A stretch of 43,222 nt of DNA, taken from assembly GCA_008933835.1 (NCBI GenBank), contig WBUG01000026.1:1-43222 (forward strand). Reading direction: 5' to 3'. The notes beneath the pieces are model-generated. The model did no database searches. It was given only the letters and a program-made list of their open reading frames with translations, and was not told the DNA's origin. This document shows, one piece after another, positions 1 through 43,222 of the stretch. This stretch comes from Bacteroidota bacterium. Its GTDB lineage: Bacteria; Bacteroidota; Ignavibacteria; UBA10030; UBA8401. The position numbers and the translations under genes were made by a program. Each line of letters opens with the position of its first letter. Within the stretch, counting starts at the first letter, position 1.

Positions 1-455
1 CTCCATCCTCTCTCCATAGTCCATTGTCTTTCTTCTTTTCCTGTTCCCTGTATCCTGAATCTCATCTTGTCTTTTTTACTTTCTACGACGCATTGCACCC
101 CTCCATCGTTCATCGTTTATCATTTATCATTCATCCTTCTCCACTATCCATTATCCATCATCCATTGTCTTTTTCCTCTTCCTGTTCTATGCATCCTGCA
201 TCTCCTTTTCTGTTTATCGTTTTTATTGACGCATTGCACCCCTCCATCGTTCATCATTTATCATTCATCCTTCTCCACTATCCATTATCCATCATCCATT
301 GTCTTTTTCCTCTTCCTGTTCCATGCATCCTGCATCTCCTATTCTGTTTATCGTTTTTATTGACGCATTGCACCCCTCCATCGTTCATCGTTGATCATTA
401 ATCATTTTCTATTCTCCATTTTCCATTATCCATTCTTTCATCTTCTCTTCCCGCG
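1..455. repeat. Imperfect pyrimidine-rich tandem repeat array, period 134-141 bp
   Basis: The word GACGCATTGCACCCCTCCAT begins at 228 and 362, with a near copy at 87, giving periods of 141 and 134 bp. The 7-bp difference comes from one fewer ATCATTT-like heptamer. Each unit also carries TTATCCAT (151, 285, 426) and a CCATTGTCTTT..CCTCTTCCTGTTC block. Positions 1-86 match the last part of a unit, so the array probably continues left of the window. The last unit decays near 440. The plus strand is almost purely C/T/A with little G, in sharp contrast to the GC-rich genes beside it. No protein-coding signal is convincing here, and no other gene lies between 1 and the dnaG start. Confidence 0.85.
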
Positions 456-487
456 TTGGCTTGAACGGAAAATTTTCTCTACATTGC
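456..487 (+). promoter_or_regulatory. Putative dnaG promoter
   Basis: TTG at 456-458, a 21-base spacer and TACATTGC at 480-487 resemble the Bacteroidota -33/-7 pattern (TTTG, then TAnnTTTG). The -7-like box ends three bases before the dnaG ATG, so if real the mRNA would be nearly leaderless. This comes from pattern inspection only. Confidence 0.35.
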
Positions 488-490
488 TCC

Positions 491-2350
491 ATGCGCATTC
501 CCCAGGAGACCATCGACCAGATACGGGCCGCCACGGACATTGTGGAGTTCATCGGCACCGTCGTGCGGCTGAAGAAACGGGGAAAGGACTACCTCGGTCT
601 CTGCCCGTTCCACAACGAAAAGACCCCCTCGTTCTCCGTATCCCCCTCCAAACAGCTCTTCTACTGCTTCGGCTGCCACCGAGGGGGCGATGCGGTGAAG
701 TTCGCGATGGAGTTCTATAAGACCGGCTACGTGGAGGCGCTGGAGACGCTCGCCGAACGGGCCCACATCCCCATCACCCGCACTGAAGAGGCGTTCGAAT
801 CGGCCAACGAGACCGAAAAGCTCCATTCGGTGATGGCCTTCGCCGCCCGCTTCTTCTACCATAATCTCACGAAGACCTCCGAAGGCGAGTTCGCGATGGA
901 GTATTTCCGGAAGCGCGGATTCACCCCTCAGACCGTCACCGCGTTCGGACTCGGCTATTCGATGAAAGGGTGGGAGACCCTCGTCCGCGCGGCGGAGAGC
1001 GAAGGGATCGACACGGAGACCCTGGCGAAGGTGGGACTCGTCCGGCGGCGGGACGACGGCACGGCGTACGACACGTTCCGCGGACGCGCCATGTTCCCCA
1101 TCTTCAGCACCGCCGGACGCGTCATCGCGTTCGGCGCGCGCAAACTGTACGAGGACGACAACCTCGGCAAGTACATCAACTCGTCCGAAACGCCGGTCTA
1201 CCACAAGAGCCGCGTCCTGTACGGGCTCTCCCACGCGAAGGAGTCCATCCGGCAGAAGGATTCCGTGGTGATGGTGGAAGGGTACGCGGACCTCATCTCC
1301 GTCTTCCAGGCCGGCGTGAAGAACATCGTCGCCTCCAGCGGCACCGCGCTGACGTCGGAGCAGGTGCAGCTCATCGCCCGCTACACCAAGAACGTGACGC
1401 TCGTGTACGACGCGGACTCCGCCGGCGCCAACGCGATGATGCGCGGTGTGGACCTGGTGCTCGAAGGGGGACTGGATGTGCGCGTGGCGCAGCTGCCGGA
1501 AGGGGAGGACCCCGATTCGTTCGTGCGGAAGGAGGGGGTGGAGGCGTTCGAGGATCGGCTGAAGAAGGCCATCTCGTTCGTCGAGTTCAAAGCGGAGGAG
1601 TTCCGCCGCGCCGGCACGTTCGAGACCCCCGAAGGACGCACCGCCGCCGTGCGTGCGCTGGTACAGACCATCGGCCGCATCCCCGACCCCATCAAGCGCG
1701 CCTTCTTCATCAAGGAGGTCGCCGCGAAGTACGACCTGTACGAGTCCACCCTCATGGGGGAACTGGAGAAGTCGACCCGCCGCGTACCGGAGAAGTTCGC
1801 CGCGCCGGTGAAGACCGAAGCGGAGACCCCGCCGCCCGAAACGGCCGCTCCCCCCGTGCCGGCCGAGCTTCCCATCGAGGAGCGTGACCTCTTCATCGCC
1901 GTCGTGGAGGACCCGAAGGAGATGATCCCCTTCATCTTCCGCGACCTGCAGCCCTCCGACTTCTCCCATCCCGTCTCGCGGCACCTCGCCGTTGCGGTGC
2001 TCAACGAGTTCGACGAGCACGGCACGGTGGATGTGAAGCGGCTGATGCAGTCCGCCCCGGACGAGACCGCGCGGGGCATCATCGGCTCCATCTCGTTCAA
2101 CCGATACGAACTGAGCGAGCGGTGGAACGACATCGGCGCCAAGCTCAACGACTCGCGCCTCTACGAGTTCGCCCTCGGCGCCATCAAGACGCTGCGGCGC
2201 AAGAAGCTGGAGAAGGAGCTGACCGACGTGCGCGCCGCCATGAAGCACGCCGCCGCGTCAGGGGCGGACCCGCTGCCGCACCTGAAGCGTCAGCAGGAGA
2301 TCTTCGCCCGCCTCAAAGAGATCGACGCGCTGAAACTGATGAAGGGCTGA
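491..2350 (+). CDS. dnaG: DNA primase DnaG
   Basis: DnaG makes the RNA primers for chromosome replication and works with the DnaB helicase. The protein has 619 residues, about the usual length. The N-terminal CHC2 zinc finger is visible with ligands C38, H41, C59 and C62 in CPFH and CFGC contexts. The catalytic Toprim domain follows, with the glutamate of MVEGYAD (E263) and the DAD pair (D307/D309) for metal binding. The last 180 residues, after an Ala/Pro-rich linker near 435-465, fit the helicase-binding domain. I start at ATG 491 (MRIPQETIDQ) because this matches the family N-terminus; an upstream TTG at 461 would add ten atypical residues. No strong ribosome binding site is visible. The DUF3095 gene follows 8 bases downstream and is probably co-transcribed. 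Confidence 0.96.
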   Translation: MRIPQETIDQIRAATDIVEFIGTVVRLKKRGKDYLGLCPFHNEKTPSFSVSPSKQLFYCFGCHRGGDAVKFAMEFYKTGYVEALETLAERAHIPITRTEEAFESANETEKLHSVMAFAARFFYHNLTKTSEGEFAMEYFRKRGFTPQTVTAFGLGYSMKGWETLVRAAESEGIDTETLAKVGLVRRRDDGTAYDTFRGRAMFPIFSTAGRVIAFGARKLYEDDNLGKYINSSETPVYHKSRVLYGLSHAKESIRQKDSVVMVEGYADLISVFQAGVKNIVASSGTALTSEQVQLIARYTKNVTLVYDADSAGANAMMRGVDLVLEGGLDVRVAQLPEGEDPDSFVRKEGVEAFEDRLKKAISFVEFKAEEFRRAGTFETPEGRTAAVRALVQTIGRIPDPIKRAFFIKEVAAKYDLYESTLMGELEKSTRRVPEKFAAPVKTEAETPPPETAAPPVPAELPIEERDLFIAVVEDPKEMIPFIFRDLQPSDFSHPVSRHLAVAVLNEFDEHGTVDVKRLMQSAPDETARGIIGSISFNRYELSERWNDIGAKLNDSRLYEFALGAIKTLRRKKLEKELTDVRAAMKHAAASGADPLPHLKRQQEIFARLKEIDALKLMKG

Positions 2351-2358
2351 CCCTCCGG

Positions 2359-3528
2359 ATGTCCTCCGACCATTTCTACGAACGGCTTCCGCTCGTGCCG
2401 GACTTCGCCGGCCTGTGCGATCCATCGGTCTATGCACCGCTTCCGGACGACTGGGTCATCGCCGTCACGGACGTGAAGGATTCCACCGGCATCATCCTCC
2501 GCGGCGGCTACAAGGAGGTGAACCTCATCGGCGCCTCCTCCATCATCGCCCTGCGCAACCTCCGCCGCTCCGTCTCCCTGCCGTTCATCTTCGGCGGCGA
2601 CGGCGCCGCGGTCGCTCTTCCCCCGTCGCTGCACAGTTCCGCCGCCGCGGCGCTGCGCGCCACGCAGGAGATGGCGCGCGAGACCTTCGGAATCGAGCTG
2701 CGTGCGGGCATCGTGCCGGTCTCGTTCGTTCGGGAACGGGGAGCGGACGTGCGCGTGGCGCGCCTCCGCCTGTCCGAAACCGCGACGCAGGCGGCGTTCA
2801 CCGGCGGGGGACTCGCGTTCGCGGAGGAGTGTCTCAAGGACCCGGCGCAGGCGGAACGCTGGGCCGTCGGTCCGCACGTGAAACCGGAGGCCGATTTCAC
2901 CGGACTGGAATGCCGCTGGAAGAACGTCCCGTCGGTGCACGGCGAGACCGTATCGCTCATCGTCCAGGCGGCCGCCCCCGGCGAGCCGGAACGGTTCCGC
3001 GTCTACCGTGAGGTCATCGCCGCGGTCGAGCGCATCTACGGAAGCGACGCGCAGAGCCATCCGGTGCAGGAACGGTCGCTTTCCATGTCCCTGTCGGAGC
3101 GCTTCCTCTACGGAGAATCGGGGGTCATCAGCTGGTCGAAGGGGAGGCTCTACCGTCTGCGGTACTGGTTCCGCGTCCGGTGGTCGGTGCTGCTGGGGAT
3201 GCTCCTGATGATGGCCGGCGTACGCACCCGGGCGACGGACTGGGGAGGGTACCGGAAGCGGGTGGCGGCGAACACCGACGTGAAGAAGTTCGACGACAAG
3301 GTGCGTCAGGTGCTCTCCGGCACGCCGGAGCAGCGGCGTCGTCTGACGGAGCATCTCGACGGGCTTGAGCGGCGGGGCGAGCTCGTGTACGGGATTCACG
3401 CGGCGGAAGGCGCCCTTGTCACCTGCCTCATCTTCGACTACCAGGACGCGCACGTCCATCTGGTGGACGCCGAGAACGGCGGGTACGCCGAGGCGGCGCA
3501 GCGGCTGAAAGAGAAGACGAGGGGATAG
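2359..3528 (+). CDS. DUF3095 family protein, nucleotidyl-cyclase-like
   Basis: The 389-residue protein matches the DUF3095 family over its length: an N-terminal PLPDDWVIAVTDVKDST block, then YKEVNLIGASSI, FIFGGDGAAVALPP, the FTGGGLAFAEE motif and a C-terminal VYGIHAAEGALVTCLIFDY stretch. The pattern D38-x-x-D41-S-T and GGD81G resembles the metal-binding strands of class III nucleotidyl cyclases, so an enzyme acting on a nucleoside triphosphate is possible. That is inference, since the family has no function I can name with certainty. A hydrophobic stretch near residues 275-288 is short and may be buried rather than membrane-spanning. The gene begins 8 bases after dnaG and ends at a hairpin facing icd. 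Confidence 0.8.
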   Translation: MSSDHFYERLPLVPDFAGLCDPSVYAPLPDDWVIAVTDVKDSTGIILRGGYKEVNLIGASSIIALRNLRRSVSLPFIFGGDGAAVALPPSLHSSAAAALRATQEMARETFGIELRAGIVPVSFVRERGADVRVARLRLSETATQAAFTGGGLAFAEECLKDPAQAERWAVGPHVKPEADFTGLECRWKNVPSVHGETVSLIVQAAAPGEPERFRVYREVIAAVERIYGSDAQSHPVQERSLSMSLSERFLYGESGVISWSKGRLYRLRYWFRVRWSVLLGMLLMMAGVRTRATDWGGYRKRVAANTDVKKFDDKVRQVLSGTPEQRRRLTEHLDGLERRGELVYGIHAAEGALVTCLIFDYQDAHVHLVDAENGGYAEAAQRLKEKTRG

Positions 3529-3536
3529 AAATGAAG

Positions 3537-3567
3537 AACCCCGCCGTCCGGTGCGGACGACGGGGTT
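3537..3567 (-). terminator. Hairpin between DUF3095 gene and icd
   Basis: Two 14-base arms (3537-3550 and 3554-3567) pair around a three-base loop. The single imperfection is C-A on the plus strand but G-T on the minus strand. Read on the minus strand the stem is followed by TTCTTCATTTCT, so it best serves icd. It could also block read-through from the convergent gene. Confidence 0.75.
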
Positions 3568-3588
3568 CCGTGCACAGAGCCGTTCCGG

Positions 3589-4878
3589 TCACATCTTCGC
3601 GATGACCGCGTCGCCGAACGCGGAGCACTTCACTTCGGTCGCGCCGGTCATGAGCCGCGCGAAGTCGTACGTCACCGTCTTCGCGCCGATGGCGCCGTTG
3701 AGCCCCTTCAGGATGAGGTCGGCTGCCTCGGTCCAGCCCATGTAGCGGAACATCATCTCGCCGCTCAGCACCACGGAGCCGGGGTTCACCTTGTCCTGGT
3801 TCGCGTACTTCGGCGCCGTGCCGTGCGTCGCCTCGAAGATGGCGTGGCCGGTGATGTAGTTGATGTTGCCCCCCGGCGCGATGCCGATGCCCCCCACCTG
3901 CGCGGCGAGCGCGTCCGAGAGGTAGTCGCCGTTCAGGTTCAATGTGGCGATGACGTCGAACTCCTCCGGACGGGTCAGCACCTGCTGCAGCGTGATGTCC
4001 GCGATGGCGTCCTTGATGACGATGCCGGCGCCCGGTTTCCCCGCGGGGATGCGGCACCACGGTCCGCCGTCGATCTCCTCCGCTCCGAAGAACTGTTTCG
4101 CCGTCTGGTAGCCCCAGTCGCGGAACGCCCCCTCCGTGAACTTCATGATGTTCCCCTTGTGCACCAGCGTCACGCTCTTCCGGTTGTTCCGGATGGCGTA
4201 GCTGATGGCGCTGTGCACCAGCCGCACCGTGCCGGAGTAGCTCACCGGTTTGATGCCCACGCCGACGTTCACATCGGCCGGGAAGTCCTTCGCGCCGACG
4301 AGGTTCCAGAACTGCTCCGCCTTCTCCTTCGTCGAGAACCGGATCTTGCCGAACTCCTTCGGGAACTCCTTCGCGAGGAAGTCGAGCACCTTCTGCGCCT
4401 CCGCCGAACCCCCCTTGTATTCGATGCCGGCGTAGATGTCCTCCGTGTTCTCGCGGAAGATGACCATGTCCACCTTCTCGGGATGCTTCACGGGGGAGGG
4501 GACGCCGGAGAAGTACTGGACCGGACGCAGGCAGACGTACAGGTCGAGCATCTGGCGCAGCGCCACGTTCAGCGAGCGGATGCCGCCCCCGACCGGCGTG
4601 GTGAGCGGGCCCTTGATGCCGACCAGGTATTCCTTGAACGCCTCGATGGTCTCGTCCGGCAGCCAGGTCTGCTTCGTATCGAACGCCTTCTGGCCCGCCA
4701 GCACTTCCTTCCACTCGATCTTCCGCTTTCCGCCGTACGCCTTGGCGACCGCGGCGTCCATCACGCGCACCGACGCGCGCCAGATGTCCGGACCGGTGCC
4801 GTCCCCCTCGATGAAGGGGATGACCGGGTTGTCGGGGACGGTGAGTGTGCCGTTCTGAATGGAGATCTTCGCTGCCAT
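3589..4878 (-). CDS. icd: NADP-dependent isocitrate dehydrogenase
   Basis: Catalyses oxidative decarboxylation of isocitrate to 2-oxoglutarate in the TCA cycle, making NADPH. The 429 residues align end to end with E. coli-type Icd. [10 protein letters not shown] sits near the N-terminus and [13 protein letters not shown] carries S102, equivalent to the serine phosphorylated in E. coli. [14 protein letters not shown] is conserved. [14 protein letters not shown] and VTYDFARL keep the Lys-Tyr, Val, Tyr and Arg positions that select NADP over NAD. The ATG at 4878 follows AAAGGAAG. It lies 68 bases after the HIT gene on the same strand, so both may form an operon. Confidence 0.96.
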
Positions 4879-4946
4879 GGTGCTTCCTTTGTGCTGTCCG
4901 CCGCCGTCGACGGGGCGGTGTGAATGATGACGGTGAGTGGGATGGT

Positions 4947-5357
4947 CTATCGGATGTTGGCCCGGATGCGGTCCGCCACCTCTTTCATCTGTCCGTCGGC
5001 GTACTTCTTCAGGTTCAGATGGAACGAGATGTCATCGTTCGGGTACCGGGGGGTGACGTGGATGTGGAAATGGAAGACCGACTGTCCGGCGACCTCTCCG
5101 TTGTTGGAGAAGAAGTTGTAGCCCTGCAGGTCGAAGGTCTTCACGAGCGCCGTCGCCACCTTGTGCGCCGCCCGCATCAGTTCGCCGACCTCCTCTTCCG
5201 GCACGTCCACGAAGGTCCGGTACTCCTTTTTGGGGATGACCAGGGCGTGACCGTAGTGGATCGGCATGATATCGATGATGGAGATGACGTTCGGTGTCTC
5301 GTAGAGGATCTCGGCCGGTATCTCGCGGTTGATGATGCGGGTGAAGATGGTGCTCAT
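4947..5357 (-). CDS. HIT family protein (histidine triad nucleotide-binding)
   Basis: A small cytoplasmic nucleotide hydrolase or transferase of the HIT superfamily, 136 residues. The catalytic triad motif HFHIHV is visible at H96, H98 and H100, followed by [17 protein letters not shown] near the N-terminus is typical of the HinT/Hit branch, whose members hydrolyse adenosine phosphoramidates; the substrate here is not certain. I start at MSTIFTRI (5357) rather than nine codons upstream because it matches family N-termini. The gene is divergent from the TPR lipoprotein gene at 5493 and upstream of icd. Confidence 0.92.
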
Positions 5358-5440
5358 GCGGCGCCTCGAAAAGTCGGAAAACAAGCGGAACTCCCGATGA
5401 AAGTAGAGAAAGATGTGGAGAATTTAAAGGGAAAAATCTC

Positions 5441-5448
5441 TATATTTC
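5441..5448 (+). promoter_or_regulatory. Putative -7 element of TPR lipoprotein gene
   Basis: TATATTTC lies 45 bases before the ATG at 5493, in an AT-rich pocket of the divergent intergenic region, and fits TAnnTTTG except for the last base. No clear TTG element sits about 20 bases upstream, so support is weak. Confidence 0.3.
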
Positions 5449-5492
5449 CGGACCAAACACGCATTTGTTCCACATACGTCGATGAGGTTGTC

Positions 5493-6890
5493 ATGAAGAA
5501 ATTCGTTGTCTGGGGCATGCTGGCGGTCAGCGCCGCCTCTCTCGCCCTGATGGGCTTCCAGTGCTCCTCCGCGGAGGTCACCAGCGCCAAGCTGTACATC
5601 CAGCGGAAGGACTACGCCAATGCCGAGGCGCAGCTCGTGAAGGAGACCGGCAAGAATCCGAAGAACGAGGAGGCCTGGTACCTGCTCGGTCAGGTCCGGT
5701 TCGAACAGAAGAACTACCGCGGGATGAAGGACGCCTTCACCGAGGCGGCGAAGGCCGGCGTGAAGTTCTCGAAGGAGATCTCGCAGCAGACCCTCGCCGT
5801 GTGGGCGCGCCTGTTCAACGACGGCGTCGAGAAGATCAACAAGTCGCAGGATGCGGCCGGGTTCGAAGAGGCGGCGGAGTCATTCCGCACCGCCATCTAC
5901 ATCATGCCGGACAGCATCGTCAATCACCAGAACCTCGGTCTGGCCCTTTACCGCAAAGGGGACCTCGACGCCGCCATCCCGCCGCTGATGACCGCGCTGG
6001 AGAAGGGGAAGTCCGATTTCGCCGTCCGCGTGCTGAGCGGCATCTACACCACGCGCGCCAACGACGCGAAGATGCGCTTCACGGACAAGAACAGCGCCGC
6101 CATCGAAGAGGCGAAGAACGTCGCGATGGTGCGCGAGAAGATCAAGGGCGAGGACGTGAAGTACTACATCGGCAAACCGTCGTCCGTGAAGGAGGAGAAG
6201 AAGGGGAAAGGGAAGAACGCCGTGGTCGTGAAAGAGGAATGGACGTATGACAAGTACGGAATGACCGTGACGGTGGAGAAGGAGGCTGTGACCGCCGTGA
6301 AGTTCGTCACCCCCTTCCTTCCGAACATCGATTCTTCCGATTACCATGTCGCCGTGGCGGAGTACGGCAAGGCGATCGACGTGCTGAAGAAAGGGCTGGC
6401 GATCTTCCCGACGGACGCCGAGTTCTCCGAGAACCTGATGAACGCCTACATCGCCGCCAACCGGAACGACGAGGCCCGCGCCCTGCTCGACGAGCGCGTG
6501 CGGCGCTATCCGGACAACAAGTACGACCGCTACAACCTCGGCGTGTTCCTGCTGAAGGACAACAAGTTCGAAGGGGCGGTCAACGAGTTCAAGGCGGTGC
6601 TCGCCATCGATCCGGCCTTCAGTTCGGCCGTCTATAACCTCGCCGCCACCTACGTCAACTGGGGCGTGGCCGAGCAGGAGGAGCTGAAGAAGGCGGGCAA
6701 GGAGGACGACAAGTCCTACCAGGCCAAGTACAAAGAGGCCATCCCGTTCCTTGAAAAGGTCATCGAAGAGAAGCCGAACGACGTCCAGATCCTGGAACTG
6801 CTGGGTCAGGTGTACGCGAATCTCGGCATGGCCGACAAGGCCAAGGCGGCCTACGACAAGGCGGATGCCGTCCGCCAGGGCAAGAACTGA
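5493..6890 (+). CDS. TPR-repeat lipoprotein with OmlA/SmpA-like insert
   Basis: A 465-residue predicted envelope protein. The N-terminus (MKKFVVWGML...) is a signal sequence ending in MGFQC, so C24 is a likely lipidation site although the lipobox is non-canonical. Tetratricopeptide repeats occur early (residues 30-75 and 130-170) and again from about 285 to the C-terminus, for instance KYDRYNLGVFLLKDNKFEGAV. Between them, residues 215-275 contain VKYYIGKPSSVKEE and EEWTYDKYGMTVTVE, which resembles the OmlA/SmpA (BamE-like) fold. A role in outer-membrane protein assembly or as a scaffold is inferred. It is the first gene of a plus-strand envelope block extending to 11516. The ATG at 5493 was chosen for the signal peptide. 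Confidence 0.82.
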   Translation: MKKFVVWGMLAVSAASLALMGFQCSSAEVTSAKLYIQRKDYANAEAQLVKETGKNPKNEEAWYLLGQVRFEQKNYRGMKDAFTEAAKAGVKFSKEISQQTLAVWARLFNDGVEKINKSQDAAGFEEAAESFRTAIYIMPDSIVNHQNLGLALYRKGDLDAAIPPLMTALEKGKSDFAVRVLSGIYTTRANDAKMRFTDKNSAAIEEAKNVAMVREKIKGEDVKYYIGKPSSVKEEKKGKGKNAVVVKEEWTYDKYGMTVTVEKEAVTAVKFVTPFLPNIDSSDYHVAVAEYGKAIDVLKKGLAIFPTDAEFSENLMNAYIAANRNDEARALLDERVRRYPDNKYDRYNLGVFLLKDNKFEGAVNEFKAVLAIDPAFSSAVYNLAATYVNWGVAEQEELKKAGKEDDKSYQAKYKEAIPFLEKVIEEKPNDVQILELLGQVYANLGMADKAKAAYDKADAVRQGKN

Positions 6891-6901
6891 TCCACCACCG
6901 C

Positions 6902-6934
6902 GTGCCGCGGCGTCCACACCGGGCGCCGCGGCAC
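6902..6934 (+). terminator. GC-rich hairpin between TPR and DUF3467 genes
   Basis: A perfect 11-bp stem, GTGCCGCGGCG (6902-6912) with its complement at 6924-6934, has an 11-base loop and no T-tract. It may attenuate transcription or stabilise an mRNA end between the two genes. Confidence 0.45.
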
Positions 6935-6956
6935 CGTCATTATCAGGGGGAACCGC

Positions 6957-7289
6957 ATGAGCGCACCGCAGCAGCCGCAGGGGCAGCAGATCAACATCGA
7001 ACTGAGCGAGAAGGAGGCCGAAGGCATCTACTCCAACCTCGCCATCATCACCCATTCTCCGGCCGAGTTCATCGTCGATTTCACGCGCATCCTTCCCGGC
7101 GTTCCGAAGGCGAAGGTGCACGCGCGCATCGTCATGACGCCGCAGCACACCAAGCTCCTCCTCAATGCGCTGAACGACAATATCCGGAAGTTCGAGGAGA
7201 AGTTCGGCGAGATCAAGCTGGTGGGGGAGGAGATGCCCGGTCCCGCGTACGGTTTCCCGGTGCCGGTCAAGGAAGAGAAGATCAACTGA
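6957..7289 (+). CDS. DUF3467 family protein
   Basis: A 110-residue cytoplasmic protein matching the DUF3467 family, whose function is unknown. The typical order is visible: a short Gln-rich N-terminus, INIELSEKEAEGIYSN, the hydrophobic FIVDFTRILPG segment, AKVHARIVMTPQHTKLLL, then an amphipathic helix NALNDNIRKFEEKFG. Members are widespread single-copy genes in Bacteroidota and relatives. The ATG at 6957 follows a GGGGGAA ribosome-binding-like run. It sits 66 bases after the TPR lipoprotein gene, with a hairpin between them. Confidence 0.88.
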   Translation: MSAPQQPQGQQINIELSEKEAEGIYSNLAIITHSPAEFIVDFTRILPGVPKAKVHARIVMTPQHTKLLLNALNDNIRKFEEKFGEIKLVGEEMPGPAYGFPVPVKEEKIN

Positions 7290-7347
7290 CCGCCCCGCGT
7301 CACCGACCTCCCCGTATGAGAATGTTCTAACGGTGTGCGCTGCGTTC

Positions 7348-7378
7348 TTGCGTTTTGCGCACCCGGGCACTATTTTTC
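7348..7378 (+). promoter_or_regulatory. Putative promoter of duplicated-lipoprotein gene
   Basis: TTG at 7348-7350, a 20-base spacer and TATTTTTC at 7371-7378 form a Bacteroidota-like -33/-7 pair located 47 bases before the ATG at 7426. Confidence 0.5.
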
Positions 7379-7425
7379 CGACAGAGCGTCCATTCGCCAC
7401 CATCTATCCGTACCGGAGGATCGTC

Positions 7426-10080
7426 ATGTTCCGCAACCACCGAAGCGCCGTGCACCGCACCCTGTTGTACGCCCTCACGGCCCTGATGCTTCCCCTCTCG
7501 TTCCGCTGCATGGAGGAGCCGCTCAAGCCGAAGGCGCCCTCCTGGACGACGCAGCTGACCATCCCGCTGCTCGACAAGACGTACACCTTCGCGGACATCA
7601 TCCGGAAGGACGGAGAACGCTTCGACACGACCGGCGCCGTCATCCTCTATAAACCGATCACCGACGCGCTCGGCTACCGCCAGGGACTGCCCCACGAGGT
7701 GTTCCAGATGCCCTCCCCCACCGGCAACCGTATCGATCAGCAGATCGGTTCCATCCCGGTGGACATCGGCGCTCCCCCGTCGTTCAACCTGACGGCGTCG
7801 GACCTCGGTATCGCGTCGGCGAACTTCAATCCGTCGTTCCCGAACCAGTCCGTCTCGCTCAGTCCCTCGCAGCTCGGCCTGCCCACCGGCGTTGTGCTGC
7901 CGGCGGACTTCCCGTCCGTGCCGGTGGACCAGTCCTTCGGCGATACGACGCAGTTCCGCTACATCATCTTCGCCAACGGCACCATCGGCCTGCAGATCAC
8001 CAACAACTTCCCCTTCGCCATCCAGTTCGCGGGGAATCAGCTCCGCCTGCTGAACTTCAACACGGCGGCCGACACGGTCGAGACGGTGGCCAACTTCGTC
8101 TTCGCCGGTCAGATCGCCGCCGGCGCCACCGTGAACTCCACCCCGGTCCCGCTCACCGGCGTGAAGATGAACGGCATCCTGAAGCTTAAGGGGACCATGT
8201 CCACCAGCGGCGCAACAGGACAGACCCTCACGAACGCCAATACCCTGGCCGCCACAGTGAGCTTCACCTCGCCGCAGATCCAGTCCATGGTGCCCGATCC
8301 GGCCCCGCCGATGGCCCTGAACGAGGTCTTCGGTGATTCCACCGACTTCCGGTACATCGTGTTCGAATCGGGACAGATGTCCCTCTCCATCGCCAACAAC
8401 TTCCCCTTCACTGTCGCCTTCACCGGCAACGCCCTGCAGTTGGTGAACAGGAACGACACCACGGAGGTGGTCGCGAACTTCACCTTCGCCGGACCCATCG
8501 GGGCGAACAGCACCGCCAGCTCCAACACGGTGCAGCTCACCGGCGTGAAGATGGACGCCATCCTGAAACTGAAGGGGACCGTCACCATCAGCAACTACTT
8601 CGGCACCACCGTCACCGGCGCCAACAACATCGGCGCCACGCTCAACCTCACGAACGGTAAGCTCACCTCGGCCATGGTGAACACGCTGAACTTCAATCCC
8701 ACCAGCGTGCTCGACGTCCCCGATTCCGCCGTGACGCTCGACGACTCCATCAAGGTGAAGTTGGCGCGGTTCGACAGCGGCGGCGTCCGCATCAAGATCG
8801 TGAACAACAACTCCGTCAGCCTGAGCGTGAAGTTCGGCATCTCCGAACTGCGCGACAACCGGACCGGCGGACAGCCGTTCCGGCTCCAGGGGACCAACCC
8901 GACCACCGGCATCCTCACCATCGGTGCGAAGGACTCCATCGATGAGCTGGTGCAGATGAAGGACGTGACCTTCGTCTCGCGTGACCGGCAGGGGACCGAT
9001 ACGGTCGTGACGCGGTTCCTGCACTTCCAGCTGGAGATCAAGACGGTGCAGGCCGCCGCGGGATACGCGCTCGTCAGCAAGACCGACAACGTGCTCGCGC
9101 TGGTGCAGCCGACCGGTTCGTTCGTCCTGAACGAGGTGCAGGGGAAGATCCCGCCGCAGCGCATCGGCATCGCGCAGGAGTTCGACGCCGGCATCGGCGA
9201 CATCGGCAACAACCTCTCATTGACCGGATTCCGCAGCGCCATCAGTCTGGCGGTGAACGTGCTCAGCACCGGACTCTTCCCGACCGACGTGAACCTGAAC
9301 GTCTATCCCGTGAACAAGAACGGCGTGGAAGGGGCGCCGGTCGTCATCGTGGACCGCATCAATCCCGGCGATCCCTCCACCATCGACATCGATACGGCCG
9401 ACGTCAATCAGCTCATGAACGCCTTCCTGGCCTCGTCCAAGGAGCTTCCCTCCAAGTTCCGGCTCCGCGGCACCGTCACGGTGAGTCCGATGGACGTGTA
9501 CGGCGACAACACCAACCCGAAGGCGGGCGTCGGCCGGGTGGTGCAGGACGACAGCGTCCACGTCACCATGGAGTACGCCATCCCGGTGGCCCTCGGCATC
9601 CAGAACGGTTCGCTGAAGGACACCGTGTCGCTCGAAGAGAACAACATCGACACCACGCAGCTGGCCCTCATCGAGAGCGGCAAGATCTATATGAACGTCG
9701 AGAACACCTTCCCGGTGACGCTCGATATCACGATGCGGCTCTTCCGCGGCAAGGAGACCGACAAGACGCAGATCGACACCGTCTCGCCGCCGGTGCTGAC
9801 CGTTCCGCAGGTGCTGAACGATCCGGCGAACTACCCGCCGCTGCGCATCGCGGCGGACACCACCGCCGCCCGGACCGGCGTGAAGTCGTACACCTTCCTG
9901 AACCTCGTCCCCGCGGACGCGGCGAAACTGAAGGACGCCGCCTTCACCGGCATCGACCTGAAGATGAACACCGCCGGCAGCGGACAGACCGCGGCGCCGT
10001 TCAACAAGACGGACCGCATCCGGCTGAAGACGTTCGCCAACGTCATCTTCAACGTCGATTTCGACCGTCTGAACAACTGA
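7426..10080 (+). CDS. Large surface lipoprotein with internal duplications
   Basis: An 884-residue protein I do not recognise as a named family. The start at 7426 has GGAGGA six bases upstream and gives a signal sequence ending at SFRC (C28), so it is probably a lipoprotein. Residues about 171-301 and 302-430 are a clear tandem duplication: both begin FGD[ST]T.FRYI[IV]F, contain [TA]NNFPF and end TGVKM.[GA]ILKLKGT. Two weaker copies of the core strand pair occur near 455 (IKIVNNNSVSLSV) and 754 (MNVENTFPVTLDI), suggesting a chain of beta-sandwich units. No catalytic motif is apparent. The DUF5723-like barrel gene begins 26 bases downstream and is probably co-expressed, so the two may form a surface protein and its outer-membrane partner. 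That link is inference. Confidence 0.75.
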   Translation: MFRNHRSAVHRTLLYALTALMLPLSFRCMEEPLKPKAPSWTTQLTIPLLDKTYTFADIIRKDGERFDTTGAVILYKPITDALGYRQGLPHEVFQMPSPTGNRIDQQIGSIPVDIGAPPSFNLTASDLGIASANFNPSFPNQSVSLSPSQLGLPTGVVLPADFPSVPVDQSFGDTTQFRYIIFANGTIGLQITNNFPFAIQFAGNQLRLLNFNTAADTVETVANFVFAGQIAAGATVNSTPVPLTGVKMNGILKLKGTMSTSGATGQTLTNANTLAATVSFTSPQIQSMVPDPAPPMALNEVFGDSTDFRYIVFESGQMSLSIANNFPFTVAFTGNALQLVNRNDTTEVVANFTFAGPIGANSTASSNTVQLTGVKMDAILKLKGTVTISNYFGTTVTGANNIGATLNLTNGKLTSAMVNTLNFNPTSVLDVPDSAVTLDDSIKVKLARFDSGGVRIKIVNNNSVSLSVKFGISELRDNRTGGQPFRLQGTNPTTGILTIGAKDSIDELVQMKDVTFVSRDRQGTDTVVTRFLHFQLEIKTVQAAAGYALVSKTDNVLALVQPTGSFVLNEVQGKIPPQRIGIAQEFDAGIGDIGNNLSLTGFRSAISLAVNVLSTGLFPTDVNLNVYPVNKNGVEGAPVVIVDRINPGDPSTIDIDTADVNQLMNAFLASSKELPSKFRLRGTVTVSPMDVYGDNTNPKAGVGRVVQDDSVHVTMEYAIPVALGIQNGSLKDTVSLEENNIDTTQLALIESGKIYMNVENTFPVTLDITMRLFRGKETDKTQIDTVSPPVLTVPQVLNDPANYPPLRIAADTTAARTGVKSYTFLNLVPADAAKLKDAAFTGIDLKMNTAGSGQTAAPFNKTDRIRLKTFANVIFNVDFDRLNN

Positions 10081-10106
10081 ACACACCACACGAAAGGACC
10101 CGAACC

Positions 10107-11516
10107 ATGACACGCTTCGTCCGCTTCCCGTCCCTCCTCGTGATGCTCGCTGTGGTGTCGTTCTCCACGGCGTTCGCCGGAGGCGACCGCTTCTCTCCCC
10201 GCATCGTCGGCATGGGCCGTGCGTTCACCGCGCTCTCGCGCGGCCTGGACGCCGTCGGCACCAATCCGGCCAACCTGGCGCTCAACGACCGCGACGCCAC
10301 CGTGACCCTGAACATCGCACCGCTCGGCTTCAGCGTCGGCAGCGACTTCATCAATCTGAAGGTGTACAACGACTTCTTCACCGGCATGGAGAATCCGGCC
10401 GATCCCGGCGGGGACCGCATCTCCCGGCCGTTGACCGCGCAGGACAAAGAGGACATCCTCGCCCTGTTCCCCGGGGGGACCGGACGCACACAGTTCGGCA
10501 CGGAGATCTCGCCGCTCGGCCTCTCGCTGCAGGTCGGTGATTTCGGACTCGGCATCTCGCCCTACGTCGAGGTGGCAGGGAACCTCGACCTGACGCAGGA
10601 CTACATGAAGTTCGCCCTGAACGGGTTCGAGCCGAACGGTTCGGTCTATTCCTTCAACGGGACCGCCGTCAACGCCTCCGCCGTTGCCGGTGCCAACGCT
10701 TCGTTCGGTTATGTGCTCCCCGTCGACGGCTTCGGTCTGACCGACATCGCGGTCGGTGTCGGGGTGAAGTACCTGATCGGCATCGCCTACATCGCGACCG
10801 ACCACTACGACGGGTCCATCCGGACCATCGTCACCCCGTCGCCGGTCGCCGGCATACCGGAGGAGATCGAGATCCGCAGCGACCTGGACTTCATGCAGTT
10901 CGTTGCGGTCGATACCACCGACGGACAGCCCGTCGGGAAGGGGATGGGTTTCGACATCGGTCTGAACGCCACCGTGCTCGACCTGTTCCAGGTCGGCGTG
11001 GCGGTGACCGACATCGGTTCGGTGAAGTGGGACAAGTACACGAAGGCGGTCATCGGACGCGCCTCGCTGAGCCTGACCAAGTTCGATCAGGCCGCCCAGG
11101 ACTCCCTGTCGAGCATCTTCAAAGGAGAGACCAGGGACACCACCGCGTTCGAGTTCGACCTGCCGACGCAGGTGCACATCGGCGTCGCGGCGCGGATGGA
11201 CGACATCTTCGACGTCATCCCGTTCCGCTGGACCGTCGCGGCGGACCTGCACCTGGGACTGAACGAGGTGGCGGGCAACACGAAGATACCGCAGTTCGCC
11301 ATCGGCACGGAACTCGACCCGCTCGCGGGCTGGCTGCCGCTCCGCACGGGCATCATGATCGGCGGCCGCGAACGGTTCGCCTGGTCCGCCGGTTTCGGCA
11401 TCCACATCCTCAACACGTTCGACCTCGACTTCGCCACGCAGTCGCTCGCCATCATCTCGAACCCGGAGACCTACCGCACCGGTTCGTTCACGATGGGGAT
11501 GCGCCTGCGGTTCTGA
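10107..11516 (+). CDS. DUF5723-like outer-membrane beta-barrel protein
   Basis: A 469-residue protein with a signal peptide (MTRFVRFPSL...STAFA, cleavage near residue 24). The motif GMGRAFTALSRGLDAVGTNPANLAL resembles the N-terminal region of FadL/PorV-like and DUF5723 outer-membrane proteins. The rest has alternating beta-strand character and ends in an aromatic Phe (GMRLRF), as expected for a barrel recognised by the BAM machinery. The cargo is unknown. An AAAGGA ribosome binding site precedes the ATG. It follows the duplicated lipoprotein gene by 26 bases and ends at a strong hairpin facing rpoN. Confidence 0.78.
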   Translation: MTRFVRFPSLLVMLAVVSFSTAFAGGDRFSPRIVGMGRAFTALSRGLDAVGTNPANLALNDRDATVTLNIAPLGFSVGSDFINLKVYNDFFTGMENPADPGGDRISRPLTAQDKEDILALFPGGTGRTQFGTEISPLGLSLQVGDFGLGISPYVEVAGNLDLTQDYMKFALNGFEPNGSVYSFNGTAVNASAVAGANASFGYVLPVDGFGLTDIAVGVGVKYLIGIAYIATDHYDGSIRTIVTPSPVAGIPEEIEIRSDLDFMQFVAVDTTDGQPVGKGMGFDIGLNATVLDLFQVGVAVTDIGSVKWDKYTKAVIGRASLSLTKFDQAAQDSLSSIFKGETRDTTAFEFDLPTQVHIGVAARMDDIFDVIPFRWTVAADLHLGLNEVAGNTKIPQFAIGTELDPLAGWLPLRTGIMIGGRERFAWSAGFGIHILNTFDLDFATQSLAIISNPETYRTGSFTMGMRLRF

Positions 11517-11534
11517 CGGCGCCGCTGTACACGA

Positions 11535-11569
11535 AAAGACCCCGGCACCGTGCGGTGACCGGGGTCTTT
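11535..11569. terminator. Bidirectional terminator between barrel gene and rpoN
   Basis: AAAGACCCCGG..CACCG pairs with CGGTG.CCGGGGTCTTT (one bulged base), flanked by A-runs and T-runs. This is the classical layout for a terminator shared by convergent genes. Confidence 0.85.
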
Positions 11570-11591
11570 CGTTTCCGGGGCGGACCGGAGG

Positions 11592-13031
11592 TCAGATGGA
11601 GCGGCGGAGCCGCGCGACCGGTATCATCATCGATTCGCGGTATTTGGCAACGGTGCGCCGGGCGATGTTGAACCCCTTCTCCTTCAGGACGGCGGCGATC
11701 TCCTCGTCGCTGAACGGCTGCGATTTGTCCTCGCCCGCGAGGATCTCGCGGATGCGCTCCTTCACCTCCTTGTTCGAGACATCCTCGCCGCTCTGCGTGC
11801 TGATCCCCTCGCTGAAGAAGTGGCGAAGTTCGAACACGCCGAAGTCGGTCTGCACGTACTTCCCGTTCACCACGCGGCTGATGGTCGAGATGTCCATCCG
11901 GATGGTCTCGGCGATGTCCTTGTAGATGAGCGGTTTCAGCCCCTCGCCGCTCTCGAAGAAGTCGCGCTGCCGGTCCACGATGGCGTGCATCACCTTCAGC
12001 ATCGTCTCGCGCCGCTGGTAGATGGAGGCGATGAACCACTTGGCCGCGTCGAACTTCTGCCGAAGGAACTGCTTCGTGTCCGCCCCCGTCGTCTTGTTCC
12101 GGCGCGACATCAGCTCGCGGTAGTTCCGGTTGATGCGGAGCGGGGGGACGTTCTTGTCGTTGAGCTGGATGATGAACTCGGTCTCGTCCTTCGTGACGAT
12201 GAAGTCCGGGGTGAGGTAGTTCTCCTGCGAGTTGATCGTCCCTTCGCCCGGTTTGGGGTTGAGGTGGCCGATGAGCTCCAGCACCCGTTTCACCTCGTCC
12301 ATCGGCACGCCGAGCATCTTGGCGATCTGTTCGTAGTGCTTCTTGGTGAACTCGTCGAAATGGTCGTGCAGCAGACGCCGCGCCAGGCCGATGAGGTGGG
12401 GGTCCCCCTTCACGAAATCGAGCTGGATGAGGAGGCACTCCTGCAGGGTGCGCGAACCGATGCCGGGGGGCTCGAGACGCTGAATGATGCCGAGCACCTC
12501 CTCCACCTGCGGCACCGAGAGGTGCAGGCCGCGGCTCAGGTTGATGTCGTTGACGATGGATTCGAGGTCGCGGCGAAGGTAGCCGTCCTCGTCGATGTTG
12601 CCGATGATCTCTTCCGCGACGGAGAGCCCCATGTCCGTGACCTCCGCCAGCCGCAGCTGTTCGATGAGCTTTTCCGCCAGCGGCGTACTGGCGGCGATGG
12701 GGAACTCGTCCCGGTCCTCGTCGTCCGCCGCGCGGTTCTCCCCTTTCGGGATGTACGCCTCTTCATCGTTCAGGAAGTCCTCGAAGGAGAACTCGTCGTC
12801 CTTCGCGTTCTTCGCCTCCTCCGTCTCTTCGACCGACGCCGGCGCCTCCTCGGTGTTCTCCTCCGGCGTCACCTCGTCCTCCACCCCCTCCTCCAGCAGC
12901 GGGTTCGCCTCCAGCTCCGTCTTGATCATCTGCTCCAGCGCCAGCGTCGGCAGCTGCAGCAGCTTCAGGTACTGGATCTGCTGCGGCGTCAGCTTCTGCA
13001 GCATCTTCATCTGTTGGGAGAGGTGCAGCAT
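11592..13031 (-). CDS. rpoN: RNA polymerase sigma-54 factor RpoN
   Basis: The alternative sigma factor that directs RNA polymerase to -24/-12 promoters activated by AAA+ enhancer-binding proteins. The 479 residues show the N-terminal activator-interacting region (QQMKMLQKLTPQQIQYLKLLQLP), a very acidic linker at about 50-120, the core-binding domain, and the C-terminal RpoN box ARRTVAKYRE (457-466) that reads the -24 element. Start ATG 13031 gives the canonical MLHLSQQM beginning. It lies five bases downstream of the DUF3109 gene, so the two are co-transcribed. No enhancer-binding protein is encoded in this window. Confidence 0.96.
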   Translation of the reverse strand: MLHLSQQMKMLQKLTPQQIQYLKLLQLPTLALEQMIKTELEANPLLEEGVEDEVTPEENTEEAPASVEETEEAKNAKDDEFSFEDFLNDEEAYIPKGENRAADDEDRDEFPIAASTPLAEKLIEQLRLAEVTDMGLSVAEEIIGNIDEDGYLRRDLESIVNDINLSRGLHLSVPQVEEVLGIIQRLEPPGIGSRTLQECLLIQLDFVKGDPHLIGLARRLLHDHFDEFTKKHYEQIAKMLGVPMDEVKRVLELIGHLNPKPGEGTINSQENYLTPDFIVTKDETEFIIQLNDKNVPPLRINRNYRELMSRRNKTTGADTKQFLRQKFDAAKWFIASIYQRRETMLKVMHAIVDRQRDFFESGEGLKPLIYKDIAETIRMDISTISRVVNGKYVQTDFGVFELRHFFSEGISTQSGEDVSNKEVKERIREILAGEDKSQPFSDEEIAAVLKEKGFNIARRTVAKYRESMMIPVARLRRSI

Positions 13032-13036
13032 GGCGG

Positions 13037-13588
13037 TTAGTCGGTCAGCTCCTGTCGGAGGCGCTCCGTCCATTCCCGGCCGAACACCCGCGTGAGCGGG
13101 GCTTCCGAGAAGGCGTGTACGCCGATGTTCTCGCGGCGGCCCCGTTCCAGGGCCGGCTCGCATTCGTGGAAATACTCGAAGTGGATGCTCTTCCCGTCCC
13201 GGCTCCTCCGGATGGGGAAGAGGTGGCATGATTCGGGCTTCCGCCAGCCGATGCGTCCCTCCAGGAATGCCTGCTCGATGGCGCATTTGGCGACGGCGCC
13301 TTCGTAAAGGACGAAGACGCATGCCGCCCCCTCGACGCATTGCGTGGCATAGTTCCCGGGCGATCCCTCTACCATGCCGTTGCGCCCGATGATGTACCGG
13401 TGCCGCTCCGGCAGAAACGGTTCGACCGAGGGGAACACCCGTTCGAGTTCCGCCACCTCTTCGTCCCGCAGCGGCGCACCGCGTCCGCCGGGGAACGTGC
13501 AGCAGGCCCCCTTGCAGCGCTCCAGGTCGCAGGCGAACTTCGTCTCCGCCACCGATTCATGCACCGATATGTCGCCGATAACAAACAT
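13037..13588 (-). CDS. DUF3109 family cysteine-rich protein
   Basis: A 183-residue protein of the DUF3109 family, common in Bacteroidota. Nine cysteines are conserved-looking: C20, C25, C29 and C30 in CDLERCKGACC, then C84, C90, C102, C121 in ESCHLFP, and C143. This pattern recalls the YkgJ-type metal-chelating domain, so binding of zinc or an iron-sulfur cluster is likely, but the function is unknown. There is no signal peptide. It is upstream of rpoN with a five-base gap and preceded by an AT-rich region. Confidence 0.88.
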   Translation of the reverse strand: MFVIGDISVHESVAETKFACDLERCKGACCTFPGGRGAPLRDEEVAELERVFPSVEPFLPERHRYIIGRNGMVEGSPGNYATQCVEGAACVFVLYEGAVAKCAIEQAFLEGRIGWRKPESCHLFPIRRSRDGKSIHFEYFHECEPALERGRRENIGVHAFSEAPLTRVFGREWTERLRQELTD

Positions 13589-13737
13589 TGTGCCTAAAAA
13601 AGATACACAATTATTGGGGAAATGAAAAGAGAAAGAGGGGGCAATCCGAAAGAATGGATTGATTCATCGATGCATTGATACAATGAGCAAATGAACCGAT
13701 GCATCAATGACACAATGGATCGAATCCCATTTCTTTT
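13589..13737. repeat. AT-rich spacer with short direct and inverted repeats
   Basis: CGATGCAT occurs at 13668-13675 and 13697-13704 within longer imperfect copies (ending GATACAATG and GACACAATG). These are flanked by AATGGATTGATTC and AATGGATCGAATC. CATTGAT and ATCAATG are inverted around the centre. Composition and style recall the low-complexity array at the left edge. It lies between the dprA stop and the DUF3109 start, both on the minus strand, so it may hold the dprA end and the DUF3109-rpoN promoter. Confidence 0.5.
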
Positions 13738-14847
13738 TCAGACTCTGAGGAACATCTTCCCCGCCATCTGTTTCACCGCCCCTTTGAACTCGAGCGTCAG
13801 CAGGTGCACGAGGGTGTCCGCCGGCGGCATGCCGGAGGCTTCCGAGATGCCGTCCACATGCATCGGCTCGGCCGAGAGGACCGAGTAGACCCGCTCTTCG
13901 AAGAGGGTCAGGGGAGGGGGAGGCGAGAGCGGACGCCGGGACTCGGAAAGGAGCGGCCGGAACGCGCTGCGCAGTTCGTCCAGGATGTCGTCCACGGACT
14001 GCACGAGCTTCGCCTGTCCCCGCTTGATGAGCGTGTTGGTGCCGTTGCTCGTCTTCTCCCCGAGGTTTCCCGGCACGGCGAACAGTTCGCGGTTCTGGTC
14101 CAGCGCCGTCGAGGCGGTGATCATCGCGCCGCCGTTGAAGTCCGATTCCACGATGAGGAGTCCGTGCGACATGCCGCTGATGATGCGGTTACGCCGGGGG
14201 AAGTTCCCGGGGTCGAGCTTCGTCCCCATGAAGAACTCCGACACCACCGCCCCCTGCTCCTCGATGCGGTCGCACAGCTTCCGGTTCTCCGGGGGATACA
14301 CCGCGTCCAGCGCGCTGCCGATGACGGCGACGGTGCGGCCGCCGGCCGAAAGGGCCGACGCGTGCGCCGCGGTGTCGATGCCCCGGGCCAGACCGCTCAC
14401 GGCGGTGACGCCGAGACGGACGAGCTCCGCCGTGAACCGCTCGGTCACCGTCCGGCCGTACGCGGAGGGATGCCGCGTGCCGACCACGCCGAGCGCGTAG
14501 TGGTCCTGCGGACGGAAGCGTCCACGGACGAAGAGCAGCACCGGCGGATCGTAGATGCGTTTCAGCAGCGAGGGGTACTCCTCGTCCCACAGCGTCACGA
14601 TGCGGCCGTTCACCCGGTTGAGGCGCGACAGCTGGTCATCGATGAACCGCTGGTCGGGTTTCGCATGCGCCACCGCCAGGGCGATCTTCCGGTCGATGTG
14701 CTCGGCACCGCAGAGCTCGCGGGCAGAGGCCGCCATCACGGCGCGGGGGTGCCGGAAGTGAGCGATGAGCGAGCGGAGCCGGTGGTTCCCCACTTTGGGG
14801 ATGGAGGCGAGATGCAGCAGGTCGCGGATGTCGAACGGAACGGCCAT
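13738..14847 (-). CDS. dprA: DNA-processing protein DprA
   Basis: DprA binds incoming single-stranded DNA during natural transformation and loads RecA. The 369 residues show a helical N-terminal region with a helix-hairpin-helix-like IPKVGNHRLRSLI, the Rossmann-type core with GTRHPSAYGR (from G123), SGLARGIDTAAH, the VYPPEN segment, SGMSHGLLIVES and FAVPGNLGEKTSNGTNTLI. A C-terminal winged-helix region follows (about 305-369). All are typical. It is 88 bases downstream of the glycoside-hydrolase-like gene and is probably the last gene of the glmM operon. Confidence 0.95.
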   Translation of the reverse strand: MAVPFDIRDLLHLASIPKVGNHRLRSLIAHFRHPRAVMAASARELCGAEHIDRKIALAVAHAKPDQRFIDDQLSRLNRVNGRIVTLWDEEYPSLLKRIYDPPVLLFVRGRFRPQDHYALGVVGTRHPSAYGRTVTERFTAELVRLGVTAVSGLARGIDTAAHASALSAGGRTVAVIGSALDAVYPPENRKLCDRIEEQGAVVSEFFMGTKLDPGNFPRRNRIISGMSHGLLIVESDFNGGAMITASTALDQNRELFAVPGNLGEKTSNGTNTLIKRGQAKLVQSVDDILDELRSAFRPLLSESRRPLSPPPPLTLFEERVYSVLSAEPMHVDGISEASGMPPADTLVHLLTLEFKGAVKQMAGKMFLRV

Positions 14848-14935
14848 GCGTCTTCCTGTCGGCGCCGCGTGGAGGCGGCGGAGGGGCGGAGTGTGCGGTG
14901 TCGGTGAACGGGCGCAGGGCGGACGGCGGGAACGG

Positions 14936-16240
14936 CTAGGGCGATTCTCCCATGCGGATGCCGCGGGCGAGGGGCTCCCACCAGCGGCGCTCGATGAGGT
15001 GGACGATGTCGAACACCATCAGTCCGTCGGTCTTCTTCAGGTTCATGGCGACCGCGGCGGCGAACTGCTCGGGATGGCCGGCGTACTGTTCCACGTACAG
15101 ACCGCCGAACACCGGAACGGCCCCCATCGTCACCCGCATCGCCATCTCGGCGGACCCCTCCACGGAGTACCACGCTTCCTTCGGTCCGCCGGACCCGGAC
15201 TCGGTCACCGCAGCGCTGTTCTTCCGCGCCAGCTCTTCCTTGGTCACCTCGAAGAAGTAGTTCCCTGTGGTGTACAGGTCCAGCAGTTCGGCGTACCCGT
15301 ACTCGCGGTACCGTTCCGTCGCCCAGGGATATTCGAGGGACGGGTCGTACCGGCGGCTCGCCCAGTTCACCCCCATCTCGTAGTACAGCGGATACCACGC
15401 CCCGGTGTAATCGCCGAAGGAGATGCGGGGATTCGCCCCTTTCACCGCGGCGCGCGCCTCGGCGATGAAGGAATGGATGACCCCCGCACGCCATTCCAGC
15501 CAGCGCCGGTAGAAGGGGCCCGGCACGGTCACGGCCTTCCCGGAGGAGTCCTTCGACCACTCCAGCACGTCGCCGGGAAAACGGGGAACGGCCGCGCCGA
15601 TGTACCGTTCGAACAACGAGCGGGAGAGGGGCGAGAAGTCGGCGGCGATGCCGTCGTAGCGGACGCGGTCAAGGATGACGCCGTCCAGCCGCGGGTAGCG
15701 ACGGACCAATGCTGCGAGGACCGCGAGTTCGTGCGCGCGGACGGCGGGGTCCGCCGGATTGGTCATCGCGGAGTACTTCGTCTTCACCCGCGTGATGGGC
15801 ATGATGCCCGAGTCGGTGTGGACGACGGTGGCCCACTCGGGGTGCGCGGTGTAGACGATGCCGCGGTCATGGAAATTGTGTCCCGCAACGAAGACGTTGA
15901 GCGATGCGTGCACGCGCAGACCGCGCCGGTGTCCCTCTTCGATGAACGTGCCGAGGTAGTCGAAATCGGGCCGCGTGAATCCGTTCCATTCCGTCATGCG
16001 CGGGGCGGCGGTGCAGGGGAAGAGCACCTCGCCGGTGATGGGCTTCACGTCCACCACCGCGTCGGTGAAGCCGAGCCGCCGGAGCGTGTCGAGGTAGCAG
16101 CGGATGGATTCGGGATACGAGAAGCGCCGGAAGTTGGCGGTGGCGTCGAACCACATCAGTTTCGGTTTCGGCGCGGCGATGCCGTGCGCGGAGGGGAGCA
16201 GCAGGGCGAACAGCAGAAGCGCGATGGACCGCCGCGTCAT
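14936..16240 (-). CDS. Secreted family-10-like glycoside hydrolase (GHL10 type)
   Basis: A 434-residue exported protein with a signal peptide (residues 1-22, ending HGIA). LMWFDATANFRRFSYPESI, VVDVKPITGEVL, RGLRVHASLNVFVAGHNF and LDGVILDRVRYD match proteins often labelled alpha-amylase-family or family-10 glycosylhydrolase (GHL10) in Bacteroidota, with a TIM-barrel fold. The substrate is unknown. The start codon overlaps the glmM stop by four bases (ATGA), implying translational coupling to cell-wall precursor synthesis, so a polymer of the envelope is a reasonable but unproven target. Confidence 0.8.
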   Translation of the reverse strand: MTRRSIALLLFALLLPSAHGIAAPKPKLMWFDATANFRRFSYPESIRCYLDTLRRLGFTDAVVDVKPITGEVLFPCTAAPRMTEWNGFTRPDFDYLGTFIEEGHRRGLRVHASLNVFVAGHNFHDRGIVYTAHPEWATVVHTDSGIMPITRVKTKYSAMTNPADPAVRAHELAVLAALVRRYPRLDGVILDRVRYDGIAADFSPLSRSLFERYIGAAVPRFPGDVLEWSKDSSGKAVTVPGPFYRRWLEWRAGVIHSFIAEARAAVKGANPRISFGDYTGAWYPLYYEMGVNWASRRYDPSLEYPWATERYREYGYAELLDLYTTGNYFFEVTKEELARKNSAAVTESGSGGPKEAWYSVEGSAEMAMRVTMGAVPVFGGLYVEQYAGHPEQFAAAVAMNLKKTDGLMVFDIVHLIERRWWEPLARGIRMGESP

Positions 16241-17601
16241 CCCGTGACCTCCTTTTGGAAGCGTTCGACGAGCGCCGCCGCTTCGGCGCGCGTACGCGCC
16301 TCGGCGATGATGCGGATGATCGGTTCGGTGTTGGATTTACGCAAATGTACCCAGGAGGAGGGGAAGTCGATCTTCAGTCCGTCATCCATGTTCGTCCGCT
16401 CGCTCTTCGCGTACCGGTCGTGCAGGCGCGCGAGGACCTCGTCCGGTTTCAGGGAACCGACCTCGATCTTGTTCTTCACAATCTCGTACGCCGGCAGGCC
16501 CGCCTTCAGTTCGGCGGACGAGCCGCCGCTCTCGGCCATCAGCTGCAGGAACAGCCCGATCCCCACCGCCGCGTCGCGGCTGAGGTGCACCTGCGGCAGG
16601 ATGACGCCGCCGCTCCCCTCGCCCCCGATGACGGAGCCGAGCTCCTTCATGCGCGAGGCGACGTTGATCTCGCCGACGGGGGTCCGGTGCACGGCCGCGC
16701 CGTACGTCGCCGCCACGTCCTCCACCGCGCGCGTGGTGGAGAGGTTCACCACCACGGAGTGCCCCGTGCGGCCGGCCCGCTGTTCCGCCGCCAGTACGTA
16801 CTTCACCGCCGAGACGATGGTGTACTCCTCGACGAAGGGACGCCCTTCGTTCGTGAAGAGTACCAGCCGGTCCGCGTCCGGATCGATGGCGAACCCGACG
16901 TCCGCCCGTTCGGCCGCGACGCGCGCCGCCAGCTCGGTCAGGTTCTCCGGCAGCGGTTCCGGCGTGTGGGCGAAGACGCCGCTCACGTCGCAGTGCAGCT
17001 CCACCACCTCGCAGCCGAAGGCGCGGAGCAGCTTCGGCACGATGGCGCCCCCCGAGGCGTTGACGCAGTCCGCCACCACCTTCAGCCGCCGGGCGGCGAT
17101 GGCGCGCACGTCGATGAAAGGGAGGGAGAGGATGGCGTCGATATGCGTGTCGATGAAACCGGGCTCCGGACGAAGCGTTCCCTGGCGGTCCCACGGACGG
17201 TACGCGAAGTTCCCCCGTTCTGCGATGGACCAGAACCGGGCGTTCTCCGCGCCGTTCAGGAACATGCCGGAGGGACCGATGAACTTCAGTCCGTTCCACA
17301 CCATCGGGTTATGGCTGGCGGTGACGGCGATCCCTCCCGCCGCCCGGAACCGCTCCACCGCCAGGCCGACGGTGGGGGTGGGGCAGACGCCGAGATCGAT
17401 CACGTCGCATCCGCTCTGCAGCAGCACGGCGATGACCGTGTCCGCAATGGACCGTCCGGTGATGCGGCCGTCACGTCCCACGGCGATGGTGCCGTGACCG
17501 GCGTACTCCGCGAACGCGGCGGCGTACTTCACCGCGGTCTCCGGCGTGAGGGACGACCCGACGATGCCGCGGATGCCCGAGATGCTGACCATGAGGGACA
17601 T
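16237..17601 (-). CDS. glmM: Phosphoglucosamine mutase, archaeal/Bacteroidota-type GlmM
   Basis: Interconverts glucosamine-6-phosphate and glucosamine-1-phosphate on the way to UDP-GlcNAc, using a phosphoserine. The 454 residues carry the four hallmark loops of the phosphohexomutase family: the active serine S96 in TASHNP, the Mg site DPDADR (D240, D242, D244), the sugar loop GGEGSGG (326-332) and the phosphate loop RKSNTEP (421-427). GEGSGG, rather than the GEQSGH of E. coli GlmM, points to the branch shared by archaea and Bacteroidota, where mannomutase or glucomutase activity is also possible. Start 17601 has AAAGG seven bases upstream; a second ATG lies three codons later. It overlaps the hydrolase gene by four bases. 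Confidence 0.88.
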   Translation of the reverse strand: MSLMVSISGIRGIVGSSLTPETAVKYAAAFAEYAGHGTIAVGRDGRITGRSIADTVIAVLLQSGCDVIDLGVCPTPTVGLAVERFRAAGGIAVTASHNPMVWNGLKFIGPSGMFLNGAENARFWSIAERGNFAYRPWDRQGTLRPEPGFIDTHIDAILSLPFIDVRAIAARRLKVVADCVNASGGAIVPKLLRAFGCEVVELHCDVSGVFAHTPEPLPENLTELAARVAAERADVGFAIDPDADRLVLFTNEGRPFVEEYTIVSAVKYVLAAEQRAGRTGHSVVVNLSTTRAVEDVAATYGAAVHRTPVGEINVASRMKELGSVIGGEGSGGVILPQVHLSRDAAVGIGLFLQLMAESGGSSAELKAGLPAYEIVKNKIEVGSLKPDEVLARLHDRYAKSERTNMDDGLKIDFPSSWVHLRKSNTEPIIRIIAEARTRAEAAALVERFQKEVTG

Positions 17602-17632
17602 GAAGGACCTTTCGCTGCGTGAATGTTCGGAA

Positions 17633-17663
17633 CCAAAATAAGAAAGGAAGTACGGAAGGGCAA
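17633..17663 (-). promoter_or_regulatory. Putative glmM promoter
   Basis: On the minus strand TTG (17663-17661), a 19-base spacer and TTATTTTGG (17641-17633) form a Bacteroidota-like promoter 32 bases before the glmM ATG. Confidence 0.5.
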
Positions 17664-17747
17664 GACGCTGTGACGGCGATGTTTGCAATTGTGCACCGGA
17701 TTGCCCATATTCACCTTCGCCACACGGCCATACATGGAAGGAGCCCT

Positions 17748-18221
17748 ATGAACGCGCGGAAACTCGTCAGAACATTCCTCATCGTCGGCGGAATCCTCTT
17801 CGGACTCATGCAGTTCGTGCAGCCGGACCGTACCAATCCACCGGTGGACCCGTCGCAGACGATGCAGAGCGCTCTGGCCGTTCCTGCGGACGTTTCCGCG
17901 CTTCTGGACCGCGGCTGCCGCGATTGTCACAGCAACAGCACGACATGGCCGTTCTATTCATACATCGCCCCCGCCTCCTGGCTCGTGTCGTATGACGTGG
18001 AGGAGGGGCGGAAGCACTTCAACATGTCCGAGTGGCAGAAGTACAAGTTCTCCCGCAAGACCAACATCCTCGGCGGCATCGCCTCCACCGTCAAAGAGAA
18101 AGAGATGCCGATGCCGAAGTATATCCCCCTGCATCCGGAGGCCGATTTCACGGATGCCGAACGCCAACGCATCATCGACTGGGCTCAGTCCGAAGCGGCC
18201 AAGCTGATGGGTGAGGAATGA
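17748..18221 (+). CDS. Heme-binding domain protein with CxxCH motif
   Basis: A 157-residue exported or membrane-anchored protein. Residues 5-24 form a hydrophobic signal/anchor. CRDCH (C57, C60, H61) is a c-type heme attachment motif, followed by SNSTTWPFYSYIAPASWLV, typical of the Haem_bd family common in Bacteroidota. Later, KEMPMPKYIPLHPEADFTDAERQRIIDWA completes the domain, including methionines that could be axial ligands. The likely role is periplasmic electron transfer or redox sensing. AAGGAG five bases before the ATG supports the start. It is divergent from glmM. Confidence 0.87.
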   Translation: MNARKLVRTFLIVGGILFGLMQFVQPDRTNPPVDPSQTMQSALAVPADVSALLDRGCRDCHSNSTTWPFYSYIAPASWLVSYDVEEGRKHFNMSEWQKYKFSRKTNILGGIASTVKEKEMPMPKYIPLHPEADFTDAERQRIIDWAQSEAAKLMGEE

Positions 18222-18402
18222 CATCCCCCTGCCACACCCTCCGCACCGGAATGTGACGCACCGTACTGCGATTTTCCGCGGATTCCACCATTATTGACGC
18301 ATTGTTGTGACCGGGACCGTCCGGCGGACGGACGGAGCGGGGCGTTTTCTTGCTTACCTCCCCAAAAATCCCAATATTGCGCGTAGAAATCGGAGTACTT
18401 CG
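18222..18402. other. Intergenic region with promoter-like sites
   Basis: About 180 bases without a gene. It contains ATTGACGCATTG (18293-18304), a 12-mer also found in the left-edge repeats. It also has a small CCGTCC/GGACGG hairpin near 18319, and TTG (18350-18352) plus AATATTGC (18373-18380) with a 20-base spacer, a plausible promoter for the CsgG-like lipoprotein gene 22 bases downstream. Confidence 0.45.
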
Positions 18403-19818
18403 ATGAACTCATTGGTTCGCCTTCTGGCTGCCGTCTTCGTTCCGGCGCTTCTCCTCATATCCTGCGGTCCCTCCTTGTCCGACATCACCCTGGACCTCCT
18501 CCAGGAGGGGCGGAACGACGAGGCACTCGCCCGTATGCGCCGTGCGGTGGTGCTGGAACCGACCGAACCGGCCTACCACCGGCTGATGGGGATCGCCCTC
18601 TATAACAAGAAGCAGTACGCCGAAGCCGCCAAGACCTTCGAGAAGGTGCTGAAAATGGACGAGGAGGACGACCAGTCCGCCTACTACCTCGCGGCGGCGT
18701 ACGAGGAGATGAAGGAGTATTCGAAAGCGATCCAGTACTACCGGCTGTACACTGAACTGACCTTTTACGGGGAATATAAGGAGCTGGTGGAAGCCCGCAT
18801 CAAGCTCCTCTACCGCCAGCAGATGGAGGCGGAAGTGCAGAAGGCGCTCCAGATGGAACAGCAGCTGGACGTGGCGAAAGTGCCGGTGAACACCCTGGCG
18901 GTGCTCTACTTCGAGAACAAAGGCCGGAAGAGCGAATACGACCCGCTCCGGAAGGGGCTCGCCGAGATGCTCATCACCGACCTCTCAAAAGTGAAAACGC
19001 TGCGGGTCGTCGAGCGGGTCCGACTGCAGCAGCTCGTGCAGGAGCTGAACCTTTCGGAGACCGACCTGGTGGACCAGAAGAGCGCCCCCCGGTTCGGGAA
19101 ACTGCTCGGCGCCTACCGGCTGGTGAAGGGATCGTTCTTCGAGCTCACCGGCGAAAAGATGAACATCGACGCCTTCGTCACCCGCACGCGTACCGGCTCC
19201 GTCGACGCAACGACGAACATCACCGGCTCCATGCAGGAGTTCTTCCGGATGGAGAAGGAGCTGGTCTTCAAGATCCTCGACGAGATGCAGATCAAGCTCA
19301 GCGACGAGGAGCGCCAGGCCATCCTCGAGGTCCCGACGGAGAACTTCTTCGCCTTCCTGCAATACTCGCGCGGACTCGAACTGGAGGACCGCGGGATGTA
19401 CACGCAGGCATACGAAGCGTATTCGCAGGCCGCGGCGGCGGACCCGGACTTCGCGCAGGCGAAATCCAGCGCCACATCCGCCAAGAAGGCGGAGAGCATC
19501 GTCGGCCCGACCTCCTCGTCCGGACAGAACACCCAGCAGCAGAGCGGTGAGAGCGGCGAGACGCCGCAGAGCGGCACCGAGAAGACCACCGGTTCGTCCC
19601 CCTCCAAACCGACGATGTCCGGCCCCATGGGCATCGGCGGACCGCCTCCCTCCAGCGATCCGCTCAACCGCTCCGGACAGGGGAGCGTCGGGGACCGGAT
19701 GAACAACACCATCAACAACATCCAGAACACCATCAATCCCGGTACCGGCTCGCAGACGCAGCCGCCGCCGACGGTGGTGTCACCGCTGCCGGGCCCGCCG
19801 AATCCGCCGGGAAACTGA
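18403..19818 (+). CDS. TPR and CsgG-like domain lipoprotein
   Basis: A 471-residue lipoprotein: signal sequence with lipobox LISC (C21). Residues 25-150 hold TPR repeats (YHRLMGIALYNKKQYAEAAKTF-type). From about 163 to 325 lies a CsgG/FlgO-like domain beginning NTLAVLYFENKG, with LAEMLITDLSKVKTLRVVERVRLQQLV and LLGAYRLVKGSFF. After a short TPR-like piece (FLQYSRGLELEDRGMYTQA), the last 100 residues are a Gln/Ser/Pro/Gly/Asn low-complexity tail. The CsgG-like part is clearly paralogous to the protein at 25891. CsgG proteins act at the outer membrane in curli export; whether this one forms a pore is unknown. The giant T9SS gene begins one base after its stop, implying coupling. Confidence 0.83.
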   Translation: MNSLVRLLAAVFVPALLLISCGPSLSDITLDLLQEGRNDEALARMRRAVVLEPTEPAYHRLMGIALYNKKQYAEAAKTFEKVLKMDEEDDQSAYYLAAAYEEMKEYSKAIQYYRLYTELTFYGEYKELVEARIKLLYRQQMEAEVQKALQMEQQLDVAKVPVNTLAVLYFENKGRKSEYDPLRKGLAEMLITDLSKVKTLRVVERVRLQQLVQELNLSETDLVDQKSAPRFGKLLGAYRLVKGSFFELTGEKMNIDAFVTRTRTGSVDATTNITGSMQEFFRMEKELVFKILDEMQIKLSDEERQAILEVPTENFFAFLQYSRGLELEDRGMYTQAYEAYSQAAAADPDFAQAKSSATSAKKAESIVGPTSSSGQNTQQQSGESGETPQSGTEKTTGSSPSKPTMSGPMGIGGPPPSSDPLNRSGQGSVGDRMNNTINNIQNTINPGTGSQTQPPPTVVSPLPGPPNPPGN

Positions 19819-19819
19819 G

Positions 19820-22800
19820 ATGCGCCCGCTCGCAGCGATACTCTTCCTCCTCTCCGCGGCGTTCGCACAGAACGTGACCATCACGCCGCTGGGACCCTCC
19901 GGCGGGATCATCACTCTGCTCAAAGCGTCCGCGGACGATGCGGCGGTCCTCGCGGTCGTCGCGGAAGGACCGATGGTCCGTTCCGTCGACGGAGGTTTCA
20001 CCTGGTCGACCGTCGCCTCCTTCCTTCCGACCGGTGCGGGGAACCAACGGCCCGAGATCGCCGACATCGCCTTCCATCCGTACTCCTCCGACACCGTCCT
20101 CGCCGCCACCACCGCCGGTCTGTACCGCAGTTCCGACCGCGGCGCCACCTGGACGTTCATCTCCGGCGGACCGACCCCGCGCTACAGCGTCCGGTACGCT
20201 CCCGCCAATCCCGCCATCGTCATCGGTTCGGACGGCGCCGGCGTGCTCCGTTCGACCGACGGGGGATGGTCGTGGTCGCCGCTGAAGGACAATACGTTCT
20301 TTGGCAACCGTCCCGTCCGCCGCGTTGCGGTCCATCCTGCCGACGCCGAACCGTTCTCGATGCGCATCGCCGCAACGACAACGTTCGACGACACGACCGG
20401 CATCTTCCTCACCACCAATGGCGGCGCCGCCTGGCAACCGATGGTGACCGGCCTACCGAAAGGGGCCGCCCGGCGCATTTACGCCGCGGAGATCGATTCC
20501 ACCGGACTCGGCAAGACGCACTTCCGCGTCGTCATCGGCACGGCGGACGGCGTGTACGGCATGCAGACCGACCAGTACCAGGGGGCATGGCAGGCGGTAA
20601 AGAACAACGCGCTGCCGTTCAAGGGGACCGTCACCGGCGGCGCGTTCATCTACGACTCCTACGACCAGCTGACCCAGCAGCATAAGTTCAGTTTCTTCCT
20701 CTCGTCCAACGGCTCGGAGTACGACGGGCCGCCGGCGGCGTACACCCCCGCGCACGGGCTCTTCCGCATCGATTCGCGCTACAGCACCATCATCACCGTC
20801 GGCGCGCTGCAGCCGCCGGTCGTCCGGGTGTTCGACGGTCTGTGCGACATCGTCTCCATCGCATCGCCCGTGTCGGCGAACAAACAGAAACTGTACCTCG
20901 GCACGTCGGACGGCATCTTCGTCTCGATGGACGGCGGCACGACGTGGGAGCGGAGGAACACCGGCATCAAGCATGCCGTGGTGCGGAACGTCGTTTCGGT
21001 GGAGGGACCGGGCGGCTCCGGAACGCTCTATGCGGCGGTGTACGGCGGCGGAGTGAAGCGCTCAACGGACGACGGCGCGACCTGGTCGACGGCCGGCACC
21101 GGCATCAATAATCCGTACGTCACCGCGGTGGCGGCGGACCGCCGACGGGGCATCCTCTACGCCGGAAGCGTCTTCACATTACAGCAATCCATCGACAACG
21201 GCAAGACCTGGACGGTCCTCTTCACGGCCGATTCCACCATGGTGGTGACGCCGGAACGATTCACGACGCGGGAGAACGAATCGACCATCCGCATCTCACC
21301 GGTGGACCCGAACCTGCTCCTCTACCGCACGTCGGCGTACGGACTCCGCCTCAGCACGAACAGCGGCGTGAGCTGGCACCGCCTTACGATGCCCCCGGCG
21401 CTCGACACGATCCATACGCCGGAGAACATCGCGTTCGATCCAGTCGAGGCCAACACCATCTATCTTGCCGGCGGCCGCATCTACCGCTCCGCCGACCTCG
21501 GCCAGCATTGGAGCGATATCTCGGGGAACATCCCCGTCTCGGTCTTCGTGCCGGAACTCGGTCGCGAATCGGGGCTGGAGATGGTCAGTCCCACCGTCAA
21601 CCCATCCGATCCCTCCGAGATCTTCGTCGCGTCCACGCTGAGCGAGCGCGACGGCGGACCGTACCTCCTGTACCGAACGAGCGATGCCGGTCAGTCGTGG
21701 CAGTCGATGGACACCGCCGTGCGCGTCTACGATGTGGAGTTCGACCGGTACGACGCGAAGCGGCTCGTCGCCTCCGGTCCGTCCGGCGTGTTCCGCTCCG
21801 TGAACGGCGGTTCCTCCTGGTCGTCGATGATGACGCAGACGCAGCGCCCTTCGTTCTATCTTACGGATGCGCACGTTTCCGACCAGGACCGATATTATTT
21901 CGGCAGCGACCAGGGGGTCGTCCGCGGTGTCATCGACGAGCCGCCGTTCCTTACGGTCGACACGGCGGTGGTGGACTTCGGTCTCGTGATGGCGGGAGGG
22001 ATGGAGGAGTACCGTCTTGTGACGCTGAAGAACTCGTCCGGACTCCGGAACGTGCGGGTCCGGTTCGCCGGTCTCTCCGACACCGCGGCGTTCCGGTACG
22101 AAGGCATTCCTGAGTACGACATCCCGGCGGGCCAGTCCGCCGCCTTCACCGTCCGTTTCGCCCCGCTCACGGGCGGAGCGCGGACGGCGCTCCTCCGGTT
22201 CGTCACCACCGACCCGCGCATCGACACGCTTCGCATCGTTCTGAAAGGGGGCGCGTTCTCGGAACCCCTCTTCTCCTTCCTGTCCGCTGACGCCGGCGCG
22301 GTGCTCGTCGGCCGCGACACGGTCCTCACGCTGCAGCTGAACAACGAGTTCGGCGGTTCGGCGGTCTCGCTGCAGTTCCTCGGCAGTACCGATTCGTCCT
22401 CCTTCCGTTACCTCGGCCCGGCGTCGCTCGTCGTGGACACCGGCGCGACTGCGGCGCTCCAGTTCCGTTTTGCTCCCCGGACGGCCGGCGTGAAACGGAC
22501 CTCCTTCGGTTTCTCCACCAGCGACCCGCGGTTCCCGTCGGTGCAGCTGCGCATGACCGGCACCGGCGTCACGCGGAACTTCGTCTCCCGACGCATCCTC
22601 TTCGACACCTCCGTGGGCCTTCCGGCGTCCAACGGTGCGTCGATGAAGGAGAACTATTCGTTCCTCCTCCGTGCGCTGGACCGGGCGGACATCGCCGCGG
22701 ACCTTGCGGCGGATCGGCCTTCCACAGCATACTCTGCCGTGATGTACGTGCAGCCGGACGGTCCTCCGCCGCCGGAGGTCATCGATTCGCTCCGCCGCTA

Positions 22801-24628
22801 CGTGCTGAACGGAGGCACGGTCGTCGCGGTGGGCGACCACGGGTTCGGGGCCGGACTGCCGTTCAACACGTTCCTCCATGACAGTGTCTGGGCCGCCGCG
22901 GGACTCCGCACCGGCCTCCGCTTCGAACCGGACCAGCTCGTCGACGCGTCGACGAACAGCACCACGCACGGCGGTACGCTCACCGCCTATCCCGCGGTCC
23001 GCTCGGCATTGACGAACAATGTGGACAGCATCGCCCTTCTCACCGCTTCGAGCATCACCGTCGACTCCGCCGTCGCCAACGCCGCGGCGCTGTTCGTCGC
23101 CCGCTCGCCGATGCTCTATTCCATCCGGGAGGGTGACACGTCGTACACGGCCGTTCCGTCCGCCGCGGTGGCGGCGGTCAGCCGGCTGGGAAAAGGGAAG
23201 GTCATCGCCCTCTCCGACCGGCACTTGTGGGAGAACGGCATGTTCCTCGACTCGATGGTGCAGTACGGGCTCTTCAGCGCCCGGAACCTCCAGTTCGCGC
23301 TGAACGTCTTCGGCACCGTGGACAACTACACGGCCGTGCTGCCGAATCCCACGCCGCAGGAGGCGTACCAGCTCATCAGCATCCCGTTCCACTTCAGTGA
23401 TTCGTCGGTCCTCGCCCTCTTCAAGGACCTCGGCCGTCCCAACGACCTCGTCTGGCGGATGTTCGGACGCTGGACCGATGCGGCCGGATACGAGGAGTTC
23501 CCTGACCAGTTCAAGTCGGTGCGTCGCGGCGAAGCGTACTGGCTCATCACCAAACAGCGGACCGGCATCTCCTTCGGCACCACGGAGGTGCAGGGCTCCG
23601 AAGCGGACTTCGAACTCACGCTCCAGCCCGGATTCACCATGCTCGGCAATCCGTTCCCGTACGCCGTGAGCTGGGCGGAATCGTTCCGGGAGGACACTTC
23701 GGTCTCGGCGGTGCTCTGGCGGTACGACGGACGCTGGGACACCACCACGCAGGTGATGCGGCCGTTCGAAGGGTACTTCGTCCGCAACCGTTCACAGGTC
23801 AAGAAGACCGTCCGTATCAGTTCCGTTCCCGTCGACCTGTCGCTTTCGGTGCCGAAGTTCTCGTCATTCCAGGACGTCGCCGCCCCGGACGAATGGGTGC
23901 TCCGCATCGCCGCCGAGTGCGGCGACGCGTCTGACCGCGTCAATTTCGCCGGGCGTCGTCACGGTGCGCACATCAATGACGATCCGTTCGACCTCGACGA
24001 TCCGCCCCCCGCACCGGGGAAGAGCGTCTCGGTCACGTTCCGCAACGGAACACGCCGGCTTGCGTCGGACATGCGGCCGGTATCGGCGGACGGCGGAGTG
24101 TGGGAGTTCGAAGTGGGCACCGGCGCTCCGGGAGCCGTCGTCCGTCTTCTGCTGGAGCGCAGCGGCGTACTGCCGCCGGGGCACTCGATGGTCCTGCTGG
24201 ACATTGAGAAGGAAAGAGCGTATGCTGTGACGGGCACGAAGGAGGTCACGATCCCGTTCGGACGGAACGAGATCCGGCGCGGATTCCGGCTGCTCACGGG
24301 GAACGAACGGTTCCTGGCGGAGCATTCCGGCGGCATACCGCTGACGCCGGTGGAATACGCTCTGCATCAGAACTACCCGAACCCGTTCAATCCTGTGACC
24401 AATATCACATACGGCCTGGCCAGGAGCGGCGAGGTTCGGCTGGAAGTGTTCAATCTCCTCGGACAGAAGGTCCGTACATTGTACCGCGGTTTTCAGCCGG
24501 CCGGAACGTTCACCGCGGTCTGGGACGGCCGAAACGACGAAAATTCGCCCGTCTCAAGCGGCGTATACTATTATAGGCTGCAGAGCCGCGAGTACTCGGC
24601 AATGCGCAAGATGACGCTCATCAAGTAA
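19820..24628 (+). CDS. Giant T9SS-sorted surface protein with BNR/sortilin-like repeats
   Basis: A 1602-residue secreted protein. A signal peptide (MRPLAAILFLLSAAFAQ) is followed by about 690 residues of BNR/sortilin-type beta-propeller repeats, recognisable by S.DGG.TW, SSDRGATW and STNSGVSW motifs. Residues 710-915 are two ASPM/SPD-2/Hydin-like immunoglobulin domains (VVDFGLVMAGG, FTVRFAP, FRFAPRTAG). About 920-1060 resemble a glutamine-amidotransferase-like fold (VIDSLRRYVLNGGTVVAVGDHG) with no catalytic residues I can assign. Residues 1511-1602 are the T9SS type A sorting domain (HQNYPNPFNP, VFNLLGQKVRTL, SGVYYYRL). The protein should pass the outer membrane by T9SS and be anchored or released. 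The start lies one base after the upstream stop. Confidence 0.88.
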   Translation: MRPLAAILFLLSAAFAQNVTITPLGPSGGIITLLKASADDAAVLAVVAEGPMVRSVDGGFTWSTVASFLPTGAGNQRPEIADIAFHPYSSDTVLAATTAGLYRSSDRGATWTFISGGPTPRYSVRYAPANPAIVIGSDGAGVLRSTDGGWSWSPLKDNTFFGNRPVRRVAVHPADAEPFSMRIAATTTFDDTTGIFLTTNGGAAWQPMVTGLPKGAARRIYAAEIDSTGLGKTHFRVVIGTADGVYGMQTDQYQGAWQAVKNNALPFKGTVTGGAFIYDSYDQLTQQHKFSFFLSSNGSEYDGPPAAYTPAHGLFRIDSRYSTIITVGALQPPVVRVFDGLCDIVSIASPVSANKQKLYLGTSDGIFVSMDGGTTWERRNTGIKHAVVRNVVSVEGPGGSGTLYAAVYGGGVKRSTDDGATWSTAGTGINNPYVTAVAADRRRGILYAGSVFTLQQSIDNGKTWTVLFTADSTMVVTPERFTTRENESTIRISPVDPNLLLYRTSAYGLRLSTNSGVSWHRLTMPPALDTIHTPENIAFDPVEANTIYLAGGRIYRSADLGQHWSDISGNIPVSVFVPELGRESGLEMVSPTVNPSDPSEIFVASTLSERDGGPYLLYRTSDAGQSWQSMDTAVRVYDVEFDRYDAKRLVASGPSGVFRSVNGGSSWSSMMTQTQRPSFYLTDAHVSDQDRYYFGSDQGVVRGVIDEPPFLTVDTAVVDFGLVMAGGMEEYRLVTLKNSSGLRNVRVRFAGLSDTAAFRYEGIPEYDIPAGQSAAFTVRFAPLTGGARTALLRFVTTDPRIDTLRIVLKGGAFSEPLFSFLSADAGAVLVGRDTVLTLQLNNEFGGSAVSLQFLGSTDSSSFRYLGPASLVVDTGATAALQFRFAPRTAGVKRTSFGFSTSDPRFPSVQLRMTGTGVTRNFVSRRILFDTSVGLPASNGASMKENYSFLLRALDRADIAADLAADRPSTAYSAVMYVQPDGPPPPEVIDSLRRYVLNGGTVVAVGDHGFGAGLPFNTFLHDSVWAAAGLRTGLRFEPDQLVDASTNSTTHGGTLTAYPAVRSALTNNVDSIALLTASSITVDSAVANAAALFVARSPMLYSIREGDTSYTAVPSAAVAAVSRLGKGKVIALSDRHLWENGMFLDSMVQYGLFSARNLQFALNVFGTVDNYTAVLPNPTPQEAYQLISIPFHFSDSSVLALFKDLGRPNDLVWRMFGRWTDAAGYEEFPDQFKSVRRGEAYWLITKQRTGISFGTTEVQGSEADFELTLQPGFTMLGNPFPYAVSWAESFREDTSVSAVLWRYDGRWDTTTQVMRPFEGYFVRNRSQVKKTVRISSVPVDLSLSVPKFSSFQDVAAPDEWVLRIAAECGDASDRVNFAGRRHGAHINDDPFDLDDPPPAPGKSVSVTFRNGTRRLASDMRPVSADGGVWEFEVGTGAPGAVVRLLLERSGVLPPGHSMVLLDIEKERAYAVTGTKEVTIPFGRNEIRRGFRLLTGNERFLAEHSGGIPLTPVEYALHQNYPNPFNPVTNITYGLARSGEVRLEVFNLLGQKVRTLYRGFQPAGTFTAVWDGRNDENSPVSSGVYYYRLQSREYSAMRKMTLIK

Positions 24629-24640
24629 ATCCTCAATGTG

Positions 24641-25846
24641 ATGATACGTACAACTTCCGACCTCCGAACTCTCCATATTGGGGCTGTCATTTTTTTAGGA
24701 CTGGCCGTCACGATACCGTTACGGTCACAGATCGCGAAGCCGGGATACGACGACCGACTGCTCTTCAAAGGCGCCACCGGAGCGGTCATCGGCGGAACGG
24801 TGCAGCAGTGGACGCTGAACGACACCGGCACGTTCTTCCAGTTCTCCGCCCCCTTTTCCGTCTCGGTGCCGGTCGGCAACCGGATGCTGCTGTCGGTGAC
24901 GAACTCCGGAATGTCGTCCTCGTCGGACCGGGCGGATGTGGCGGGCATCGTGGACACGCGCGTCGGACTTTCGTACGTGCTACCCGGTGACCGGATCTGG
25001 CTGACGGCCGGCGCGAGCATCCCCACCGGAACGACGGAGCTGGACGAGGCGAACGGTGAGCTCGACCTGTCGAAGTACATCACGCAGCCGGCGTTCGCGT
25101 TCCGCACGCCGGTGTTCGGCCAGGGGTTCAGCGGGAACGCGGGGGTCGCCTACGCGGCGCCGCTGACGCGGCGGCTGGTCTTCGGTCTGGGCACGTCGTT
25201 CTTCTACCGCGGCGAGTACCGGCCGGTGAAGAGTTCCGGCGATTCGGGTGCGGTCGCGTTCGACTACGATCCCGGGGACGAGGTCTCCGTGAACATGGGG
25301 ATCGATTACATCACGTATTCCAAAGCCGCGCGGGTCTCGTTCGACCTCACCGCGACGTACTTCTTCGACGACCGGCTCAACGGTGCAACGGTGTTCCGTT
25401 CCGGTCCGCGGTTCTCCCTCTTCGGCGTGTACGCGCTGCGCACGGGGGAGTTCTCGCACGCGCTGAACGCCCGGCTCCGCTACCGTCTGCAGAACGCCTA
25501 CATCACGGCCGGGACGGAGACGAAGTACGATGCGGCCGTGCAGGGCGAAGCGCAGTACACGCTCACCCGGCCGCTCACCGACTGGCTCGTCGGCACCGGT
25601 TCCGTGGAGCTCAAGTACTACACGCCGGACCAGGTCCCCTTCGGCGGATCCATCGTCAAGACCGGCGACGCGACCGTGGTGTCGGTCGGCGCGGACCTGC
25701 TGCTGCTCGTGTCGGACATCGTGACGCCGACGGTGACCCTCCGCTACGCGGCGGGGACCAGCACCATCGCGGACGGTGCGTTCAACGAAGTGTCGTACGA
25801 CGTCACCGGCCTCGAGGCCGGCGTCGGTCTGAAGGTCTCGTTCTGA
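24641..25846 (+). CDS. Outer-membrane beta-barrel protein
   Basis: A 401-residue protein of unrecognised family. The N-terminus has a hydrophobic segment (IGAVIFLGLAVTIPLRSQ) that fits a signal peptide. The rest is rich in alternating strands with aromatic girdles (LTAGASIPTGTTELD, FGLGTSFFYRGEYRPV, YRLQNAYITAGTETKYDA) and ends GVGLKVSF, a typical terminal barrel strand. It could be a pore or a docking partner for the preceding giant protein. A GTG three bases earlier is an alternative start. It lies 12 bases after the T9SS gene and 44 before the next. Confidence 0.72.
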   Translation: MIRTTSDLRTLHIGAVIFLGLAVTIPLRSQIAKPGYDDRLLFKGATGAVIGGTVQQWTLNDTGTFFQFSAPFSVSVPVGNRMLLSVTNSGMSSSSDRADVAGIVDTRVGLSYVLPGDRIWLTAGASIPTGTTELDEANGELDLSKYITQPAFAFRTPVFGQGFSGNAGVAYAAPLTRRLVFGLGTSFFYRGEYRPVKSSGDSGAVAFDYDPGDEVSVNMGIDYITYSKAARVSFDLTATYFFDDRLNGATVFRSGPRFSLFGVYALRTGEFSHALNARLRYRLQNAYITAGTETKYDAAVQGEAQYTLTRPLTDWLVGTGSVELKYYTPDQVPFGGSIVKTGDATVVSVGADLLLLVSDIVTPTVTLRYAAGTSTIADGAFNEVSYDVTGLEAGVGLKVSF

Positions 25847-25890
25847 CAAGTGTCGTTCTTATGTCTCATCAATCCGGAAGGATCATTCCT

Positions 25891-26655
25891 ATGAAGTCCA
25901 CATCCATCACGCGATGGTCGTCGGTCCTGCTCGCCGCGGCGTTCTGCCTGCTCCTGCTCCCCGGCACCGCCCGGGCCGACGGGCCGAAGACGATCGCCGT
26001 CCTCTACTTCGAGAACAACAGCGTCGTCGACAAGGAGAAACTGGACCCGCTCAAGAAGGGGCTCGCCGATATGATGATCACCGAGATGACGAAGGTGAAG
26101 GGGCTGAAGGTGGTCGAACGGCAGCGCATCCAGTCCATCCTGGAGGAACTGAACCTGAACGAGACGGACATGGTGGACCGTTCCACCACGCAGAAGATGG
26201 GGAAACTGCTCGGGGCGCAGGTGATGCTCTTCGGCGGGTTCTCCAACCTCTTCAACGACCAGCTCCGCATCGACGTCCGCGTGGTGCGCACCGAGACGGG
26301 CGAGACGCTGAAGGCGGAGGAGGAGACGGGTGAGCTCGACGAGTTCCTCACCATGCTGCAGTCCCTCGTGACCAAGGTGGCGAAGGACCTCGACGTGAAG
26401 CTCTCCTCCGAGGAGGAGGACCGGCTGGAGGCGGCGAAGGACGGGAACTTCGACGGCTTCGTGACGTACGCGAAGGCGCTCAACCACGAGGACAACGGCA
26501 AGAAGCTGGAAAAGCAGGGAAAGAAGGGGGAGGCGAAGACGGCGTTCGAGAGCGCGCGCTCCCTGTTCCAGAAGGCGTACGACGAATCCGACGGCTATGA
26601 ACCCGCCAAGTCCAAGATGGACGAGATGGCGGCCGCGATCGCGAGATTGAAATAA
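25891..26655 (+). CDS. CsgG/FlgO-like periplasmic protein
   Basis: A 254-residue protein with a cleavable signal peptide (cleavage near TARA-D, residue 29) and no lipobox cysteine at the mature N-terminus. Residues 33-190 form the CsgG-like domain (KTIAVLYFENNS, LADMMITEMTKVKGLKVVERQRIQSIL, LNLNETDMVDRST, LLGAQVMLFGGF), strikingly similar to the domain in the protein at 18403. The C-terminus is charged and helical, with a single TPR-like unit. It may assemble with its paralog at the outer membrane. I start at 25891, preceded by GGAAGGAT; an in-frame ATG ten codons upstream is less likely. It lies 25 bases before the transglutaminase fusion gene. Confidence 0.82.
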   Translation: MKSTSITRWSSVLLAAAFCLLLLPGTARADGPKTIAVLYFENNSVVDKEKLDPLKKGLADMMITEMTKVKGLKVVERQRIQSILEELNLNETDMVDRSTTQKMGKLLGAQVMLFGGFSNLFNDQLRIDVRVVRTETGETLKAEEETGELDEFLTMLQSLVTKVAKDLDVKLSSEEEDRLEAAKDGNFDGFVTYAKALNHEDNGKKLEKQGKKGEAKTAFESARSLFQKAYDESDGYEPAKSKMDEMAAAIARLK

Positions 26656-26680
26656 CAACAACACTACAAGGAGAGATTCC

Positions 26681-29164
26681 ATGAAACGCATGCTATTGTT
26701 CCTGTCGGTCTGTGCGCTGCTGGCCGGACCGCTCGCGGCGCAGGACATGCCGCGCGTGATGGTGGCCGTCGACGAGAAGATCGACGACAAGGACGCCGCC
26801 GCGCGCAAGGTGGCCGGCAAGATCGAGAAGGCGCTCCTCGCCAAGGGGTACCGCATCGTGGACGCCCGTCAGTTCGACCAGGTCCGCGGACGCGACCTGG
26901 CGATGGGGGACCTGAACCCGACCAAGGCGAAGGAGCTCGGACGCCGGTACGGCGCGGAGCTCATCATCGCCGGCGGCGCGCAGGCGGTCTTCGGCGCGGA
27001 GCTCGAGACCTACGGCATCAAGACGCAGGAGTACACGGCGGACGGCGAAGTGAAGCTCATCATCACGGACACGGGGGAGATCCTCGCCGTGGCGAGCGCC
27101 ACCGCCAAGAAATCGTCGCAAGGGAAGTCCCAGGCCGCCTCGCGCTCCCTGGAAGAGATCGGTGAAGCGCTGGCGGCGGAGCTGACGGCGAAGCTCGACG
27201 CGAAGATGAAGGAGATGAAGGAGAAACCCATCATCGTGGAGCTCATCCTCCAGGGGATCAACGACGCCTCCCTGATGCGCATCGAGCAGGAACTGCCGCA
27301 GAAGCTCTCCATGATCGAGAGCATGAAGCTCCGCTACATGGAGGGGGACGCCGCATCGTACGACGTGAAGATGAAGGGGACCCTCGACGACCTCCGCAAG
27401 GCCCTCTCGCAGATGCAGGACTACGCCGTGGTCGGCGCGTCGGGCAACCGCCTGGACGTCTCCACCAAGACCGGCGGCGTGAAGAAGACGAGCGTCATCA
27501 TGTCCAGCGCACTGGAGATCACCGAGTTCCGGGTGGAGAACATCTTCCCGGCCCAGTACGCCTACTACGCCGCCAATCCCATCGGCGCCATCACGCTGGA
27601 GAACACCGGCAAGACCGACGTGAAGAACATCAAGGCGAAGGTCTTCATCCCCGCCTACATGCAGTTCGCCTCCGAACAGACCATCCCGCTGCTGAAGGCG
27701 GGGGAGAAGAAGACGTTCGACGTGTCGGCGACGCTCGACGTCGAGAAGCTGCAGACGGTGACCGAGAAGAAGGTCACGCAGATCAAGGCGGAGATCGCCT
27801 ACAACCACAACGGCGAAGAGAAGAACCGCAGCATCACCAAGCCGGTGACGATGTACAGCAAGAACGCCATCAGCTGGAACCGGCCGAACCACGTCGGGGC
27901 GTTCGTCACCGCGAAGGACGCCGCCGTCGAGAACTTCTCCCGCAACGTCGTCGGGAACGTGAAGTTCGACCCCGCCGCTTACCCGAACGCGTCGCGCAAC
28001 ATGGTGAACGCGATGAAGATCTGGGACGCGGTCCGCGCCTTCTCCATCAACTACGTCTCCGACCCGTGGGTGGTGGCCGAAGGGGACGTGCTGGACGAGA
28101 TCCAGTTCCCGCGCCAGACCCTCGCGAAGAAGGCGGGCGACTGCGACGACAGCTCCATCCTGCTCGCCGCCTGTCTGGAGAACCTCGGCATCCGTACGAA
28201 GCTCGTCGGCACCGCCGACCACATCTTCATCATGTTCGACGCGGGGGTGAACCGCAAGAACGCGTCGCGGGTGAGCCTGAACGAGCGCGACTACGTCCTG
28301 GCGGACAACACCGTCTGGATCCCGCTGGAGACCACCGTCATCAACAAACCGTTCTCCGACGCGTGGAAGCTCGGCGCCGAAGGGTACCACAAGACCGCCG
28401 ACGCCAACGGGAAGCTCGACATCATCGACGTCCGGAAGGCGTGGGAGGTCTCGGCCCCCGCGAACCTGGCGGGCGACGAGAAGGTCGCCGCGACGCCCGA
28501 CGCCGCCGTCATCGAACGGCTCCTGTCGGAGGACGCCGCCGCCCTGACGAAGTCCGGCGCCGACATGCTCGGCGAGAAGGTGGCGTACCTGAAGGCCCAG
28601 AAGACCGAAGCGGGTGCGAACGAAGCGGCCATGCTGCTCGCCAACGCCGGCCGGTACGACGAGGCCATCGCCGCGGTGAAGCCGTACAAGGGCGCCGCCG
28701 CGCAGAACAACCTCGGCAACGTCTACCTGCTGAAGGGCGATTCGCTCAACGCGGTGAAGAGCTACGCGGCCGCCCTCAAAGCGGACGCGAAGGACGGCGG
28801 CATCGACCTGAACATCGGTCTGCTGAAGTACCTCGGCGGGGACCACAGCGGCACGGTGGATGCCTTCGCCGCCGCCGTCGGCAAGTTCCCGACGCAGGAG
28901 CAGGCGTACGCGGAGCTCGGCATCGACAACATCGTGGCGGAGATGGGGCAGACCCGCGCCGCCGAACGGACCGCGTTCGTGGACAAGGGGGAGCTGCAGA
29001 GCCTCCTCTTCAGCGCGCTGCAGGACCTGCAGGCCCGCAAGGAAGCGCGCGCCACGAGCCGCCAGGTTCGCCGCGGCGAGAACAAGTTCGTCTTCGGCGG
29101 ACGGCGCGGCATCGATCCGACCGCCCTGGCGAACATCAAGGACTTCCTGTACTGGAAAATCTAG
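26681..29164 (+). CDS. CsgG-like / transglutaminase-like / TPR fusion protein
   Basis: An 827-residue exported protein (signal peptide MKRMLLFLSVCALLAGPLAAQ). Residues 24-175 look like a CsgG-family fold (VAGKIEKALLAKGYRIVDARQF, ELGRRYGAELIIAGGA). A middle beta-rich part (about 280-400) resembles a conserved-repeat/Ig domain (AITLENTGKTDVKNIKAKVFIP). A transglutaminase-like domain follows with a complete apparent triad: C488 in AGDCDDSS, H514 in ADHIF and D542 in ADNTVW. The C-terminal 200 residues are TPR-like (AAQNNLGNVYLLKGDSLNAVKSYAAAL). It could crosslink, cleave or hold peptide substrates in the periplasm; which is unknown. AAGGAG seven bases before the ATG supports the start, and a perfect hairpin follows the stop. 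Confidence 0.82.
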   Translation: MKRMLLFLSVCALLAGPLAAQDMPRVMVAVDEKIDDKDAAARKVAGKIEKALLAKGYRIVDARQFDQVRGRDLAMGDLNPTKAKELGRRYGAELIIAGGAQAVFGAELETYGIKTQEYTADGEVKLIITDTGEILAVASATAKKSSQGKSQAASRSLEEIGEALAAELTAKLDAKMKEMKEKPIIVELILQGINDASLMRIEQELPQKLSMIESMKLRYMEGDAASYDVKMKGTLDDLRKALSQMQDYAVVGASGNRLDVSTKTGGVKKTSVIMSSALEITEFRVENIFPAQYAYYAANPIGAITLENTGKTDVKNIKAKVFIPAYMQFASEQTIPLLKAGEKKTFDVSATLDVEKLQTVTEKKVTQIKAEIAYNHNGEEKNRSITKPVTMYSKNAISWNRPNHVGAFVTAKDAAVENFSRNVVGNVKFDPAAYPNASRNMVNAMKIWDAVRAFSINYVSDPWVVAEGDVLDEIQFPRQTLAKKAGDCDDSSILLAACLENLGIRTKLVGTADHIFIMFDAGVNRKNASRVSLNERDYVLADNTVWIPLETTVINKPFSDAWKLGAEGYHKTADANGKLDIIDVRKAWEVSAPANLAGDEKVAATPDAAVIERLLSEDAAALTKSGADMLGEKVAYLKAQKTEAGANEAAMLLANAGRYDEAIAAVKPYKGAAAQNNLGNVYLLKGDSLNAVKSYAAALKADAKDGGIDLNIGLLKYLGGDHSGTVDAFAAAVGKFPTQEQAYAELGIDNIVAEMGQTRAAERTAFVDKGELQSLLFSALQDLQARKEARATSRQVRRGENKFVFGGRRGIDPTALANIKDFLYWKI

Positions 29165-29187
29165 TGGAATTTATTCCCGATTTTTCG

Positions 29188-29217
29188 CACGTTACCCTCC
29201 GTCCGGAGGGTAACGTG
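29188..29217 (+). terminator. Perfect 14-bp hairpin terminator
   Basis: CACGTTACCCTCCG (29188-29201) and its exact complement (29204-29217) flank a TC loop, followed by TTTTA. It lies 24 bases after the transglutaminase-fusion stop and marks the end of the 18.4-29.2 kb block. Confidence 0.82.
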
Positions 29218-29272
29218 TTTTAAAGCGGTCCGGACCACCGGCCTCATCGCCCCACCATCCGTCAGGAGCGGT

Positions 29273-31444
29273 ATGAACAAAAAACTCATGAAGACCATGT
29301 TCGGCATCCTGTTCGCCGTGGTCTCCGTCGCGCTCACCACCGGTCTGTTCCAGTGGGAGTTCTTCCGGTCCCTCGAACTCAAGGCGTACGACGCTATGCT
29401 CACCGCCCGCGGAGTCCGGGAGCACACATCGAACGTCGTCATCATCAAGATCGACGAATTCACGATGAAGGAGCTGGACTATCCCATCCCGCGCGACAAG
29501 TACGGAACGCTCCTCGCCATCCTCGCGCAGAGCGGCGCCAAGGCGGTGGGGGTCGACGATCTCTTTCCGACGGTGAAGCAGGACAGCGTGTCGCTCGCAC
29601 AGAACGAGCAGTTCCTCCTCTTCCATAACTACGCGCCGAACGTCTATCACGCCATCGGACCCTTCATCCCGCTGGACGACAATCCCGGCGAGCCCCGGCA
29701 CACGGACCGTGAGGCGTACGCGACGCTCCATCCGCACTCCATTCCGGCGAACGGCCGCCGGCTGAACTTCCCGCAGGCCACGTACATCGACGAGCGGCCG
29801 TTCGATTCCCTCGCGTCGCTCGCCGCCGGGGTCGGCCACGTGCTGCTCTCCCCCGATCCCATCGACGGCATCATCCGCGCGGTCCCCTTCTTCGTCGAGT
29901 TCTCCGGAGACTACTATCCGACCTTCGGAGCGGCGCTGGCGTTCGCGGCGGCCGGCGTGGACCTGAGCACTGTGACGGTGGAGGAGACCGAGACCGGCAT
30001 GACGGTGCATGCGCCGGTCGGCGCCTCCGGACGCACGCTCGAGATACCTCTCACCACGGAGGGGGACCTGGAGATCGACTACGTGGGGGGGAACGACAAC
30101 TTCACGCAGGTGTCGCTGCAGGACGTGCTGGACGCTTTCGTGCGGCAGGATGCCGCCTTCCTGGCGAAGTTCAAGGACGCCGTCGTCATCATCGGGCCGA
30201 CCGCCCGCTCCATCGGCGACCATAACGCGACCCCCATCGCCGACATCTCTCCCAACTGCTTCGTGCATGCGAACGTCTATGACCAGATCATGATGGGACG
30301 CTACATCACCCACGCCCCGGCCGGCACTCAACTGCTGGTGCTGATGGTGCTGGCGCTCATCGTGAGCATCGCCGCCATCCTGCTCAAACTGCGCTGGAGC
30401 GTCCCCATCGGCGTGGTGCTCACCGCCGGGTACCTCTGGTTCGCCTTCTCCACCTTCACGAACACGGGGGAGGTGTACACGCTCATCGAGCCGCTGTTCG
30501 CCCTGTTCTTCTGCTACGCCTCGGCGATGAGCTACACCGCCGCCACCGAAGGGCGCCAGAAGGCGATGATCAAGGGGATGTTCGAGAAGTACGTGGACCG
30601 GGCGGTGGTGCAGCAGATCATCGACAATCCGTCGCTCGTGAAGCTCGGCGGCGAGGAGCGCGAGATCACCACCGTGTTCGCCGACATCGAAGGGTTCACC
30701 AGCATGGCGGAGAAGATGGGCCCGCAGAACACCGTCGGCATGCTGAACTCCTACCTCACCGAGATGACGAGCATCATGATCGAGGAGTACGGGACCATCG
30801 ACAAGTACATCGGCGACGCCATCATGGCCTTCTGGGGCGCCCCGCTGGAGGACAAGGACCACGCCTACCACGCCTGCGCGGCCGCCATCAAGATGCAGCG
30901 GAAACTGACCGCCCTCCACACCAAGTGGATCCATTACGGCCGTCCGGTGGTGAACCAGCGCATCGGCATCAACACCGGCAAGGCGGTGGTGGGGAACATG
31001 GGGGCCGAGGCGCGCCTGAACTACACCGCCATCGGCGACGCGGTGAACCTCGCCTCGCGGCTCGAGGGAGTGAACAAGGAGTACGGCACCCGTCTGCTGA
31101 TGAGCGACAACACCTACCGGCAGGTGCACGACCGCGTCCTCTCCCGCGAGATGGACCTCGTGGTGGTGGTGGGGAAGACCGAACCGGTGCGCATCTACGA
31201 GCTCATCGCGCTGGCGGACGAGGTGCAGACCGACGCCACCAAGAAGTTCCTCGAGTACTACCACAACGGTCTCGAGGCGTACAAGAAGCGCGCCTGGCGC
31301 AGCGCCGTCGACCAGTTCAACCAGGCCCTCTCCATCCGCAAGGACGACATCGTCTCGAACCTCTACATCCAGCGCTCGATGCTGTTCGTGGACAATCCTC
31401 CGCCGGAGGACTGGAACGGCGTCTTCGTGATGACGAAGAAGTGA
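29273..31444 (+). CDS. CHASE2-domain adenylate cyclase
   Basis: A 723-residue membrane enzyme predicted to make cAMP. An N-terminal membrane segment (residues 8-26) leads to a periplasmic CHASE2 sensor domain (about 30-335). Further transmembrane helices (about 343-440) follow, then a class III cyclase domain (about 455-640). Metal-binding D471 (FADIEGFT) and D515 (YIGDAIMA) are present. K511 and T585 fit ATP selection, and N592 and R596 (AVNLASR) complete the site. The C-terminus has one TPR-like unit (YYHNGLEAYKKRAWRSAVDQFNQAL). AGGAG precedes the ATG by five bases. It follows a strong terminator, so it is probably its own unit, and is followed by sdhC after 180 bases. Confidence 0.92.
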   Translation: MNKKLMKTMFGILFAVVSVALTTGLFQWEFFRSLELKAYDAMLTARGVREHTSNVVIIKIDEFTMKELDYPIPRDKYGTLLAILAQSGAKAVGVDDLFPTVKQDSVSLAQNEQFLLFHNYAPNVYHAIGPFIPLDDNPGEPRHTDREAYATLHPHSIPANGRRLNFPQATYIDERPFDSLASLAAGVGHVLLSPDPIDGIIRAVPFFVEFSGDYYPTFGAALAFAAAGVDLSTVTVEETETGMTVHAPVGASGRTLEIPLTTEGDLEIDYVGGNDNFTQVSLQDVLDAFVRQDAAFLAKFKDAVVIIGPTARSIGDHNATPIADISPNCFVHANVYDQIMMGRYITHAPAGTQLLVLMVLALIVSIAAILLKLRWSVPIGVVLTAGYLWFAFSTFTNTGEVYTLIEPLFALFFCYASAMSYTAATEGRQKAMIKGMFEKYVDRAVVQQIIDNPSLVKLGGEEREITTVFADIEGFTSMAEKMGPQNTVGMLNSYLTEMTSIMIEEYGTIDKYIGDAIMAFWGAPLEDKDHAYHACAAAIKMQRKLTALHTKWIHYGRPVVNQRIGINTGKAVVGNMGAEARLNYTAIGDAVNLASRLEGVNKEYGTRLLMSDNTYRQVHDRVLSREMDLVVVVGKTEPVRIYELIALADEVQTDATKKFLEYYHNGLEAYKKRAWRSAVDQFNQALSIRKDDIVSNLYIQRSMLFVDNPPPEDWNGVFVMTKK

Positions 31445-31462
31445 CCGCACCGCGGTCCGACC

Positions 31463-31496
31463 CGGTCCCCGCCCGCCGCCCGGCGCGCGGGGACCG
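31463..31496 (+). terminator. Possible terminator after the cyclase gene
   Basis: A 10-bp stem CGGTCCCCGC / GCGGGGACCG with a 14-base GC-rich loop lies 18 bases after the stop. There is no long T-run, only GCCGTTT. A second imperfect hairpin follows near 31505-31535. Confidence 0.45.
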
Positions 31497-31550
31497 CCGT
31501 TTCCGCCCGGACCCTTCGCTCGGGTTTCCGGCGGAATCCCCTCTGTTTCA

Positions 31551-31580
31551 TTGCATTTTACCCCTTTCTTTTATATGTTG
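31551..31580 (+). promoter_or_regulatory. Putative sdhCAB promoter
   Basis: TTG (31551-31553) and TATATGTTG (31572-31580) are separated by 18 bases in an AT-rich pocket, 44 bases before the sdhC start. The octamer TTGACGCA (31578-31585) overlaps the end of the second box. Confidence 0.4.
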
Positions 31581-31624
31581 ACGCAGTTTCCTTCGCGACC
31601 ATCCTCAATCGGGGTCCCTTTCCT

Positions 31625-32299
31625 ATGAACTCCTTCTTCACGTTCATCAATTCGTCCGTCGGCAAGAAGCTGTTGATGAGCCTGACGGGGCTCTTCCTGT
31701 CGCTCTTCCTCATCGTCCACCTGGCGGGGAACCTGCTCGTGCTGCGGCAGGACGGCGGCGAGTCCTTCAATACGTACGCGCACTTCATGGGGGGCAATCC
31801 GCTGGTGCGCACCCTCGAGATCGGCCTCTTCCTCTTCATCGCGGTGCACATCGTCAACGGTGTCCGCATCTGGTGGCAGAACCGCAAGGCGCGCGGCAAG
31901 CGGTACGACGTGTACCGGCTGGACGAGAACACCACCCTGCCGTCGCGCATGATGGCGCTCTCGGCGTCGCTCGTGCTCCTCTTCCTGGTGGTGCACCTCC
32001 GGAAGTTCTGGGTGCCGGCGCGGTTCGAGGGGGAGCAGAACATGGCCGGACTGGTCGTTACCACGTTCCAGAACGGATGGTACGTCCTCTTCTACCTCAT
32101 CGCGCTCGTCGTGCTCGGCTACCATCTGCGGCACGGGTTCCAGTCCGCCTTCCAGACCTTCGGGTGGAAGACGAAACGGTACGCCGGGCTCATCGAGTTC
32201 GCCGCCGCGTTCTTCTGGCTGGTCATCCCGGTCCTGTTCGCGTGCATCCCTCTCTACGTCTATCTCACCGGCGGCGCCGCGGTCGCGTCCCTCCGGTAA
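31625..32299 (+). CDS. sdhC: Succinate dehydrogenase cytochrome b558 subunit
   Basis: The membrane anchor of succinate:quinone oxidoreductase, 224 residues with five predicted helices, matching the single-anchor b558 family of Bacteroidota and epsilonproteobacteria. Histidines suitable for two b hemes lie in helices I, II, III and IV (LIVHLAGN, IAVHIVNG, LVVHLRKF, GYHLRHGF). It replaces the separate SdhC and SdhD of other bacteria. sdhA begins 21 bases downstream and sdhB follows, giving the order C-A-B. Confidence 0.94.
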   Translation: MNSFFTFINSSVGKKLLMSLTGLFLSLFLIVHLAGNLLVLRQDGGESFNTYAHFMGGNPLVRTLEIGLFLFIAVHIVNGVRIWWQNRKARGKRYDVYRLDENTTLPSRMMALSASLVLLFLVVHLRKFWVPARFEGEQNMAGLVVTTFQNGWYVLFYLIALVVLGYHLRHGFQSAFQTFGWKTKRYAGLIEFAAAFFWLVIPVLFACIPLYVYLTGGAAVASLR

Positions 32300-32320
32300 C
32301 CATCAGTCGCGAGAACACTT

Positions 32321-34234
<1,914 letters not shown>

Positions 34235-34298
34235 CCGCGACCGTCCACCGACCACTCGGTCCGCACCGCGGACCGGCAACGGAGCATAAGGAGCACGA

Positions 34299-35036
34299 AT
34301 GAAGATCACGCTGAAAGTATGGCGCCAGAAGGACCAGAACGACGAAGGGCGCTTCGTCGAGTACACCGCGGACCACGTCTCGCCCGACATGTCGTTCCTC
34401 GAGATGCTCGATGTGGTGAACATCGGCCTGGTGAAGAAGGGGGAGACCCCCGTCGCGTTCGACCATGACTGCCGTGAGGGGATCTGCGGCAGCTGCGGCA
34501 TGATGATCAACGGCCGGGCGCACGGTCCGGGCCGCGGCATCGCCACCTGCCAGCTGCACATGCGCAGCTTCCGGGACGGCGACACCATCGTCATCGAGCC
34601 GTGGCGTTCCAACGCCTTCCCGGTGCTCAAGGACCTGATGGTCGACCGGACCTCCTTCGACCGCATCATGCAGGCGGGAGGGTACACCTCGGCCAAGACG
34701 GGCGGCGTGCCGGACGGCAACGCCATCCTCATCCCGAAACCGGTGGCGGACGAGGCGTTCGACGCGGCGGCGTGCATCGGCTGCGGCGCCTGCGTGGCGG
34801 CCTGCCCCAACTCGTCGGCCATGCTCTTCGTCTCGGCCAAGGTCTCGCAGCTCGCCCTGCTCCCGCAGGGACAGGCGGAACGGACCGCGCGCGTGCAGCG
34901 GATGATCGCGCAGATGGATGAGGAGAAGTTCGGCTCCTGCTCGAACACCTATGCCTGCGAGGCGGAATGTCCGAAGCAGATCTCCGTCACCCACATCGCC
35001 CGGCTCAACCGGGAGTTCGTCGCCTCGCAGTTCTGA
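34299..35036 (+). CDS. sdhB: Succinate dehydrogenase iron-sulfur subunit
   Basis: Transfers electrons from FAD to quinone. In 245 residues all three cluster motifs are visible: [2Fe-2S] with C58, C63, C66 and C84 (CREGICGSC); [4Fe-4S] with C159, C162, C165 and C169 ([11 protein letters not shown]); and [3Fe-4S] using C214, C220 and C224. AAGGAG six bases before the ATG supports the start. It is the last gene of sdhCAB and ends in a strong terminator. Confidence 0.95.
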
Positions 35037-35051
35037 CACGTCCGTACAGCG

Positions 35052-35085
35052 CGAAGCCCCGGTCCCCCGGGGCTTCGTCATTTTT
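35052..35085 (+). terminator. Rho-independent terminator after sdhCAB
   Basis: A perfect 11-bp stem CGAAGCCCCGG / CCGGGGCTTCG with a TCCC loop is followed by TCATTTTT. The T-tract is on the sdh side, so it terminates the plus-strand operon; ftsX converges from the right. Confidence 0.9.
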
Positions 35086-35106
35086 AAAGGATGCGGAAGG
35101 CCGCCG

Positions 35107-35988
35107 TCACTGCATCACGATGGTCTCCGAGATGAACCGCTTCACGGACCAGAGGCTGCCGAGCAGCCCCAGCACCACCCCCGCCGCCACCAGCACGCCG
35201 TAGAACCACCCTTCCACCGCCAGGAACTCCGACAGGTCCGCGCTCACGAACGTGCGCGCCGCGAGCACGAACCCCGCGATGAGCGCCGCCGCGAGCGCCC
35301 CGCCGGCCACGCCGTGCAGCATCCCCTCGATGAGGAAGGGGGTGCGGATGAAACCGCGCGTCGCCCCGACGAGCTTCATGGTGGTGATCATCTTCCGCTT
35401 CGCGTAGATGGTGAGCCGGATGGTGTTGGAGATGAGGAAGAGCGTGGCGATGAGGAGCGTGGCGCCGATGGCGGCGCTCGCGCTCACGAACACCTTCACG
35501 CGCCGGTCGAGGATCTCCAGCAGCGCCTTGCGGTACACCACGTCGTCCACGCCGTCCAGCGCGGCGAGGCGCGCCGCCGCGATGCGGGCGCTGTCCGAAT
35601 TGCGGTACTCGGAGGCGAGACGGACCTTGAACGACGCGGGGAGCGGATTGAACTGCAGCACCGTCCGGATGTCCTCGCCGAATTCGCGCTTGAAGATGGC
35701 CGCCGCGTCCTCCTTGGAGATGAACGCCGCGCTCTCCACGCCGGGGACCGCGAGCAGCGCGTCGTGCACCCGTCCCGCCTGCGCGTCGTCGGCCTCCACC
35801 GCCAGGAACACCTCGAACTCCACCTTGTCGCGGAACGACTGGATGATGGCGTTGGTGTTGGAGTAGATGACCGCGAACAGTCCGAGCAGCAGCAGCGAGA
35901 TGGTCATCGTGAAGATGGTGATGACCGACGAGAGACGCGCCCGCCGGAACCCCGAGAAACCTTCCTTGACCGTGTAGAGGAATGCCAT
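35107..35988 (-). CDS. ftsX: Cell-division ABC transporter permease FtsX
   Basis: Integral membrane partner of FtsE that activates septal peptidoglycan hydrolases. 293 residues: a first helix near 24-44 (SVITIFTMTISLLLLGLFAVIY), an extracytoplasmic domain (about 45-165, VEFEVFLAVEADDAQ), then three helices in the FtsX permease domain (ATLLIATLFLI, GGALAAALIAG, GVLVAAGVVLGLLGSLW). The TIYAKRKMITTMKLVGATRGFIRTPF loop is characteristic. Its ATG is one base after the pheA stop. No ftsE is encoded in the window. Confidence 0.93.
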   Translation of the reverse strand: MAFLYTVKEGFSGFRRARLSSVITIFTMTISLLLLGLFAVIYSNTNAIIQSFRDKVEFEVFLAVEADDAQAGRVHDALLAVPGVESAAFISKEDAAAIFKREFGEDIRTVLQFNPLPASFKVRLASEYRNSDSARIAAARLAALDGVDDVVYRKALLEILDRRVKVFVSASAAIGATLLIATLFLISNTIRLTIYAKRKMITTMKLVGATRGFIRTPFLIEGMLHGVAGGALAAALIAGFVLAARTFVSADLSEFLAVEGWFYGVLVAAGVVLGLLGSLWSVKRFISETIVMQ

Positions 35989-35989
35989 G

Positions 35990-36820
35990 TCAGTGCACCA
36001 CGTTTCCGGCCTCGTACGAGCCGAGGACCTTGATGAAGGATGCGTGACGCCGCAGACCCCGCAAGGCGGCGGCGCACCGGGGACGATGCGGGGCCGAATC
36101 GATGTCCACGTAGAAGACGTACTCCCACGGGGAACCGACGATGGGCCGCGACTCGATCTTGAGCAGGTCGATCTCCTGTTCCGCGAACGCGGCGAGGCAC
36201 GCCGCGAGCGAACCCGGGGTGTGTGCCGTCTTGAACGCCAGCGTCGTCTTGGGACGGCGGCGCGGGACGCGTGGTTCGGCGGAGAGCACCGCGAAGCGGG
36301 TGTAGTTACGGCGGTCCGTCTCGATCCCTTTCCGCAGCACGCGCAGTCCGTAGTGGGCGGCCGCCTGGAGGCTCGCCACGGCGGCCGCATCGGTCCGGCC
36401 CTCGTCCGCCAGCATCTTGGCGGCCCCCGCCGTGTCGTAGAACTGGTGCACCTGCACTCCGGGGAGCGTGCGCAGGAAGCGGTCGCTCTGCCCGAGCGCC
36501 TGCGGATGCGAGAACACGTGCCGGACCTTCTTCAGCGGTACGCCGGGGAGCGCAAGCAGACAATGCCGGATGCGCAGCTTCAGTTCGCCCACGATGGTGA
36601 GCGGATACTCCAGCAGCAGGTCGTAGTTCTGCGCGATGCTGCCGAAGAGCGAGTTCTCCACCGGCACGATGCCGAAACGGACGCGCCGCTTCCGCACCGC
36701 GTCGAACACGTCGCGGAACTGCGCGCACGGCACGGTGACGGCGCGCGGGCCGAAGTAGGAGAGGGCCGCCTGCTCGCTGAAGGCGCCGTGCTCTCCCTGG
36801 AACGATACGCTGATGCTCAT
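35990..36820 (-). CDS. pheA: Prephenate dehydratase with ACT domain
   Basis: Converts prephenate to phenylpyruvate for phenylalanine synthesis. The 276-residue monofunctional enzyme begins SISVSFQGEHGAFSEQAA and carries IVPVENS (54-57), SHPQAL and the catalytic T174-R175-F176. The C-terminal ACT domain (about 190-265) contains ESRP (223-226), the phenylalanine-binding signature, so feedback inhibition is expected. No chorismate mutase domain is fused. It lies between a small lipoprotein gene (four-base gap) and ftsX (one-base gap). Confidence 0.94.
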   Translation of the reverse strand: MSISVSFQGEHGAFSEQAALSYFGPRAVTVPCAQFRDVFDAVRKRRVRFGIVPVENSLFGSIAQNYDLLLEYPLTIVGELKLRIRHCLLALPGVPLKKVRHVFSHPQALGQSDRFLRTLPGVQVHQFYDTAGAAKMLADEGRTDAAAVASLQAAAHYGLRVLRKGIETDRRNYTRFAVLSAEPRVPRRRPKTTLAFKTAHTPGSLAACLAAFAEQEIDLLKIESRPIVGSPWEYVFYVDIDSAPHRPRCAAALRGLRRHASFIKVLGSYEAGNVVH

Positions 36821-36824
36821 AGGC

Positions 36825-37334
36825 TCAATTGGAGGCATCGGTCCATTGGGTGATCATCCATACCTCCCCGATGGCCTGACGCTGCATGGTCAGTTTCGCA
36901 TACCCGTCCACCCGCACCACGTCGCTCGCGCTGAAGGTGACGGTCAGGTTGAAGTTCCGCAGCACGACGGCGTGCAGGCTGTCCGGCGCGACGACGGACG
37001 AGATGACGGAGTTCCACACCAGGTCCAGCCGCTGCGTGTTCTGGAACAGTCCGTGCGTGGTTCGGATGTCCTGGTCGCGTCCCCACCGGTCCACGATGCC
37101 GCCGTTGTCGTAGTCGTTGTATTCGAAGCTGAAGGACGGCGCCAGGAGCTGTCCGTAGATGGTCGAATCACGGAACGCGTACGACTGCCGGAAGTTCTGG
37201 AACACCCCTTCGATCTGCCGCTGGTCCCCGAGGATGGAGCCGCCGGACCCGTCGGACCGGTCCAGCGCCGGCGCGAACGGATTGTCGCACCCCGCCAGCA
37301 GCGCCAGCGCGAGCAAGAGCACGAGGGGTCTCAT
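36825..37334 (-). CDS. Small lipoprotein, NTF2-like fold suspected
   Basis: A 169-residue predicted lipoprotein: [16 protein letters not shown] gives a canonical lipobox with C16. The mature part starts with a flexible Asp/Ser/Gly stretch, then VFQNFRQSYAFRDSTIYGQLLAPSF. The rest is strand-rich (FNLTVTFSASDVVRVDGYAKLTMQR, VWMITQWTDAS), a pattern that fits SnoaL/NTF2-like domains. It resembles the protein encoded immediately upstream in layout, suggesting duplication. Its ATG overlaps that gene's stop by four bases (ATGA). Function unknown. Confidence 0.75.
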   Translation of the reverse strand: MRPLVLLLALALLAGCDNPFAPALDRSDGSGGSILGDQRQIEGVFQNFRQSYAFRDSTIYGQLLAPSFSFEYNDYDNGGIVDRWGRDQDIRTTHGLFQNTQRLDLVWNSVISSVVAPDSLHAVVLRNFNLTVTFSASDVVRVDGYAKLTMQRQAIGEVWMITQWTDASN

Positions 37335-37930
37335 TTGGAGAACTGTCCCTTCAGTTCGCTCCAGCCGGAGTCCTTCTTCGTTTCGTAGTCCACCCACCGG
37401 TACACCGTCCAGAGCCCGAGCGCGTTCGGCGCCATGTAGAGCTCGCTCCGGCCGGTGAACTGGTCCGTCACCCCGGGGCGGTCGTGCTGTACGGTCAGCG
37501 TGTACTCCACCGTGTGCACGGCGGAGTCGTTCTGGTACCGCACCGGCGGGGCGGGGAACGCCAGCACCATGCGCGGGGCGGAGGAGGCGTCCAGCGCGCC
37601 GACGAGCTTCCGGAAATAGTCCGTCTCCGAATCCGTGTTCCATGCCGCGAAGACCGACGGGTACCGGACGGCGGCGGACTGGTTCGGGACGAAGAGGAAG
37701 GTACGGCCGTGGAGCGCGGAGTCCGCGAAGAGCTTTTCGTACTCCGTGATGTTCTTCTGCTGGAAGGCGGACTGGAAGTTCTGCAGCAGCACCTGGTCGT
37801 CCGTGGCGAAGGGGAGCGACTGGTTGTCCGTTCCCGGCGGTTCGGGGTCGCGCGTCTCGAACAGGTCGCACCCGGCGGCGCCGAGCAGCAGGAGGAGCGT
37901 GAGACCTATGACGGCGCGGTCAGAGCGCAA
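37331..37930 (-). CDS. Small lipoprotein with TTG start, paralog of its neighbour
   Basis: A 199-residue predicted lipoprotein with lipobox GAAGC (C21). The mature part contains [23 protein letters not shown] and later strands ([22 protein letters not shown]) laid out like the next protein in the operon. No ATG or GTG lies near the signal sequence; a TTG at 37930 with GGAGG about seven bases upstream is the best start and lies inside the last 11 bases of recR. Function unknown. Confidence 0.75.
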
Positions 37931-38516
37931 CGCGCCCCTCCAGCGCCCGGGTCAGCGTCGCCTCGTCCGCGAACTCGAGGTCGCCGCCGATGGGGAGGCC
38001 GCGCGCGATGCGGGTGACCTTCACGGAGAGCGGCTTGAGCAGCTTGGCGAGGTAGAGCGTGGTCGTCTCCCCCTCGACGTTCGGATTGAGCGCGAGGATG
38101 ACCTCATCGATCTCGCCGGCGAGGCGGTTCAGCAGTTCCTTCACTTTCAGGTCCTCAGGACCGACGCCGTCCAGCGGCGAGAGCGCGCCGCCGAGCACAT
38201 GGTAGAGCCCGTTGAACTCGTGCGTCTTCTCCAGCGCGATGACGTCGTTCGGCTCCTCCACCACGCAGATGATGCGGCGGTTCCGTTTGGGACCGGCGCA
38301 GATGGCGCACGGATCGTTCTCGGTGATGTTGGAGCAGACGGAACAGTACCGCACCTTCTCCTTCACGTCCACCAGCGCCTGGGCGAACGCCCGCACCTCG
38401 TCCGTCGGCATCTTGAGCACGTACAGCGCCAGGCGCTGGGCGGTCTTGCGGCCGATGCCGGGAAGACGGGAGAACTCTTCGGTGAGCTGCTGGATGGTTT
38501 CCGAGGTGTAGAGCAT
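37920..38516 (-). CDS. recR: Recombination mediator RecR
   Basis: Part of the RecFOR pathway that loads RecA at gaps. The 198 residues contain the helix-hairpin-helix [18 protein letters not shown], a C4 zinc finger (C58, C61, C70, C73), a Toprim domain from about 82 ([13 protein letters not shown]) and the C-terminal [22 protein letters not shown]-type Walker-like segment. ATG 38516 gives the standard family length. It is 47 bases after gmhA and overlaps the lipoprotein gene by 11 bases. Confidence 0.96.
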
Positions 38517-38563
38517 GGGTCCGGTTCGTTCGGTTCGTACGGGATGAGGGAGCGTGCGGCCGG

Positions 38564-39169
38564 TCAGCCGAACATCTCCTGCTCGACCTGCTGGAAGATG
38601 ATGTGGCCGATGGTGATGTGTCCCTCCTGGATGCGCTGCGTGTCGGTGGAGGGAACGACGATGGCGACGTCGCACAGCTCCTTCGCGGCACCGCCGTCCC
38701 GGCCGAGGAATCCCACGGTGGTGATGCCCGCCGCGCGGGCGGTCCGGAAGGCGTTGTTGACGCTCTCGGAGTTCCCGCTGGTGGAGATGCCGATGAGCAG
38801 GTCGCCCGGACGGCCGAGCGCCTCGACGGAGCGGGCGAAGACGTTGTCGTAGCCGATGTCGTTGGCCCCGGCGGTCAGGTTCGAGGCGTCCGTGGTGAGC
38901 GCGATGGCCGGCAGGCCGGGGCGCTTGATGGCGGGGCTCAGACGGATGACGAACTCGGTGGCGAGGTGCTGCGCGTCCGCCGCGCTGCCGCCGTTGCCGC
39001 AGAGCATCACCTTCCCCTTGCCGTTGAAGGTGCGGATGATGAAGTCCACCGCCTTCGAGATGTCGGCGGTGCACTGTTCGGCGATGCGGAGCTTCGTCTC
39101 GGCGCTCGCCTTGAGCGAATCCTGGATGAACGACTGCCGGTACACGAGGGTGAGCGGTGAATGGGCCAT
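38564..39169 (-). CDS. gmhA: SIS-domain phosphoheptose isomerase, GmhA-like
   Basis: Predicted D-sedoheptulose-7-phosphate isomerase for the heptose of lipopolysaccharide inner core. The 201 residues match Gmh[58 protein letters not shown] and [20 protein letters not shown], with the conserved active-site glutamate and histidine in the last motif. DiaA-like DNA-replication proteins share the fold, but the full catalytic motifs favour the enzyme. No other heptose gene is in the window. Confidence 0.88.
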
Positions 39170-39202
39170 GGGTCCTTCGGATGATTGGTGACGGCGCCGG
39201 GG

Positions 39203-39946
39203 TCAGCGCGTATGGATGGCCGCGGCGAACTCCTTCATGAGGGAGGCCGAGCCGTCCTTCTCGAACACGGTACCGGTGACGATGAACCGCGCTCCCGCGC
39301 GGACCTTCCGGTGCGCCTCCTCCGGCGTGCGGATGCCGCCGCCGACGATGGCGGGGACCGAGCAGTATTTCGCCACCGCGCCGATCATCTCGTCGGGCAC
39401 GGACTGCTCCGCGCCGCTACCCGCCTCGAGGTAGAGGAGCTTGAAGCCGAGGATCTCCGCCGCCAGCGCGTGCGCCAGCGCGATGTCCGGCTTGTGCCGG
39501 GGGAGCGGACGGGTGTTGCTCATGAACTCCGCCGAGGTGGTCCGGCCGGACTCCACGAGCAGGTACGCCGTGGAGATGGCCTCCAGCCCCATCTTCTTCA
39601 CCACCGGCGCCGCGAGCACCTGCTGACCGATGATGTGCTCCGGATTGCGGCCGCTCAGGATGGAGAGGAAGAGGAGCGCGTCCGCCTTCGGCGAGATCTG
39701 CATGAGGCCGCCGGGGAAGATGACGACGGGGAGCGTCGTGTTCGCCTTCATCGTTTCGATGCAGCGGTGGAACGAATCGTCCGTGATGAGGCTGCCGCCG
39801 ACGAGGAACGCGTCCGCCCCCGCTTCGGCCGCCTGCTGCGTGAACGCCGGGAGCTGCTCCGGCGCGATCTTGTCCGGGTCGACCAGGACAAGGTAGGAGG
39901 CGCCGCGCTTCGCGGCGCCGTCGAGGAGCTGTTGGTGGATGGACAT
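39203..39946 (-). CDS. Geranylgeranylglyceryl phosphate synthase-like (PcrB family)
   Basis: A 247-residue TIM-barrel prenyltransferase of the GGGPS/PcrB family. Such enzymes join a polyprenyl diphosphate to sn-glycerol-1-phosphate, forming an ether lipid. LVDPDK near the N-terminus, [16 protein letters not shown] and [11 protein letters not shown] are the substrate- and phosphate-binding loops. Bacteroidota members belong to the group II branch; the chain length used here is not predictable by eye. Its start codon shares one base with the alaS stop. It is the third gene in the clpS-alaS operon. Confidence 0.9.
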
Positions 39947-42765
39947 CAGACCGCCATGGTTTTAATGAGGTCGGGGAACGCGCGCACCGCGTCGCCCATC
40001 TTCGCCGTGTCGCGTCCCCCGGCCGTGGCGAGGTGCGGTTTCCCGCCGCCGCCGCCGTTGAGGGACTTCGCCACCGCGCCGACGATGCGGCCCGCCTGGA
40101 GGTTCTTCGATGCGATGAGGTCGTCCGTCACCACGCAGACGAGCGCCGCCTTGTCGTCGATGACCGCGGCGAGCAGTCCGACGCCGCTGCGGAGCTTGCT
40201 CCGGAGCGCGTCGCCGAGGGACTTGAGCGCCTCCATGTCCGCCGCCGGAACGACGGCGCTGACCACGGTGAAGCCGTTCACCGGCGCACCGTCCTTCACC
40301 AGGGCGTCGAGGTCGCCGCTCGCGGACTGCAGGGCGGCCTTCGCCTTCTCCTTCTCGGCGAGTCGCTTCTTCTCCGCCAGTTCGAGGATGTACGACTCCA
40401 GTGCCTGGAACCGCGCGAGCTGGTCCGCGAACTGCCGTTTCATCTCGCCCATGGTGACCGATGCCGGGAGGTCCGGGATGTCCTCGTACTTCCGCAGCTT
40501 CGTGTCGAGCCCGAGCGCTTCCTCGTTCGTGAACGGGGAGGCGGCGCCGAGCTCGGCGTGCATCGCCTGCACGGCGTCGATGAGGTCGTACGCGTGCTCC
40601 ACCCGTTCCCGGTACGTCTTGTTCTGCAGCGACAGGTACTCGAGCGCGCCGCCGTGCGTGAGCGCCTCGATGCGGCGGACGCCGCTGGCGCTGCTCCCTT
40701 CGGTGCGCACCTTGAAGTAGCCGATCTCCGCGGTGGTCGAGACGTGCGTGCCGCCGCAGAACTCCTTGCTGAACTCGCCGAACTGCACCACGTTCACCCG
40801 GTCGCCGTACTTATCGCCGAAGAACATGAGCGCCCCCATCTTCTTCGCCTCGTCGAAGGGGATGTTCCGGTGGTGCTGCAGCGCGATGTTCTCGGTGATG
40901 CGTTCGTTCACGATGGCCTCGACCGCCTGCAGCTCCGCGTCGCTCACCTTCGCGAAGTGGGCGAAGTCGAAGCGGAGATGCTCCCGCGCCACGAGCGAGC
41001 CCGCCTGGTGCACGTGCGCGCCGAGCACCTGACGGAGCGCGGCATGCATCAGGTGCGTGGCGGTATGGTTGCGCATGATGGCGGTGCGCCGCGCCGCGTC
41101 CACCCGGGCGGTGACCGCCGCTCCGCCGGCGGCGGGAGGGACGTCCGAGCCGAGGATATGCACATGCACCCGGCCGCTCTTCTGCGTATCGAGCACCGGA
41201 TAGGCGGTACCGTTGATGATGAGCTCTCCGGAATCGCCCTGCTGTCCGCCGGATTCGGCGTAGAAGGGGGTGGAGGCGAGGACGACCAGGTTCCGTTCCG
41301 CCGCGAGCAGCGGTGCGGCGGCTTCGGTCATGTCATATCCGACGAAGGAGAACCCCTTCTCGTACGCGTCGGTGCCGAACTGGCGAGCGTTCTCCTTGCT
41401 CTGCAGGGCGATCCGCTCCTGCTCGCTCACGTCCGTGCCGCCGTGCAGCTTCGATTCGCGGGAACGTTCGCGCTGCTCCTCCATCAGCTTCGAGAAGGTG
41501 GCGGCATCGACGGTGAGCCCCTTCTCGGTGCAGAGCAGCTGCGTCAGGTCGAGCGGGAAGCCGAACGTGTCGTACAGCTTGAAGGCGACCTCGCCCGGGA
41601 AGACCTTGGACTGCTTCAAGCCGGAGACGGACTGCTCGAAGATCTCCAGGCCTCGGTCGAGCGTCTGGTTGAAGCTCTCCTCCTCGCTCTTGATGACCCG
41701 TTCGATGTGCGCCTGGTGCTGCACGATCTCGGGGAACACGTCCCCCATCGTGTCCACAAGCGTCTGCACCAGCCGGTACTGGAACGGCTCGCGCAGGTCC
41801 AGTTTGCGTCCCCACCGCGCGGCGCGGCGGAGGATGCGGCGCAGCACGTACCCGCGCCCCTCGTTGGAGGGGATGGCGCCGTCCCCCACGGCGAACGTCA
41901 GCGCGCGGATGTGGTCCGCGACGACGCGCATCGCCACGTCCGTGTCGGTGTGCGACGCCTTGTACTCCTTGCCGGAGACGGCGGAGATGGCGCCGATGAG
42001 CGGCGTGAAGACGTCCGAATCGTAGTTGGAGGGGAACTTGCGGAAGCCGCTTTTCATCGATTCCATCACCGCGCACACCCGCTCGAAGCCCATGCCGGTG
42101 TCGACGTGCTTCGCGGGGAGCTCCTTCAGCGAACCGTCCGCCTCACGGTTGTACTGGATGAAGACGAGGTTCCAGATCTCGATGAGCTCCGGCGAGCCGG
42201 CGTTCACCAGGGCCGCCGGGGCGTCGCCGCGCTGCGTCAGGTCGATGTGGATCTCGGAGCAGGGACCGCACGGTCCGGTGTCCCCCATCTCCCAGAAGTT
42301 CTCCTTCTCGCCGAAGCGGAGCACGCGCGACGGGTCGATGAAACGCTCCCAGAGCTTGGCCGCCTCGTCATCGGTCTTATAGACCGTCACCCAGAGCCGC
42401 TCCTTCGGCATCTTCCACACCTCCGTCAGCAGCTCCCACGCCCACTCGATGGCCTCCTTCTTATAGTAGTCGCCGAAGGACCAGTTGCCGAGCATCTCGA
42501 AGAGGGTGTGGTGGTACGTGTCGCGTCCCACTTCCTCCAGATCGTTGTGCTTGCCGCTCACGCGGATGCACTTCTGCGTATCGGCGGCGCGGGTGTAGTC
42601 CCGCTTGCCGGTGCCGAGGAAGATCTCCTTGAACTGGTTCATCCCCGCGTTGGTGAAGAGGAGCGTCGGGTCGCCGTGGGGGATGACCGGAGCGCTGGGA
42701 ACGATGGTATGCTGCTTCGAACGGAAAAAGTCGAGGAACGACTGCCGGATCTCGCGTGATGTCAT
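39946..42765 (-). CDS. alaS: Alanyl-tRNA synthetase
   Basis: Charges tRNA-Ala and edits mischarged Ser or Gly. The 939-residue protein is somewhat longer than E. coli AlaRS (876). The class II aminoacylation core is at the N-terminus (SAPVIPHGDPTLLFTNAGMNQFK, YHHTLFEMLGNWSFGDYY). The editing domain has the zinc site HTATH and CGGTH motifs (HTATHLMHA, EFCGGTHV). The C-Ala region includes a coiled coil (about 760-810) and ends with GGGGGKPHLATAGG. It lies 24 bases after clpS. Confidence 0.97.
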   Translation of the reverse strand: MTSREIRQSFLDFFRSKQHTIVPSAPVIPHGDPTLLFTNAGMNQFKEIFLGTGKRDYTRAADTQKCIRVSGKHNDLEEVGRDTYHHTLFEMLGNWSFGDYYKKEAIEWAWELLTEVWKMPKERLWVTVYKTDDEAAKLWERFIDPSRVLRFGEKENFWEMGDTGPCGPCSEIHIDLTQRGDAPAALVNAGSPELIEIWNLVFIQYNREADGSLKELPAKHVDTGMGFERVCAVMESMKSGFRKFPSNYDSDVFTPLIGAISAVSGKEYKASHTDTDVAMRVVADHIRALTFAVGDGAIPSNEGRGYVLRRILRRAARWGRKLDLREPFQYRLVQTLVDTMGDVFPEIVQHQAHIERVIKSEEESFNQTLDRGLEIFEQSVSGLKQSKVFPGEVAFKLYDTFGFPLDLTQLLCTEKGLTVDAATFSKLMEEQRERSRESKLHGGTDVSEQERIALQSKENARQFGTDAYEKGFSFVGYDMTEAAAPLLAAERNLVVLASTPFYAESGGQQGDSGELIINGTAYPVLDTQKSGRVHVHILGSDVPPAAGGAAVTARVDAARRTAIMRNHTATHLMHAALRQVLGAHVHQAGSLVAREHLRFDFAHFAKVSDAELQAVEAIVNERITENIALQHHRNIPFDEAKKMGALMFFGDKYGDRVNVVQFGEFSKEFCGGTHVSTTAEIGYFKVRTEGSSASGVRRIEALTHGGALEYLSLQNKTYRERVEHAYDLIDAVQAMHAELGAASPFTNEEALGLDTKLRKYEDIPDLPASVTMGEMKRQFADQLARFQALESYILELAEKKRLAEKEKAKAALQSASGDLDALVKDGAPVNGFTVVSAVVPAADMEALKSLGDALRSKLRSGVGLLAAVIDDKAALVCVVTDDLIASKNLQAGRIVGAVAKSLNGGGGGKPHLATAGGRDTAKMGDAVRAFPDLIKTMAV

Positions 42766-42789
42766 GGTGCTGAATGTGGTCCCTTCTGC

Positions 42790-43071
42790 CTAGACTTCGA
42801 TGTGGGTCATGAGTTCGATCTCCTCCAGAACGCCGGTCACCTGCAGGCATTTCACGATGTCGCCGGTGAAGACGACCGCTTTGCCGGTGTGGTGCACCTC
42901 CCAGGTCAGCCCTTCGGCCGTGGCCTGGTCGCACCCCGTCGCCTTGATGATCTGTCCGATCACCTCCTCGAAGGTGTGCACTTCGTCGTTGAACAGGATG
43001 GCCTTGGCCGGGGTCTGGATGGTGACCTCGTCAAGGACCTCTTCTTCGCTCTGTGTCTGGTGGTCCGCCAT
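42790..43071 (-). CDS. clpS: ATP-dependent Clp protease adaptor ClpS
   Basis: A 93-residue adaptor that delivers N-degron substrates to ClpAP or ClpCP. NDEVHTFEEVIGQIIKATG and the following VHHTGKAVVFTGD match the substrate-binding core of ClpS, with an unstructured acidic N-terminus of about 20 residues. It is the first gene of the minus-strand operon running to ftsX. clpA is not in the window. Confidence 0.92.
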   Translation of the reverse strand: MADHQTQSEEEVLDEVTIQTPAKAILFNDEVHTFEEVIGQIIKATGCDQATAEGLTWEVHHTGKAVVFTGDIVKCLQVTGVLEEIELMTHIEV

Positions 43072-43090
43072 GGTTTTTCGGAATTATCAA

Positions 43091-43122
43091 CTAAAATACG
43101 CAAAATGGGAGAGGGGTGCAAA
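43091..43122 (-). promoter_or_regulatory. Putative clpS operon promoter
   Basis: On the minus strand TTTG (43122-43119), a 20-base spacer and TATTTTAG (43098-43091) match the Bacteroidota -33/-7 layout about 20 bases upstream of the clpS ATG. This is the best-looking promoter in the window. Confidence 0.6.
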
Positions 43123-43133
43123 TTGCTCTTTTC

Positions 43134-43166
43134 TTGCAGTGCTGAGGAGTTCTTCATATATTTTAG
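43134..43166 (+). promoter_or_regulatory. Putative divergent promoter at right edge
   Basis: TTG (43134-43136), 20 bases, then TATATTTTAG (43157-43166) point away from clpS towards the right edge. Confidence 0.5.
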
Positions 43167-43210
43167 ACGATAAATCGGAATGATTACTCCATTTTTGAAA
43201 GAGTGAAGCC

Positions 43211-43222
43211 ATGACATTCGAC
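43211..43222 (+). CDS. Possible start of a truncated gene
   Basis: ATG at 43211 opens MTFD and runs off the window. It lies 44 bases downstream of a promoter-like pair and after a GAAAGAG run that could be a weak ribosome binding site. Only four codons are visible, so nothing can be said of its product. Confidence 0.3.

Follow-up and report, generated by a model that had tools for sequence, protein, structure and literature searches.

What do five tightly packed open reading frames (P1 to P5), all on the plus strand at positions 18403-29164 of the window, i.e. the whole 43,222-nucleotide stretch of Bacteroidota DNA analyzed, accomplish together? The first-pass annotation described five consecutive genes separated by 1, 12, 44 and 25 bases, and this is confirmed by the coordinates of the reading frames (Table 1). 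Depending on the start codons chosen for P3 (24638 or 24641) and P4 (25861 or 25891), the gaps amount to 1, 9-12, 14-44 and 25 bases; the ATG at 25891 is favored for P4 by the starts of its orthologs. The cluster was thought to end at P5, but the conserved locus extends to a sixth gene, encoding a CHASE2 adenylate cyclase. The proposed coupling to signaling was also missed: it consists of this cyclase here and of a Ser/Thr kinase with PP2C elsewhere. Scans of the locus for promoters and terminators gave matches at chance level and are uninformative on operon structure. It is well supported that the five genes form the core of a conserved, apparently undescribed cell-surface system. Literature searches for the gene set among open-licence papers found no paper describing it, in agreement with the earlier statement that no system of this composition is known.

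Table 1. Positions of the genes and domains of the locus within the window.
Feature	Position	Strand	Description
P1	18403..19818	+	Lipoprotein with TPR repeats, N-terminal-CsgG/LpoB-type domain and variable linker
P2	19820..24628	+	1602-residue T9SS-sorted surface protein, likely displayed cargo
P2, N-terminal part	19973..21919	+	11 BNR/Asp-box motifs (Sortilin-Vps10/Ycf48-like propellers)
P2, C-module	23351..24331	+	Directly precedes the T9SS tail
P2, T9SS type-A sorting domain	24365..24625	+	TIGR04183, 29.1 bits (cut-off 23)
P3	24641..25846	+	Predicted outer-membrane beta barrel of a new family; best fold matches are FadL structures
P4	25891..26655	+	Secreted periplasmic paralog of the P1 CsgG/LpoB-type domain, TPR-like C-terminus
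P5	26681..29164	+	Secreted periplasmic protein: N-domain, CARDB-like Ig, transglutaminase-like domain, TPR
P5, transglutaminase-like domain	27968..28450	+	Weak Transglut_core match, conserved residues
CHASE2 adenylate cyclase	29273..31444	+	Conserved sixth gene, class III catalytic motifs complete

P1 carries the lipobox LLISC and was assigned as an outer-membrane lipoprotein. Its variable linker ends in an invariant PLPxPPxPP-like tail, and neither the lipobox Cys21 nor the tail residues L462 and P468 vary among 19 relatives, which belong to two families (f1 and f5). The paralogy of P1 and P4 proposed previously was borne out, as the motifs occur in both proteins (LAVLYFEN and IAVLYFEN, VVERVRLQ and VVERQRIQ, LNLSETDLVD and LNLNETDMVD in P1 and P4, respectively, and KLLGA in both) and the domains share 43% identity (E = 2e-40). 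Their label as CsgG-like proteins holds for part of the domain only. Both exceed the Pfam cut-off for CsgG, but the matches cover model positions 13-98 (P1) and 6-98 (P4) of 210, whereas two full CsgG proteins encoded elsewhere in the same genome cover positions 4-207 and 4-204. The C-terminal half of the model is missing, which rules out a full-length CsgG domain in P1 and P4. On the basis of this model coverage and the same-genome controls, a CsgG-type outer-membrane ring of P1, P4 and P5 that exports or assembles the giant protein P2 was rejected as the main reading. Apart from the above-threshold Pfam matches, such a ring is suggested by CsgG pre-pore structures among the fold matches of the P5 N-terminal domain, but HpaA, GNA1162 and FlgT outscore CsgG there, P2 bears a T9SS tail and the genome encodes SprA, so that this reading is highly improbable. 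As noted earlier, no curlin or other csg gene occurs among the genes of the cluster, which encode the T9SS giant, the barrel, P5 and the cyclase. We attach just as little weight to an LpoB-like control of envelope growth, with P1 and P4 as activators of a peptidoglycan synthase and an incidental role for the surface protein. P4 gives weak LpoB matches (E = 1e-5 in Pfam, E = 1e-6 in NCBIfam), but its score of 28.5 bits lies far below the equivalog cut-off of 110.55 bits, which excludes membership in this family, and no synthase is among the conserved partners, which comprise a barrel, a T9SS giant and a kinase. For P1, P4 and P5, sequence-profile searches against the PDB retrieved mainly TPR proteins and were uninformative for the other domains.

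The description of P2 as a T9SS-sorted protein is corroborated by the above-cut-off match of its tail. Because P2 has this tail and the genome encodes SprA, the T9SS is the likely exit route, and the export or assembly of the cargo by a CsgG-type apparatus implied earlier is not supported by proteins that retain only the N-terminal CsgG/LpoB part. The C-module is common to the giants of related clusters and is also found in other, unrelated T9SS proteins. Of all proteins at the locus, P2 shows the lowest conservation within the family (about 30-46%), and conservation falls from the periplasm (P4, P5) to the surface (P2), as expected if P2 is displayed; P2 is probably located on the cell surface. 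It is not always encoded at the locus, since P2 is missing from one relative (locus L040 of genome G003) that retains P1, P3, P4, P5 and the cyclase, and no P2 was seen between P1 and P3 at three further loci (L123, L124 and L145).

P3 was annotated as a beta-barrel protein, and its AlphaFold2 model (pLDDT 85) indeed predicts an all-beta barrel of the outer-membrane type. It belongs to no Pfam family, and a PDB sequence profile search gave no matches. The best PDB matches of the model are FadL structures (E = 2e-10), but the similarity is at the level of the fold only: the TM-score does not exceed about 0.4, and the model has about 16 strands where FadL has 14. FadL-family barrels include the T9SS cargo binders PorV and PorP-like proteins (PMC9143113). 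Family-model searches (NCBIfam, Pfam) ruled out that P3 belongs to PorP/SprF or PorV: none of the 22 P3 members matched a PorV, PorQ or PorP/SprF family.

The gene neighborhood was compared across 395 sampled genomes of the phylum, using a threshold of E <= 1e-20 for the P1 family. P1 and P3 occur in the identical 21 genomes, usually within one cluster, and the order P1-P2-P3-P4-P5 is conserved in the family to which the window belongs. The cyclase gene adjoins P5 in all 15 loci of this family that were checked, even where the Sdh operon is inverted or located elsewhere. In one family member with a 100% complete genome, P1, P2, P3, P5 and the cyclase ortholog are jointly absent. The grouping of these genes is not due to chance. 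Gene order, the shared occurrence of P1 and P3 and this joint loss support the earlier view that the genes form a system. Its placement at the envelope and the T9SS giant as its likely cargo are supported as well. Outside the family, the module consists of a membrane Ser/Thr kinase followed by P4-P1-[T9SS giant]-P3, and in 18 loci the kinase gene immediately precedes P4. The kinases have a single transmembrane segment (12 of 12 checked) and mostly a periplasmic PEGA domain (10 of 11 scanned), and a PP2C phosphatase often accompanies them. In genus g101, T6SS genes are found next to the cluster (L123).

These neighborhoods bear on whether the module merely anchors its cargo. PorE, an outer-membrane-associated lipoprotein, the FadL-family barrel PorP and T9SS cargo form a complex (PMC9143113), and P1, P3 and P2 are similar in make-up. 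P3 and P1 might accordingly hold P2 as PorP and PorE hold type-B cargo, with an enzyme that does not sense P2 and only regulates the operon or the physiology of the cell. We consider this rather unlikely. The kinase lies immediately next to P4 in the loci described above, and it is replaced by another transmembrane signaling enzyme instead of being simply lost. Moreover, the Pfam matches of P1 comprise TPR and CsgG/LpoB only; an OmpA-like peptidoglycan-binding C-terminal domain is absent, which rules out its identity with PorE.

P5 was labeled as a CsgG-like/transglutaminase/TPR protein. Its TPR part was recovered together with a weak Transglut_core match, while the N-terminal domain appears FlgT/GNA1162/CsgG-like by predicted fold only. 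The Transglut_core score (17.6) is below the Pfam cut-off (23), which one relative exceeds. Residues C488, H514 and E550 are invariant in 18 of 18 aligned sequences, and the conserved catalytic Cys and His of the transglutaminase-like superfamily are present. Residues 299-586 match NF058533, and the C-terminal motif FGGRRGxxP is invariant. We infer an activity for P5, and the transglutaminase-like domain may possibly crosslink. P5 is not identified as LapG, as BTLCP is not among its Pfam matches up to E = 1. A similarity of P5 to the anti-phage protein ProA was also seen, for which a literature search found no explaining paper; the genes around P5 do not look like defense genes. In the cyclase, two predicted transmembrane segments flank the periplasmic CHASE2 domain (E = 7e-42), and the Guanylate_cyc domain (E = 2e-21) contains the metal-binding Asp, the Lys/Asp substrate residues and the Asn/Arg of class III adenylate cyclases in FADIEGFT, DKYIGD and GDAVNLASRL.

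The conserved Cys, His and Glu of P5 and the possibly FadL-like fold of P3 are also compatible with cargo-specific secretion and maturation, in which P3 would be a PorV-like shuttle and the P5 domain would process or crosslink P2 or its partners. In family f6, P5 adjoins a T9SS giant without P1, P3 or P4, and the cyclase is loosely linked or located elsewhere. However, P3 matches none of the PorV, PorQ and PorP families, most P3 clusters lack P5, and P5 pairs with CHASE2 cyclases where P1 to P4 are absent (L134 and L135, family f22). This explanation is therefore judged improbable.

We give about even odds to the reading that the locus specifies a unit for surface display at the outer membrane, coupled to a transmembrane signaling enzyme. 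The T9SS would export P2, which its cognate, possibly FadL-like barrel P3 would help to keep on the cell surface. The lipoprotein P1, on the periplasmic face, and its soluble periplasmic paralog P4 would bind this complex and relay through the periplasm whether it is occupied, loaded or strained. At this locus, P5 would receive the signal and act on the periplasmic CHASE2 domain of the adenylate cyclase. In most of the phylum's other lineages with the module, the role of receiver would fall to the single-transmembrane Ser/Thr kinase encoded beside P4, usually with its PEGA domain and often with PP2C. Gene content, order and co-occurrence, the domain make-up, the predicted barrel and the exchange of kinase and cyclase speak for this reading. 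The loci without P2, the C-module in unrelated T9SS proteins, the fold-level barrel match and the loose or missing linkage of the cyclase in family f6 speak against it. We infer both the physical complex and the direction of signaling. The broader proposal of an undescribed class of trans-envelope surface sensing, in which a giant, a barrel and a CsgG-N/TPR pair signal to either kinase/PP2C or CHASE2 cyclase/P5, is tentative, at somewhat less than even odds. If true, T9SS surface display would be directly linked to Ser/Thr phosphorylation or cyclic-nucleotide signaling in a large phylum, and the CHASE2 and PEGA sensor domains would gain a candidate input pathway; the ligand or signal recognized by CHASE2 has been stated to be not known (PMC5192318). 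As kinase and cyclase are naturally swapped on the same outer-membrane module, the coupling is testable by comparison.

Among known systems, PorE-PorP with type B cargo and SprF-SprB resemble the locus in combining a periplasm-facing lipoprotein, an outer-membrane barrel of its own (for P3, possibly of the FadL fold as well) and a surface protein exported by the T9SS. Here, however, P3 matches none of their barrel models, the tail of P2 is of type A, P1 has a CsgG-N/LpoB domain instead of an OmpA-like one, and a conserved kinase or cyclase and the second paralog P4 are added. The curli (T8SS) channel CsgG shares homology with the N-terminal domain half, but the C-terminal half and other csg genes are missing here and the cargo is T9SS-tailed. 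CHASE2/FecR operons such as BiofilmReg of Burkholderia likewise place a CHASE2 sensor beside secreted or periplasmic partners (PMC5192318), a likeness also seen at L055, where a FecR-like gene adjoins a P5-like protein. In the present locus an adenylate cyclase would supply the output, and its partner is a transglutaminase/TPR protein associated with a putative module for T9SS display. PpkA, PppA and Fha, which control type VI secretion, similarly comprise a transmembrane Ser/Thr kinase, a PP2C phosphatase and an FHA protein beside envelope genes, but no T6SS genes are present at this locus, which has a T9SS giant and a barrel in the role of partners. The LapA/LapG/LapD pathway of adhesin control also unites a giant surface protein, a periplasmic Cys protein of transglutaminase fold and cyclic-nucleotide signaling. 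It differs from the system described here, in which P5 lacks a BTLCP match, an adenylate cyclase serves as the enzyme and the cargo probably exits by the T9SS.

The first-pass annotation had described five closely packed plus-strand genes, and the open reading frames of the window agree with this: P1 to P5 follow each other head to tail. In Pfam/NCBIfam-type profile scans, the lipoprotein P1 shows TPR repeats and a CsgG-like domain. P2 (1602 residues) combines BNR/Vps10 propeller repeats, choice-of-anchor/Ig regions, DUF4350 and a T9SS type-A tail. P3 matched no family in the domain-profile scans, P4 harbors a CsgG/LpoB-like domain, and P5 shows transglutaminase and TPR matches, both weak. The proposed paralogy of P1 and P4 was confirmed (43% identity, E = 2e-40). 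They match positions 13-98 and 6-98 of the 210-position CsgG profile, whereas two further proteins of the same genome cover 4-207 and 4-204. Judged from this coverage, P1 and P4 thus appear to lack the C-terminal half of CsgG. Elsewhere in this genome a full CsgG adjoins DUF4810 and GNA1162-like lipoproteins. After a variable linker, P1 ends in an LPxPPxPP-like tail, conserved in 19 relatives, which looks like a docking peptide.

The order P1-P2-P3-P4-P5 is maintained across genera of the window's family, f1. The conserved unit is one gene larger, as a CHASE2 adenylate cyclase directly follows P5 in all 15 f1 loci whose contig extends far enough (L036-L049 and L052). This protein has a full set of catalytic motifs and two predicted TM segments flanking the CHASE2 domain. 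Succinate dehydrogenase genes adjoin it in the window, but it keeps its place in L043, L044, L045 and L047 although these genes are inverted or absent nearby. The complete f1 genome G010 retains P4 without P1, P2, P3 and P5, and its cyclase matches are at paralogue level only. L040 retains the other genes but carries no P2 in the locus, so that only a gap of ~95 bases separates P1 from P3, and L046 has an additional 1368-residue T9SS protein between P2 and P3.

The profiles of P3 and P1 were each searched against the same 395 genomes and each detected 21, the two sets being identical; in one of these (G399) the P1 match spans the shared domain only. The commonest order in the loci read is kinase-P4-P1-[T9SS giant]-P3, and in many of them the kinase is preceded by a PP2C gene. 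Outside f1, 18 loci have a kinase as the immediate 5' neighbor of P4. The f1 loci revealed no kinase; there P4 comes after P3 and is followed by P5 and the cyclase, so that kinase and cyclase are exchanged. The kinases have one TM segment (12 of 12 examined) and mostly a PEGA domain (10 of 11 scanned by Pfam). In a tree of the shared P1/P4 domain, arbitrarily rooted and with a few long rows unsure, the cluster P1 proteins form one fully supported clade, except for a weak, long-branched P1-like row (L136) placed elsewhere. P1 and P4 were therefore distinct before these families split. In L123 and L124 (genus g101) the kinase-P4-P1-P3 cluster adjoins the type VI secretion genes VasE/TssK, DotU and IcmF as well as an FHA-SLT protein, like kinase-controlled T6SS loci. 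L099 shows a duplicated pair, P1-P3-P1-P3, followed by a T9SS giant.

P5 also occurs apart from these partners. Family f22 harbors full-length P5 but not P1-P4, and a CHASE2 cyclase adjoins P5 in both loci read (L134, L135); in family f6 the neighbor of P5 is a T9SS giant, with P1, P3 and P4 lacking. Two modules found apart in other lineages thus seem to have been combined in f1. In L137 and L140 a CHASE2 cyclase neighbors a P5-like protein of ~1500 residues, and in L055, L138 and L139 a CHASE2-containing gene (of the sigma-54 activator type in L055) is located in the vicinity of a barrel-like/transglutaminase protein. In one f6 locus the giant beside P5 exceeds 4352 residues (open frame of 5788 codons).

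Residues C488, H514 and E550 are retained in all 18 aligned P5 proteins. GDCDD around the conserved Cys is changed to ANCSG in L043, L045, L046 and L047 with the Cys kept, which may alter activity or metal binding. In the predicted P5 structure (pLDDT 74) the N-domain is similar to HpaA, GNA1162, FlgT and CsgG, and the C-terminal half to TPR proteins. A C-terminal NxFxFGGRRGxxP...YW motif is nearly invariant across f1 and f6; its region is modeled with low confidence. Part of P5 resembles NF058533, the anti-phage protein ProA model, at 67.8 bits, far under the cut-off.

Relatives of P2 have the C-terminal module and tail in common and are otherwise divergent, with propellers in f1 and ASH/HYDIN-type Ig domain arrays in others; those scanned range from 562 to 2343 residues. 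P2 is the least and P4/P5 the most conserved in the locus, a pattern consistent with a probably exposed P2 resting on conserved partners in the periplasm. P3 is predicted as all beta with ~16 strands (pLDDT 85, 22 input sequences), its best PDB matches being FadL at a TM-score of ~0.4. The cargo-binding barrels of the T9SS, PorV and PorP-like proteins, have been assigned to the FadL family and have 14 strands (PMC9143113); none of their sequence models matched P3 in profile scans.

Coordinates of features in the window and in related loci
Feature	Locus	Position
P1-P5, gaps of 1 to 44 bases	window	18403-29164
P1 C-terminal tail	window	~19770-19815
P5	window	26681-29164
P5 part resembling NF058533 (residues 299-586)	window	
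GDCDD of P5 (residues 486-490)	window	~28136-28150
P5 C-terminal motif	window	~29080-29161
CHASE2 adenylate cyclase	window	29273-31444
P1-P3 junction	L040 (G003)	8602-8698
Additional T9SS protein	L046	9208-13314
f6 giant beside P5	L051 (G044)	6842-19900
Tandem P1-P3	L099 (G055)	1-9000
Full CsgG with DUF4810 and GNA1162-like lipoproteins	L106 (G000, contig C41)	2315-5384
Kinase-P4-P1-P3 cluster adjoining type VI secretion genes	L123	12612-18289
Kinase 5' of P4	L094-L098, L100, L121, L123-L125, L127, L129, L130, L142-L145, L147	

We suggest that P2 would be exported by the T9SS and held at the cell surface by P3, in a putative P2-P3-P1-P4 complex. P1 and P4 would relay the state of P2 inward to a transmembrane enzyme, represented by P5, itself possibly enzymatically active, plus the cyclase in f1 and by kinase plus PP2C elsewhere. 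A literature search of open-licence papers found none describing this gene set. Functionally closest are those anchoring complexes of the T9SS that include a cognate barrel. As the window set lacks the sequence-based membership features of their families, there is an open case for a system more distinct than a variant of these complexes.
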